IMG/VR virus record: IMGVR_UViG_3300025096_003559
Location: 1-52,432 of that record
Reading direction: 5' to 3' (one strand)
DNA length: 52,432 nucleotides
Source of the DNA: a virus
Under the pieces are notes generated by a model. That model made no database searches. It was not told where the DNA came from and was given only the letters and a program-made list of their open reading frames with translations. This document shows positions 1 to 52,432 of the stretch, piece after piece (position 1 is the stretch's first letter; each line of letters starts with the position of its first letter). A program made the position numbers and the translations under genes.

Positions 1-527
1 ACAAGTGCCAACGAGAAGCTGCCTTTTTTAACTTCGTCTTTGCCAAGAAGACGAGCAAAATTGATAAAAAACACTTCTCGCATTTTTCCAGACTCGCCCG
101 AGCCACCGGACTGGGTGCCACCAAGATTTCCATCCATATCAAAATCTTGGATGTTTCCATTTTCATCATAGCCCATGAGTACTTGAGCCATTTGAGTATA
201 GATATTAATTTTCTTTGCACGCTGATCGGATCCCTTAGAGGTAGCATAGGTTTGTCCGCCAACCGCACCTGCTCCACCTGCGACTTCGCTACCCGACAGA
301 CCTGAATTGTCTGAATAGCCGGTTGCAAGGTCAAAAATGTGGTTTGCGGAAGAACTTAAATAAGGATAATCAAAAACGCTTGTAAACATTCCATGAGAAT
401 ATGTTTTAATGTTCTCGTCAGCATATGTCCCAGAGGCGATTGTTCCAGTTAGCGGGATTGCTTCGTGAAGGATCGTCCTTGTATTTGTAATGTCGTTTGC
501 AGTTAATGTTTTAAAAGTGGTTGCCAT
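1..527 (-). CDS. Virion-type protein, N-terminal part (runs off the window edge)
   Basis: This reading frame opens with ATG at 525-527 and stays open to base 1, so only about 175 N-terminal residues are present. The protein begins MATTFKTLTANDIT and continues with a glycine- and serine-rich stretch (SGLSGSEVAGGAGAVGG, around residues 80-97). A weak AGGA Shine-Dalgarno lies upstream of the ATG. I do not assign a named family. My impression is that proteins with this kind of opening occur as unnamed structural proteins in large marine myoviruses, but that is memory and not a search result. Its place downstream of baseplate-type genes on the same strand supports a virion role. The function is unknown. 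Confidence 0.7.
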   Translation of the reverse strand, partial: MATTFKTLTANDITNTRTILHEAIPLTGTIASGTYADENIKTYSHGMFTSVFDYPYLSSSANHIFDLATGYSDNSGLSGSEVAGGAGAVGGQTYATSKGSDQRAKKINIYTQMAQVLMGYDENGNIQDFDMDGNLGGTQSGGSGESGKMREVFFINFARLLGKDEVKKGSFSLAL

Positions 528-546
528 GTTTAAGTCCTATTGTGCT

Positions 547-1482
547 TTATATGTTCTTCACGTATCTAATGGGAAGATCGACCCTGTATCCTGTGGTGGC
601 TCCTGTAATCCGAATGGTGGTGTCGATGTGGTAAGTTCCGTCAGTATTTGATGTTATGGAATCAGCGAGGGCTTTTGTGCCTCCAATTTGCGTAAACAAA
701 TATGTGCTAGAGGCTAAATCAGTGGAGGCTCCGACAAGAAACTGGAGTCTCTCGCCACTTGGACCAGAAATGACTTCGCGGCTCATGTTTGTTCCACCGT
801 GGCCCAGATGAAAAAAGTTTGAATTTGTGGTGGTCGAAAGATAATAAGATGCAATATTGTCATCATCTATAAAGGAAGCAACTGCTGCCACTCCATCTAC
901 ATCGGTGAGATATCCAAGTCGATTATCCATTTCAATAATATATTGTGTTTCCCACAAGTCTGCATCCAAGGCAACGTCGTTTCCGTTTCCAAGAGCATTA
1001 CTTGCGATGCCCTGGTCAAAAGTTATAGAGTTTACCTGACCTGCTTGGGTTAAATAATAGCTTTGTATAACGTTCGTACCGCCATCGGCAGCGCTCTCGT
1101 TTTGCCAGTCATTGGCTGTGGCTTCATCCACCAGAATGGTTACAACGCCATTGACGCCGTTGGCAGCTATCCCCTTCGTTGTATTCTGTTTGATTTCGGG
1201 AAGATATAATAGATTTGTTCTTGATATCGAAAGAAGCTTTGACTTCAGTATAGATGTGTTGTTTGTAAAAGCTTCAAGCACTGGCGTTTGCAAAATTGCT
1301 ACATCATAATAGGCAGAGCCACTTGCGTGATTCTTGTCATACAGTGCATAGTTAATTTCATCGTCGCCAAGGGCAAATTTTGTAATATTGAATGAGCCAT
1401 CGCCCTTTGCCAGTCTCATTCTTCCCGTGTCTGTTAACACTGCGTCGAGTATAATATCACCCGAGTTGTCAAGAAACGCCAT
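547..1482 (-). CDS. Probable virion structural protein, 311 aa
   Basis: The protein starts MAFLDNSGDIILDAVLTDTG and has an N-terminal segment (about residues 1-45) with the pattern D-x-V-L-T-x-x-G-R-x-x-L-A-x-G-D-G. Similar openings are, to my knowledge, common in unnamed structural proteins of large marine myoviruses. The rest is rich in Ser, Thr, Asn and Asp with no signal peptide or membrane segment, in keeping with a beta-rich virion component. The ATG has a GGAG Shine-Dalgarno about 9 bases upstream. It is followed 19 bases later by the next structural-type gene and preceded by a 78-base gap. Its opening recalls the 389-residue protein at 7250-8419 (both have an L-T-x-x-G segment followed by a short Lys-rich loop), so the two may be paralogues. 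The exact role is unknown. Confidence 0.75.
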   Translation of the reverse strand: MAFLDNSGDIILDAVLTDTGRMRLAKGDGSFNITKFALGDDEINYALYDKNHASGSAYYDVAILQTPVLEAFTNNTSILKSKLLSISRTNLLYLPEIKQNTTKGIAANGVNGVVTILVDEATANDWQNESAADGGTNVIQSYYLTQAGQVNSITFDQGIASNALGNGNDVALDADLWETQYIIEMDNRLGYLTDVDGVAAVASFIDDDNIASYYLSTTTNSNFFHLGHGGTNMSREVISGPSGERLQFLVGASTDLASSTYLFTQIGGTKALADSITSNTDGTYHIDTTIRITGATTGYRVDLPIRYVKNI

Positions 1483-1560
1483 TTATATATTCTCCGTATA
1501 GTGGTAATTAGTATTTGATTAGATTAAAATGCCAAAATTTTAGGTATTAACATTTCATAA

Positions 1561-4245
1561 TTAAGTTGGCTGAGTGCCCCTATTAAATTGAACTTTGCAT
1601 GTAAGATTTAAATCGAACTTCCTTCCAGAATTTTTAGATGTCACTCGTATTTTAAATTTCCGTTGGTTTGTAGCAGATGACCATACCGATCCTTCTGCTT
1701 GTTGCCCCAGGACCATGGTTCCGGCATCGTAAGCAGTAGCATCAGGGGTAGATGTATTCGCGAAAGTGTCTTCATAATTAATTAGCGATTGTATAAAATT
1801 CGGATTAATTTTTAAATATCTTTTTAAACTTCGGGTGGAGCTTACATTATTGTTATTGTTAAGAGGGTCATTAAGATTGTAAATGCTTGTATAGAAAAAC
1901 ATCATACCATCAAATTCTACTATTTCAACTTGATATATTTCAGTTGGGTTAGAACGATTTTGATGTACGTCAACTGCTCTAAACGTATAGTAATATTTTT
2001 GGTTAGGCGATATGTTATCAACATAAGATATAGCCGTAGCATTTTGAGAAACTTCTACTGTGAGAAGGTGTCCAGCAAAATCTTCATATGAGGATGGAGG
2101 AGTATCCATTCTGTATATTTCAAAATGTTGTACTGGATCATCTGATTTGAAGTTAATGGGTTCTCCTGGCAATAGCTGACGTGAGTTTCTAAAATTTCGG
2201 ACAAATATTGCATCTCGCTCATTTATAATAATTGGTTGTAAATCATAGTCTCCAGTATTTGAATTTAAGTTTATTAGAAACTGATCGGAAACACCCTTAT
2301 AGGGAATAAGATCTACATGTGGCCAAACAGGGGCTGCATCGAGAATTCTTGCGGCTTGTTTATATATCGGCAGTCTTGCGATTTTAAGAGACGGCTCGTA
2401 GAAAACAGTAAATTCTTTTTCGTGAACCGCCAGCGCGGGGGCGTATCCCATCGTTGGAATATAGGTTTGCCCAAGAACTCCTTCACGATACTCATATTGG
2501 GTGCCCACAATTAAGTTATGAGCAAATATTTCATAGGTATATTCTTTGTCGTATTTTACTTGTGTATCAATATAATTAAGAACATCAAGTTTGTCTGTGT
2601 TTGGTATGAATATTCTTTGCAGAGGCTCCGCTCCTGTTGTGGGTGATGTTTTAACAATTTCATATATAATAGTTTCGTTATATGCTTCTTTACCCATGAG
2701 CACTTGTTCAAATGTTCTTGAGTGGTCGTTAATAAGTTGTTGAATTTTTCCAGATAAAATAATCGCTTGTAGAGCATCCCTGAAGGCGTTACACTCGTCT
2801 GGTGCGGTGCTTTGATTTTCAGGAATTCCGAGAAAAATCATACTGTCATAGAAAGTAGAGGTTATCTGATATGATGGAGTGGTGGTTAAAAAGTCCTCCA
2901 CCCAGAGCTTGAGGTCCATTAAGGAAATATCTCTTATATCTACTTGTGTTTTAAATGTGGATGTTCCATCAGCGATATTAATAATGATTTTTTCGGTTGA
3001 CAATGCAAACGGTTTTTGAGTTGTAAGCATAGCGCCCCCTGCACTTGGGGTGCCGTTGGTGGCTCTGGCTGTGTAATATGCCTCATTCATAACGGTCTTT
3101 AATAAACTGTCTGTCATGCCTGATAATTCTACGGCATTGAAAAATTCTCCTGTTTTTTCTGTTTGTAATTCTAATGTATTGTTCATTGGGTGAACATCAT
3201 CAAACTCATATCCTTGTTGCAATGATGGAATCTGCGAGCTTGGGAAAGCTATATTATTGAAATGATTGATGTTAGCAGACCATGCAACAACACCGAGCAC
3301 GCTTTGTTCCAATAACGATTGAACATTTCTAACATACTGAGAGCCAATTCCAAGGTCTGCAAGACTGGTTTGCATTTGATTACCGTCTTTGGTCATTATT
3401 GAATATAAATTTGGTAATGCTGCTTCTGGCCATCCCTGAGTCATTGTCGCCCAGATGCTGCCTTCTATCGCATTTTCATATCCTTTTTCAAAAAAATTAT
3501 AATTAGGCTCTACATTTGCGTAAGCAGGGTTATGAACAATGTTTATATATCTTTCTAATTCTTTTTGAGAAAAAGGGATAGTAAAGTCAGTATAGTGATC
3601 GGTGAATACTTTGGTCGTGTCAATAAGGGGAGAATGTCTGAGGGGGGCCATACCATCAACGAATAGTGTCCACATAACGTCTAATTCGGCATCACTATAC
3701 AGACGCCCTTCCTGACCGCTGCCAGCGGAAGCACCGCCAGGATTATTTACAAAATGAGTGCTGCTAACTTTCCAGCTTTGGGCGTATTTCTTGAATAAAG
3801 AATCAGACGCTTGAACTTCGAGTGGGTCTGCCAGGGCAATAAGGGAGAGTGGCGAAGATGTGGCGACGGTCGTGATATTATCAGATTGCCACACGCCATA
3901 CAGATTTTCCCCGAAAGAATCATTAAGGTAAACCATGGTTCCATTATTATCTAATACAAAGAATTTTCTTGCTTCCGCTCTAAGAGGATCCTCAATACCA
4001 CTGGGTCTAGTAGCGGCTATTCGTCCGTTCCCAAATTGCGGGGCTGGCACCCAAGGCGACTCCTCCAGTGGATTAAAAAAAAGTGCATCCTCCACTGCGT
4101 CCAGGGTTTTTCCAAGAGAAGTGGGGCGACTTTCGGTTGTATATCCTCCTCCGCTGGCGGGGGTGAAACCGGCAGATTCGGGAGTGGTTTCGCCGGTTTC
4201 TACGAGAACTCCTTCTATAATTTCTTCGCATTTCTTAATTGCCAT
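1561..4245 (-). CDS. Large virion protein with a fibronectin-III-like segment, 894 aa
   Basis: This 894-residue protein has no signal peptide or obvious membrane span. Residues about 680-780 look like a fibronectin type III-like beta sandwich: an aromatic YYYTFRAVD strand is followed by a short Asn/Ser-rich loop and a final strand, as in the C-terminal half of FN3 modules. FN3-type modules are common in phage tail and baseplate proteins that touch the host surface. The preceding region (about 20-660) does not match a family I recognise. The start is well supported by a strong GGAGGAGGA Shine-Dalgarno at 4256-4264, ten bases before the ATG. The gene lies 35 bases after a 987-residue protein, in the run of baseplate-associated genes. 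A peripheral tail or fibre-linked role is inference. Confidence 0.75.
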   Translation of the reverse strand: MAIKKCEEIIEGVLVETGETTPESAGFTPASGGGYTTESRPTSLGKTLDAVEDALFFNPLEESPWVPAPQFGNGRIAATRPSGIEDPLRAEARKFFVLDNNGTMVYLNDSFGENLYGVWQSDNITTVATSSPLSLIALADPLEVQASDSLFKKYAQSWKVSSTHFVNNPGGASAGSGQEGRLYSDAELDVMWTLFVDGMAPLRHSPLIDTTKVFTDHYTDFTIPFSQKELERYINIVHNPAYANVEPNYNFFEKGYENAIEGSIWATMTQGWPEAALPNLYSIMTKDGNQMQTSLADLGIGSQYVRNVQSLLEQSVLGVVAWSANINHFNNIAFPSSQIPSLQQGYEFDDVHPMNNTLELQTEKTGEFFNAVELSGMTDSLLKTVMNEAYYTARATNGTPSAGGAMLTTQKPFALSTEKIIINIADGTSTFKTQVDIRDISLMDLKLWVEDFLTTTPSYQITSTFYDSMIFLGIPENQSTAPDECNAFRDALQAIILSGKIQQLINDHSRTFEQVLMGKEAYNETIIYEIVKTSPTTGAEPLQRIFIPNTDKLDVLNYIDTQVKYDKEYTYEIFAHNLIVGTQYEYREGVLGQTYIPTMGYAPALAVHEKEFTVFYEPSLKIARLPIYKQAARILDAAPVWPHVDLIPYKGVSDQFLINLNSNTGDYDLQPIIINERDAIFVRNFRNSRQLLPGEPINFKSDDPVQHFEIYRMDTPPSSYEDFAGHLLTVEVSQNATAISYVDNISPNQKYYYTFRAVDVHQNRSNPTEIYQVEIVEFDGMMFFYTSIYNLNDPLNNNNNVSSTRSLKRYLKINPNFIQSLINYEDTFANTSTPDATAYDAGTMVLGQQAEGSVWSSATNQRKFKIRVTSKNSGRKFDLNLTCKVQFNRGTQPT

Positions 4246-4255
4246 GGTTTAGGAT

Positions 4256-4264
4256 CCTCCTCCC
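4256..4264 (-). promoter_or_regulatory. Strong Shine-Dalgarno for the 894-aa virion protein
   Basis: On the minus strand the bases read GGGAGGAGG, ten bases upstream of the ATG at 4243-4245. This is the most extended ribosome-binding site I noticed in the window. It fixes the start codon and suggests that the protein is made at a high level. Confidence 0.65.
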
Positions 4265-4280
4265 GTGTTCATACATAGTT

Positions 4281-7244
4281 TTAGACAACCAACAAGAAAT
4301 ATGAATTAATTACTTCTACATCTGATCTTCTGGTTTGCCGACAAAGATAATAACCGGTTCCAGTGCTCGAAAGAGAGGCAAGAGATTTTGTCTCAAATCT
4401 CGCTATTCGCATCATTGGTGTACGATAATAAGTGCCGCCCCTGCTCGAATGACGTTCAAATACAAATCCTGTTAAAACATCAACGTTAACGTTGAGTGCT
4501 GGAGATGATTCCCTTCCAGAAGCCACAATTTGTTGTAATAATGAGGCATATACTTCTGGTGGGAGATCTGGCAGTTCTTCGTCGGCTAAGTCTTTTGGTC
4601 CTAATATATCGGAAAGGATATCTGTCGAGTTCTGTTGGAGATACCTGTCCATCGGGGAAAAACTAGGAGCACCGGAGGTGGGGAGTGTTATAGGAAACAC
4701 ATCATATGTAATGCCGAGGTTGCCGAGAAGTTCTGCGGGGGTTCGATTAAGATTAGATTCTGTATCTAAATTAACTTCGGTTTGACTGGAGAGTTGGATT
4801 TGTGAGCGAGTATACGTAGATAAGCTGTTTCCGTGGGGCGCTTGACTAACATTGTCAGCATAGGACTCATTTATAAACCTTGCCCCGATTGTATTGACAA
4901 AATATTCTTTTAGTCCCATTGTTTGAAGCTGAAAGGTGGATGTATTGTTGGACGGGTGATTGGTTAGCGTTGCTTCGATCCCCGCTCCAGGATAGCCTGC
5001 GTCCATTATATTATTAATCTGAGTTGATATTAGCAATAGAAGTTCATTGAACAAGAGGACTCCCTCTATGCCGCCCCAGTAGGGATTGATAAGATCATAT
5101 ATTTTAGCTCCATAATAATTGTATTTGGGTGTCCCGTTGATAGTGTCTGTTAAATCAATGAAATTACCAATCGCACTAAGATAGGCTTCTATTATTGGGA
5201 CAAGCCCTGACCAGTGACCATGTGCCATCACTTCTTGACCATAAACAGTAAATTTTCTACTTTTTACGTCATATACATCAGGTATTTGTGTTAAAGCAAC
5301 ATATTTTTGATATTCCATCATAGCTTGAGAAAGATTCGAAGAAACTGTGTTCATATATGTAACAAATCCATCAATAACTTCAATGTCTATAGAATATTGG
5401 CAAACCCCATCACTTTGTGAATCCATACCTTTATGTTTAAGCCAATCATAGTGAATCGGTGGGACAGAGGGGGAACCTACTGGTGGTGGTGGTGGTACCC
5501 TATGAACCCATTTGTCTGTATCTATCCCGGTAAAAAAACGCAGAGCAACCCCAGCGAAACGCCCCCCTGTTCCTGGTGCTGGCTGATCTTCCAAAATTAA
5601 ATTAATCTCATTTATATTTTCATCATCAAGAGACAATATTACAGGAGTATCAATAGTGGAATGTCCATTATCCAACAAATAATTTTTTACTGGCGAGCCC
5701 AGACTGTTGACTGCTGGTTCCTCTCTAACCTGTCGTCTGCTTACAATAAATCGAGTCATTTGGGAATTATCGACTATCTCTTGTTTAGCCGTATCAGATA
5801 ACTTAGAAATAATATTTGCGTACTTAGAACTTTCAAGACAAAATTTTCCGTAGTCAAATGCGAAAAAAAAGCGTGCATTTTTGTCAGCATCTTTTGTCAC
5901 AAATAATTCAGATAAATATGAATTCGCAGCAAAGGCTTGAGCAAGAATGTCTTGCTGCTCTGGAAATGCTAATAGTTCTGTTCTTAGCGAAGTAAACTGT
6001 GCCGTTAAAACACTAATCTCGTCTCTAATTCGAAAATCTTGGACATTATTTATAGGTATAAATTGTGCCTCTAATTCATGAGTATGTGGACCTACTCCCG
6101 GAAATCCGAAAAGACCTTCACAGCTTGTCGCTGAATACTGAGGGGGTGAGCCGGGACCGGGTGGCTCATAGCACCAACTCTGTGCCGTCTGAACGACGCC
6201 ACCTATGATCTCGTGTCTGTGTTTAATACGTGGCTCTTCCGGGTGCATAGCATACTCTGTCCAGCCGTTTCCATCGGAATTAAGGTCAGCATAATTATGA
6301 TCATGACCCTCATCAACAGTCGTGATGCCCACTGAAGCCAATTTTTTTATTGAAGAAACAACTTGAGAATTCTGAATTACAAGTTCTTGCTCCACTCTGC
6401 CAATAATATTTGTTAAAGATTCGGGGATTTCTAGATTAAAATCGGTTGCCAATGAAACTGTATCAAGTTGCACATATGCAAATATGGTTAAATGCTGTAT
6501 TACATTATAGATCGTAGCATCTAAAGCAAAAGTATAGGGTGCGATCAATTCTATATTACCGTCACTGTTTCTGTATGTGGATGTAATATCATTTAACGTT
6601 TTATATTGAGTATTAAAATCGTGACTTGGACCTCCACCTGCCCAGCCCGGTGGTGGGATTTGGTGCGGCGTTGGCTGTGTGGCAGGAACTTCCCGAAGCA
6701 TCTGTTCAAACTCTTCGGTTTTGTTTGTAGAGGTCGTCATTATGCATCGAACTTGAAAATACTCTTTTAAATTCAAGTTTGAATTGGGAATGAGTGCCTC
6801 TTCTAAAAGAGAGTATGTTCCATTTGCGCTAAGCTGATCAACTAGTTTTAAACTGATGGTTATTTTTGGCGTTTGGAGAACATCGAGCACATTGGGATCT
6901 GGATTTGTATCCATCAAAGATTCTTCCAAGAGAACCCTATCAATATAAACATCGGGAATCATGTTGCCAAATGTAGAACAGGGGCTAGGCGCAGCAAGTG
7001 TGGCTGCGGGTGGTGGTGGAGCGTACCCCGGTATGTATGGGTTTTGACCAGGGGAAGCTTCTACTTCCACGGCAGGCTGGATGGTGGGTTGCGGTGGCTG
7101 ATGCCCTGGTGCTGGTTGTGATTCTGCCCAAGGGGGCGTCTCTACTGGACCTTCTGGCATAGGTGTTGGAGTTGCTGTATCTTCCTCTTCTTGAACAGGC
7201 ATCGGCATCGGCGTCGGCGTAGGGGTTCCATTATGATAGGGCAT
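4281..7244 (-). CDS. Large virion protein with Pro-rich N-terminus and HxH motifs, 987 aa
   Basis: The first 90 or so residues are low complexity and rich in Pro, Thr, Gln and Glu (TPTPMP-type repeats, then PPQP and APPPP), probably a disordered linker or tether. A central region, about residues 310-390, carries three His-x-His motifs (GHDHNY, KHRHE, PHTHE) embedded in a Gly/Asp-rich stretch. HxH pairs coordinate metal ions in several phage fibre and spike proteins, so a metal-stabilised oligomer is plausible. Later parts are rich in Asn, Ser and Ile with no membrane segment. A second Pro-rich loop (PPPPPVG) lies near residue 585. The gene starts five bases after the stop of the 389-residue gene upstream, which suggests translational coupling. 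I cannot name a family; fibre, collar or baseplate-attached protein are all possible. Confidence 0.75.
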   Translation of the reverse strand: MPYHNGTPTPTPMPMPVQEEEDTATPTPMPEGPVETPPWAESQPAPGHQPPQPTIQPAVEVEASPGQNPYIPGYAPPPPAATLAAPSPCSTFGNMIPDVYIDRVLLEESLMDTNPDPNVLDVLQTPKITISLKLVDQLSANGTYSLLEEALIPNSNLNLKEYFQVRCIMTTSTNKTEEFEQMLREVPATQPTPHQIPPPGWAGGGPSHDFNTQYKTLNDITSTYRNSDGNIELIAPYTFALDATIYNVIQHLTIFAYVQLDTVSLATDFNLEIPESLTNIIGRVEQELVIQNSQVVSSIKKLASVGITTVDEGHDHNYADLNSDGNGWTEYAMHPEEPRIKHRHEIIGGVVQTAQSWCYEPPGPGSPPQYSATSCEGLFGFPGVGPHTHELEAQFIPINNVQDFRIRDEISVLTAQFTSLRTELLAFPEQQDILAQAFAANSYLSELFVTKDADKNARFFFAFDYGKFCLESSKYANIISKLSDTAKQEIVDNSQMTRFIVSRRQVREEPAVNSLGSPVKNYLLDNGHSTIDTPVILSLDDENINEINLILEDQPAPGTGGRFAGVALRFFTGIDTDKWVHRVPPPPPVGSPSVPPIHYDWLKHKGMDSQSDGVCQYSIDIEVIDGFVTYMNTVSSNLSQAMMEYQKYVALTQIPDVYDVKSRKFTVYGQEVMAHGHWSGLVPIIEAYLSAIGNFIDLTDTINGTPKYNYYGAKIYDLINPYWGGIEGVLLFNELLLLISTQINNIMDAGYPGAGIEATLTNHPSNNTSTFQLQTMGLKEYFVNTIGARFINESYADNVSQAPHGNSLSTYTRSQIQLSSQTEVNLDTESNLNRTPAELLGNLGITYDVFPITLPTSGAPSFSPMDRYLQQNSTDILSDILGPKDLADEELPDLPPEVYASLLQQIVASGRESSPALNVNVDVLTGFVFERHSSRGGTYYRTPMMRIARFETKSLASLSSTGTGYYLCRQTRRSDVEVINSYFLLVV

Positions 7245-7249
7245 ATATC

Positions 7250-8419
7250 TTATTTACTCCCACATTCTTCGTCGTCTGACTTTACTGCATAGGGATCTAG
7301 GAACTGATAATTTGATTTTATATCAGGACATGTGAAGTCCTTTCGTGCAAATCTATATAGATCTTTATCGCCATTTTTAAGTTTATTACAAATGAGAGAT
7401 GCCTCTATCTCATCGTCTGTTTCAAAATCAAAAAAATAGTCAACAAAACTGCTATCTATTTCTGGAATTGGAGATCTTTTCATTTCCTTTTCGTCGTATA
7501 ATATATCATCTATAATAAAATCTGGTTCCACCAAAAATCTAAGCTGTTCTATCTGTCTGACGGTGGTAGTATTGGCAGCACCTTGGACAGTATTGTCGCT
7601 TATCTCATACACTTCTACTTCAAAATTATCATTTGAATATGGTACGTTTTCTTCCATGATCTGAAGTATCAAATCATCGCGATGAATATTAAAAAACGTT
7701 CCGTCGTCAAATACTTTTATATCATAGTTGATGTCATCGAATTCTGTGCCTTCTGCTAATATTTGTTCTAGAATAGATTGGGGTATCCCATCGATATCGC
7801 CTCTGCCGACTGCATCGATCAAATCTTGTGATATATTGAGAGTGCCATCTTTAATGCTAACCCTATATTTAACTTCTATCTCAATTTGAGGGATATTCAA
7901 TATAACTTTAGAACTGTCTAAAGTTAATGTAGATGTAGTACGTGGATGGTCTGTGGTGTTGTCACCAGTTAGTACCTTGCCACTTAACAACATTAAGTTC
8001 CAGGAAGGCATTTTATCGCTGCCAAAATCAGATTGTGCCAGAGGGTTAACTAAAATTTGAGACTTATCGGGTGTTTGTTGCCTGATCATTTGTAGTGATC
8101 GCATTGCATCGGGCGTAGTTGCACCTCCTCCCATTTGGGCGTGATAGGTTGCCTCGGAAGCACGTTGTAAATCATCGTCAATACTGTGAAAATTATGGAA
8201 CGGCTTTGAATTAGGTGTGTTTCCCTGAATCCGGGGTTCAGCGTTATTTTGAATTTCACCCGGCTTATCTTGAAGTCCCATAAAATTGGAATCATAAATG
8301 ATCCCATCATCATAAAATGCATAATAAACAGGCTTAAGCTTACCCAACGATAACAAATATTTGCCATATTGCGTAAGCTGTAAATCGATTACTTCTTCTT
8401 TTTTATTAAAAAATTCCAT
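7250..8419 (-). CDS. Probable virion structural protein, 389 aa
   Basis: The protein begins MEFFNKKEEVIDLQLTQYGKYLL, followed by GKLKPVYYAFYDDGIIYD. I associate this opening with unnamed structural proteins of large marine myoviruses, where a short LTxYGKxLLSxGKLKP element starts the protein; this is memory, not a search. The rest is acidic, with several Asp/Glu-rich segments (for example FEVEVYEISD and FFDFETDDEIEA), and ends in a Cys-containing tail (DDEECGSK). There is no signal peptide or membrane segment. A gap of about 40 AT-rich bases separates it from the giant gene upstream, and the next gene starts five bases after its stop. The opening resembles that of the 311-residue protein at 547-1482. 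Its role in the particle is unknown. Confidence 0.75.
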   Translation of the reverse strand: MEFFNKKEEVIDLQLTQYGKYLLSLGKLKPVYYAFYDDGIIYDSNFMGLQDKPGEIQNNAEPRIQGNTPNSKPFHNFHSIDDDLQRASEATYHAQMGGGATTPDAMRSLQMIRQQTPDKSQILVNPLAQSDFGSDKMPSWNLMLLSGKVLTGDNTTDHPRTTSTLTLDSSKVILNIPQIEIEVKYRVSIKDGTLNISQDLIDAVGRGDIDGIPQSILEQILAEGTEFDDINYDIKVFDDGTFFNIHRDDLILQIMEENVPYSNDNFEVEVYEISDNTVQGAANTTTVRQIEQLRFLVEPDFIIDDILYDEKEMKRSPIPEIDSSFVDYFFDFETDDEIEASLICNKLKNGDKDLYRFARKDFTCPDIKSNYQFLDPYAVKSDDEECGSK

Positions 8420-8461
8420 TAATGTTGATGCCTATATTAAATATCATTGTATATTATTTTT

Positions 8462-11400
8462 CTATTTTAATCCGCCGCCAGATTGTCCATTGCCACCGGT
8501 GCCGCCGCCAGTGGTATAGTATCCGCCTTGACCGGCTCCTGGTCTGAAGGGCGAGTATGCCCCGCCATAGTTAGTAACATATTGTGGCTGTCCATTTGCA
8601 CCATTAGCGGTGGATGCGGGCATCACCGATGCGCCTGCTCCATGGGGTTCGGAGCCTCCTCCCTGCTGTGGGATGACAACTGGGAAAGTCCGAACTGTTG
8701 GCGTGGTCGTTTGGTATTGCGGCTGAGAGGGTATAACTAGCGGAAAGTCTCGAATTACCGCTGGTCGAGTCTCCTGTGTTGCCTGGGGTTGGGGTTGGGG
8801 GGATGGTATTTCCATTGTGATTGTTGGTGTGGCTGTTATTGTCTGAGGTTGTTGAGGTAACAGAAGTGGTGGAATGTTTGGATAACTTGGTGCTGCTGCT
8901 GCTGTTTGCGGCTGTTGTGGTATACGAATTGGTGGAAGATTAACTTGCGGTGTTGTGCCTGCGGCGGAAGGTCTGTCCGTGACCCAAGGCGATGTGTCTC
9001 CGAATGGTAACGAAACCACGGGACCATCTGAGCCTCTTTCCACACTCTCAAATACGACTTGTTCATTAATTTTGACTAATTCTACTAATGAGAAAAAATC
9101 ATACGGCCAATTATATGTTTGTTTATAAGGATCCGTTTTTGAAGATGCACCTTTGGCTGCGCCATCAGCAATTGCATCCGTGACGTTTAGCTGTGATGCC
9201 ATTGATGCCCACGCGGGAAGAGTCGTCCCTCCATTGCCCGCGACAACTTTTCTAAAATAATTTGTTTGTGCTTTTTGTTTAACCTTGAATACCATCCATT
9301 GTAGCTTTTCGTCAACTGTGGACAATAATTCGCCTGATTGCAAGGGGTGTGTTATTGTTTTTGTCTGAACTATGTCGTCAGTGTGCAAACTATCGGGCAA
9401 TACACCTCCTCCTTGTTGATCAAAAGACCTAGCAATGCGAGGTGGCAAGTTCTGCCATATATGCATTAAGTCGTCTCGGTTTAAAGTGTGCTCAAATTCA
9501 AAAATATACATTGAAATTGGGTCTACCTCATCTGAATAAGTTATGAAGTCCATACTTGGTGGAAAAACATATCTCTGCATTGCCTCAACCATGTCTACAA
9601 GGGATTGACCGGCTGCTGTTGCGGGAAAGGTAGACGTACCAGGATTCCAAATATATTCTATTTGAGCTTTATCAATGCTAAAAAATTGTTTTTGATTAGA
9701 GGTGTGGATTTTGGTGGTCCCCATTGGCCCAGGCATTGTCGTGGTAACCTCTTTTTCTACAAAGGGGACTGCGACGACTGCTTCACGAATTGTCTTTTTG
9801 CTGGCTGTGTTCCCAAGTCTTTGAGCTTTTATTCCTGAAAACCCAACTAAATCGGCTAAAGAGCCGGTAACTGTAGAAGTTCCCGCCATGGGCGCGGTTG
9901 TACGCTCTGGAAACATTTGAGACTGGTGTGCGGGCACATCTGTAATTTCTAGCCATATTCCCTCGCCGCCGACTGGTTGTCTTCCTAGTTGATGCCACAT
10001 CCCGATTGGGCGAGTATAATATCCACCGGATACTTGTGTGGTAGCAAAAGCCTCTGTTAGTTGAGATATCCCGTCTGCTGTTGAGCCATCTGATCCGCTA
10101 TTGTCAATAAAGTTTAACATTGGTGTTTCAAATTTGGTCTGAATTACCCACTGTTCTTCATTTGTATTGGGATCTACACCTGCATATTTTAGTATGTCGC
10201 TTAGACCCTTGGTTGAGCCAAATAAATTAACTGAGGCTGAGACTTGCATGGAGTTGTGATTACATTCCCATGCACCGCTCATTGGACCCGGCAACGGTAC
10301 AACCGTACTGTCTGAATTGGCTTCATACATATATCTTCCGCCAAGACCATGCATCCACAGTTGCGTTTGGTCGAGGTGCGTGGCTGCACCTTCAGCTAGT
10401 GGTCCAGCAAACCTAAGATAAGATGCTGTCAATCTTCCTAATAATGTCGTTAAGTCCGGTAGACCGGCTTCACTATGAAGACCAGGATTATATTCCAAAT
10501 CTACCCAAGCTTCACCGTCATAATAGGGAGGGGTAACATGTGGATAATAGCCAAATCTAGAATCTCCGTAAAATCCACGGTGATACATGGGAAATAAATT
10601 AGACGAATTGTTAAGACTAGCAGAGGGTCCGCCGCCTACTGGTGGTCCAAAAGCAGATGGGCGACTATACATCACCATTGTTTCAGAACCGGTTACAAGT
10701 TGTGGATATATATCCCCGCGAAGTGCAGCGGCGCGGTTGGCGGCAACGTTTACACCAGCGGTGCCCGATAGTTGCCAAGATGCCGAGAATGGCGTATTGG
10801 ACACATCCGATGATTTTTTAAGCTTAACTCTCATCTTATATGATGTATTTCGGAATTCATTTCCCATTGGAACGTTCCAGTCCCCCCTGGGCTTGGAGAT
10901 AAATGTGGTAAATGTTCCATTTTCTAAGAAAAATTCGGGAGTTTCTGCAAGGAAATTGTGCATTGCGAGTCGGTATCTATCATCGCCTCCTCCGAGCCAA
11001 AGGGCATGAGCATTCGCTGAGGCCAAGTCGCCTTGGGGAGTGCTTCCCGAAAAAGAACACGAAGGGTGAACTTCCATATCATAAATGAATTTGTTAGCAA
11101 GATGCCGTTCAGGCTCTACAAGCGTCTCAAATGGTAATCGTTCATCAAAGCCGTTCGCGGCATTGGGACCGGTGGGAGAGTAGCTAGAATTTCCCACAAT
11201 AACATAAGAGGGGTGTTTCCAAGCAGCGCTGGCTGGCATAGCACCATTTGCATTAGCTTCGATTATTGAAGCCGTGTGTGGTGGTCCCGCAGTAAATATT
11301 GGAAAGTCAACTGCGAGCCCAGATTTAATTGTATTAAACATCAATCCTGGGGCGAACATAGGAGTCAAAAAAGTCCTCCACCACGATGCTCTTGGAGGAA

Positions 11401-14400
11401 CACCCGTTGTATAGCCGTTTAACTCCACTCTGTCGCCATATGACTGTGAGAATAAGCTAGCTAATTGTGCAGTCCTGCTTGCAGGATAAAATCCATCATA
11501 AGGTAATAATTTTAACAAACCCTTGCAAGAAAGTGAGATATCTGTCGGAACACCATTTACTTTGGCGAGTGCGTCTGTTCTTACAACACCAAAATACTTC
11601 ATAAAATCTGTATGACTATAAACTTTGTAAAAATTGGGGTTTACGGGCGCACTCGAAGTAGCGCCTCCCAGTGCACCTGTTAGACTAAAAAGAGCACTGT
11701 CACTAAAGGGATCTACGCCATTAACAATATAATCTTCGATTCTCTCACTCATTCTAAATTCTGGTAATATAGAGTACTCTTTGCCGAGTCGCCTCATTTC
11801 ATCACAATAATCTTCGTAAGAATCATAAAACGGCTCTTTGCCGAATTGCCTTCCAGCATCCCATGGGGCATCGCCTGCGAAGGGCACGATGACGCCCGGT
11901 CGTACTCTTGTCTCTACAACGCCTCTTGGACCGAATGCGGAAGACCAGCCGAGAATACTAGAGCCGGTTACTAGAGTGTGCCTTCTGTTATATGTTGCAG
12001 ATGCCGTAATAGCATAGCGATGGGGGTTAGTGTGCGATGGTATTGCGGGACCGACGGCACCATAGGGAGAGTGTGCAGTTGTTAGGCTGTTTTGAAGTTC
12101 TCCTTCTCCACCTCCTGCGCGTGGGTATTGTCGCCCGAGCCCTGCACCTGGCCATGACCCTGAAGCCACATAAACCTTTGGATTTTGAGTTCCGACTTCA
12201 GGAGTCGCAGACCCCGTGGGGCTAAAATCTCTTCTTGCATCAAGCGGCCATATACTTGAAGTGGGTATAGCAATACCTTGGGAGTTCACGCTATGATTTC
12301 TACCTCCGTCAGAGTTTAGAAGATCGTCATAATCCAAACCAGTTACACCATAGACGGATCTATTTTTTCTTGCACTTCTCCAGAAATCTGACAAATATGT
12401 CACTCGCTGACGGATATGTGGGCGATAAACATTTATACGCTTAGGATATATTGTCTCATTATATTTCAAATTTATAAGTTGTGAAGTCATTTCGCCAGCG
12501 GCAAATGCATCTAGAAGAGTGTCGCCTGCTGTTTGTCCCGTGTATTCAAGAAATAATTGTTCATTTAATTTTGAATTAACAAACAATTCTTTTTGGTTTG
12601 AATAAGTGGCATTCCAATTTACTTTTCTCAAGAAAGGATACGCACTCGTACTACCAAAAGAGGTATCCATTGCCGTTGTGTCAATGTCCGCTTCGAAGGT
12701 CATTGGCATATTTAAGTTTAATACTGGCTCGTGATATGCCAGCGCCGAGGCTGTGACGGTGGCTTCATAAGTAGCAATACCAGAGCTTGGAGATTTAAAC
12801 CCATAAATGCCCGTCTTGGTGGTAATGCCCGCTGGTCCCCAATTATAGCCTAGATATCCGCGAGCCGCTCGCACTGCTGCATCTTCTGTAGCCGGATCTA
12901 TAATCGAAATCGTATTGTTTGCCCGCATTTGGCGAACTAAAGAATGTTCTGCGTTCCGTATTTGTTTCCACGAACACCAGCCATAAGCACCTCCGCGATT
13001 AAGCATAAGTGCATTAAAAGTAAGCCAACCTTCCGGTGATTCGACACGAGAATGTTCAACTGCAACTTTTTGATTGCCACCAAGAGTACGAATAGAACGA
13101 TTTCTATAAGATCTTGGATCTCCTATCCCGTAACTGTCAACGCCCAGGGCATCGTATCCTGATGCAGATAATATATTAAATGCAGATCCAGTTGGTTCAT
13201 AAATGAGAGTATTAAGTCCAACAAAGTCTACCTCAATTCCCTCATCTGGCTGGTAGGTGATCGTCCCTCGCGTTGGCCACACAGCGTTAGCTTGATCGGT
13301 GCTTGGGTTTGCCGATGCAGAATAGTCTGGTCTGCTTGATGAAAGAAAAACAATAGCTGGGATGAACCTATTGCCAGCAGTGGAAGCAGAAGAAAATCCA
13401 GATCGCGGTGCGTGACCAGCGGCATTAAAATTAGAAGCTCCCTGGCTCGAAGCCGTTAGGAAAGAAGCACTAATCCAATTATATTGGAAATCGTTTTGAG
13501 GAATGGGATGCTGCACCCACCAGTTATCATATAAAGAGCCGGTTCCGAATTCATTTAATGAATCATAAGTTGTAATTCCAGTGTTAGTTATAACTCTGCG
13601 AAGGGCGTTTTTGTTAACCTTGTGAAAGTTCGGAGACTCCACATAATCTCCATCCGATAGAACACCGTATGTGCCATCAATACCAAGTTGTCCTGCGTGA
13701 AGAGTTAAAAGGGTTCTAAGTCCTCGGGGTTTAGCTAAGTGATCCTTCACATGCATGGTTGCTGGTCTGACATCTCCAGAAGAGCCCTCTATATAAGCCT
13801 CTTCTTCGCCAGAACCAGAGCCTCTTACCATTAAGTTTCTCCAGGGCAGTGCATTATATACTGATTTCTCTGCTGCCATAATATCCAAGAACCCCAGTGA
13901 ATTAATCTCTGGTCCTCCTGGTGCGGAAAATCTTTCAACAAAAACTGTGTTCTGCTTTGTTCTATTTGGAAGTTCAAAAACCGTGATAGAACCGTCTGAA
14001 GCGCTTGTTGCAACGGCAGCTTTGGGATAATAAAGATTTGATAATCTGTGATAATTTTTATGTTGGACTCCCAAGGCTGCAAGATCTGCCGAACTACTTG
14101 GAGAAGCAATAAAGCCATTTCCGTGGCTTCGCATATTTTTGGATAGCCAATTCCCAGGAAGTCCTGCTCCTGCTGGGCGGATACCAACTAAAGTATGTAC
14201 ATTGGTTGTTTTGGGATTATTGTTAGTATATTTTTGTGGCAATAATTCTGTTTGCCCGTCATTAAACCAAGAGTTGTTTGCGCTTCTGCCAGAAGTTTGG
14301 ACTACCTGATATGCTTTTTCGTAGTTACCAATTGGTCCATGCTGTAAAACACCGGAGAGCACATTATTAACTGATGATGTGGTTTGGAGAATGTTTCTAA

Positions 14401-17400
14401 TATTAACTGGTCGCTTCGCAGTTTCTTCCCGGAAGAACCATGCTCTATACCTTGTAGGATCGGGGTATGGACCACCATAATCAGGTCCGGTTATTCCTAA
14501 TGCGCCGGTACCGAAGGGCTCTTGCCATGGAAATCGCGGACCACCGCCAAGAAGCAGTCTAAATGCCTCGGGTCTTGTGTATTGTCCGTCTAAATTATTA
14601 GTGGTAACGTTGCCATCGCCACCGACGTTAGATAAACCATATGGATCGGTAGAATTGAGCCTAATATGTCGCCCTTGATGACCACCAACATATTTCTCTG
14701 TAAACGGACCCTGCATTGGGACTTCATTGAACTCTCCATAGCCATCATTATGCAGGTTAACTAATTGAGAGCTTGATAAGAATCTAGCTTGTATTTCCTT
14801 GTTATATCCCCCAAGCCCACCTTCTGATGCGCTAACAAGGTTAAACGGCATCGCGATTTCGCCTTTAACGCCATCCGTATATCCGAATGGTATTGTGACA
14901 CGACCACTATGTGTGCGGAAGGAATATTTCTTTTTCTCATTTGGAATAAATACATCATCGCAAGATTCTAATTTATCAATATCCCCGCCGTGGGCATGTC
15001 CCGCTCCCTTTATGCTTAAAGTAACTAACACATTTTGTGGAATCCACGTACTGTCTATAGGTCCATGAGGAAAGTTAATGCCTCGATAAAAATGTGGTTT
15101 CTTGTTCTCAGAATAGTTGATCCCACCGTGAATAGCTTTGTTTTTTTCAACCGAATATTTATATGGAGTTGTATAAGTTCTCTCAAGCACTCTGTATGAA
15201 GCGCTTAAAATCATTCTCCGATCAAAGGTGGCATCTGCGTGCTGGGTTCCTGTAGCGTTTAAATTAAGGGGGTCTGTGTCTCTTTCGGCACGCTCCTTCC
15301 AATAAAAACAACTGGCTGATTGTCCACCAATTAGTGGTCGATGCCCTGTCCTCCAGTTATAAAGAAGGTGATTGATACCCATCGCACCAGTCTCAGGTGT
15401 GGGAACATTAAATTCTAGTGTGGGAAATTTGCTCCAATACTTACTGCGCTCTAAAATATGGCTTTCTACAATATTATCAATTCCATCGCTAACTTGGGCA
15501 GAAGCAGGTACAAGCTGCATTAGCATTGTCTCAAGTGTAGCGTCAATCCACTTGTAGTAATCAATAAACTTGTCTAGATCTGGCTCATTGCGAACACGTT
15601 CAAAGAAAAATTGACGTAAGTATTTAAGACTCTTATACTCTTGCCTGTATCGATTTACCGGTTCTCCTATTAAGTTATTAAATTCTACAATTGAAGCGAA
15701 ATAGTTAAGTATTTCATCGGAAATAACTTGGTACATGCTTTTTTCAAAAGCATAATATGTTTTTGTAGGACGTGTCTCTTTTGTGAAAACCTCTGTTTCT
15801 TCTTGAGACAGGACGCGAATATTATCGTCTCCGTGTACAACCTCTGGTAACTGGGTTCTCCCAGCATAAAGATATTGATTGTCTACTGAAGCCGTGGAGC
15901 TTGCTGGAAACGAAACGCCCCGACCTGTATGCTGATATTTAAGAATGTTGCCAAGCCAATTATATCGATTTGTCTCTGCTATAGAGCCAGAAGAAACATC
16001 TTGGACAGTGAATTCTCCCGATGCATCTGATCCAGTGACTGCATCAAAATCCCAATATAATGCTAAGGATTCAATCTGTGGTACTTGAACATTGGATAGA
16101 TCTGTCTCAAGCAAAAATGAATCTCTAGACGGTCTTAATTGCCCAAAGCTGCTTGGGTTAACAGCGTGATTTTGTATTGTGGTATTATCTAAATAATCGA
16201 ACCAGTATTTAAGAGTTGTAACCTTGGCATCGGAAGATTGCAGAGTTGAGCCGGTGAAATTGGTGCTATGTGCCCCGACATAGGCTCTCTTCGATGATGT
16301 CAAAAACCCCTCTGCTTGGACCTTAGAGACTGAGCTTGTAACTTCAAATTCATTTATCTTTCTATCGGCAATATAATTTACACCATAAAATTCAATCATA
16401 TAGCTTGCATCTAATGCTCCGCTGGCAAACGATTGTGGATATCCTTGGGGTTTGACTCTTACCGCAAAATTCCATTTAGTATCATTATAAACATCTTTAA
16501 AATAGCTACTTGTAATTCCGACATCATGTTCAACATGTCCAATCGTCATGCCATGGCGTCCTAATGATGATGTTAATTTAAAATATACATCATTAGACTC
16601 TCGCCTGTCTCGTATGGCGTATACTTGAAAGTTTGCGGCATCGGATTCGTGCCAAGTTACATCATTTTCAGTTCCGTCCATTGAGGAAGAAACGATGGCT
16701 GTATGCATACCAAATAGCGATGCGGTGGTGAAAGTAGCGTCTTGTGCCCATTTGTTTCCAGAATCCCAACTTAACTTTAGCGGGAAAACAACCTCTGCTT
16801 CTAATGTAACTGGGAAACTGTCTTCATATGTTTTGCTATCTGCTCCGCTGCCTGAAATGTACGAAACACTATTCGCATTTGAAGAATCCGCATATTGGTG
16901 TACGTTTGCTGTAAATCTATCAATATTATTAAAGTCTATGGCTTTGGTTTTGTACGATGTGAGTCTTCGTTTTGTATCAAATTTATATGTCTGGTTGTCT
17001 GCATAAGCATTGAGCCGAACTAAATCTTCGTCTATACCAAAACAGCTAATGAGATTTCTAAAAGCCTTTTCGGTGCCCTTCGCCTTATAAATGTTGGCTA
17101 AGTTGTTGTAAATATTATTATAGATAAAGCTCTTAACTGTTTGAATATCATCACCATATTCTTTATCTTCATTGCGGTTTCCGTAGTATTCAAGCAAATT
17201 TATATTTGAGAACAACTCAGGAGCCTCCAGTCCGTGAGATCTTACAGCCCTTGATGCATATGTATAGGGCTTAAATAATTCGCCCTGTGCACTGCTGCTG
17301 GGATAATATGCAATATTTAACTTGGAAAGTTCTCCGATTTGCATTTGTAGATTATCAAAATAAGAACCCATTATTTGGGTTAACTTCTTTAAGTCGCCCG

Positions 17401-18940
17401 TGTCTCCCCCATTACCTTCATCTTCCTCAATAATCCAAGCTGGCATCGTATAATATAGAGAAGAATTGTTTTCATAATCCCATACAGTGCCGCTAAGCTC
17501 TAGTTCAGTATCCAAATTGGAAATTTTTGGATGCTGGGGGCGTACAATTGGATCTAAGTCTTCGACTCCAGCGCTGGCAGATACTATTGCCGAACCTGTA
17601 TCGCGGGAAGTAGAAGAATATCCTGTCCAGGTTCCGTTTGTGATCCTGCCAGAATAGTCTAATACAGTATTATCAACAGAGGTATCTTCTGTTATACCCT
17701 CGTTAAACTTATAATAAACACCAAGTGTGGTGTTCGCAAAATCTGTATTTGTGCCACCACCTAAATTGCTTGTAAACCAGTATCGACCAATTTGTTCAGA
17801 ATCTCGCTTTACTTTCCAGAATCTAAATTCGTCAAGTGATCCAGAAAGCTTGCCCCATCCAAGGTTTGGCGTTGCGGCAGCATTGGCATTGATTCCAGGA
17901 GCAAACGTACCAGTTATCAGCGAACCGATATTGGCTTCTAATGGATTTATAATCTCGTTAATACTTGAACCGGTTGTTATAGTCTCGCTCAAATCGCCGT
18001 TTACATAGAGTTTCGTTGTTATGCTGCTTCCGCTGTTAATGAAACTAAACGCATAATGGTTCCAATCAGAAAAAGAATTTAAATCAAGATTGGTCCCTAT
18101 ATCCAAAGAGGATGTGCTAAGACCGATGGGAAAATAATTGGTCGAATCGCTACCGGATAATAGTGTTATTCTAAAGGGTGGTGCAGCGGTACCACCGGAT
18201 TTGCCAGCTTTTCCGTCTATTTCGATTCTAAGACGACCATATTCAGTGCCACGAACAGTTGGAGTACCGCTGGATGTTTGATTGTTCCAGAGATCGAAAA
18301 CAACTTGCTTTTCTGTAAGCGTAGTGGCTAATGAGCCCGTCTTGAGCCAGAACTCCACAGTAACGCCCGCATCTAAATCTAGTTTAAGATTTGATTCTCG
18401 GGTGCCTGATCCTGTAACATCGGAATCCCAAACATTTGCTTTTGAACCAAAAACGTCTGATAGAGATGCTGTTCCGATGTTCGCACCATAAGGAGAATTT
18501 GGTCCTCCTTGAAGATTTATATATTCATAATCAGAAACAGCGGGCGAACCATATCCGTTGGTGACGCTTCCTGTGTTGGCACCCCACCCTGCGACACTGC
18601 CGCTTGAAAAGATAGCGTATCCGGTTGATTTGGGGTAGCGATTATCAAAAATATAGAGATCTAAAAGTGTAGAACTGTTTCGCCATTCATATTTTTCTTT
18701 GAGGGAACCATCGTATGGATACTCGCCATAAATATATTTTATCGATTGGTCATAATATTCTTTTGCAGACCCATATTTTGCGAAGTTTGCAGGATCTCCA
18801 AAATCAATATGTGGATGAAGCCTTTTTTGATCTTCGGCATATGGAGCAATATATTGGGCAGACTCAATATCCCGGTTCATGTCATCTAAGGAAGAGGATG
18901 CTATAATTTGTGAGCTTCTAAAAAAGTCCTTAACAGCCAT
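8462..18940 (-). CDS. Giant virion protein with LamG domain and Pro/Gln-rich tail, 3492 aa
   Basis: This is one uninterrupted 10.5-kb frame. Residues about 190-440 read as a LamG/concanavalin A-like lectin domain: a VTVEFWLKTG strand, a central WNHYAFSF strand, KLYVNGDL, and a GSLDEFRFWKVKRDSEQI ending, followed by YYKFNEG and DYSG. Such domains often bind glycans. The middle 2500 residues are rich in Ser, Thr, Gly, Tyr and Trp, with no family I recognise. Residues about 3335-3425 hold a Pro/Gln-rich segment with a recurring (I/L)P-Q-Q-P-Q-T or similar unit, and the last 60 residues are Gly-rich. The start is supported by an AGAGGAAT Shine-Dalgarno, and the gene begins just after the 517-residue gene stops. 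The position after gp25- and gp6-like genes suggests a baseplate-attached fibre or host-recognition protein. That role is inferred. Confidence 0.85.
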   Translation of the reverse strand: MAVKDFFRSSQIIASSSLDDMNRDIESAQYIAPYAEDQKRLHPHIDFGDPANFAKYGSAKEYYDQSIKYIYGEYPYDGSLKEKYEWRNSSTLLDLYIFDNRYPKSTGYAIFSSGSVAGWGANTGSVTNGYGSPAVSDYEYINLQGGPNSPYGANIGTASLSDVFGSKANVWDSDVTGSGTRESNLKLDLDAGVTVEFWLKTGSLATTLTEKQVVFDLWNNQTSSGTPTVRGTEYGRLRIEIDGKAGKSGGTAAPPFRITLLSGSDSTNYFPIGLSTSSLDIGTNLDLNSFSDWNHYAFSFINSGSSITTKLYVNGDLSETITTGSSINEIINPLEANIGSLITGTFAPGINANAAATPNLGWGKLSGSLDEFRFWKVKRDSEQIGRYWFTSNLGGGTNTDFANTTLGVYYKFNEGITEDTSVDNTVLDYSGRITNGTWTGYSSTSRDTGSAIVSASAGVEDLDPIVRPQHPKISNLDTELELSGTVWDYENNSSLYYTMPAWIIEEDEGNGGDTGDLKKLTQIMGSYFDNLQMQIGELSKLNIAYYPSSSAQGELFKPYTYASRAVRSHGLEAPELFSNINLLEYYGNRNEDKEYGDDIQTVKSFIYNNIYNNLANIYKAKGTEKAFRNLISCFGIDEDLVRLNAYADNQTYKFDTKRRLTSYKTKAIDFNNIDRFTANVHQYADSSNANSVSYISGSGADSKTYEDSFPVTLEAEVVFPLKLSWDSGNKWAQDATFTTASLFGMHTAIVSSSMDGTENDVTWHESDAANFQVYAIRDRRESNDVYFKLTSSLGRHGMTIGHVEHDVGITSSYFKDVYNDTKWNFAVRVKPQGYPQSFASGALDASYMIEFYGVNYIADRKINEFEVTSSVSKVQAEGFLTSSKRAYVGAHSTNFTGSTLQSSDAKVTTLKYWFDYLDNTTIQNHAVNPSSFGQLRPSRDSFLLETDLSNVQVPQIESLALYWDFDAVTGSDASGEFTVQDVSSGSIAETNRYNWLGNILKYQHTGRGVSFPASSTASVDNQYLYAGRTQLPEVVHGDDNIRVLSQEETEVFTKETRPTKTYYAFEKSMYQVISDEILNYFASIVEFNNLIGEPVNRYRQEYKSLKYLRQFFFERVRNEPDLDKFIDYYKWIDATLETMLMQLVPASAQVSDGIDNIVESHILERSKYWSKFPTLEFNVPTPETGAMGINHLLYNWRTGHRPLIGGQSASCFYWKERAERDTDPLNLNATGTQHADATFDRRMILSASYRVLERTYTTPYKYSVEKNKAIHGGINYSENKKPHFYRGINFPHGPIDSTWIPQNVLVTLSIKGAGHAHGGDIDKLESCDDVFIPNEKKKYSFRTHSGRVTIPFGYTDGVKGEIAMPFNLVSASEGGLGGYNKEIQARFLSSSQLVNLHNDGYGEFNEVPMQGPFTEKYVGGHQGRHIRLNSTDPYGLSNVGGDGNVTTNNLDGQYTRPEAFRLLLGGGPRFPWQEPFGTGALGITGPDYGGPYPDPTRYRAWFFREETAKRPVNIRNILQTTSSVNNVLSGVLQHGPIGNYEKAYQVVQTSGRSANNSWFNDGQTELLPQKYTNNNPKTTNVHTLVGIRPAGAGLPGNWLSKNMRSHGNGFIASPSSSADLAALGVQHKNYHRLSNLYYPKAAVATSASDGSITVFELPNRTKQNTVFVERFSAPGGPEINSLGFLDIMAAEKSVYNALPWRNLMVRGSGSGEEEAYIEGSSGDVRPATMHVKDHLAKPRGLRTLLTLHAGQLGIDGTYGVLSDGDYVESPNFHKVNKNALRRVITNTGITTYDSLNEFGTGSLYDNWWVQHPIPQNDFQYNWISASFLTASSQGASNFNAAGHAPRSGFSSASTAGNRFIPAIVFLSSSRPDYSASANPSTDQANAVWPTRGTITYQPDEGIEVDFVGLNTLIYEPTGSAFNILSASGYDALGVDSYGIGDPRSYRNRSIRTLGGNQKVAVEHSRVESPEGWLTFNALMLNRGGAYGWCSWKQIRNAEHSLVRQMRANNTISIIDPATEDAAVRAARGYLGYNWGPAGITTKTGIYGFKSPSSGIATYEATVTASALAYHEPVLNLNMPMTFEADIDTTAMDTSFGSTSAYPFLRKVNWNATYSNQKELFVNSKLNEQLFLEYTGQTAGDTLLDAFAAGEMTSQLINLKYNETIYPKRINVYRPHIRQRVTYLSDFWRSARKNRSVYGVTGLDYDDLLNSDGGRNHSVNSQGIAIPTSSIWPLDARRDFSPTGSATPEVGTQNPKVYVASGSWPGAGLGRQYPRAGGGEGELQNSLTTAHSPYGAVGPAIPSHTNPHRYAITASATYNRRHTLVTGSSILGWSSAFGPRGVVETRVRPGVIVPFAGDAPWDAGRQFGKEPFYDSYEDYCDEMRRLGKEYSILPEFRMSERIEDYIVNGVDPFSDSALFSLTGALGGATSSAPVNPNFYKVYSHTDFMKYFGVVRTDALAKVNGVPTDISLSCKGLLKLLPYDGFYPASRTAQLASLFSQSYGDRVELNGYTTGVPPRASWWRTFLTPMFAPGLMFNTIKSGLAVDFPIFTAGPPHTASIIEANANGAMPASAAWKHPSYVIVGNSSYSPTGPNAANGFDERLPFETLVEPERHLANKFIYDMEVHPSCSFSGSTPQGDLASANAHALWLGGGDDRYRLAMHNFLAETPEFFLENGTFTTFISKPRGDWNVPMGNEFRNTSYKMRVKLKKSSDVSNTPFSASWQLSGTAGVNVAANRAAALRGDIYPQLVTGSETMVMYSRPSAFGPPVGGGPSASLNNSSNLFPMYHRGFYGDSRFGYYPHVTPPYYDGEAWVDLEYNPGLHSEAGLPDLTTLLGRLTASYLRFAGPLAEGAATHLDQTQLWMHGLGGRYMYEANSDSTVVPLPGPMSGAWECNHNSMQVSASVNLFGSTKGLSDILKYAGVDPNTNEEQWVIQTKFETPMLNFIDNSGSDGSTADGISQLTEAFATTQVSGGYYTRPIGMWHQLGRQPVGGEGIWLEITDVPAHQSQMFPERTTAPMAGTSTVTGSLADLVGFSGIKAQRLGNTASKKTIREAVVAVPFVEKEVTTTMPGPMGTTKIHTSNQKQFFSIDKAQIEYIWNPGTSTFPATAAGQSLVDMVEAMQRYVFPPSMDFITYSDEVDPISMYIFEFEHTLNRDDLMHIWQNLPPRIARSFDQQGGGVLPDSLHTDDIVQTKTITHPLQSGELLSTVDEKLQWMVFKVKQKAQTNYFRKVVAGNGGTTLPAWASMASQLNVTDAIADGAAKGASSKTDPYKQTYNWPYDFFSLVELVKINEQVVFESVERGSDGPVVSLPFGDTSPWVTDRPSAAGTTPQVNLPPIRIPQQPQTAAAAPSYPNIPPLLLPQQPQTITATPTITMEIPSPQPQPQATQETRPAVIRDFPLVIPSQPQYQTTTPTVRTFPVVIPQQGGGSEPHGAGASVMPASTANGANGQPQYVTNYGGAYSPFRPGAGQGGYYTTGGGTGGNGQSGGGLK
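8655..8940 (-). repeat. Degenerate Pro/Gln-rich repeat near the 3' end of the giant gene
   Basis: The encoded segment (about residues 3335-3425 of the giant protein) repeats a hydrophobic pair followed by PQQPQT or a close variant at least three times: PPIRIPQQPQT, PPLLLPQQPQT and FPLVIPSQPQYQT, with FPVVIPQQGGG as a last partial unit. The spacers are rich in Ala, Thr and Pro. The units are not identical at DNA level, so this is an old protein-level repeat and not a fresh tandem duplication. It is probably an extended linker. Confidence 0.55.
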
Positions 18941-18941
18941 A

Positions 18942-20495
18942 TTATTCCTCTACTCTGAATTTAAACACATCTGAATATTCGTTCCAAGTTCCCACAGCAG
19001 AATCATAAAAAGCTACTTTTATCCCATAAGCGTATCCTGCTTGTAAAGTGGAAATGTCTAAATCAAAATAGCTACCGGAGAGATCATATGATAAATATGT
19101 ATGTCTGTCGCTACCTGTACCAAACGCAACAACATCTTTATCGTCAACTACTCTGACCACCTTAAAAGATGCGCTATCTAAATAAGTGAGTTGGGCAGTA
19201 TTGGTTGCTTTACTATATATTGTTGGATTCCAGTCTTTTTCTCTTGTATAGATTCTAAACTGCGCTGTCTCGTTTCTGTAATAAGTATCTCTTAAGTTGG
19301 TGATATTAAAGGCGTATTTTGGATATGGATTTATGACTGACGAGTCTAACGCTTTTGGTTTAATACTTCCTGTATGAAATACGGTGCTGCCAATTGCTGT
19401 TCCGGCACTGGATGTGTGCCAAACATCGAAGATTTTTGTCAAATTAACGCCTGGATAATATCCCGTGTTATTATCATTTGCAGCGGTTAATGCCAAAGAA
19501 CATGAATAGATTCCTGTTGAAACTTTACTCCCAGTGGCATTAATATGACCAGCGGTTGCAACTCCCCCCCCGACAGATAATGCAAGAGCAGAACCTGAAG
19601 TTTTTGTATTGTCGGTTGAGCCGGAAAAAAGGCTAACAAGGACTCTGTTATCACTGCCAAGACCGGGGAGATCTACTAATCTTCCTCGAACATAATTATA
19701 TAAATATAAAGTGTTTAGATTGTCTACGGCTGGTGCTAAGGAACTGCTATAATAAAAATTACCCCGATTATCCTTTTTAGTAGAATCCCAACGAGCTTCG
19801 ATTATTGGTCTTTTGAAAAAATATTCAGACCCTCTGGCAAAAAACTTTTTAGTGTAGGATGAGGAAGCCGCAGTTTCATTTAATAAAAAGATTCCCAGAC
19901 CATAATTATTTTTGCCCAAAGTAGAGCCACCGGCTCCAGCAGTTGATCCAGAAATCCATTGTTCAACCCAATCGCTAATATCGACTTCTAAGCCTTCCGT
20001 GCCATTATCAAAAGATGCAGTATATCTAGGCTCTGCGTGATAATCTCCACCGGCAGAGCCCCAATTTGTCACCCCAGCAGAATTACTATATGCAGAATTC
20101 CAATTGGCACTGCCGCTATCAGAATATGATTCCATATCAAGCCCAGTGCCTTCATCCCACGAACTTGATACTGCCGCAAGAATCATATTATAATTTCTAG
20201 GCAACGTAAAAGGGTGTTCTGCGTTAAACATACGAAGATAGAAGCTGACGCTTCCACTTGCAGGTATAACGCTATTGGTGCGATCTGTTTTTAATGAATT
20301 ACTGCCGGTTACATTAAATTTAACTAATATTCTTGAAAGCTCGACGGAGCCTGAGTCTTGTTGTCCATAAATTCTAAACACTTCGAGAGAATCGGACAAT
20401 CCCATATTTGAGCCCGTGCCACGGGCGATCAGATCGGACTTATAAGCATTTGTAATTGTTGTATCTGCAATTGCCGTATATCTTTTAATGCCCAT
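18942..20495 (-). CDS. Baseplate-module protein with a DNRLRE-like N-terminal domain, 517 aa
   Basis: The first 230 residues resemble the DNRLRE-type module found in secreted and surface proteins: an ADTTITNA opening, an N-x-G-x-S-x-x-L-E-V strand near residue 35, an S-R-I-L-V-K-F-N-V strand, and later a D-I-S-x-W-V-x-x-W motif with a GLGIFLL strand. This module is a beta sandwich often linked to carbohydrate or surface attachment. The C-terminal half is Ser/Thr/Tyr-rich and beta-like with no recognised domain. The gene lies directly after the gp6-like gene, sharing its stop/start boundary, and just before the 3492-residue giant. In T4 this position holds gp7, but I see no similarity to gp7. 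A role as connector between wedge and fibre is inference. Confidence 0.7.
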   Translation of the reverse strand: MGIKRYTAIADTTITNAYKSDLIARGTGSNMGLSDSLEVFRIYGQQDSGSVELSRILVKFNVTGSNSLKTDRTNSVIPASGSVSFYLRMFNAEHPFTLPRNYNMILAAVSSSWDEGTGLDMESYSDSGSANWNSAYSNSAGVTNWGSAGGDYHAEPRYTASFDNGTEGLEVDISDWVEQWISGSTAGAGGSTLGKNNYGLGIFLLNETAASSSYTKKFFARGSEYFFKRPIIEARWDSTKKDNRGNFYYSSSLAPAVDNLNTLYLYNYVRGRLVDLPGLGSDNRVLVSLFSGSTDNTKTSGSALALSVGGGVATAGHINATGSKVSTGIYSCSLALTAANDNNTGYYPGVNLTKIFDVWHTSSAGTAIGSTVFHTGSIKPKALDSSVINPYPKYAFNITNLRDTYYRNETAQFRIYTREKDWNPTIYSKATNTAQLTYLDSASFKVVRVVDDKDVVAFGTGSDRHTYLSYDLSGSYFDLDISTLQAGYAYGIKVAFYDSAVGTWNEYSDVFKFRVEE

Positions 20496-22300
20496 TATTT
20501 AGCGGTACCTCGTAAGTCTGAATCGGGATATTTAATTTCAAAAATTACATTTTTTGGTGCTTTAACAAATCTTCCATCCGAAGTTGTCTGAGCTTTAACA
20601 TTAAACATTGTGGTGGCATATCCAACTCCGGTTTTCTGTACCGCAGTAACACTCATTGTATCTACTACACCAGTAATGGAGTTTAGAAGGCGATAAATAT
20701 CCGATGTGGACAAATCTTCCCCTACGTCATATAATCTATCAAAATATGCCCGTAGCGCACTGACACATCGGTCTAACACCACAGCTTTATTTGCATCCAA
20801 ACGTGCTATAATTTCAAAGTTTATCCCCAGATTAACAATCTTTGCATCTAAAATATCTACAGAGTCATTTATCATCCTTTTTGTAGAAATCCACGTTTTA
20901 ATATTTTGTTTAATGACGCTATTGGTCGTTTCTAAATAGCCGTTTGTTGAGCGGGATATTACGTATATATTAATATTTCTCAAGTTAGAATCTCGATCTT
21001 GTATTACAGCGCATTTATCAACGCTGCCAAATCTGGGGGGTATAGAATAAATAAATGCTTTGTAGTCTTCGGCAGTAACAATCCTATTTTGTGCTGAATA
21101 CACCCCCTGAATAAGTTCGCGCAATTCTTCAATATTCGGAGGAGATATATCACCTTGTATTGGTTTTTCGTTGGTCACCTCCAGTGACTGTTTAACAGTC
21201 TGCATTGTGGTTCGAACAAGATTAAGTCTATTGGGAAAATCCAATATTATGCTTCCAAGTTGCGTGACCGTTGCAGTGGCAGCATTAGACATTGCCGCTG
21301 TATTGGCACGGTAATCAACTCGGATCTCTGTGTTTGAAGGTCCAACTCCAAACTTATCCGTTTTGATAAGGACCGAAGGATCTAGAGCAATATCTGTAAC
21401 ATATGTTTTAGAATGCAGATCTAATACAATATCTCTCGTATTTGCAAGAGACACATTCGAAAGTTCAGAATCGGAACCGTATCCAAATACGATATCTGTG
21501 CCAAATCTGTTTCTTTCAACCCTGTATCTACGAGGTACAATTACTGGCTTAAGAATATTCGGAGCTTGGAGGCTGGTAGACGCATCATTGTTTGTGATAG
21601 GGACATAAATAATATTTTGTGCCAAATTTTCAACTTCAAAATAATCATGACCATCACCATCGGTTACTGCAAGGATTTCCGTTACGTTATTGCCCGGTAT
21701 TGTCAATTTCCTAAATTTAACAAAATCGCCAATATTTTCAAACAATTTTGTTCTGGTTTCCCCGGAAACCACGGGACCAGAGGCTTTAATAGCAAAATGC
21801 GTTGGATCGCCGGTTGTACTATTAGTCTTTGCGGTGACTTGTTCATTTGCGCCATCAGCAAAATTAATATCTTGCAATAATGTAAACTGTGCGCCATTGG
21901 TAGCGACAAGGGTTGAACCAGCTTTTAAAATTGGCATATAGTCTGAATCGGGACCGGTTGCGCTTGAGTTTGCAGGTACTAAAATATATGCAGTAACATG
22001 TCCATATGTTGCACGGGCTCCTTGATGAGCGTATCCCATTGTGGCACCATGTTTAATAATATTTTCATATTCTATGGCGGTTGCCAAAAAACTTTCGTTT
22101 GCCTGATAATCTAAATAAAACGATAGCATGTCTCCTATGTAAGATGTGGCATCCAACATAAGAGCACCGAAACCTGCATCCGTAAAATCTTGAAAAGTAT
22201 CTGGATAGTATCGTTTTGCATAATCTATTAAATCGGTTTTAATAGATTGAAAATCTCTACTCAAATAATTTATTTTTACATTGTCTCTGTTTAGCGCCAT
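20495..22300 (-). CDS. Baseplate wedge protein, T4 gp6/phage Mu J-like, 601 aa
   Basis: The N-terminus has the hallmarks of the gp6/baseplate J superfamily: a YLSRDF motif near residue 12, then an F-T-D-A-G-x-G-A-L-M-L-D segment running into SYIGDMLSFYLDYQANESFL (about residues 39-72). A second diagnostic stretch, about residues 393-430, reads NIEELRELIQG..., then NRIVTAEDYKAFI; this is the conserved region in which J-type proteins carry R-x-V-T-x-x-D-Y. Gp6 forms the ring that holds the baseplate wedges together. The size (601 residues) is close to that of T4 gp6 (about 660). The gp25-like gene lies immediately upstream, the classical partner order. The start is supported by an AAAGGATA Shine-Dalgarno. 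Confidence in the family is high. Confidence 0.9.
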   Translation of the reverse strand: MALNRDNVKINYLSRDFQSIKTDLIDYAKRYYPDTFQDFTDAGFGALMLDATSYIGDMLSFYLDYQANESFLATAIEYENIIKHGATMGYAHQGARATYGHVTAYILVPANSSATGPDSDYMPILKAGSTLVATNGAQFTLLQDINFADGANEQVTAKTNSTTGDPTHFAIKASGPVVSGETRTKLFENIGDFVKFRKLTIPGNNVTEILAVTDGDGHDYFEVENLAQNIIYVPITNNDASTSLQAPNILKPVIVPRRYRVERNRFGTDIVFGYGSDSELSNVSLANTRDIVLDLHSKTYVTDIALDPSVLIKTDKFGVGPSNTEIRVDYRANTAAMSNAATATVTQLGSIILDFPNRLNLVRTTMQTVKQSLEVTNEKPIQGDISPPNIEELRELIQGVYSAQNRIVTAEDYKAFIYSIPPRFGSVDKCAVIQDRDSNLRNINIYVISRSTNGYLETTNSVIKQNIKTWISTKRMINDSVDILDAKIVNLGINFEIIARLDANKAVVLDRCVSALRAYFDRLYDVGEDLSTSDIYRLLNSITGVVDTMSVTAVQKTGVGYATTMFNVKAQTTSDGRFVKAPKNVIFEIKYPDSDLRGTAK

Positions 22301-22324
22301 AAAATATCCTTTTATTAAATATCG

Positions 22325-22729
22325 CTATGATAAATTAATAGTAAGCGTTTCCGAAGTATAGTCAGAATATATTGAGTAATCTATTACTACATTAAGATAA
22401 TTTGAGGGCGAAGACGGTTCTACCGACGATCCTACACCAGCAGGATGTTCTTGCTGAAAGTGCACAGAATTTATTGTAATATATGGTACATATTTTCTGG
22501 CTTGCTCAAATATCCGGCTTCGCAAATTAAAAAATATATCTTCAGTTGCATTTTCAAATAAATATTGTCTTATGCCAACTCCGAAATCGGGAATCATAAT
22601 TCTTTCCCCTGGAGAAGTTAAAACTACCATTTTTAGATTTTGCCGAGCCACCGCTCGCAATGTTTTATTTAGAGCATACCCATCCTGGGAATCTCTATAT
22701 AGAGGTAGTTTTGGAGACTTGCCTGACAT
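22325..22729 (-). CDS. Baseplate wedge protein, T4 gp25-like, 134 aa
   Basis: Residues about 22-60 contain the conserved GPW/gp25 pattern: N-K-x-L-R-A-V-A, then L-x-x-V-V-L-T-x-P-G-E-R-x-M-x-P-D-F-G-V-G-I-R-Q-Y-L-F-E-N. The length matches the usual 110-150 residues of gp25. This small protein is a universal part of contractile-tail baseplates and binds gp6 and gp53 to form the wedge core and start sheath assembly. Its close linkage to the gp6-like gene downstream (24-base gap) fits. A GGAGG Shine-Dalgarno lies upstream of the ATG. A 50-base gap separates it from the 1668-residue gene upstream. Together with the gp6-like gene this is the best evidence for a contractile-tail phage. Confidence 0.9.
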   Translation of the reverse strand: MSGKSPKLPLYRDSQDGYALNKTLRAVARQNLKMVVLTSPGERIMIPDFGVGIRQYLFENATEDIFFNLRSRIFEQARKYVPYITINSVHFQQEHPAGVGSSVEPSSPSNYLNVVIDYSIYSDYTSETLTINLS

Positions 22730-22779
22730 TATCTATTATCCTCCAATATATAAGTAGTTTTATCTTAAAAGATCTGCAC

Positions 22780-25700
22780 CTAAGATATTCCAGATTTTTT
22801 AAGAAACGGATCTTCATAAGATAGATTCTGGAAACCATAAACAGCGCTTGTAAGGGCTTGTAATATTGAAAGTTTTGTTCTGGCAAGCATATCGTGTAAG
22901 TTGATCCCCCCAAACACTTCCTTGAATACAGCCGTATCTGACAAGGCTGCAAATTCATATAGTGACAATGCAGATACCATATCTTGTATGGGGAGCAAAT
23001 AATAAAAAAGTTCTTTATACTCTGGTAAATCCCACATCTCTTGCTTGAGATTATTCCAAATTTCTTCTGCGCGACCTGGGCTATCGCTTGGATCGAACGT
23101 TTCTGCCTGTTCGCACTCTGTTCGTAGTAATATCACTTTATCCCCCAAATTAGTTTCCACCTCCTTGAATGACCCAAAGTAGTCGGATGTGGTTCTCCGG
23201 GGGGTACCCGTGCCTTCTTCCCCTGCGCTTGTAACTGTTTGTGTAGCAGTCAGCAATGATAGCTGAAATCCCATTATGTGAGTCGTGGGGTCATAAAGTG
23301 TTTCAAATATAAATCTTGGAACGAGAGCCCCGCTAGCATCATCATCCTTTGTAACATACCGGTCTTTCCATTTTATAATGGTATCTAAATCATATAATGC
23401 GGCTTCCCACTCGTCTTCCGTCAGAGTGTCTCCCTGATTTATTACTCCGAATATCTTCTCTGTTAAAAATTCATCCCAGGATTTTCCACTGAGTGGAACG
23501 TGCAATGCCGCGCTTATCCCGCCTCTTAAGGTGTCGATCTCTTTTCTGATTATCTCTTTTAGTGCATATTTGCCGCCTGGATTCTGGGGCAACTGCGGAT
23601 CTTCTGTAATGCGCCGGAAGTCATAATATTTTAGTGCTGCCATTTTTGTCTCGTCAAACAACTTACCATGAATAGTCTCAAAATCAACTGTATATTGTTC
23701 TAGTTCATTTTTGATAGATTTATATACAGATGATACAAATAATTCACTATCCATAAAGGATAGATCAAATGCATTGCATATATGAATAGCGATCATTGCT
23801 TGTTCTACAATAAACAGACGTGTCAGTAATATGGTGGACACGATTGCGCTCGCTCTTCGTCCAGGGCTTATGTTGTCGCAAAATATTTCTTGCTCTGTAG
23901 CAGACGAAGGGTAGCTACCCAGAATAGGTCGTTGTTCTGACTCGGTTTTCGTTGTTAGAGAAAGTAGCCCTGTTGATAAATCTGTTGCAAAAGATTTAAG
24001 CTCCTCGTATCCAAGAATATCCGCAGCAGGGTAAGTAGGTGTTATTGTATCAAAGCTCGTTTCCCCCATCCCACTCTCGTTGCCCAGGGTGGTCCAGTCC
24101 TCGGTGGCGAGCGGGTCGGGATCAATGGAGTACTTTCCATCACCGATGTGTCGTGCGAATTGATCAAAGATATCTACAGTTATGTCATCTATCACATTTT
24201 CAGCAAGCTGGCGTTCCAGTCCGTAGTCTCGGGTGAAGTCGGTGCCCATGGCACCGCCGATCACTTCTGCAAACGCCGTTAGGACGGAAAAATTACTTTG
24301 AAGAACAAGTCCGCCCAGCCCGGAAAGCGTAATACCAAGAATGTCATCCGACAAGTTGTTTAAATTAATCATACGCAGCGCTGGGGTGTCACCAAGTGTA
24401 GAAAATCGCCTATATGCAAGTTTGCCGGTCGCTACTTTTCTTCCCAAAAAATTAGGGCTCGAAGAAATATTATATGCTTCGTCTTTATAATCCACCACGC
24501 TGGCTCCAGCAGATCTGCGATGGACCTTAACTAGTTTGTCACTAAACCCAGAACTGCGGACAACTGGTGTCTGCTCTCCTGCGGTCACCTCATATGTTAT
24601 TTTCTGAACTTGCATTTTAATGTATTTACCCTTATTTCCATATGTCTCCCAGCCAATGTTCCACTCTACACTCGGATCCGAGTACTGTGAGACGCGGATT
24701 CCACTTGGATAGTAGTTATAGGCGCGATCTGGGAATGTCATTTCCGTAGCATTTGACTCTAACTCCAGGTCTTCGGGGGTGAGATCCGTAACATAGCTCC
24801 CATCAATTCTGTCAATTAGCTCAACCCATTGGAGGGGGAAGTACCAATCTGATACATACGCATCGAGAAATTCGGCTCGATAATCGGGAACACCCTCCGC
24901 TTGGAAACCGGCGAAGATGGCGTCGGCATATCGATTGTACGATGGGTGTTTCTTGAGAACAACTGGCATGCCGTCATTATCAAATCCAGTGTCCTGGAGC
25001 ATTTGCTCAAATACAGAGTCGTCTTCGCCTGCTGTATTATCCGATAAAATATAAAATACCCCGTTCTCATCTATATTCATATCACCGTACTTCCTGGCGT
25101 GGTCTGAGGTCGTAGCACCCGGCGATCCGCCGACATCTACATCCTTACCAAAATCGTATTCAAAAACGTCGCCTTCAATTCTTTCTGACACGGCTGAAGC
25201 GATGGGTGGTTGGTTGTTTATTATATCATATCCGATGGTATAATCTCGATCCGAAAGATCGCCAGGATCGCCGGGGAGGTTGCATTTCGATGTTGCCTTG
25301 AACGCGGCTCCGAAAAGTTCATTGGGAGTCCACCCATACTCGTCTGCATAAAGCCTCTCATAAATATTAGGATACCGAGCCACTTCATAGTTAAAATTGC
25401 TCATTGCTACACCAAGCGGTCCTTCAATAGCTGTAGCGATTACCTCCTTCATAGCAGGTGGCAGTTCCGGTATTAAAGAGTCGCTTTGACCAAATAGAGA
25501 TGGAAAGGACGGAGCCATCGTACCATTCATAATCGTTTTTAATGTGTTATACAATGTACGAATTTTTTCTGTATTATGTTCGACTTCTTTGTTAATGATT
25601 TCGGCTATCTCGTCTTGAGTGAGTTGCGAGTCTTTTTCTGCCAGAAGCGCTTCTCGCAAAATTGTCGCGTCTGTCCCATCTCCCAAATGACAAAAATCTT

Positions 25701-27786
25701 TTGGTGGCGTTTTGGCTGGGTCTGGAGCGTATTCTAGAAACTCTGGCTTTATCATTCTGCCCATAGATGAAAACATGTCGGCAAACTCATATTTATCCTT
25801 AAACAAAGAACCAAAAGCTGGGTTTTGTGCTTTGAGACACTTGTATGCTACTGTCAACGTTTCTTCCGACGCTGTGCCCTGATATAACAATATTTGTTCA
25901 TCGGGAGAGGTTACAGCAGTGACTGCCGAGGTAGCGTTCCTTAAATCAGATAAAAATCCAGTCATTGCCTCGGGCGATACGAGGACTTCTTCGACTGCCC
26001 ACCCCTTTTCTGAAGTTGGCAAGTTAAGAGCCACGCCAGTATCTTCATATACAGCCAATCCAGATGAAATGCCCCGAGAAACCATATTGCCTACAGCGCC
26101 AATAAATCCAGTTCCACCAGCAGACGTTAATGCGTCTCCCCACGCTTTTGGATCATTTAAATCTTCGAAACTTACCCCGATGCTTTCTCCAAGCCAATCT
26201 TGAAAACCCGCTTTGACTGCTGCTGCACCGATTCCTTCGCCCAGAGCATCATCAAATATAACTTCACAAGAATTTTGTAGAATTCGCAATATTGCATCCG
26301 ATAGCGCCTTTACTAATGCGGCGTATAACTGTTCTATAGCTTTTTCAATAATCTCTGCCAAATAATCTAATGTTGGAAAATTATCTGGTATCTGTATGCC
26401 TTGGAATATTGGAAACCCAACTGATATATCAATATCTGGGGAGAAATTGCATTTTTCAAATCCGCAGCGGGCATTTACCATTTTTCCCAATGAGAGAGAA
26501 ACATCGATAAGTTCTCCTAAATCTTCGTCACCCTCAACAATGCTTTCTCCCACTAATGATATCGTTCTATCAATGTAACACTGTAACGCCTCATTAACCA
26601 TGCATGCAATATCAATTTTTGACAGTACATCGCCATACAATGTCCGTAGTGCCTCTTTTCCCACTGTGGAATCCAGCGGGACATCTCCACCTATGTTTTT
26701 GAATTTTTCCGTTAAGCTTTGGACGTTTTCAGATGATAGCGACATGTCACCTTTAAGTTTCTTAAGTTGACTTGCCGAGTCTCGCAAATTGCGCCTTGTT
26801 TCGGGATCAAGGTTAAATAGTCGATCTTCTTCAGCCAATTCTTCATCAGACTTACAAAGATTAATATCTATATCAAGCGATATTAGTTTCGCTAAATCGG
26901 CAAAACCAAAACTAATTCCCTTATCTGCGTATAAAGAAAGTCCATCAGTCCGCTTTTCTTTATCTCGTATTACCGGAGTTGGCAATGTAAAACGTGTTAA
27001 AAATGCAAAAATATTAAAAGTATTAATATCTCGTTGCATTAGGTGTTCGTGCATAGCATCAAGGTGCAATAAATAATTGGCAGTTGTTAAATGATTTATT
27101 ACATCATTGTTAATAAAACAGTCATATCCTATTGTGTGTTGTTCTCCTTCAATTAATGCATATATCCCTTTATATTCATAGGTATAACCAATTATTAATC
27201 GTCTATCAATTTCAGGCTCACAAGCTTCGAACTGGGATCGCTGTTGCATAATGCGATTTCTATTCAAATATCTATTAATTATGTTACTGGCACGCCGCAG
27301 CCTTTTTAGCTCAGCGAGAATATTAATATTTGAAATAAATTTAGAAGATCTTGCAAGAGCCGGAAGATATGATTCGATAATATCAACAACAAACTCTATT
27401 TGTGCCGCATAGTCATAAACCGATATAGATGCTTCTAGATAACCTTCTTCTGGTCTAATAATATCACAAGCGCTAACATCGTCGTCTACTTGATCAAAGA
27501 TAGATTGTGGAACCTTAACTAATACTTTCATTAAAACACAAGGCTTATAACTTACAAAATAGTCTGGTGTTTCTGAATTGTCAAAAAGTTCGGTAGTGTC
27601 TAGCACGGGAGGCGATAGCTTGCCATAAAATTGTAGCAGTTTTACGATCCCGTCGTATTTGGCTAGGTTGAGCCTATATTCTTTTTGATAGCCGGGGCTT
27701 TCATACTCGCTATCGACAACAATATAATAGCTGTCTTCCTCGCGCCAGGGGCTACATTCATCATGGTTGTGCCAGTTGTCAAGCAT
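22780..27786 (-). CDS. Very large protein of unknown function in the baseplate module, 1668 aa
   Basis: I do not recognise this protein. It has no signal peptide. It is rich in Asp and Glu and contains a helical, fairly hydrophobic region near residues 470-520 (LAEIIEKAIEQLYAALVKAL) followed by small-residue-rich, possibly membrane-interacting stretches (residues about 545-600: GIGAAAVKAG, GGTGFIGAVG). Several Cys pairs occur near residues 395-465. It is not a coiled-coil-dominated protein as a tape measure would be. The start codon lies immediately after the stop of the gene upstream. The position between the spike/peptidase genes and the gp25-like gene suggests a central baseplate or hub-associated part, perhaps one that carries the hub or is injected. 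That is inference from location only. Confidence 0.75.
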   Translation of the reverse strand: MLDNWHNHDECSPWREEDSYYIVVDSEYESPGYQKEYRLNLAKYDGIVKLLQFYGKLSPPVLDTTELFDNSETPDYFVSYKPCVLMKVLVKVPQSIFDQVDDDVSACDIIRPEEGYLEASISVYDYAAQIEFVVDIIESYLPALARSSKFISNINILAELKRLRRASNIINRYLNRNRIMQQRSQFEACEPEIDRRLIIGYTYEYKGIYALIEGEQHTIGYDCFINNDVINHLTTANYLLHLDAMHEHLMQRDINTFNIFAFLTRFTLPTPVIRDKEKRTDGLSLYADKGISFGFADLAKLISLDIDINLCKSDEELAEEDRLFNLDPETRRNLRDSASQLKKLKGDMSLSSENVQSLTEKFKNIGGDVPLDSTVGKEALRTLYGDVLSKIDIACMVNEALQCYIDRTISLVGESIVEGDEDLGELIDVSLSLGKMVNARCGFEKCNFSPDIDISVGFPIFQGIQIPDNFPTLDYLAEIIEKAIEQLYAALVKALSDAILRILQNSCEVIFDDALGEGIGAAAVKAGFQDWLGESIGVSFEDLNDPKAWGDALTSAGGTGFIGAVGNMVSRGISSGLAVYEDTGVALNLPTSEKGWAVEEVLVSPEAMTGFLSDLRNATSAVTAVTSPDEQILLYQGTASEETLTVAYKCLKAQNPAFGSLFKDKYEFADMFSSMGRMIKPEFLEYAPDPAKTPPKDFCHLGDGTDATILREALLAEKDSQLTQDEIAEIINKEVEHNTEKIRTLYNTLKTIMNGTMAPSFPSLFGQSDSLIPELPPAMKEVIATAIEGPLGVAMSNFNYEVARYPNIYERLYADEYGWTPNELFGAAFKATSKCNLPGDPGDLSDRDYTIGYDIINNQPPIASAVSERIEGDVFEYDFGKDVDVGGSPGATTSDHARKYGDMNIDENGVFYILSDNTAGEDDSVFEQMLQDTGFDNDGMPVVLKKHPSYNRYADAIFAGFQAEGVPDYRAEFLDAYVSDWYFPLQWVELIDRIDGSYVTDLTPEDLELESNATEMTFPDRAYNYYPSGIRVSQYSDPSVEWNIGWETYGNKGKYIKMQVQKITYEVTAGEQTPVVRSSGFSDKLVKVHRRSAGASVVDYKDEAYNISSSPNFLGRKVATGKLAYRRFSTLGDTPALRMINLNNLSDDILGITLSGLGGLVLQSNFSVLTAFAEVIGGAMGTDFTRDYGLERQLAENVIDDITVDIFDQFARHIGDGKYSIDPDPLATEDWTTLGNESGMGETSFDTITPTYPAADILGYEELKSFATDLSTGLLSLTTKTESEQRPILGSYPSSATEQEIFCDNISPGRRASAIVSTILLTRLFIVEQAMIAIHICNAFDLSFMDSELFVSSVYKSIKNELEQYTVDFETIHGKLFDETKMAALKYYDFRRITEDPQLPQNPGGKYALKEIIRKEIDTLRGGISAALHVPLSGKSWDEFLTEKIFGVINQGDTLTEDEWEAALYDLDTIIKWKDRYVTKDDDASGALVPRFIFETLYDPTTHIMGFQLSLLTATQTVTSAGEEGTGTPRRTTSDYFGSFKEVETNLGDKVILLRTECEQAETFDPSDSPGRAEEIWNNLKQEMWDLPEYKELFYYLLPIQDMVSALSLYEFAALSDTAVFKEVFGGINLHDMLARTKLSILQALTSAVYGFQNLSYEDPFLKKSGIS

Positions 27787-28758
27787 TTAATTCACCTTAT
27801 TGTACTTGCTTAGAATATAATTAGGAGATATCTGTGACAAGTATTGTTGGTGCCAATTAAACTGTAAATTCATTCTTTCTTTGAAGTTATCTACTAGGGC
27901 TTCGGCTTCATCCATTGCTGCATCGAGACATGCTCCAGGAAGTGATAGCGAGGGAGTAGTGGGGATGGTGGCTGGACCGATCTGGATGGCGTGGCTGTGC
28001 ATAGCAAGTCTTCCATTAACCTTTATCTGTGCAGCAAGAAACTCAAAAACAAAAGCGCTAACCGCTGCGACTCTCTCTTCCAGTTTAGAGAGCGCATCAG
28101 ATAAATTTTCGCCCTTGACCATATATTGTAATTCGCTCTCGTCATTACCAGCAACTAACTCAATACCACTAAATGCCGCTGTGCCACCGCGACTATCCTG
28201 ATTGTGCTGTCTGGTTATAAGTTTAATACCGTTTGCTCCAATAACGCGAATCGAATCTGCTTTGATACCAATTGCCGATTGATTTTCAGGATATCCAATA
28301 TCTGACCAGCCCCGAGTGCGAGACTGGCCATGACCGCTCCAGTGTTTTTCGCTTGTTTCGTTAGGAGTTATTAGATTAAAAGCGGTATCAATATCACATC
28401 TTTGAGAAATGTATATACGAGCAGCGTCTCCTTTAAAATTCGGATCTACCTTTTCGGCGGGTTCGCCTGTGCCCATTCCAACACATATGTCAATTGCGCT
28501 TGCTTGAGTTGCGCCACCGCCACCGTAGCCAGAGGATTTTCCGGCATAACGATCTCTTCCTAACCTTATCCAAGAATTTCCCTTATTGACAATCTCGTCG
28601 CCCACTGTTTTATTGAGCATTGGATAAGGCTCAAGCATGTCGTCGCAGAATAAACCTCTTCCTTGTGTGCCTTCCTGCCAACGTGGATCGCTCTTCTCCG
28701 CAACCTTTAGTGGAGCGAAGTTCTTAGGTTGATTCACATATTTTTCACTTTTCGACAT
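27787..28758 (-). CDS. Putative tail spike or hub-associated protein, 323 aa
   Basis: Residues about 160-215 form a short-strand repeat-like stretch (AIGIKADSIRVIGANGIKLIT... GIELVAGNDES) of the sort seen in the triple-stranded beta-helical parts of phage spikes. A helical, coiled-coil-like segment follows (about 215-245: LSDALSKLEERVAAVSAFV). Then comes a MHSHAIQIG motif with a His-x-His at 254-256; HxH motifs bind iron at the tips of the spikes of phages P2 and phi92. Here the motif is not at the extreme C-terminus: about 67 residues follow, which argues against an identical tip. No Shine-Dalgarno is evident. The gene sits between the M15 peptidase genes and the 1668-residue gene, directly abutting the latter. 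A spike or hub component is a reasonable guess, not a firm call. Confidence 0.6.
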   Translation of the reverse strand: MSKSEKYVNQPKNFAPLKVAEKSDPRWQEGTQGRGLFCDDMLEPYPMLNKTVGDEIVNKGNSWIRLGRDRYAGKSSGYGGGGATQASAIDICVGMGTGEPAEKVDPNFKGDAARIYISQRCDIDTAFNLITPNETSEKHWSGHGQSRTRGWSDIGYPENQSAIGIKADSIRVIGANGIKLITRQHNQDSRGGTAAFSGIELVAGNDESELQYMVKGENLSDALSKLEERVAAVSAFVFEFLAAQIKVNGRLAMHSHAIQIGPATIPTTPSLSLPGACLDAAMDEAEALVDNFKERMNLQFNWHQQYLSQISPNYILSKYNKVN

Positions 28759-28777
28759 AATAGTAAATAGTTAATAG

Positions 28778-29596
28778 TTAAAAGTTTTGTTTGTCCCAAT
28801 AAGGACTTTCGCGATCCAACTTAACGGGCAAATATTCACCAGAAAACCCAATCCAAGAATTAGTGGCACCATCAGTCAGTGCATCCGTGTGTTTTCCAGA
28901 GGCACCGTGAGAGGTCCACCAATCGGATTCGCGCATTACAAAATTGCCACCAAACTTCCTATCCCCACAAGCATGGATCCTTGAAACTTTTGAAAACATA
29001 GATAGCTGCCTGTGTTTTAGTCTATTTGTTCCTCCAAGGGGTCCACCAGCCCAGTCTGGTCTTGTCTGCTCTGTCCAGTCTCCCCAGTATTCCCAATGCC
29101 ATCTTTCATTAGGAATAGTTCTAATAAATCCAAATCGATAAGCATTTTTTACAAGCCATTCATAAACTTTACCTTGTTTGTTATAAATATTAAAATCTAC
29201 AGCAATTCCAGTTTGATGAGAAGCAAACCCAGGCTTAGAAACTAAAACTGAGTTTGTGCCTTGGCTGTGATTAAATAATGTTTGTTGTTCTTGCATTGTG
29301 CGAAAGCCGCTAGTGACGCGCAAGTCAATGCCTTCTTCGTTTGCTGCCTCTATCATGGCAATCAAATATACAGCGACTTCTTTTACAACGCTGTGTCCGT
29401 TAATTGTGACTAGGCTATATGCAGTACCAAGTCTACCACCCTTATAATATAAAACGAAGACTCCATCTGTGATTTTATAGTCGTCTAGACTCGCTATTGA
29501 TTCGCCGCCTGCCAGTGGTCCTTCGTTTTGTGCCATGCCAACACTAGAAACTTTTGGAGTTATAGAGGGTCTTTGTAATCTTGGTATTTGTGACAT
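28778..29596 (-). CDS. VanY-like M15 peptidase (D-Ala-D-Ala carboxypeptidase family), 272 aa
   Basis: This is a peptidoglycan peptidase of family M15. Residues about 90-172 hold the whole catalytic signature: SGFRTMQEQ (96-104), then SHQTGIAVDF with zinc ligands His127 and Asp134, then NERWHWEYWG with catalytic Glu164 and zinc ligand His167. The E-x-W-H form is that of the D,D-carboxypeptidase subfamily (VanY/M15B). There is no signal peptide, and about 95 residues precede the domain. About 100 residues after it (including a GLSCxDR-like Gly/His region, CGDRKFGGN) may anchor the enzyme to the particle. In a phage tail context it would locally digest the wall during entry, or less likely act in lysis. 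It lies five bases from a second M15 peptidase gene. Confidence 0.85.
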   Translation of the reverse strand: MSQIPRLQRPSITPKVSSVGMAQNEGPLAGGESIASLDDYKITDGVFVLYYKGGRLGTAYSLVTINGHSVVKEVAVYLIAMIEAANEEGIDLRVTSGFRTMQEQQTLFNHSQGTNSVLVSKPGFASHQTGIAVDFNIYNKQGKVYEWLVKNAYRFGFIRTIPNERWHWEYWGDWTEQTRPDWAGGPLGGTNRLKHRQLSMFSKVSRIHACGDRKFGGNFVMRESDWWTSHGASGKHTDALTDGATNSWIGFSGEYLPVKLDRESPYWDKQNF

Positions 29597-29600
29597 GATA

Positions 29601-31025
29601 TTATACTAGCTTAACACCTAACTGTTCAAGAGATAACTCAGGAGCATTGAGCGCGTATCCCCTCTTCATTAGAGCATCGATTTTTTGTTTCACAGCGTCA
29701 GAGACTACATTACTAAACTGAACATGTATTGGATCCCAGCCAGATCCTTCGATATTCCAGGATCCCCAATCTCCTCCCCACCTAAGATTCGCAATCTGCG
29801 CTATTGAAGGAATCCCGGAATTAATCCACTCTTGCTTGGAGTTGCTCACGTTGAGTCTGGAGCCGTTTGCCACTATGGGCGAAAAATCCAATGCCATACC
29901 AATGCCGTGATAACTTACTTTATCAGGGTGCGAGGCTGGCAGGCACTTGTTTTCCTCGCCCGAAACCGGGTCTACGTAGTCGCAAGACTCTGGGTCGGTT
30001 TCAGGAAGAGCCAGTTTTCGCTGATACTCATCATATAGAACTTGTTGTTGTTGGTAAGTGCGGTATGTGCTAGTTATTTCCATTTCTATTTTTGAATTAT
30101 TCCATGCCTGCCAGAAAAACGCCTTTATATAGTCTATGAAGTCAGGATGAAGTTTCTCAATGCCAGGGGCTCCACTATAGGGTTGTAGATGATGAGTTTC
30201 CTTGCCGGGAACATAGTCGGGTATATCATTATCATAATATCCCGCTAAAGTTTGAATTAATTCCGGCGATGCCGCAGCTTGGGGCCCAAACAGAGGAAGT
30301 ACATCTCCTTCTGGAACCACAATAGAGGGCTCCTCAACGCCCGCTGCGACTGCGAAATAAGTGGCGGACTCACGCTCATTTACCGTACCACCAAGTTCCC
30401 CCATGATAATCCGGCAAAAAGTGGCATCATCACAAATAACTTCTTTTAAAGTACACCCAGCACTCGTTTCTCGATTTTCATAATCGACTATAACAAGCGA
30501 ACCAGGAGGGGGTAGCGATTTTTTATATATATTACAAGTTTGATATAGATCAATATTTTTTATTTTTGGACCGAAATCCGTCTTAATAACTTGTGGCCGC
30601 CCTGGCCAACCCATTCTTAAAGGTATCCATACCCACGCTTTAACATTGTTTAAAAAATTAACTTGTGACAAGGATTCTATATACGAATCTTCTTCTTCAT
30701 ATCCAAGCTCCTTGAGGGCATTCGTGAATTCTCCCGAGATACCATCAAGAGGCGCAGCCACTGAACCAGGAGGAACCCTTTGGTTGCCGGGGCTGGTGCC
30801 GCCTGTCGTTGTATTCTGTAGTCCTGTATCTTGGTAGTCCAGAATAAATGCTCGATATCCAACGCCATTGTGGGTGAATGCCTGTTTAACATGCTCTTGA
30901 ACAGTGTTTCTTTGTAATATTCCGTCGATAGAAAGGTCTGTTATATTATAGTTTGTATAATTGCCATAAGCTTGTGAAGTGTCATCATTTAATAAAAACT
31001 CTATAAGGCTCGCGTCGGTGGTCAC
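29601..31025 (-). CDS. M15C-like peptidase with possible OB-fold tail region, 474 aa
   Basis: The C-terminal third is an L,D-endopeptidase-type M15C domain: STYRTYQQQQVLYDEY (319-334), SYHGIGMALDF with zinc ligands His373 and Asp380, and RWGGDWGSW followed by WDPIHVQF, giving Asp431 as likely catalytic acid and His434 as third zinc ligand. The WGGDW...D-x-x-H ending is like Ply500-type L-alanyl-D-glutamate peptidases, unlike the VanY-type neighbour. Residues about 125-215 (PLRMGWPGRP..., PPPGSLVIVDYENRE) look like an OB-fold module of the sort found in tail hub proteins, which would tie the enzyme to the tail. Start is GTG, overlapping the previous stop as GTGA, with a GAGGAGAAA Shine-Dalgarno. 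A tail-borne wall-cutting enzyme is likely. Confidence 0.85.
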   Translation of the reverse strand: MTTDASLIEFLLNDDTSQAYGNYTNYNITDLSIDGILQRNTVQEHVKQAFTHNGVGYRAFILDYQDTGLQNTTTGGTSPGNQRVPPGSVAAPLDGISGEFTNALKELGYEEEDSYIESLSQVNFLNNVKAWVWIPLRMGWPGRPQVIKTDFGPKIKNIDLYQTCNIYKKSLPPPGSLVIVDYENRETSAGCTLKEVICDDATFCRIIMGELGGTVNERESATYFAVAAGVEEPSIVVPEGDVLPLFGPQAAASPELIQTLAGYYDNDIPDYVPGKETHHLQPYSGAPGIEKLHPDFIDYIKAFFWQAWNNSKIEMEITSTYRTYQQQQVLYDEYQRKLALPETDPESCDYVDPVSGEENKCLPASHPDKVSYHGIGMALDFSPIVANGSRLNVSNSKQEWINSGIPSIAQIANLRWGGDWGSWNIEGSGWDPIHVQFSNVVSDAVKQKIDALMKRGYALNAPELSLEQLGVKLV

Positions 31026-31312
31026 TTGTATTTCTCCTCACTAAGCAGATCGAAGATTTCTGTTTTATCCAAATCGGATAAATCTGTAGTGCCACCTTGT
31101 TTCTTTTGCAACAATGTTACAACCTTAACAAGTTGTTCATTAGACCGCTGTAAGGTTTCAACGTACTTGGCAGCTACTTGACCGACTTCTCTATGTCGTG
31201 CTTCATCAGCACTTAAATACACAATTAGATCATTAAGTAGATCTTTCGTTATCTCGCGATCCTTGCGTATGTTGTCGATTGTTTCTTCAAGATAGTTGTC
31301 TATTTTTTTCAT
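31022..31312 (-). CDS. Small charged helical protein, 96 aa
   Basis: I do not recognise a family. The protein is rich in Lys, Glu, Asp and Leu and is predicted by eye to be almost wholly alpha-helical. A coiled-coil-like stretch runs over residues about 20-75 (DLLNDLIVYLSADEARHREVG..., ETLQRSNEQLVKVVTLLQKKQ). There is no signal peptide, membrane segment or Cys cluster. The stop overlaps the GTG start of the M15C-like peptidase gene (GTGA), so the two are translationally coupled. The gene follows the late sigma factor gene after a gap of about 37 bases. It could be a chaperone or assembly factor for the neighbouring tail protein, but only the coupling supports this. Confidence 0.7.
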   Translation of the reverse strand: MKKIDNYLEETIDNIRKDREITKDLLNDLIVYLSADEARHREVGQVAAKYVETLQRSNEQLVKVVTLLQKKQGGTTDLSDLDKTEIFDLLSEEKYK

Positions 31313-31349
31313 AATATTCGCACTCCACAGTAATTAGAAGCCCCAAGTA

Positions 31350-32036
31350 TTATATTTTTCCGTTTACCCAGTTTTTCTTAAATATGCGATATCTAATTCG
31401 TAATTTATTTAAGTTATTGACAACCTGTTTCGTATTTAGCCCAGTCAATTCTCTAAGATAGAGATATATAGCCTTTTTGTTATATATCATTTCATCTTCG
31501 TCAATAGAGTTCAAAAGTATTTTTACAGCCTCTAAAACCTTTTGTTCATTTTCTTTTAAATTGCCAGTATCCCAATTATCAATTTCAACCCAGAGTGACA
31601 TCCAAAATTCTTTTTCCTCTCTTTGCCTGTGATATTGGTTAGTAGTTACAAGACGCTCGCTCTCTATATCCTTTGGTAGTTCGTCATACAACACTTCCGT
31701 TCTAGCCCTTTTTGCGTTTTTTTTAACCTTGTGAATAAACCAATTTTTTGTAATTACACTAAAATATGAAAAAGCTTTGGAGCCCTTATTTGGATCATAC
31801 TTGTCTAATATGGTTGTCAGCCAAACTTTGCATTCGTCTTTTAACGAATCAATATTGGGCAAGTTTGTAAATTTGTATGTGTAGACAATCTTATCAACCA
31901 TCTCATTAAATGCGGGTCCAATATATTCAATATATAATTGGGTTCTTAATCTTTGATCATCTGTGGCTACATATTGAATTATAGCATTTTCATGATCTTT
32001 GGTAAAATAATGTTTACCCGATCTCTTTCTCGGCAT
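31350..32036 (-). CDS. Late-transcription sigma factor, T4 gp55-like, 228 aa
   Basis: The central region looks like sigma-70 region 2: an acidic/aromatic helix followed by LDKYDPNKGSKAFSYFSVITKNWFIHKVKKNAKRAR (about 78-112, key features D-P-x-K-G-x-x-x-F-x-Y-F and a basic C-terminal helix). This is the pattern of phage T4 gp55, which recruits host RNA polymerase to TATAAATA late promoters with the sliding clamp. T4 gp55 is 185 residues, so this one has about 40 more, mainly in the C-terminal half, which holds an LNTKQVVNNLNKLRIRYR segment that could be a helix-turn-helix. The first seven codons overlap the preceding gene. It would drive late structural gene expression. I did not find obvious TATAAATA boxes directly upstream of genes here. 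Confidence 0.75.
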   Translation of the reverse strand: MPRKRSGKHYFTKDHENAIIQYVATDDQRLRTQLYIEYIGPAFNEMVDKIVYTYKFTNLPNIDSLKDECKVWLTTILDKYDPNKGSKAFSYFSVITKNWFIHKVKKNAKRARTEVLYDELPKDIESERLVTTNQYHRQREEKEFWMSLWVEIDNWDTGNLKENEQKVLEAVKILLNSIDEDEMIYNKKAIYLYLRELTGLNTKQVVNNLNKLRIRYRIFKKNWVNGKI

Positions 32037-32379
32037 CTGCTTCCTCTTGTGTTTCTTCTACTGTATCTTCTTGCATACTTATTGTGCCTTCCGACAGGTC
32101 TTCTAATATTTCATTAAAAGTTTCATATTGTTCGACAATAAGTTTCGAATGTTTTATTAAATTCATGAGCGTGGGATCGCCATAATACATCTCCATGGCG
32201 TGCACGGACTCTATATGGTCTATAAAAGAACTATTGATATCCTGTAATGCGCTTATATTATCATACACATAAGACAGCTTTTGTAACACCTTGACTGCAT
32301 ACCACACCAACAAACCATTGAGCGCTAGCGAAATAAACAATGATATGATAGCTATCAACTCTATTTTTTCGGATTCCAA
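32014..32379 (-). CDS. Single-pass membrane protein with acidic tail, 121 aa
   Basis: Residues about 9-31 form one hydrophobic helix (IAIISLFISLALNGLLVWYAV), preceded by a short acidic N-terminus and followed by a helical domain of about 65 residues. The last 20 residues are strongly acidic (EDTVEETQEEADAEKE). I recognise no family. The stop overlaps the sigma factor start by about 23 bases and the start overlaps the zinc-ribbon gene upstream by about 19 bases, so the three genes are tightly coupled. It could be an inner-membrane protein made during infection or a small holin-like or spanin-like protein. Only one membrane span is seen and the lysis role is not supported by linkage to a soluble endolysin, so I leave the function open. 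Confidence 0.65.
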   Translation of the reverse strand: MESEKIELIAIISLFISLALNGLLVWYAVKVLQKLSYVYDNISALQDINSSFIDHIESVHAMEMYYGDPTLMNLIKHSKLIVEQYETFNEILEDLSEGTISMQEDTVEETQEEADAEKEIG

Positions 32380-32636
32380 TTCAATACCTCTTCTTTATAA
32401 GAACTCACTTCTTTTTTAGTATTCTTAATAAATTCATCAACAACTTGTCCTACGCGAGTCTTTTTTTCTTGTTTGTTCATGAAATTAATATTCTGCGGAA
32501 TGCGAACAACCTTAGTCTGAGGATCACACTCGCAGTGTTCGTCTAATTGTGAACAAGTCTCAATCACCTCTTTAAACGAATGAGCAACTTCAAATAGCGC
32601 TTCGCAGTCCAAACATTGATAAACATATTTTGGCAT
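32361..32636 (-). CDS. FmdB-like zinc-ribbon protein, 91 aa
   Basis: The N-terminus MPKYVYQCLDCEALFEVAHSF is the classic FmdB/CxxC_CxxC_SSSS type: an aromatic strand, then CxxC (Cys8, Cys11), an F-E-V strand and an acidic helix. Further Cys residues at 28, 35 and 37 would complete a zinc site, although the second half is C-x6-C-x-C and not a clean CxxC pair. The C-terminal 40 residues are charged and helical. Small proteins of this kind are frequent in bacteria and large phages and are usually described as putative regulators, with no proven role. The gene precedes the membrane protein and sigma factor genes in a coupled set. Function unknown. Confidence 0.75.
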   Translation of the reverse strand: MPKYVYQCLDCEALFEVAHSFKEVIETCSQLDEHCECDPQTKVVRIPQNINFMNKQEKKTRVGQVVDEFIKNTKKEVSSYKEEVLNWNPKK

Positions 32637-32647
32637 TATATATTAGT

Positions 32648-32902
32648 TTATTGCCAAGGTGCTTTATCGTCAATTGCGTCAATCCAGGCATCGAATACGT
32701 CGCTTTCAGATGTTTCATCATCAATATTTGCATTATGTATCACCGGAGGATTTCCTACTACCAGCCCATTTGGACTATCCGCAAGCTCCCATGCCTCTAA
32801 AACTGGCACAATATCACTTTGCTCTAAGAGGGATCTCTGTAGAGCCATCATCAAAGCTCCTATGGCTTGATTTGAAAGTTTAAATTTTTTAGTGTCAGAC
32901 AT
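32648..32902 (-). CDS. Small acidic protein, 84 aa
   Basis: I do not recognise this protein. It opens with a polar segment, has an amphipathic helical stretch (about 12-43: NQAIGALMMALQRSLLEQSDIVPVLEAWEL), then a Pro/Asn-rich linker (NGLVVGNPPVIHNANID) and an acidic, Trp-containing C-terminus (DVFDAWIDAIDDKAPWQ). There is no membrane segment. It lies 11 bases before the zinc-ribbon gene and overlaps the stop of the HldC-like gene upstream at 32902. I believe similar small acidic proteins occur beside structural genes in marine myoviruses, but I cannot give a function. Confidence 0.65.
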   Translation of the reverse strand: MSDTKKFKLSNQAIGALMMALQRSLLEQSDIVPVLEAWELADSPNGLVVGNPPVIHNANIDDETSESDVFDAWIDAIDDKAPWQ

Positions 32903-33297
32903 TATATCTCCTTTTGTTTTATTATATCTGTGGTTGAATAGCTTCCTATTCTATCAAAAAACAATAATTTTCCAGCATATTGTTGACCAACAACTGTTTT
33001 GTTTTTCCAGTCGGAGCCTATTACCATTATATCTGGTTTTGTCTCTTTAATCAAATTTTCTAATTCTTTTGTTGACTCAAACACCAACACTTCATCAATA
33101 GCGGATATTGATTCAAGGACATATTTTCTATCTTCAACACAATTTATAGGTCTGCCCTTTCCCTTATCCTGCTTAACTTTTTCATCAGAGTCAATACCTA
33201 TAATTAGTTTATTGCCCAAAGATTTAGCATATTTAAATAGCTCTATGTGCCCTCTATGCAAAACATCAAAACATCCATTGGTCCAAACGATTTTCAT
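32902..33297 (-). CDS. HldC/RfaE C-terminal-type sugar-phosphate nucleotidyltransferase, 131 aa
   Basis: This belongs to the cytidylyltransferase-like superfamily, closest in pattern to the adenylyltransferase half of HldE (RfaE domain II). From the chosen start the N-terminus reads WTNGCFDVLHRGHIELF, giving the HxGH active-site motif at His14-His17. An IGIDSDEKVKQDKGKGRPIN segment (substrate loop) and a C-terminal S-T-T-D-I-I complete the family pattern. The enzyme would join a sugar-1-phosphate, typically heptose 1-phosphate, to ATP. I chose the internal ATG at 33295-33297 because the 14 extra residues of the longer frame overlap the kinase gene, while this ATG overlaps the kinase stop as ATGA. 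The matching kinase is the next gene upstream. Confidence 0.85.
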   Translation of the reverse strand: MKIVWTNGCFDVLHRGHIELFKYAKSLGNKLIIGIDSDEKVKQDKGKGRPINCVEDRKYVLESISAIDEVLVFESTKELENLIKETKPDIMVIGSDWKNKTVVGQQYAGKLLFFDRIGSYSTTDIIKQKEI

Positions 33298-34040
33298 ATA
33301 ATGCTTACACCTCTTTTTTGCACAACCTTTGTGGCGCATTCGTTGGCAAAAATGATCGCTTTTTCTATAGAAGCGGATCTAGAATATTCAACTGCCAATG
33401 CTGCTAAAAAAGTATCTCCAGCGCCTGAGACATCTTTTACTTCAGTTTTTGGCACTGGATATACTACGCCCCTGTATCGGCACCCCTTGTGTCCGAGAGT
33501 CACGATTATTTTATCTTCTAGTTCGGCATTTATGTTTTGTTTAGAAGCTTGATATTCATGAATGTTTATTTTTATAGTAAAAATATCGTTGCAAAAGTCT
33601 CCTATTATCTTTTTGGTATCCAGAAAAACCAATGGATGTTGCTGTGAGATATATTTAATATTCTCTTCGGACAAAACTCCTTTATTATAATCAGATATGA
33701 CAACACAGTCATATGAATTATAATCAATATTTTTTAAAGTGTTTTTAGTAATTTTTCTATATTTGTCTTCATTGCAATCAAGTCTCATAAACATATGGTT
33801 CGTCCTTAAATCAATTAATCTTGTTTTTGTTATTGATTCCCAGCCCCTATTTGTACAGATATCTACATTACAGCCCAATGACGCAATATTGTTTTTAACA
33901 TTAGCCGCCATTCCCCCATTTTCAGTTGAACTAATTAAATTGAAAATCGGTACTGGAGCTTCGGGGCTCAAACGATTACATGTGCCATATTTAAACACAT
34001 CTTTACAAGAATCTCCAATTACAAGTATCCTGTTTGACAC
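33294..34040 (-). CDS. HldA-like (RfaE domain I) PfkB-family sugar-phosphate kinase, shortened, 248 aa
   Basis: The protein has a GDSCKDVFKYG opening, then S-P-E-A-P-V-P (24-31), a GGMAANVKNNIASLG substrate-site motif (42-56), and the PfkB signature DVSGAGDTFLAALA with catalytic Asp209. This matches the kinase half of HldE, which phosphorylates heptose 7-phosphate at C1. It has 248 residues where the usual HldE kinase domain has about 315. Part of the shortage is just after the GGxAANV motif, where the G-x-D-x-x-G segment is missing. Start is GTG with an AAGAGGTAA Shine-Dalgarno that overlaps the previous stop codon. The gene overlaps the nucleotidyltransferase gene by four bases. A split kinase/transferase pair would activate a heptose. 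Activity is uncertain because of the deletion. Confidence 0.8.
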   Translation of the reverse strand: MSNRILVIGDSCKDVFKYGTCNRLSPEAPVPIFNLISSTENGGMAANVKNNIASLGCNVDICTNRGWESITKTRLIDLRTNHMFMRLDCNEDKYRKITKNTLKNIDYNSYDCVVISDYNKGVLSEENIKYISQQHPLVFLDTKKIIGDFCNDIFTIKINIHEYQASKQNINAELEDKIIVTLGHKGCRYRGVVYPVPKTEVKDVSGAGDTFLAALAVEYSRSASIEKAIIFANECATKVVQKRGVSII

Positions 34041-34043
34041 ACA

Positions 34044-35084
34044 TTACCTCTTTAAAAACTTTTTGCCGTTTCTAACTTGCTCTCTCCAATACTCAAGAAG
34101 ATCTTTCATAGTTGTTTCAAATGGGACTTCTGGCTTCCATCCCGTATGTTTTTCAAATTTTGATGTATCTGGTACTTGAAGATCCGCATCAATGGGTCTA
34201 AGTCGCTCAGGATCTGTGTGGATCTCTATGTTGTTAACAGTAGAAAGGCTTATAAGATATTTTAACATATCTCCGACTGTACAGGAAAAAGCACCCCCAA
34301 TATTATAATACTCACCAGCAATAGGGTTTTTTGTAACAAGCATATAATATGCTCTGACCGCATCTCTAACATCAGACCACGTTCTTAAAGAGTCTAGATT
34401 CCCAACCTCTACCACTGGTGGTAACATTTTTGCCTCAATCATGGCAATTTGTTTTGCAAAGGTAGATTCGGCAAAAACATCTCCCCTACGAGGTCCAGTA
34501 TGAGTAAACATTCTAGTTGTCATAACCGTCATTCCATACGCCTCTGCATAGAACCTTCCAATTAAATCGGTGCCCACTTTCGATATAGCATATGGAGAAG
34601 CTGGGTGGAAGCCCACCTCTTCATGAATTGGTAAATATTCTTTTGGCACTCTTCCAAAAACTTCCGACGAAGCACAAACATGAATTATAGGATCTAAATT
34701 TAATTTTTTAATGGCATCTAAAACCTTTGCTGTTCCTATAATATTGGTTTCTAATGTTTCTAAAGGTGAATCAAAGCTGGTTTTTGGATAGCTTTGAGCC
34801 GCCAAATGAAATACATAATCTGGTCTTGTTTTTTCAAATATGGATAATAGAGAACTTAAATCATTAATATCTCCATACACCAGTTCAATATTGTTTTTAT
34901 TATTAATCTGGTGCATCAAGTGTTCAATGTTATCCATACGATCATTCCATCGTACTAGCCCGTATATCTTCCAGTCAGTGTTATCAAGCAAATAATCTGC
35001 TAAATGAGAACCAACCATTCCTGTAATTCCAGTTATAAGAGCTTTTTTTTGGTTATCAGATTGCATTTTGGCACTGTTGTTCAT
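34044..35084 (-). CDS. GDP-mannose 4,6-dehydratase-like SDR, 346 aa
   Basis: An extended short-chain dehydrogenase with the glycine motif GITGMVGSHL (19-28), a SSEVFG segment with catalytic-type Ser/Glu (139-144), and Y-x-x-x-K as YAISK (Tyr165, Lys169). The TGPRRGDVFAESTFAKQIA stretch (PRRGDVF-type) matches the GDP-mannose 4,6-dehydratase/GDP-4-keto-6-deoxymannose reductase group. The family converts GDP-mannose to GDP-4-keto-6-deoxymannose; relatives in Campylobacter do the same to GDP-heptose. The length (346) is typical. It is the only canonical, fully equipped SDR-type sugar enzyme in this cluster. The start could also be ATG six codons later. It overlaps the radical SAM gene upstream and precedes the kinase gene by three bases. 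Confidence 0.8.
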   Translation of the reverse strand: MNNSAKMQSDNQKKALITGITGMVGSHLADYLLDNTDWKIYGLVRWNDRMDNIEHLMHQINNKNNIELVYGDINDLSSLLSIFEKTRPDYVFHLAAQSYPKTSFDSPLETLETNIIGTAKVLDAIKKLNLDPIIHVCASSEVFGRVPKEYLPIHEEVGFHPASPYAISKVGTDLIGRFYAEAYGMTVMTTRMFTHTGPRRGDVFAESTFAKQIAMIEAKMLPPVVEVGNLDSLRTWSDVRDAVRAYYMLVTKNPIAGEYYNIGGAFSCTVGDMLKYLISLSTVNNIEIHTDPERLRPIDADLQVPDTSKFEKHTGWKPEVPFETTMKDLLEYWREQVRNGKKFLKR

Positions 35085-36954
35085 CTATATTATATGTTTC
35101 AACCAAATTAAATAAATTTAAAGCAGAAAATTGTTTTTTCCAATAATCGGACTCAGCTAAAAACTTCATAGCTTTGGATCTTCTAACAATCGCATCTTTT
35201 TCGTTACCTAATTTTTCTTCCACTATGCCAAGAAATAAGTTGGCAATTGGATTGTTATAAGTCATTCGATCACATATGTCTATTAATATTGCTCTTTTTT
35301 TATTTAATTTTGCCTCTTCGTTCATCTGTAATATTGGTTCATAATTAATCCAATAATCTACAAGTAACCAAATATCATGCAACTCTTCTCTTGTTGGAAC
35401 TTTGTTTAGTTCGTATACATCGAATGGGTTAACAAAATTATTAGCCTGCTTTTTCTGAGCCTTTTCTTTAATTCTTTGATTATTTGTATGTCTGACAACA
35501 AAAAGCTTGGAGCTATCCTTATCTTTATCTTTATTCCTTTTTATTGTTGAGTCTTCGATGATGCCTAGTTGTACCATCTGATCATAAATTTCTGTTGATG
35601 GTAATGGTGAAAGTAATTGTACGCCATACCAGTCTAAGCCGACTCTTTGTGACATTTTAACAGTTTCCAAAATTTGTCCCAATGTTTCATTGGGAAATCC
35701 TATTATTAAAAATCCTCTTGTAAATATTTGAGGATATTTATCCATCAGTTCCCCAACTTTGTAATAATGTCTCACTCTTGACGGCTTGTGCACTGTTTTT
35801 AATATATCATCATTGCCAGTTTCTAAGCCAAATGTAAGCCCGATACATCCAGATCTCGAAGCGGCTTCAATTAGTTCTGGATTCTTTGCGGCGGCTGATG
35901 TTATTATTCCATTCGAGGCACACCAAGTTAAGTCTAAATTTTTATCTGCCAACGTATTAAACAAGTCTAATGTTCTATTCGTTTTCCACAATAAATCGTC
36001 ATCAATCCAAGTGACGTGACCAATGTCATATTTTTGATTTAAATCAATGATTTCGTCAACAACTGTATTGACTTCTCTTGAGCGAACACTTTGTCCATTA
36101 AAGTTTCTCACACTACAAAACGAACATCTTGCTCGACATCCTCTATTCGATAATACAGAAGCTGAACGGGTGTCTTTTTGAAGCCATGATCTATAAGAAC
36201 CCACCTCGCCCAACTGACTATAATTGCCAATTTCTAATTCATCATAATCAGGTTTGGCATTAATTTGATAAGAGTTTGGGGGTGCCCTTTTAGATATAGA
36301 ATAATATTTCATATCTTTTAAAATAGCAATCTGACTAAGGGAATTAGCGCTTGACTTTCCGTTAACAACATCAATAAAGTCACAGAAACTTTCGTCTCCC
36401 TCATATAAACCAACAAAATCAATATTTGGTGCCTCTCGTAAAAAATATTCAGGCGCATTTGTAATATGAACGCCGCCCGCAATAATTGGGAGCTTTGGAC
36501 ACTCCTCTTTTATGTAATCTGATGTTCTAATAATCATTTCATGACCCATCGTGAACATACACGTAAGACCTATCAAATCTGGCTGGAAGGTTTCTATTTT
36601 TTGTTTTAGTGTAGAACGCCAAAGAGACGCTGCGATCTCTCCGCATGCCTCATCATCAATGTTTATAGTATCATTGCTCAATTTGTTTAAAATTTCATAA
36701 TTTAGATCCAAAATGTTTACGTTATAACCTCTATTTTTCAGATTAGTACATAATACAGCTAGCCCATAAGGTTGCCATGTATAATATCTTTTATTTTTAA
36801 TTTGCCTTATTTCAAGATGTTCCGTATTTAATGGCAGCGGCTGCACTAAAAGAATATTCTTGCAGCTATTTCTATCAAACAATCTATCAATTTCAGATAT
36901 AAAAATATCCTTTGTTTCATTGCTATGTTCTACATCTTGCGTAATTGTGGTCAT
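35056..36954 (-). CDS. B12-binding-domain radical SAM protein, 632 aa
   Basis: Residues about 33-200 look like a B12-binding Rossmann domain (NILLVQPL, GLAVLCTNLKNRGYNVNILDLN, AGGVHITNAPEYFLREAP and FVGLYEGDESF). Then comes the radical SAM domain with the cluster motif at Cys273, Cys277 and Cys280 (CRARCSFC). About 200 residues follow the barrel. I do not see the DxHxxG cobalamin loop, as in many B12 radical SAM enzymes. The family includes C- and P-methyltransferases and other radical rearrangement enzymes; the substrate cannot be read from sequence. It is one of three such proteins in this cluster. The stop overlaps the dehydratase start by about 29 bases; ten bases separate it from the HemN-like gene upstream. 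Confidence 0.85.
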   Translation of the reverse strand: MTTITQDVEHSNETKDIFISEIDRLFDRNSCKNILLVQPLPLNTEHLEIRQIKNKRYYTWQPYGLAVLCTNLKNRGYNVNILDLNYEILNKLSNDTINIDDEACGEIAASLWRSTLKQKIETFQPDLIGLTCMFTMGHEMIIRTSDYIKEECPKLPIIAGGVHITNAPEYFLREAPNIDFVGLYEGDESFCDFIDVVNGKSSANSLSQIAILKDMKYYSISKRAPPNSYQINAKPDYDELEIGNYSQLGEVGSYRSWLQKDTRSASVLSNRGCRARCSFCSVRNFNGQSVRSREVNTVVDEIIDLNQKYDIGHVTWIDDDLLWKTNRTLDLFNTLADKNLDLTWCASNGIITSAAAKNPELIEAASRSGCIGLTFGLETGNDDILKTVHKPSRVRHYYKVGELMDKYPQIFTRGFLIIGFPNETLGQILETVKMSQRVGLDWYGVQLLSPLPSTEIYDQMVQLGIIEDSTIKRNKDKDKDSSKLFVVRHTNNQRIKEKAQKKQANNFVNPFDVYELNKVPTREELHDIWLLVDYWINYEPILQMNEEAKLNKKRAILIDICDRMTYNNPIANLFLGIVEEKLGNEKDAIVRRSKAMKFLAESDYWKKQFSALNLFNLVETYNIDEQQCQNAI

Positions 36955-36964
36955 AGTTTATTCG

Positions 36965-38431
36965 CTAAATACTCTTTTCATGTGTGTCTAAAGTTCTGTG
37001 TCCCAAATCTTGTTGGAGCAATTTGCCTGAGTAATATGTATCGAATACTCGACACACAATATTAGTGAACCGCCGACCAAATTCGCTTAAGTGAATGGCG
37101 TCATCTGTAAAGCTTATAATACCATCTTTGTCAAGCACTTTTAAATCGCTTAATTCATCATGAAAATATTGAGCAAAAGATATATCATGCTCCAATTCCA
37201 GTCTTTTAATGTCTACTTCAAAATAATTGCGTAATTTTTGAATAACGTCTTTACGAATAAGATCGTCATTAGTCAGAGCATGTCCGCGATAAACTGGGAA
37301 AATTCCCTTTTCGACAGCGCTCACGTAATCTTCCATATCATAATAATTTTGAAAATAATTATTGGATATTGTGCTCTCACTGCTTATACCAAAACCAATT
37401 ATATTGGTATATTCTCCTGGTGTGACGCCAAGTGAATTCCAGTGCATCTTTTGTTCTTTCATAGCTTCGACCACTTTATCGGTTGACTTGGCAAAATGAT
37501 CGTATCCAGTGCGAACATAGTTCCCTGTTTGTAATACCCCAAGTGCCTCTTCAAACAATATCTTTCTTTCAGAGAAGTCAGGCAGTCTATTGGGGCGAGA
37601 GTCCTTTCCATCCATCATGAGTTTCTGGTGGGGGGCAAACTGTGGCGAATAGTGTAAGAAGTTCAAACATATGCGATCTGGACCAAGCCTTAGACACTCT
37701 TCCGCAGTCCTGCGTATCGTATCAGGAGTCTGATGTGGTAAGCCACATATAATATCAAAATTAACACCGTTTGGAAACAAGTTTTTGATTTCTGGCGTGA
37801 GTAGGTTATCAATCAGTTCTGGGGGCTGTACTCTATTTATTGCTTTCTGAACCTTTAAATCAAAGTCTTGTATTCCTAAAGAGATTCTATTTATTCCCTT
37901 TTTGTGATAATATCTTAATCGTTCCCTTTTTACTCTGCGCGGATCTACCTCAATTGCGAATTCATCCAGATCGTGTAAATTAACGAATTTGCTCAACTTA
38001 TCGCATAAAATATCAAACTCAGGCTCCTCAATAAAGGTAGGCGAGCCTCCTCCAAGATGCACTTCCTTAATAAACAAGGCTATATTATTATCATTTATAA
38101 ATTGTGCAAACAAATCAATCTCTTTATACAAAATATTTAAATAATCTTTTACCTTATTATAGCTCTTTGTAATCGACATGTGACAAGTACAAAAGTAGCA
38201 AAGTTGTTGGCAATATGGAATATGTATATACAATAGGGCACGCTGTGCATTTGACTCTTTAGCAAGTGATTTTAGCACATCTCTAGGCTCTTTGTCTTGA
38301 TGTGTAAGTGACCAAAATCTCTTATGAGGGTACTGAGTGTACATAAATGCAGAAGTGCCATATTGTTTTACCAAATCGTCCATCCGAATCTGCTCTTTAA
38401 TTTTCTGGCTTTTGTTTTTTTTAAAAATCAT
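36965..38431 (-). CDS. HemN-like radical SAM protein, 488 aa
   Basis: This aligns by eye with E. coli HemN (oxygen-independent coproporphyrinogen III dehydrogenase) over nearly its whole length, including a matching N-terminus and a C-terminal HemN domain (NIVCRVFDTYY). Conserved features are YIHIPYC (Tyr68, His70), the four-Cys cluster motif Cys74/78/81/83, LGGGSP (127-129), IEVDPR (Glu161), LGIQDF and GLPHQTP. In E. coli the SAM2/substrate site has Phe310-Gln311; here the aligned pair is Ser333-Leu334. So the overall fold is HemN-like, but the normal reaction is doubtful. It overlaps the dioxygenase gene by four bases (ATGA). It may serve a different radical reaction in the sugar pathway, or heme supply. 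Confidence 0.8.
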   Translation of the reverse strand: MIFKKNKSQKIKEQIRMDDLVKQYGTSAFMYTQYPHKRFWSLTHQDKEPRDVLKSLAKESNAQRALLYIHIPYCQQLCYFCTCHMSITKSYNKVKDYLNILYKEIDLFAQFINDNNIALFIKEVHLGGGSPTFIEEPEFDILCDKLSKFVNLHDLDEFAIEVDPRRVKRERLRYYHKKGINRISLGIQDFDLKVQKAINRVQPPELIDNLLTPEIKNLFPNGVNFDIICGLPHQTPDTIRRTAEECLRLGPDRICLNFLHYSPQFAPHQKLMMDGKDSRPNRLPDFSERKILFEEALGVLQTGNYVRTGYDHFAKSTDKVVEAMKEQKMHWNSLGVTPGEYTNIIGFGISSESTISNNYFQNYYDMEDYVSAVEKGIFPVYRGHALTNDDLIRKDVIQKLRNYFEVDIKRLELEHDISFAQYFHDELSDLKVLDKDGIISFTDDAIHLSEFGRRFTNIVCRVFDTYYSGKLLQQDLGHRTLDTHEKSI

Positions 38432-39243
38432 AACCGCTTATCCTTCTTTAAATGTATTTCTTTTCTTTTTGCATTTTTGCCTACAAGATAGTCCTCACCT
38501 TTGGTGATATAACAGCAAGAATACCATGGTCTAGATCTGTTGGAATTGTTTGGATAAGAGCCATGGATACAATGACCATGTAGAATCACAACAGAATTAC
38601 CCGGAATTATAACGTCTGTCTTTTTATCAAGATATTCTTCTGGAATCTCGCAGTCGCTTCCTGGGTTTGAGCCTGGATCTTCTCTAAAACTTTTTCGAGG
38701 AGATGCGTCCTGTAAGCCCACTTTATTGCTGCCAGGATATACGTATATCGTTCCATTTTCCACATCTGTATCTCTTAAAAACCAATTGATTGTAATATAT
38801 TCACCCTTTTTATCTCCTGGGTACCACCCGTCTTGATGGGGTAGCCATGCTTGGGAGGAATACGAAGAAAGGGCTTCCTTAAAAATAAATTGGCTACTTA
38901 GTCCTATAACTTCTTTTTCTTGTAAACGTTCTAATATTGCAACTATATCAGGGTGTTTCATAACATATTGTGAAAATTCAACAGTTTCTTGAATTTCTTC
39001 TATGGTTAGATCTGACTTAACTCTTTCATCTTGGGTGTGTAGATCTTCATATCGGTCTGGATTTATAATTGCCGCAAAATCTCTATTTGCATGTCTTCTT
39101 ATATATTGATTGTATGTGCGTGCTTCTTCGGCAGTGAATACATCGTTAACTATTAAATAACCATTTTCTCTATAAAATAAAATTTGTTCTTCTGTTAATG
39201 GAGAACGTTCTTTAGATGTTTTCTTTAGTGCATGTTGTGTCAT
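38428..39243 (-). CDS. Phytanoyl-CoA dioxygenase (PhyH)-like Fe(II)/2-oxoglutarate oxygenase, 271 aa
   Basis: A PhyH-type oxygenase. The N-terminal part has the F-Y-x-E-N-G-Y-L-I-V-x-D-V-F opening (about 23-36), a common start of this family. The iron ligands are visible as PHQDGWY (His136 and Asp138) and HCIHGSYPN (His227), and the 2-oxoglutarate salt bridge is likely from an Arg in NRSRPWY (236 or 238). The length, 271 residues, is normal. The family hydroxylates or oxidises diverse small molecules, with sugar and lipid oxygenases among them. It is coupled on both sides: four-base overlap with the HemN-like gene and with the epimerase gene. It probably modifies a carbon in the cluster's product, but the substrate is not known. 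Confidence 0.85.
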   Translation of the reverse strand: MTQHALKKTSKERSPLTEEQILFYRENGYLIVNDVFTAEEARTYNQYIRRHANRDFAAIINPDRYEDLHTQDERVKSDLTIEEIQETVEFSQYVMKHPDIVAILERLQEKEVIGLSSQFIFKEALSSYSSQAWLPHQDGWYPGDKKGEYITINWFLRDTDVENGTIYVYPGSNKVGLQDASPRKSFREDPGSNPGSDCEIPEEYLDKKTDVIIPGNSVVILHGHCIHGSYPNNSNRSRPWYSCCYITKGEDYLVGKNAKRKEIHLKKDKRL

Positions 39244-40190
39244 TTTATATTTTCCTTATACCACTGTAATGTGGCTTCAATTCCTTCTTCTAGTGTATAT
39301 AATGGTTGCCACCCTAATTTTTCTTTAGCGTAAGAGCAGTCTAAAAAAAGCGATGTTGGAATAGTTGGTTTAGATAAATCATGTACAACTTCTAATGTTT
39401 TATCTGAAAGTTCGACAATCTTGTGTACCAAGTCTTTTATCTTTACGCCTTGTCCGAGTCCTACATTAAATAGTTCAAAATTATTTTCTTGTTTTGCCAC
39501 TGTAGCATCGATAAAGTTTAACAGATCGGCAATATACAATAAGTCTCTTGCCTCTTCTCCAGAACCCCAGACTCTTACTGTACCGTCCTTGGAGGTCATG
39601 ACTTTGGTGATTGTCGCGCCAAAGACATGTGATTTTTCTAAATCATATTTATCGTGTGGACCGTAAATGTTTGAATGACGAATTGCAGTAAATTTTGTTT
39701 TACCTAGATTAGCATAAAATTTACACATATTTTCAAGATATACCTTCGTATGACCTGGACCATAGTAAAAAGGTAAAATCTCATCAGAGGGATTGAAGTC
39801 TGTTTCCTTAACAGCCGTTTCTGATTTTTGATACATGATGGTGCAACTAGGAAATATAAAATGCTCTACTTCCTGTTCAAACGCCTCTCTGAACAAAAGC
39901 GAGTTCATTACAGCATTATTGGTTACATGAATATATGGTTTTGATGTAATATCTTTTGCACCCGTGGTGGTTGCTGCGAATTGTAAAACTATATCCACAC
40001 CTCTCATGACTCTTTTTACATCGGCTTGCTCTCGTAAGTCCGCCCGTACCCACTCAACATTAAATTTATTATCTGGCTCTGATTTAAAGTGGGTGGCTCT
40101 TATTACATATTCTTTTTTGTTATAGAATCTCTCTAAAACATTCTTGCCAATAAATCCATTGGCTCCGCATATTAATATTTTCTTAGACAT
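39240..40190 (-). CDS. NAD-dependent epimerase/dehydratase-like protein, 316 aa
   Basis: Extended SDR with the glycine motif CGANGFIGKN (8-17) and a late DLLYIADLLNFIDA segment typical of sugar epimerases. The start at ATG 40188-40190 is preferred to the longer frame beginning at 40229, because the NAD-binding strand then begins at once, as in the family, and because this ATG overlaps the previous stop by eight bases. The catalytic Tyr-x-x-x-Lys is not normal: the Lys is in GPGHTK (Lys149), but the position four residues earlier is Pro145; tyrosines lie at 142 and 143. Members make GDP-fucose and related nucleotide sugars. Whether this one works by the usual mechanism needs checking. Overlaps the PhyH-like gene by four bases. 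Confidence 0.75.
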   Translation of the reverse strand: MSKKILICGANGFIGKNVLERFYNKKEYVIRATHFKSEPDNKFNVEWVRADLREQADVKRVMRGVDIVLQFAATTTGAKDITSKPYIHVTNNAVMNSLLFREAFEQEVEHFIFPSCTIMYQKSETAVKETDFNPSDEILPFYYGPGHTKVYLENMCKFYANLGKTKFTAIRHSNIYGPHDKYDLEKSHVFGATITKVMTSKDGTVRVWGSGEEARDLLYIADLLNFIDATVAKQENNFELFNVGLGQGVKIKDLVHKIVELSDKTLEVVHDLSKPTIPTSLFLDCSYAKEKLGWQPLYTLEEGIEATLQWYKENIK

Positions 40191-40884
40191 CACATGTCTC
40201 TTTTGGTTTAAATTCTTCTGGTCTTCCATCGATGACTAGCTCATAGTTATAAGAATTCGTTTCATATTCTTCATAAATTTTAGAGGCGACAAATGATGGC
40301 TCAAGTCCATATGTATATTCCGACACTGTTTTAATTCTAGTGGGATAAACATTAAACACCCGAATATTGTTCTCAGAAGCTTCTAATCTTAAACTTTGTG
40401 AGAATCCTCGTAAACCCCACTTAGTTGCAGAATGTATGCTTCGTAACATTTTAGGTTCTATTCCCACAATTGAATTGATATTAATAATTGCTCCAGGCGA
40501 ATTTCTAGATATTATCGGGTAAATTTTATTAGTTAAAATAATTGGAGAGATAAGGTTCACCGATAGGCTTAAATTAATCTGTTCTTCTGTCATTTCCTGA
40601 AGTGGTTGCCCATAACAGGGAATCGCAGCATTATTGACCAGAACACAAATATTGTGCAAATCTGAAGAACGTGTCAATTGCTCAATTGTATCCTGATCCC
40701 TGAGATCTCCTTTAATGGTACAAATGACATTATCAACTTTCCTTCTTGCAAGTTCAATTTTTTCTGTGTTCCTGCCGTGAATAATAACTCCATAGCCGTT
40801 TTCTGAAAATTTTTGTGCAATTGCTAATCCCAAGCCCTTGCTCGATGCAGTAACTAATATGTTTTTATTGATATCTTGCATCAT
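40183..40884 (-). CDS. Short-chain dehydrogenase/reductase with His in place of the active-site Tyr, 233 aa
   Basis: A classical SDR with NILVTASSKGLGLAIA (TASxGxG cofactor site, 8-23), NNAA at 84-87, an IINSIVG strand with Ser138, and the catalytic motif. The motif reads H-S-A-T-K (His151 to Lys155) where family members have Y-x-x-x-K. The codon is CAT, one base from TAT. The rest of the protein is intact and well formed, with the length expected. It may be an inactive reductase, a sugar-binding relative, or use another proton donor. It overlaps the B12 radical SAM gene upstream by about 20 bases and the epimerase gene downstream by eight. The start could be either of two adjacent ATGs (40882-40884 or 40879-40881). 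Confidence 0.8.
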   Translation of the reverse strand: MMQDINKNILVTASSKGLGLAIAQKFSENGYGVIIHGRNTEKIELARRKVDNVICTIKGDLRDQDTIEQLTRSSDLHNICVLVNNAAIPCYGQPLQEMTEEQINLSLSVNLISPIILTNKIYPIISRNSPGAIININSIVGIEPKMLRSIHSATKWGLRGFSQSLRLEASENNIRVFNVYPTRIKTVSEYTYGLEPSFVASKIYEEYETNSYNYELVIDGRPEEFKPKETCDV

Positions 40885-42889
40885 TTCCGAAAGGATTTCT
40901 TTCGGACCCCTCTATATCAACTTTAATATTACTGTCACCAACCGTACACTCATATAGGTATGCACCCTTTTTATTACACCACCAGACAACCTTCTCACAC
41001 CATTCTTCCCAGGAATTCCATGTATCCACCGTTCGATCAATAAAATGAGTATAGTCTCCTTTCAACAAACGAGCTTTATTACCACTCATAATAGTATCAT
41101 ATATTTCTAAAATATTATAGTCCAATACGATTTCTAGCTTATCATTTTTATTTGGAAGTTTGATAAGAGACTTATTTAAGAGAACTGCCTGATCAATTAT
41201 TTCTTCGCTGTCTTCGACGCCGTTCTGTCTTAAAGCTTCGCACAAAATATTTTTAGCATCATTATAGAACTCTTCAATTTCTCCACCCGTTACCACTTCA
41301 ATAAAAGCTAACTCATCAGGGGGCCAATAAATATTAAGCCACTCTTTAGAAGGGCAAAATTCAGGACCGCCCAACTGCATGTCTTTTGCATGTTGATAAA
41401 ATCTTTTTTGTATCTTGCAAAGTGCAGAATCAGAATCAAAATCAAAGTTCATGAAGGCATCGAATATTACTCTGTAGTCAACATCAAAAACTGAATTTGC
41501 TATAGTGATAGGAATCTGGAATATTTTGTTAAAATACAAAAAACCGACTATTGAGGCAAAATAACGAGCCCTTACCCAATCCTCACCATTCATGGTTTTT
41601 GTTCCGACCACCATTTGTTGGGATTCAGAAACTTCTTCTGTCTCTAGAGTTCCATGGATATTTATGATGTCAGACTCAACAACTTGTATTTGATACTTTT
41701 CCATATACTCTGGGTTGGCCATTTCTGTATTAGGAAGTATTGATAGATTATTGAACTGAATCCTATTGTGCTGCCCTCTTTCAATCAAATTGACAGTTCC
41801 TTCTATAAAGCTTTCATATGTCTCTTTAGGCAGACCTAATATCAAATCGGAAAAAGTTTTGATACCGTCATGTGTAAATTTTCTTTGAAGTTCAAAAAAG
41901 TGATCTAGCTTTATGTTGTGTCGTTTAATGGCTTTTAGCGTAGGCTTGTGAACAGACTCAAACGCAATCAAAACACCCTTTGATAAGCCGGAAGTTGCTA
42001 AAAGTTTCTGCACTTCGTAAGAAGAGGCAGAGTTATTTTTTGTATTTTGCACAGATAGGGCATGTGGATATCCAAACTTCTTTTTGTTATCAGCAAATCT
42101 TTTGGTGATAGAGTAGTCGCGATCTTTATACATTCCAAAATTTGCATCACAACAGAATATAAATTCTATCTTATTTTTAGAAAACCAATCTGCTTCCAAA
42201 AATAAACGATCTTCTAAGCTGTATTTTTGAACCTTCTTTTTGAACCCTACACCCCAGTCACAATATGCACATGAAAAAGGACACCCTCGATTTGTCTCCC
42301 ATAAACCTATCCACTTTTCACTAGGATTATTTTTGATTAGATTGTCAAAATAACCTTCCAAGAAAGGCGAAGGAATTTCATTCATATCCTTAATTCTCTC
42401 ACACTGAGGGTTTGTTATGAAGTTACCCTTTTCATTTCTATAGGTTATCGATGGAACATTGCTCCATTCCTTGTTATGAAAATTATTTAAGAGATCAGCA
42501 AAAACCCTTTCGCCTTCTCCAATTGCAGCAATGTCGATAAAATCATATTTTTGAAGATATTTGTCTGTCTCGTTATCTGGAGCGTGACACCCCCCAAAAA
42601 CAATTAAGCAATTAGGATTCACGACTTTAAGTTGCTTGGCAATTGCTAAAGATAAATTGTGATTCCACACATATGTGCTAAAAGCGGCGATGTCGGCGTC
42701 TTTAAGATGCTCAACGGCATCTCGAACTTTGGTGCGCTTATAAATCGGATCTAAAAATTCAAATTTGTCAAATCCAGAAACGTGAACAGAGGCATAAGAA
42801 TATAAAAATCCCAAAGAGAGGGGCAAATAATTTTGACCAGAAAAACTATTGTTAATCTGTATCATGCCGACTTTAATATTAGTTGCCAA
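40865..42889 (-). CDS. B12-binding-domain radical SAM protein, 674 aa
   Basis: The N-terminal 190 residues resemble a B12-binding domain (VGMIQINNSFSGQN, AAFSTYVWNHNLS, CLIVFGGCHAPDNETD, IGEGERVFADLL). The radical SAM cluster motif is Cys203, Cys207, Cys210 (RGCPFSCAYC) and is followed by a full barrel and a long C-terminal part of more than 300 residues with no recognised domain. The start is TTG at 42887-42889, supported by an AAGGAGA Shine-Dalgarno about seven bases upstream; the alternative ATG, eight codons later, has no such site. No DxHxxG loop is seen. It shares its design with two other proteins in the cluster but is longer. The substrate is unknown; C-methylation or another radical step on a sugar or alkyl chain is possible. 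Confidence 0.85.
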   Translation of the reverse strand: MATNIKVGMIQINNSFSGQNYLPLSLGFLYSYASVHVSGFDKFEFLDPIYKRTKVRDAVEHLKDADIAAFSTYVWNHNLSLAIAKQLKVVNPNCLIVFGGCHAPDNETDKYLQKYDFIDIAAIGEGERVFADLLNNFHNKEWSNVPSITYRNEKGNFITNPQCERIKDMNEIPSPFLEGYFDNLIKNNPSEKWIGLWETNRGCPFSCAYCDWGVGFKKKVQKYSLEDRLFLEADWFSKNKIEFIFCCDANFGMYKDRDYSITKRFADNKKKFGYPHALSVQNTKNNSASSYEVQKLLATSGLSKGVLIAFESVHKPTLKAIKRHNIKLDHFFELQRKFTHDGIKTFSDLILGLPKETYESFIEGTVNLIERGQHNRIQFNNLSILPNTEMANPEYMEKYQIQVVESDIINIHGTLETEEVSESQQMVVGTKTMNGEDWVRARYFASIVGFLYFNKIFQIPITIANSVFDVDYRVIFDAFMNFDFDSDSALCKIQKRFYQHAKDMQLGGPEFCPSKEWLNIYWPPDELAFIEVVTGGEIEEFYNDAKNILCEALRQNGVEDSEEIIDQAVLLNKSLIKLPNKNDKLEIVLDYNILEIYDTIMSGNKARLLKGDYTHFIDRTVDTWNSWEEWCEKVVWWCNKKGAYLYECTVGDSNIKVDIEGSERNPFGNDARYQ

Positions 42890-43823
42890 GCCTATTCTCC
42901 TTATACCATTCTATTACTTCTTTTATTCCATCTTCTATAGAAATAGTTGGAGCGAATCCCATGTCCTTTGCCCTTTCTATATTAAGTATTCTCATCTTAT
43001 CGCCAGTTATTTTATCTTTATCCCAGAAAACATCGGGCGGATTATCAATATTGCTTAAAATTATTTCCACAAGCTGCTTTATTGAGTGTCCAGTACCACT
43101 ACCAAGATTTATAGGTCGAAGCGGTCCTGGTGAATTTTCCATAGCAATGATCATCCCCCTTGCAATATCGCTACTATGTATGAAATCTCTAATATTAGAA
43201 CCGTCACCCCATACAACTAAGGGGTTAATTCCACTTAAAGCCTTTTTTATAAGAGATGGCACAACCATGGCTTCATCAGAATCAAAATCATCATAAGGAC
43301 CATATGTATTTGCCGGTCTTACAATAGTGATGTCATCCCAGCCATACTCTATCTGATACGCTTCGGCTTGCAACTCACCCATTCGTTTTGCCCAGCCTGC
43401 GAATTTATCATTTTTAGATGGATAAGTTTGCCATACGTCGTCTTCGTGAGAAATTTCCGAAGGTGCGTAGACACCGAGAGTGCTTGTATAGAGATATTTT
43501 TTGACGCCGCGCTCCTTAGCTGCTCGCATTAAGTTTGTATTAAAAAGCAGCATTGGGACAAAACAACTTGCTGGGCGCTCTTTCATTGTTTTGGGAGAGC
43601 CCTTGGAACATAATAAGTTAAAAACATAGTCCATTCCATCACAAGATGCTAAACAGTTCTCATAGTTTGTAAGGTCAAGCTGTAGATTGCGAATCTGTGG
43701 GTTGTCAGAATCTTTTAAATCTGCCACTGTAACTATAGAGCCCTTTTCTAAGAGAAGATCCACCAACTGTTTACCTATAAGACCGTTGCCGCCCGCAATC
43801 AATATCTGCTTGCCCTTAAACAT
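42879..43823 (-). CDS. NAD-dependent epimerase-like protein with Ala at the catalytic Tyr position, 314 aa
   Basis: Extended SDR with the glycine motif AGGNGLIGKQ (10-19) and typical later parts: LYTSTLGVYAP (111-121), VRPANTYGPYDDFDSD and a WGDGSNIRDFIHSSDIA stretch. The motif that would be Y-G-W-x-K reads A-G-W-A-K (Ala142 to Lys146). The codon is GCA, so this is not a one-base change from Tyr. Related GWAKRMGEL-type proteins are, I believe, widespread, so the change may be a family feature. It could act as an epimerase, a reductase or a pseudo-enzyme. It overlaps the radical SAM gene by 11 bases and the ColD-like aminotransferase-fold gene upstream by eight, in the same coupled run. Confidence 0.75.
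   Translation of the reverse strand: MFKGKQILIAGGNGLIGKQLVDLLLEKGSIVTVADLKDSDNPQIRNLQLDLTNYENCLASCDGMDYVFNLLCSKGSPKTMKERPASCFVPMLLFNTNLMRAAKERGVKKYLYTSTLGVYAPSEISHEDDVWQTYPSKNDKFAGWAKRMGELQAEAYQIEYGWDDITIVRPANTYGPYDDFDSDEAMVVPSLIKKALSGINPLVVWGDGSNIRDFIHSSDIARGMIIAMENSPGPLRPINLGSGTGHSIKQLVEIILSNIDNPPDVFWDKDKITGDKMRILNIERAKDMGFAPTISIEDGIKEVIEWYKENRLGN
42896..42902 (-). promoter_or_regulatory. Shine-Dalgarno deciding a TTG start
   Basis: The minus strand reads AAGGAGA, six bases before the TTG at 42887-42889. This supports TTG over the ATG eight codons downstream as the start of the 674-residue radical SAM protein. Confidence 0.6.
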
Positions 43824-45009
43824 AATTTAATTTCTCACATAGGCTTGTAATTTGTTGCTCTGTAAGGTCGGGATGGTTTCCAACATATAGTCCATTATCA
43901 TGAATATGGTTTGCAACATCAAGATTACCTATAGTTTTAAAATTATATTTTTTAAGATAGGGCTGTCTTGTCTGATTGCCGCCACCGGCTGTGCCGATTC
44001 TATGTTCAACCCCCTCTTGTTCCAAAACATCGCACACTCTTTCAATCGTAACTTGTGTAAATTTTTCAGTCGGTAAACTACCTCCTAAAGTATCAGGATT
44101 GATAATCAATGGAAGGGCAAAATTGCTGTTTCCTTCAGCCAGATAATTAGTAAAGTATTTGTCACTATTGAGGTTATCCAGCCATATTTGTAGATTTTTC
44201 TTTCTTATTTGAATATTTAAATCTAATCTTTTGATTTGTTTAAGTCCCAAAACAGCATTTAATTCTGCACTTCTCATATTATATCCTGGAACTGCAAACG
44301 TAAACAAAGGATTTAAGTCAGAAGAATAGTATTTTTGTTGTATCTTTTTCGACGCCTCTCTAGTCATGCCATGCGATCTAAACATCCTTGCCAATTGATA
44401 GATTTCTTCATTATTTGTACAAATCATACCTCCTTCAATAGTGGTCATATGATGCCCAAAATAAAAGGAAAAACATGACATGTCACCTATAGAACCAACT
44501 TTTTTTCCTTTGTATTTGGCACCATGCGCTTCACAGCAATCCTCGATTAATAATAATCCATTGTCTTTTGCTATTTTAATAATGCGTTCATTGATCCCAT
44601 TAAATCCCAAAGCATGAACCAAAACTATTGCTTTTGTATTTTCGTTAATTGCGGATTTAATATTTTCGTATGTAGCCGTCATCGTTTCCAATGCCACATC
44701 AACAAATACCGGCACAAATCCAGTATTTATTATCGAGGAAACATCTGATATCCACCCTATAGCGGGCACAATTACCTCACCGCTGGCTCCCTTTAATTCC
44801 CTGACTATGGCAGTCGTGATATAATTGGCGGACGCCCCAGAGCCAACCATAACACTATATTTGGTGCCAAGCCACTTAGACCAAACTTCTTCAAATTCGG
44901 CAACCTTTGGTCCGTTAGTAAATCGATTACTGTTTAAAATAAATTCTGCTAAGTGTTCTTTATCTTCTCGCGAGATGTTATCATTAATCAGCGGCCATTT
45001 AAAATTCAT
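43816..45009 (-). CDS. ColD/RfbH-type PLP-dependent 3-dehydratase (DegT/DnrJ family), 397 aa
   Basis: A DegT/DnrJ/EryC1-fold PLP protein. Most members carry an active-site Lys in an S-F-Y-x-x-K motif and act as aminotransferases. Here the motif is SFYFGHHMTTIEGG with His186 and His187 in place of the Lys. That is the mark of the sugar 3-dehydratases: ColD (GDP-4-keto-6-deoxymannose 3-dehydratase, about 388 residues) and RfbH/E1 of 3,6-dideoxyhexose pathways (about 437). The length, 397, is nearest ColD. The IEDCCEAHGAKYKGKKVGS segment (155-173) and the QTRQPYLKKY ending also fit. It would remove the C3 hydroxyl of a 4-keto-6-deoxy nucleotide sugar. The start has an AAGGAGAA Shine-Dalgarno and overlaps the previous stop as TAATG. 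Confidence 0.85.
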   Translation of the reverse strand: MNFKWPLINDNISREDKEHLAEFILNSNRFTNGPKVAEFEEVWSKWLGTKYSVMVGSGASANYITTAIVRELKGASGEVIVPAIGWISDVSSIINTGFVPVFVDVALETMTATYENIKSAINENTKAIVLVHALGFNGINERIIKIAKDNGLLLIEDCCEAHGAKYKGKKVGSIGDMSCFSFYFGHHMTTIEGGMICTNNEEIYQLARMFRSHGMTREASKKIQQKYYSSDLNPLFTFAVPGYNMRSAELNAVLGLKQIKRLDLNIQIRKKNLQIWLDNLNSDKYFTNYLAEGNSNFALPLIINPDTLGGSLPTEKFTQVTIERVCDVLEQEGVEHRIGTAGGGNQTRQPYLKKYNFKTIGNLDVANHIHDNGLYVGNHPDLTEQQITSLCEKLNYV

Positions 45010-46352
45010 TATTTGTTCTCCTTATCGGTGTAACCAACGGGTCCATATCCATGCGCCTTAACAAGATCTTGAAGTTTTAAATAATTGTTGACAATTATTT
45101 CACTTTTCTCTCCTTCGCCCCATGGCGTATTTTCATCGTACTCAAAGGTCAAAGTTGGAATCTCTTTTTCGTACCTGCTGTGCATATGCATAGTATTATC
45201 CCATGATGTTTTAATCTCTTTAATTCCAAACTTTTTTGGATTGTTATAAACTGCGGTTCCCGGTCTAACTGTAAAAAGCGACAAATATACAGCATCTGGA
45301 TTTGTCTCTTGTATAAACGACCAAGTTTGTTCTACAATGTTCGGTGGCTCTCCAGGTAGACCAATAATCATATAGATGCGAGTTTCAATTCCTGCCTTCT
45401 TAAGAAGCTTTATACTTTCTCTTGCTCTCTCAATTTTAATTCTTTTATTAATTATGTCTAATGACTTCTGAGAAACACTTTCAACTCCCATACACATTGT
45501 AATACATCCGGCGGCTTTAGATAATCGCGCAGTTTCTGGTGTAATTCCATCAACGCGACACTGTCCTTTCCACACTACTCCTGTGCTACCAATTGCCTCT
45601 AAATAAGCAGTAGCTTTTCTTAATGTGAGAGGCATACAAATTTCATCCAATAAACTGATTCCTCTCACACCATATTCACGCTTAAGATACTCAATCTCAT
45701 CTATAATAAGGGCTGGATCTCTAAATCTTATACCAGGACTATATTGTTTTGATGAGGATAATACACAAAACGAACAACTATATGGACACCCTCGACTAAA
45801 CATCGTAGTTGTACCAATAATCTTATCATATCCTGGTGTATTTTTTAGTGTTAATAAACCTGGCCTAGCTATTGCTGATTTTGGTAAATATTTTCGAAGA
45901 GGGTATGGATAATCATTAACATCCACACTTTTAGAGGCATACTTTTGTTTTAATTTTAAATCACGAATATCATTGATCGCTTGAATAATTGATTGTTCGC
46001 CGTCGCCAAGAATAATTGAATCAAAAATCTCTAAAGATTCATCTTGAAAAGTTGTTACGTGAGGACCTCCCGCAATATGAAGTGCTTTGGGGTATTTCTG
46101 TTTCAATTGATTAACAATTGATACCTGCTCATGATAATCTAATGTATAGACAGAGTGTAAATAAACATCACACTCTGGAATATGATAAAGGGCAAAATTC
46201 TTTTTAATACCTCTTAAATCTATCAACGAGACATCAACTTCAGAACCAAAATGTTCTTCAAGAACCGTAAGAATCTGAAAATGTGTGTGAGGATCTCCTC
46301 GGAAGGGATCATGTAGGTATTCACTACTTGGAAAAATAAATCCAATCTTCAT
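45009..46352 (-). CDS. B12-binding-domain radical SAM protein, 447 aa
   Basis: The N-terminal 160 residues form a B12-binding-type domain: a KIGFIFPSS strand, CDVYLHSVYT, HIAGGPHVTTFQDESLEIFD and IILGDGEQSIIQAI. The radical SAM cluster motif is Cys189, Cys193 and Cys196 (RGCPYSCSFC), followed by EIEYLKREYGVRGISLLDEICMP (barrel) and MIIGLPGE. It is the shortest of the three such proteins here and lacks a long C-terminal extension. Family members are often annotated B12-dependent radical SAM methyltransferases. There is no DxHxxG motif. The gene precedes the ColD-like gene with a TAATG overlap and follows the E1-beta-like gene by three bases. The three B12 proteins may act on successive positions of one product. 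Confidence 0.85.
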   Translation of the reverse strand: MKIGFIFPSSEYLHDPFRGDPHTHFQILTVLEEHFGSEVDVSLIDLRGIKKNFALYHIPECDVYLHSVYTLDYHEQVSIVNQLKQKYPKALHIAGGPHVTTFQDESLEIFDSIILGDGEQSIIQAINDIRDLKLKQKYASKSVDVNDYPYPLRKYLPKSAIARPGLLTLKNTPGYDKIIGTTTMFSRGCPYSCSFCVLSSSKQYSPGIRFRDPALIIDEIEYLKREYGVRGISLLDEICMPLTLRKATAYLEAIGSTGVVWKGQCRVDGITPETARLSKAAGCITMCMGVESVSQKSLDIINKRIKIERARESIKLLKKAGIETRIYMIIGLPGEPPNIVEQTWSFIQETNPDAVYLSLFTVRPGTAVYNNPKKFGIKEIKTSWDNTMHMHSRYEKEIPTLTFEYDENTPWGEGEKSEIIVNNYLKLQDLVKAHGYGPVGYTDKENK

Positions 46353-46355
46353 TTT

Positions 46356-47279
46356 CTATCTCTTCTTTATTGTGCGAAGTCCGCAATACTCCGCAACTTT
46401 GATAATAATTTTTTCTGCACTGGGAGGCAAATTATCAACGTCTGGATAAAATCCAGCCGATTTGGGTTCCAAACATAGAGTTCTCACTCTTTTATTTACT
46501 TTCATCATCATCGTGTGCGCGATACTACTAGCTGCTCCTTCTTCATAATCATCATCAAGAACTACACCACCAAATTTAGAATTTGCCAAGGCTATCTCCC
46601 AGTCTTCTTTAAAATTAAATGGTTTAATCCAAAGCTGATGAATAATGTTTACTTTTAGTCCTAATTTCTCTAATTCTTTTTGAGCTTCCGCTGCGGCGAA
46701 TCTTGTAATAGAAATAGGAAAAAGAGTAATATCAGCTTTGGGGTGTATAATATTAAAAAGCTCTTTGCTATTATCATAGCTTTTTCGGTGTTCCGATATA
46801 TAATAAACATCATCATCGTTCATAAAACTTTTATAAGCAAACTCATATTCTCGGGGTGTCATTGGGGATGCAATTTTTACACCCGGCATTCTGTGATAAA
46901 TTGAATGATGTGATGAGCCCGCAACTGGACCGATGCCTCCTTCCATCGCAATACCTCTTACCAATAAAGGACAAGGACGTTGCCATATTTCTTTTGATTT
47001 CATTGCATAGTTTGCAATAATAGGAGAGTTATACCACTGGAAGCCTTGATATCGCACAACATAAATTGGTCTTTTTCCTGCTAAAGCTGCTCCCACAACG
47101 ATGCCACCGCCTGCGACATCTGCCATAGAAAGCTCAATCATTCCATCTTTTTCATATAATTTGGGAAGAGTTCCCCCAACCCAGCCAACAGCAGTTAAAC
47201 ATTGTCCATAACACCTGGAACCTTGTTTCAAGTGTTGGTGCGTGATGTCTTTTATTGTTTCTCTAACTGTTTTTGCCAT
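46356..47279 (-). CDS. Thiamine-dependent E1 beta-subunit-like protein, 307 aa
   Basis: Resembles the beta subunit of pyruvate/acetoin/branched-chain 2-oxoacid dehydrogenase E1 and the C-terminal two-thirds of transketolase: LSMADVAGGGIVVGAALAGKRPIYVVRYQGF (50-80), then a GGIGPVAGSSHHSIYHRMPGVKIASPM segment (about 114-140) with His residues where E1 beta has its GPxHS...H-x-P-G motif. The gene overlaps the alpha-like gene by 28 bases, so the two would be made as a pair. No E2 (lipoyl acyltransferase) or E3 (dihydrolipoamide dehydrogenase) gene is present in the window. A free E1 pair can carry out C-C bond formation with a ketone acceptor. That reading suits a sugar cluster; it remains inference. 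Confidence 0.8.
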   Translation of the reverse strand: MAKTVRETIKDITHQHLKQGSRCYGQCLTAVGWVGGTLPKLYEKDGMIELSMADVAGGGIVVGAALAGKRPIYVVRYQGFQWYNSPIIANYAMKSKEIWQRPCPLLVRGIAMEGGIGPVAGSSHHSIYHRMPGVKIASPMTPREYEFAYKSFMNDDDVYYISEHRKSYDNSKELFNIIHPKADITLFPISITRFAAAEAQKELEKLGLKVNIIHQLWIKPFNFKEDWEIALANSKFGGVVLDDDYEEGAASSIAHTMMMKVNKRVRTLCLEPKSAGFYPDVDNLPPSAEKIIIKVAEYCGLRTIKKR

Positions 47280-48085
47280 ATCTGTTCGACCATTTGTTTA
47301 GTTTGTTCATGAATTTGCGAAGCCTCGTGACCAAGGATATCCATTTGTTCTTGATATCTATCAAAAATATTTTCGTCATCAATACCAGCCCCAGAATGCC
47401 AAAATTTGCGATGAGTATTAATATTTACTAACATGGGCTTTTCAAAAACGCTTACTAAAGCCTGTTTGATTTGTGCGGGGTCATCTTCAATATCAAGCCC
47501 TTGCATATTAAATGCTTCAGCAACATTGTGCATATTCCAGTTTCTTCTTACCTTCTTTTCAGTTAGAATAGAAAGGTTATTATCCTCAACTACGAAAAGT
47601 ATGGGTAATCTCTTTGTCGAAGCCCAGCCAAGCGCCCCTAAAACATAATCTTCTTCGGCAGATGCATCTCCCATATATACTATTGTTGGATGCTGGGTTT
47701 GGTAACAGTGCCCGACCGCAATCGGTACTTGACTCCCCATCAAACCATCATGTCCAAAAATATTTTTTTCCTTTGACTGTATGGACGCAGATCCGCCCAT
47801 GCCATTAGCGCATCCACTTTTTCTACCTAATAGTTCATCTATAAGTCTTTCTATTGGCGCATCAAATGCGAGATAAGTAGAATGCCCTCTATGTTGTATA
47901 AATATATTTGGCTGCACATTTAATTCTTTCATTACCTCTGCAATTGAGGCAGAAATATATTCTTGTCCTGCTGATAAATAAATAGGAAATTTAAACATCT
48001 TGTTTGTAATTCCATCATAAACATATTGTTCAAAATTTCTACATAATGATGCTCTTTTAAACACATTTAGTCTAAAATTATTCAT
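47252..48085 (-). CDS. Thiamine-dependent E1 alpha-subunit-like protein, 277 aa
   Basis: Matches the E1 alpha fold: Y-L-S-A-G-Q-E (36-42) at the start, a FIQHRGHSTYLAF segment, G-C-A-N-G-M-G-G-S-A (91-100), G-L-M-G-S-Q-V-P-I-A-V-G (114-125), and the thiamine-diphosphate motif Gly139-Asp140 ending at Asn169-Asn170 (GDAS...EDNN). E1 alpha of 2-oxoacid dehydrogenases is usually 320-400 residues, so this one is shorter; the phosphorylation-loop region of the eukaryotic type is not apparent. Together with the beta-like gene downstream it would form an alpha2-beta2 decarboxylating enzyme. The alpha/beta pair lies next to three B12 radical SAM proteins and a ColD-like gene. An acyl transfer to a keto sugar is the most attractive role. 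Confidence 0.8.
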   Translation of the reverse strand: MNNFRLNVFKRASLCRNFEQYVYDGITNKMFKFPIYLSAGQEYISASIAEVMKELNVQPNIFIQHRGHSTYLAFDAPIERLIDELLGRKSGCANGMGGSASIQSKEKNIFGHDGLMGSQVPIAVGHCYQTQHPTIVYMGDASAEEDYVLGALGWASTKRLPILFVVEDNNLSILTEKKVRRNWNMHNVAEAFNMQGLDIEDDPAQIKQALVSVFEKPMLVNINTHRKFWHSGAGIDDENIFDRYQEQMDILGHEASQIHEQTKQMVEQIWQKQLEKQ

Positions 48086-48473
48086 ATTTGTTCTTTATAT
48101 GTTGCAATGTATCTGACCAGTTTTCAAAATGATACCCTTTGTCATCAATATAAAGCTGTGCCCTTGGTTTTTCTGCTGTAACTTCTTGTATATACTGCAT
48201 AACATTGTGGCTCGTTAACCACTCGATGACTAATTCAGTGCCGGTTTTTCCATTCACAAGCGGACGATTTGGTTTTGCCTTAGCGGTAAAAATAACTATA
48301 TTATAGCTTTCTGATAATTGTTTTATCGCCTCTAAGGAGCCCTCAATAGGCTCTCCGTAACAGGTGCCATCATGAAACCCCTTGTCAAAAGTGTGTACTA
48401 CGCCATCAAAATCAATTGCAACATTTTTTAAATCATTTTCAAACCCTGGTGGTACTTCTTTATTGCTAAACAT
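48078..48473 (-). CDS. Small HAD-like protein, 131 aa
   Basis: A short HAD-superfamily protein: IDFDGVVHTFD gives the nucleophile and acid/base Asp21 and Asp23, IVIFTAKAKPNR (59-70) holds the motif-II Thr/Ser-type residue, and YIDDKGYHFENW carries the motif-IV acids (Asp110, Asp111). It lacks a cap domain. Compact HADs of this form are common in polysaccharide gene clusters and large phages, and are annotated as hydrolases or phosphatases. Substrate unknown. I considered GmhB (heptose-bisphosphate phosphatase), but this protein lacks the GmhB zinc loop and is too short. It overlaps the E1-alpha gene and the cupin gene by eight bases each. Confidence 0.7.
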   Translation of the reverse strand: MFSNKEVPPGFENDLKNVAIDFDGVVHTFDKGFHDGTCYGEPIEGSLEAIKQLSESYNIVIFTAKAKPNRPLVNGKTGTELVIEWLTSHNVMQYIQEVTAEKPRAQLYIDDKGYHFENWSDTLQHIKNKYE

Positions 48474-49137
48474 TTTTATCCATAACCATTACCATGGTAT
48501 TATTCTTAATTTTATTGAACACTTTTGTAAGATCACTAATATTATTGGCTGCCACAATATCACCAGCCCCAGCTACGTTAATGTTGTATTCAGTGACGAT
48601 ACCGCCCTGCAAAAACATAATGTTTGTGTCTTGCTTCACTTTATCAAAAAAGCTAATATCGTCTATTTTTGTTACCGTGAGTTCTGAATTTGCAATATGA
48701 TATGTCCGTGGCTCAGAGTCTGTGGAATCTTCAATCCAAAGACACGCCTCTTCTTTGGGATATTCAAAAGTAGAGTTTTCATAAGGCTTGCCTTCCCTTC
48801 CGTAACTGTCTTTAAACCTCACTAAATCATGTTTATCTACCGGGGCTTCAATTTCCAAAACCCATGCACCCCTTTCTCCGGTTGCCATGGTAGAGTGAAA
48901 AAGCCCTTTTCTAATCATGATTTTATTCAATGGATCTAATTTAAATTTATTGCTCAAAAACGATACTTCTGCATTGCCATCTAACAATATTAATCCAGTT
49001 GTTTTGTTAGGATGACAATGCATTGAAGTGTTATGTCCTTTTTGGATATACAAGCACCAAAGTGCAACCTCATCGTTTTCATATGCTAAGTATTCGTAGC
49101 CCCATGGTTTTTTGACTATATTGTGTTTATGACCCAT
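48466..49137 (-). CDS. Cupin-domain protein, mannose-6-phosphate isomerase-like, 223 aa
   Basis: The N-terminal 110 residues are a cupin of the type II phosphomannose isomerase group: KPWGYEYLAY (10-19), MHCHPNKTTGLILLDGNAEV with likely metal ligands His40 and His42, and GLFHSTMA with His81. The last 90 residues (about 135-223) are a separate region ending in a GGIVTEYNINVAGAGDIVAANNISDL segment that I do not recognise. A cupin of this kind could isomerise or epimerise a sugar phosphate, or be a structural or regulatory companion. It lies in a coupled run, overlapping the small HAD gene by eight bases and starting three bases after the DJ-1-like gene's stop. The function is a general sugar-related role. 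Confidence 0.7.
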   Translation of the reverse strand: MGHKHNIVKKPWGYEYLAYENDEVALWCLYIQKGHNTSMHCHPNKTTGLILLDGNAEVSFLSNKFKLDPLNKIMIRKGLFHSTMATGERGAWVLEIEAPVDKHDLVRFKDSYGREGKPYENSTFEYPKEEACLWIEDSTDSEPRTYHIANSELTVTKIDDISFFDKVKQDTNIMFLQGGIVTEYNINVAGAGDIVAANNISDLTKVFNKIKNNTMVMVMDKNV

Positions 49138-49140
49138 TTT

Positions 49141-49683
49141 TTATCTTCCACTAGACCACTCATTATATACATCAAACGATGTTAACATCCATTGCCCCAT
49201 CCACTTATAGTGAGGACATGTAATGATGTTATTAGATACTACTGCGGGGGCGTCTACATATGTTGCGCCAGAGTTAGCAATATCGTCTCTAATGCTATAA
49301 TATCCAGAAATTTCCCTTCCCTCTGTTACCTTGGAAGAGATTAACATCTGTGCACCATGGCATATACAAGCGATCACCTTACCTCTACTATCCCATTCAC
49401 GGATAAAATCAAGAACTTGTGTTTCTTGGCGTAGCTTTTCCAATGCCTTTACCCCGCCGGGTATAACCATTAAGTCATACTCATTCAAAAATTGTTCTGA
49501 CTTAGTATGCAACTCGTCGGCTGTTCTAGTACACTCCATATATGTTCCTAAAATTCCATGAATTCGCCCTAACTTATCGGCTAGAATATCTACTTCGAAC
49601 TCTTCTTCAAGAAGCCGATAATAAGGATATATAACTTCGTGATCTTGAAATTTGCTAAAAGTAACTATTAATGCTTTTTTCAT
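49141..49683 (-). CDS. DJ-1/PfpI-family protein, 180 aa
   Basis: Clear DJ-1/PfpI superfamily: an ALIVTFSKFQDHEV opening with a Glu16 at the usual pocket position, LMVIPGGVKALEKL (71-84), and the nucleophile elbow ACICHGAQML with Cys108 and His109. C-terminal strands end at TCPHYKWM. Length and layout are normal for the family, which includes glyoxalase-like enzymes, proteases and amidases; the exact reaction is not predictable. In a sugar cluster a role in deglycation or in a keto-sugar hydration step is only a guess. It follows the RmlC-like gene by ten bases and precedes the cupin gene by three. Confidence 0.8.
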   Translation of the reverse strand: MKKALIVTFSKFQDHEVIYPYYRLLEEEFEVDILADKLGRIHGILGTYMECTRTADELHTKSEQFLNEYDLMVIPGGVKALEKLRQETQVLDFIREWDSRGKVIACICHGAQMLISSKVTEGREISGYYSIRDDIANSGATYVDAPAVVSNNIITCPHYKWMGQWMLTSFDVYNEWSSGR

Positions 49684-49693
49684 TTTTTCCTCT

Positions 49694-50200
49694 TTAAGAC
49701 TTAATTGTCCTGTCTCTTAATTGTAACATAGGATTGTCAATTGGCCAAATTATATTAAGCCTTTTGTCATCCCATTTTAAAGTAAACTGATCTGACACAT
49801 CTGGGTATTCTCCTGGATAATGCCATTTGTAGTGAAATACACACTGATTACTTAAGACCAAAAACCCATTTCCAATCCCCGGTGAAAGTAACACTTGTGT
49901 CCTATTTTTATCGTTCAATATTTCCCAATCCCATTGCAAATATGTTGGAGAATCTTTGCGATTGTCAACAGTGACAAAATATATTTCTCCATGTAAACAT
50001 GTGATAAGCTTGTGTGATTTAAAATCTCCGTGAATTCCTCTTAAAACATTTTTCCGCGATGTGGACACTTTATCATGATTATATGGCAGATCATTCTCGC
50101 CAGCGCCAGCTTTCCACAGCGTCCATAGTTCTCCTCTAAAATCTGTATATATATCAGGAGAAATATAGTTTACTCCATCCGTTATTCTTCTTGTACCCAA
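49694..50200 (-). CDS. RmlC-like (dTDP-4-dehydrorhamnose 3,5-epimerase family) protein, 168 aa
   Basis: A cupin of the RmlC family. Features are DFRGELWTLW (20-29), VLRGIHGDFKSHKLITCLHGEIYFVTVD (52-79) with the family's R-G-x-H (His57), and a C-terminal VFHYKWHYPGEYP. The PGxAHGF segment of typical RmlC reads P-G-I-G-N-G-F, so one conserved position has changed from His to Asn. The length, 168, is a little short of the usual 180. The enzyme would epimerise C3 and/or C5 of a 4-keto nucleotide sugar, which fits a pathway with a 4,6-dehydratase product. It overlaps the unknown gene upstream by 19 bases. Confidence 0.75.
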   Translation of the reverse strand: MGTRRITDGVNYISPDIYTDFRGELWTLWKAGAGENDLPYNHDKVSTSRKNVLRGIHGDFKSHKLITCLHGEIYFVTVDNRKDSPTYLQWDWEILNDKNRTQVLLSPGIGNGFLVLSNQCVFHYKWHYPGEYPDVSDQFTLKWDDKRLNIIWPIDNPMLQLRDRTIKS

Positions 50201-50601
50201 CTAATTTCCCAATCTTTAAACTCAGCAGCCAAACAATCAATCTTGTAGTCTTTCCTTCCGCCGACTACTTCTTGAATTTTGTTTTTAGCAACATTTCGTA
50301 TACCATTTAACCCATGTGTTAGTTCTAAATTATTTCCATTCTTAATACCTTTTCGATAATTTGATTCATTATGCCAAATATGTAAATTCATCTGTGATAA
50401 CACTATAATTGCTCTTAACACATTTGCATCTAATATAGCTGAATTTTCTTTTATTATCAAATCAATATCATATAAAATATTAGAAATTTCTTTAGAGTAC
50501 TCTTCCTTATGCTCCAATATAAACACTTCCTTAAGTTGGATAATGGAAAGTCGATCAATTAATTCTGATAATGTTGGGAGATATTTTCTTTGTTTTTGCA
50601 T
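50182..50601 (-). CDS. Unknown protein in the sugar cluster, 139 aa
   Basis: I do not recognise a named family. The protein is almost wholly helical, with a YLPTLSELIDRLSIIQLKEVFILE opening (7-30) and a later helix-loop-helix rich in His, Trp and Asn (NLHIWHNESNYRKG and GLNGIRNVAKNKI). In large marine phages a PT-x-x-E-x-I-D-R-L-S-I type start is, I believe, found in short unnamed proteins near sugar genes. A distant link to DUF4254 is possible because of the Leu-His-x-x-Trp and Lys-Ile arrangement, but not established. There is no signal peptide. It sits between the GT10-like gene (12-base gap) and the RmlC-like gene (19-base overlap). Confidence 0.6.
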   Translation of the reverse strand: MQKQRKYLPTLSELIDRLSIIQLKEVFILEHKEEYSKEISNILYDIDLIIKENSAILDANVLRAIIVLSQMNLHIWHNESNYRKGIKNGNNLELTHGLNGIRNVAKNKIQEVVGGRKDYKIDCLAAEFKDWEISWVQEE

Positions 50602-50613
50602 TCAATTCCTCAT

Positions 50614-51588
50614 TTATAGTTTCAACGTTTTTTTGATAGTTTCAAATACACAATCATCTATGCAATTATATTTTTGTACACGCTGAAAATTATCTTGTAC
50701 GTGGTCAAACATATCATAATAAAGTTGCGGTGAAATGTTCTCTAAGATATCTACTAATTCTGGTCCGGTGTCAAAGGTTAGAATTCCTTTTTCGTTAAAG
50801 AAATCTCCGATATTCGGGCATCCCCAAAAAATAGGAATTGTGCCTGTTCTAAAACCACTCATGGGGTGATCACCAAAATAGTTTTTTTCTTTGGCGTTAA
50901 TAATGCTTATATAAAAGTAATAATCTCTTAATGCTTCAACGTGTCTATCAAAGGGTTTATATGCCCTTCCCCATACATCAACATCATATCCCTTCTTCTT
51001 TATAACATCAACAACTATGTGTCTTAGTCTGTGACCACGTATTGCATTTCCTCCGACCAATCCTCCGTGCATTGCGTCAGCGTGTAGTGTTGGGTGTCCC
51101 TTTTTTGATGCCAGTATTGATGCAAGCTTTGTTTTCTTGTATATTTGTTGTTCTTCATATTTAAATGCCGTGGACGCCCCAAGCGGAGCGGTGTGCACAT
51201 ATTTTGGACCCCGAGCTATCAACTCACTATCACAGGTAAAAATATAATCAAATTTGTGCTCGACGCGTTTTGTATGTTCTAAAATAAATGGATGAATAGT
51301 CCTACATTCTTGTATTAGAGCTATTTTATATTTTGTAGTGGTGTGATCTACAAGAGGGGATAAAAGATCTTTTTCTGTAAACATGGTAATATCGACGCCC
51401 TCTTCAGATAAAACATTTAAAGGCTTTAAAGCGCAATCGAGCAAGCCTCCTCCATATATCCATTCAACCTCCTTCGGTCGAGCATGTTCTCCCATTATAT
51501 CCGCGAACGAATAGTAATCACCCTCTTTGTTATAATTTACTGGAGAGATGACGCTACAATAAAAATTGACTTTTGTTCTTTTAGGCAT
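50614..51588 (-). CDS. GT10 (fucosyltransferase)-like glycosyltransferase, 324 aa
   Basis: The C-terminal half resembles family 10 fucosyltransferases: a VDVWGRAYKPFDRH segment (203-216), YYFYISIINAKEKNYFGDHPMSGFRTGTIPIFWGCPNI (223-260), then FFNEKGILTFD. In GT10 enzymes the donor-binding motif is usually F-x-x-x-x-E-N-x-x-x-x-x-Y-x-T-E-K. Here the E-N is I-N-A and the T-E-K is G-D-H, so the GDP-fucose contacts are altered and another nucleotide sugar may be used. The N-terminal half (1-160) has a Rossmann-like acceptor-side layout with no signal or membrane anchor. It overlaps the small HAD gene by eight bases and is probably the transferase that uses the cluster's product. Confidence 0.7.
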   Translation of the reverse strand: MPKRTKVNFYCSVISPVNYNKEGDYYSFADIMGEHARPKEVEWIYGGGLLDCALKPLNVLSEEGVDITMFTEKDLLSPLVDHTTTKYKIALIQECRTIHPFILEHTKRVEHKFDYIFTCDSELIARGPKYVHTAPLGASTAFKYEEQQIYKKTKLASILASKKGHPTLHADAMHGGLVGGNAIRGHRLRHIVVDVIKKKGYDVDVWGRAYKPFDRHVEALRDYYFYISIINAKEKNYFGDHPMSGFRTGTIPIFWGCPNIGDFFNEKGILTFDTGPELVDILENISPQLYYDMFDHVQDNFQRVQKYNCIDDCVFETIKKTLKL

Positions 51589-51892
51589 TCTGCTCCTTAA
51601 AAAATCTCTCTGAGTTTATAGCCTTATCACATATGAAAATATCATATGATGGTTTTCGCATTTTTAGTTCATTGTGTTTCGCACCCCACTTGAGTAATTG
51701 TTCTTGTGTTACATCCGTCCAGTCTATGCCAGTAGTGCCGCCTCGGGCTGTCCAATAAACAATCGTGTGTCCATCATCGTATAAGGTATTGATTTTTGTT
51801 ATTCTTTCATGATTCGGTAGTGCATCTGGATAATGCCTGTCTCCATCGTAATAACAGATTGTCTCGTCTATGTCAATATAATAAACCATCAA
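51581..51892 (-). CDS. Small HAD-like protein, 103 aa
   Basis: Short HAD-superfamily protein: VYYIDIDETICYYD gives Asp7 and Asp9 (D-x-D-x-T motif), IVYWTARG (43-50) is motif II, and IFICDKAIN (85-92) holds the conserved Asp88 and Lys89 region. It lacks a cap domain and resembles the capsule-cluster HADs that are often annotated as sugar-phosphate phosphatases or LicD-linked hydrolases. The other small HAD in the cluster is at 48078-48473. It overlaps the cupin gene by four bases and the GT10-like gene by eight. The substrate is unknown. Confidence 0.7.
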   Translation of the reverse strand: MMVYYIDIDETICYYDGDRHYPDALPNHERITKINTLYDDGHTIVYWTARGGTTGIDWTDVTQEQLLKWGAKHNELKMRKPSYDIFICDKAINSERFFKEQNA

Positions 51893-52257
51893 TCGCCTTT
51901 TTCAACTCTGTAGCTATCACTGTCAAAATGCTGGGTGGAGAATTCAAACAATTCAGAATCTTCTAATGCTATCATTCGATGTCTTAGTCCCCGATAAATA
52001 TGAAAGTTGTCGCCAGCATTTAAAACAAGTTCGTTGGCATTCTCAAGATCGTCTTCTTCGGAATATTTAATTAACATCCTTCCAGATTGCAAGTAAAATA
52101 CCTCGTCTTTCAACACATGATAATGCCAAGAGCATTTTTTGCCTTTGTTAAAAAACAAAAGCTTTCCGCAATATTCTTCATTGTTTACAATCCAGCGCTC
52201 CCACCCCCAGCCTTTGGGAACGTGCTTCATTTCTAAGGTAGCGGTATTTTCTACCAA
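51889..52257 (-). CDS. Small cupin protein, 122 aa
   Basis: A single cupin domain: SWHYHVLKDEVFYLQSGR (44-61) provides His45, His47 and Glu52, and YRGLRHRM supplies His93, so a full 3-His/1-Glu metal site is present. It is like the small cupins found beside nucleotide-sugar genes, with a KGWGWERW start to the fold as in mannose-6-phosphate isomerase-like cupins. The first codon is TTG at 52255-52257, with a GGAGG Shine-Dalgarno nine bases before it. An ATG nine codons later (52228-52230) is an alternative that lacks such a site. The start overlaps the stop of the SDR gene upstream. Binding or isomerising a sugar phosphate is likely, but not proved. Confidence 0.7.
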   Translation of the reverse strand: MVENTATLEMKHVPKGWGWERWIVNNEEYCGKLLFFNKGKKCSWHYHVLKDEVFYLQSGRMLIKYSEEDDLENANELVLNAGDNFHIYRGLRHRMIALEDSELFEFSTQHFDSDSYRVEKGD

Positions 52258-52432
52258 ACTGTTTTTCCTCCATCAATAACAACGTTCTCGCCGGTCATAT
52301 ACGAGCTAGCGTCAGAACAAAGGAAGACAATTGCCCCCTTGTATTCGTTTATATCCGCCATACGCCCCATTGGAATAATATTAGATAACTTATCCACGAA
52401 GTTTTCTGGGTGGTTGTTATAGACGCCTGTAG
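52251..52432 (-). CDS. SDR, C-terminal end only (runs off the window edge)
   Basis: This frame enters from beyond the window and stops with TAG at 52251-52253. About 60 C-terminal residues are present: IIPMGRMADINEYKGAIVFL, then CSDASSYMTGENVVIDGG. The G-R-M-x-x-x-x-E-x-x-G-A-x-x-F-L-x-S-D-A-S-x-Y-x-T-G-x-x-x-x-x-D-G-G pattern is the standard C-terminus of classical short-chain dehydrogenases such as FabG-like enzymes. SDRs of this kind occur often in nucleotide-sugar clusters. The cofactor and active-site motifs lie outside the window, so the substrate cannot be guessed. The stop overlaps the TTG start of the small cupin gene. Confidence 0.85.
   Translation of the reverse strand, partial: TGVYNNHPENFVDKLSNIIPMGRMADINEYKGAIVFLCSDASSYMTGENVVIDGGKTVW
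52267..52271 (-). promoter_or_regulatory. Shine-Dalgarno supporting a TTG start
   Basis: The minus strand reads GGAGG within the last codons of the SDR gene, nine bases before the TTG that opens the small cupin gene. It supports TTG over the later ATG, although the same bases also encode the conserved Gly-Gly of the SDR, so the match could be chance. Confidence 0.45.

Follow-up and report, generated by a model that had tools for sequence, protein, structure and literature searches.

Separate E1-alpha and E1-beta genes unaccompanied by E2 or E3 have been described in the pathways for avilamycin (AviB1/AviB2), paulomycin (Pau11/Pau12), everninomicin (EvdU5/EvdS3), and kibdelomycin (KbDH-alpha/beta). 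The first three have been proposed to be sugar-branching E1-type pairs (PMC4425429, PMC4753412, PMC10338323), KbDH-alpha/beta joins pyruvate to cyclic ketones in vitro, and branching by an E1-type pair in the aldgamycin pathway has been shown through feeding and gene knockout (PMC12247030). YerE catalyzes a ThDP-dependent carboligation on CDP-3,6-dideoxy-4-keto-glucose that leads to yersiniose (PMC12247030), and split transketolase-like proteins (AziC5/C6 of azinomycin and those of miharamycin) are named in reviews as candidate sugar branchers (PMC12247030, PMC9570651).

The stretch of DNA analyzed here, positions 1 to 52,432 of IMG/VR record IMGVR_UViG_3300025096_003559 and referred to as the window (52,432 nucleotides), is a contig of a marine-type phage, of the myovirus kind, that carries such a pair. 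Like the pairs of the four antibiotic pathways, it consists of separate E1-alpha and E1-beta genes without E2 or E3 and, like the alpha-KADH2 pairs (AviB1/AviB2, KbDH type), it is found amid deoxysugar genes for a keto sugar acceptor; both hallmarks of the alpha-KADH2 type, an E2-less E1 pair in a deoxysugar cluster and a keto-deoxysugar acceptor pathway alongside, were observed. This likeness is one of context and of published descriptions, and it should be recognized that the alpha-KADH2 pairs belong to actinomycete antibiotic clusters, whereas the present pair belongs to phage and bacterial clusters of the glycan type. The present pair also differs from the alpha-KADH2 descriptions in having constant DJ-1 and cupin partners, which are not mentioned in the AviB-type literature found. 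In the beta subunits of its family, an Asp stands where all other E1 proteins sampled have the catalytic Glu. With YerE and ErwE, which act in the formation of yersiniose and erwiniose in LPS, the pair shares a surface glycan context. Those pathways start from a 3,6-dideoxy-4-keto sugar as acceptor, which is what a His-type (DdhC/ColD-like) 3-dehydratase would supply, and ThDP carboligation follows; however, YerE is a single-chain flavoprotein of the acetolactate synthase type, whereas the present enzyme is of the two-gene E1 type, with E1_dh in one chain and Transket_pyr in the other. The housekeeping pyruvate dehydrogenase (PDH) and branched-chain (BCKDH) E1 components (alpha2-beta2) have the same domain order and ThDP-binding fold as the pair, which differs from them in the absence of E2 and E3, in the substitution of Asp for Glu, in its shorter subunits, and in forming a fully supported separate clade. 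The most likely role of the gene set is to branch the carbon skeleton of a surface sugar and not to produce acyl-CoA. Our specific reading, that the pair is an E2-independent carboligase that places the acyl unit of a 2-oxo acid on an NDP-4-keto-3,6-dideoxy sugar, draws on its resemblance in context to AviB1/AviB2, KbDH, and YerE and is put forward with slightly better than even confidence.

The E1 Pair and Its Phage Context

The phage character of the window is marked by baseplate wedge genes (20495..22729, minus strand; PHROGs tail families) and by T4-type late sigma factor genes in the region from 20 to 32 kb (PHROGs), and the sugar gene set spans about 33 to 52 kb. That the sugar genes are contaminating host DNA was considered and rejected: they occur on the same strand of the same contig as structural genes of the phage, and the identical type of E1 pair is present in 44 distinct viral loci. 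A single open reading frame of 3492 residues (8462-18940) lies amid the tail genes and probably encodes a giant tail-associated or adhesin protein.

The E1-alpha-like gene (47252..48085, minus strand), which comes first in the order of translation, encodes a diphosphate-binding ThDP subunit of 277 residues that matches Pfam E1_dh with an E-value of 6.3e-20 (71.8 bits, cut-off 22). The E1-beta-like gene (46356..47279, minus strand) encodes the pyrimidine-binding subunit, of 307 residues, with matches to Transket_pyr (1.8e-10) and Transketolase_C (8.6e-6) that are both above the Pfam cut-offs, so that the pair has the domain content of housekeeping E1 subunits (E1_dh plus Transket_pyr/Transketolase_C). 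The coordinates of the reading frames and the profile matches confirm the original prediction that the two genes overlap by 28 bases (47252..47279, minus strand) and lie amid sugar genes, which were identified on either side of the pair in Pfam and NCBIfam profile searches. The overlap is not a chance event, because the two E1 genes share exactly 28 bases at 53 of the 84 independent loci where both are present; it is 22 or 25 bases in 16 more.

Distribution and Phylogeny of the Family

Two scans of viral contigs yielded 33 and 39 loci and a scan of bacterial genomes yielded 48, which, after removal of repeats, left 44 viral and 47 bacterial loci. The gene set is common to phages and to bacteria of the ocean and groundwater; the bacterial carriers include Pelagibacteraceae, SAR116, records labeled Thiothrix, beta- and gammaproteobacteria, Verrucomicrobiales, Omnitrophota, and candidate phyla such as Yanofskybacteria. 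The closest cellular relative of the window E1-beta is 72% identical and is encoded in a cluster (locus L073) that keeps the gene order of the window, DJ-1, cupin, HAD, E1-alpha, and E1-beta. Among isolated-phage records there was no match to E1-beta and the matches to E1-alpha were weak, plasmid sequences contained no match to the window E1-beta, and PHROGs has no family matching either subunit. The E1 pairs found on Streptomyces plasmids are BCKDH-like or have no assigned use, and a sequence search of the PDB with the E1 proteins returned only the E1 components of 2-oxoacid dehydrogenases.

In maximum-likelihood trees, each subunit forms one group on long branches, apart from PDH, branched-chain, RenH-like, and other E1 proteins, with a branch support of 100/100 for beta and 100/99 for alpha; the family does not group with the PDH/BCKDH E1 proteins. 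Scores against the NCBIfam PDH E1 models are far below the cut-offs (112.4 bits against 393.85 for E1-alpha and 42.9 against 321 for E1-beta). Both proteins are remote from housekeeping E1. As judged from their sequences, the pairs of phages and bacteria constitute a coherent ThDP family that is set deeply apart. With dN/dS values of 0.04-0.27 between close homologue pairs, the E1 pair is under strong purifying selection.

Natural fusions join E1-alpha to E1-beta in Yanofskybacteria (L112, 9020-10903; L115, 9014-10909; L120, 6689-8584) and the cupin to E1-alpha in Omnitrophota (L108, 8358-10028; L118, 5264-6982; L119, 5894-7528). A short (about 200 residues) E1-alpha-like protein, possibly a split or minimal ThDP subunit, is encoded in L080 (10912-11520), L083 (10918-11520), L077 (1691-2293), L025 (11981-12586), and L031 (4182-4814); in the Pelagibacteraceae loci (L077, L080, L083), its gene comes directly after that of E1-beta.

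An alternative is a transketolase-like reaction, in which a ketose phosphate would donate two carbons as a hydroxyacetyl group and the recipient would be either a carrier or a sugar with an aldehyde or ketone function; a reaction of this kind has been proposed for the split transketolase-like proteins of azinomycin (AziC5/C6) and miharamycin. The fold class is the same and, in a fold search with a model of the natural E1-alpha-E1-beta fusion (pLDDT 87), the top PDB matches are transketolases, but this modeled match is not discriminating, because transketolase chains likewise carry both domains and the ranking mainly reflects a query with both in one chain. A similar two-carbon transfer has been proposed for the RenH-like proteins of tetrahydroisoquinoline pathways, and some of the better plasmid matches of E1-alpha that carry a name are RenH proteins, but RenH falls outside the family in the trees of both subunits. 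Although a cupin like phosphomannose isomerase (PMI) would fit the ketol isomerization of the product, and split transketolases stand on the review lists of sugar-branching candidates cited above, the sequence of the pair is of the E1 type (Pfam E1_dh) and not of the transketolase type, and we regard this reaction as unlikely.

Partner Genes

The most constant neighbors of the pair are a cupin and a DJ-1/PfpI-like protein. Among loci with enough flanking sequence, the cupin is within 6 kb of the pair in 97% of the viral and 88% of the bacterial loci, and the DJ-1/PfpI gene in 97 and 85%, respectively. The window cupin (48466..49137, minus strand) matches Pfam MannoseP_isomer with 25.3 bits (cut-off 23.6) but scores only 27.5 against the NCBIfam GMP_PMI equivalog (cut-off 373); its sequence thus marks it as a relative of type II phosphomannose isomerase. 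His40, His42, and His81 and a D-L-x-R..D.YGR motif are invariant or nearly so in the cupin, and a fold search with its structural model (pLDDT 93) returns generic cupins. The DJ-1/PfpI-like protein (49141..49683, minus strand; Pfam DJ-1_PfpI, 4.4e-34) has an invariant nucleophile, Cys108, which is present in 100% of 88 homologues. A small HAD-like protein (48078..48473, minus strand), encoded between the cupin and E1-alpha, matches PHROG 1238 (5e-17) and had no match in a Pfam search; HAD-like genes are present in 15 of 33 viral loci. A B12-binding radical SAM enzyme (45009..46352, minus strand; Pfam Radical_SAM and B12-binding) is encoded directly downstream of E1-beta, and such genes accompany the pair at 14 of the 33 viral loci and at 11 of the 34 bacterial ones.

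The surrounding cluster includes an NDP-sugar 4,6-dehydratase (34044..35084, minus strand; Pfam GDP_Man_Dehyd, 2e-78) that is nearest to GDP-mannose 4,6-dehydratase, the NCBIfam gmd model giving the highest score among dehydratase models (184.6 bits) but one under its cut-off. The product of 42879..43823 (minus strand) is an NDP-sugar short-chain dehydrogenase/reductase (SDR) nearest to GDP-L-fucose synthase (NCBIfam Fcl, 125.8 bits, under the cut-off) and is a candidate reductase or epimerase. Profile searches identified two more SDR genes (39240-40229 and 40183-40884, minus strand), and an RmlC-like 3,5-epimerase is encoded by 49694..50200 (minus strand; Pfam dTDP_sugar_isom, 3.9e-34). The phage sugar cluster contains altogether three B12-binding radical SAM enzymes (35056-36954, 40865-42889, and 45009-46352) and a HemN-type radical SAM protein (36965-38431), the last of which exceeds the NCBIfam hemN cut-off. 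Two overlapping genes (32902-33339 and 33294-34040) correspond to a split HldE-like heptose kinase and adenylyltransferase, which suggests a heptose branch in the same glycan as the product of the sugar cluster.

Linkage to a ColD-type 3-Dehydratase

The gene at 43816..45009 (minus strand) encodes a protein with the DegT fold that might be taken for an aminotransferase. Its best match in the PDB is ColD, the GDP-4-keto-6-deoxymannose 3-dehydratase (2gms, 2e-58), and the CDP-sugar 3-dehydrase of the DdhC type is also matched (3bcx, 3e-42). His186 (codon 44452-44454) stands where the PLP-binding Lys sits, as in ColD, and the same is true of almost all DegT genes adjacent to the pair. Because a His replaces the PLP lysine in a DegT fold, the protein is classified from its sequence as a sugar 3-dehydratase of the ColD/DdhC type. 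Records of Synechococcus phage ACG-2014f (KJ019091 and kin) contain a DegT homologue 38% identical to the window protein and no match to the E1 pair.

A DegT homologue is found within 6 kb of the pair in 91% of the viral and 50% of the bacterial loci. In 20 bacterial genomes, the DegT genes lying no more than 15 kb from the pair comprise 17 with His and 3 with Lys, as compared with 4 and 26 elsewhere (p = 7e-7); when six genomes with a second E1 pair are omitted, the counts are 11/3 versus 3/15 (p = 9e-4). These p values are a guide only, as the 20 genomes are not fully independent, and the genes of L183 and L186, which are far from the pair, were scored as Lys by eye.

The second pair in those comparisons retains the canonical Glu. 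Such Glu-type pairs, without E2, are present in the sugar clusters of L099 (13947-16245), L108 (918-4143), L117 (12942-14934), and L073 (518-1567), and another is on a plasmid of Azospirillum ramasamyi (L201, 6037-8050) with no annotated E2 beside it. Directly after the plasmid pair comes a DegT gene whose lysine position is occupied by His; a His-type DegT gene likewise adjoins the Glu-type pairs of L108 and L117 and, in L108, is located between the alpha and beta genes. The Glu-type pairs therefore resemble the Asp-type family in being E1 pairs without E2 that are, in several cases, beside a His-type DegT gene, but they differ in the canonical Glu, in having no constant cupin or DJ-1 partner, and in belonging to a separate clade; their subunit sizes are like those of Pau11/Pau12. 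They support the link between an E1 pair and a 3-dehydratase, although the 3-dehydratase of a few clusters may be the partner of the Glu-type pair instead.

A point against the carboligase reading is that half of the bacterial loci have no DegT gene closer than 6 kb, so that the acceptor may not be a 3-deoxy sugar in every case, or the gene may be more distant. This also lends some weight to a second alternative, in which the four-gene set (DJ-1, cupin, and the E1 pair) would produce a building block for a side chain, namely an acyloin, an aldehyde, or an acyl substituent of an amino or hydroxy sugar, the ColD-type enzyme being merely co-located in variable glycan clusters. The set persists in these loci beside varied sugar genes, and the DJ-1 and cupin proteins fit the chemistry of small aldehydes or ketols. 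Nevertheless, the enrichment of His-type dehydratases is strong relative to the same genomes, the proximity of DegT in the viral loci is high, and no acyl carrier, CoA ligase, or N-acyltransferase is seen as a constant companion; a pathway of this kind therefore seems rather improbable.

Active-site Residues

In E1-alpha, Gly139, Asp140, and Asn169 are invariant among 49 phage homologues, and Asp140 (codon 47666-47668) and Asn169 (codon 47579-47581), in the GDA ... DNN motif (minus strand), correspond to the ligands of the Mg-diphosphate. The third residue of the GDG motif is Ala or Ser in most members. In E1-beta, Asp54 (codon 47118-47120, minus strand) is aligned by HMMER, without gaps, to the catalytic Glu of solved E1-beta structures; Asp occupies this position in 95 of 95 distinct members, as compared with Glu in 12 of 12 reference E1-beta proteins. 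In the related decarboxylase superfamily, the catalytic Glu is kept in 94% of sequences and is replaced by Val in glyoxylate carboligases (PMC3534367). A departure from Glu throughout a family is therefore unusual, though it has a precedent. The Asp could nonetheless lower or change activity, which is a point against the carboligase reading.

Because Asp replaces the Glu in every member, and GDA or GDS replaces GDG in most, it might be supposed that the pair carries out no ThDP chemistry and has a structural, binding, or non-ThDP catalytic role. The invariance of the Mg-diphosphate ligands and the strong purifying selection argue against this, as does the activity of other ThDP enzymes that depart from the consensus, those with Val for Glu (PMC3534367) and JanthE, in which CDG stands where the consensus has GDG (PMC12247030); this interpretation was rejected and is given only a slight probability.

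Absence of E2 and E3

As the original prediction stated, the window is without E2 and E3; profile searches of its 52,432 nucleotides detected no 2-oxoacid_dh (E2), lipoyl, or Pyr_redox_2 (E3) domain. Other carriers of the pair gave a similar outcome: no E2 or lipoyl domain is present in 16 further phage contigs that bear the E1 genes and measure 68-186 kb, making 17 phage records in all, which may be fragments. Among 20 bacterial genomes that have the pair, 9 encode an E2, which on the same contig is never closer than 84 kb, and none was found in the other 11, although many of the 20 are incomplete. The possibility that this is an ordinary E1 that uses the E2 and E3 of the host to make acyl-CoA during infection, which would accord with its E1 domain content and with the carriage of metabolic genes by phages, was rejected as very improbable in view of the separate long-branch clade of both subunits, the scores far under the PDH equivalog cut-offs, the replacement of the catalytic Glu, the several bacteria that have the pair and show no E2, and the constant linkage to cupin and DJ-1 rather than to E2.

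Proposed Function

The carboligase reading arises because an E1 without a lipoyl acceptor is tied to an enzyme that makes a 4-keto-3,6-dideoxy sugar. E1-alpha and E1-beta would form one ThDP enzyme, which may be an alpha-beta heterodimer or an alpha2-beta2 assembly. After decarboxylation of its 2-oxo acid substrate, probably pyruvate, the enzyme would direct the resulting acyl carbanion not to lipoyl-E2 but to an activated deoxy sugar, at its keto group, and the product would be a C-branched sugar bearing a tertiary alcohol. The acceptor would be an NDP-4-keto-3,6-dideoxyhexose generated by the 4,6-dehydratase and the ColD-type 3-dehydratase. GDP-4-keto-3,6-dideoxymannose is the likeliest candidate, because the 4,6-dehydratase is nearest to the GDP-mannose type and the SDR encoded at 42879-43823 is nearest to GDP-fucose synthase. 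An SDR would afterward reduce or epimerize the branched sugar before its incorporation into a surface glycan; both the cupin and the DJ-1-like protein may act in the same step or in immediate preparation or clean-up, and the phage might use the product to alter the glycan of its host or of the virion. The parallel drawn originally, that of an E1-like pair acting on a keto sugar and not on E2, is well supported by the lack of a nearby E2, by the linkage to a ColD-type enzyme, and by the remoteness from housekeeping E1, whereas that the branch is specifically an acetyl group is something that we only infer.

More tentatively, and with rather less than even confidence, we suggest that these pairs may represent a ThDP carboligase family absent from the literature found, one that has Asp for the catalytic Glu, forms a unit with DJ-1 and cupin, and makes C-branched deoxy sugars that abundant marine bacteria and candidate phyla build into their surface glycans; phages would have acquired it and would carry the whole branched-sugar pathway. 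If the branching reading is correct, two-subunit E1-type sugar branching, hitherto mainly a feature of actinomycete antibiotics, would also occur in the glycans of abundant marine bacteria, Pelagibacteraceae among them, and in those of their phages, and the DJ-1 and cupin partners would gain a biochemical role. A ThDP family that runs on Asp rather than on the near-universal Glu would, in addition, make the role of this residue testable in a natural system.
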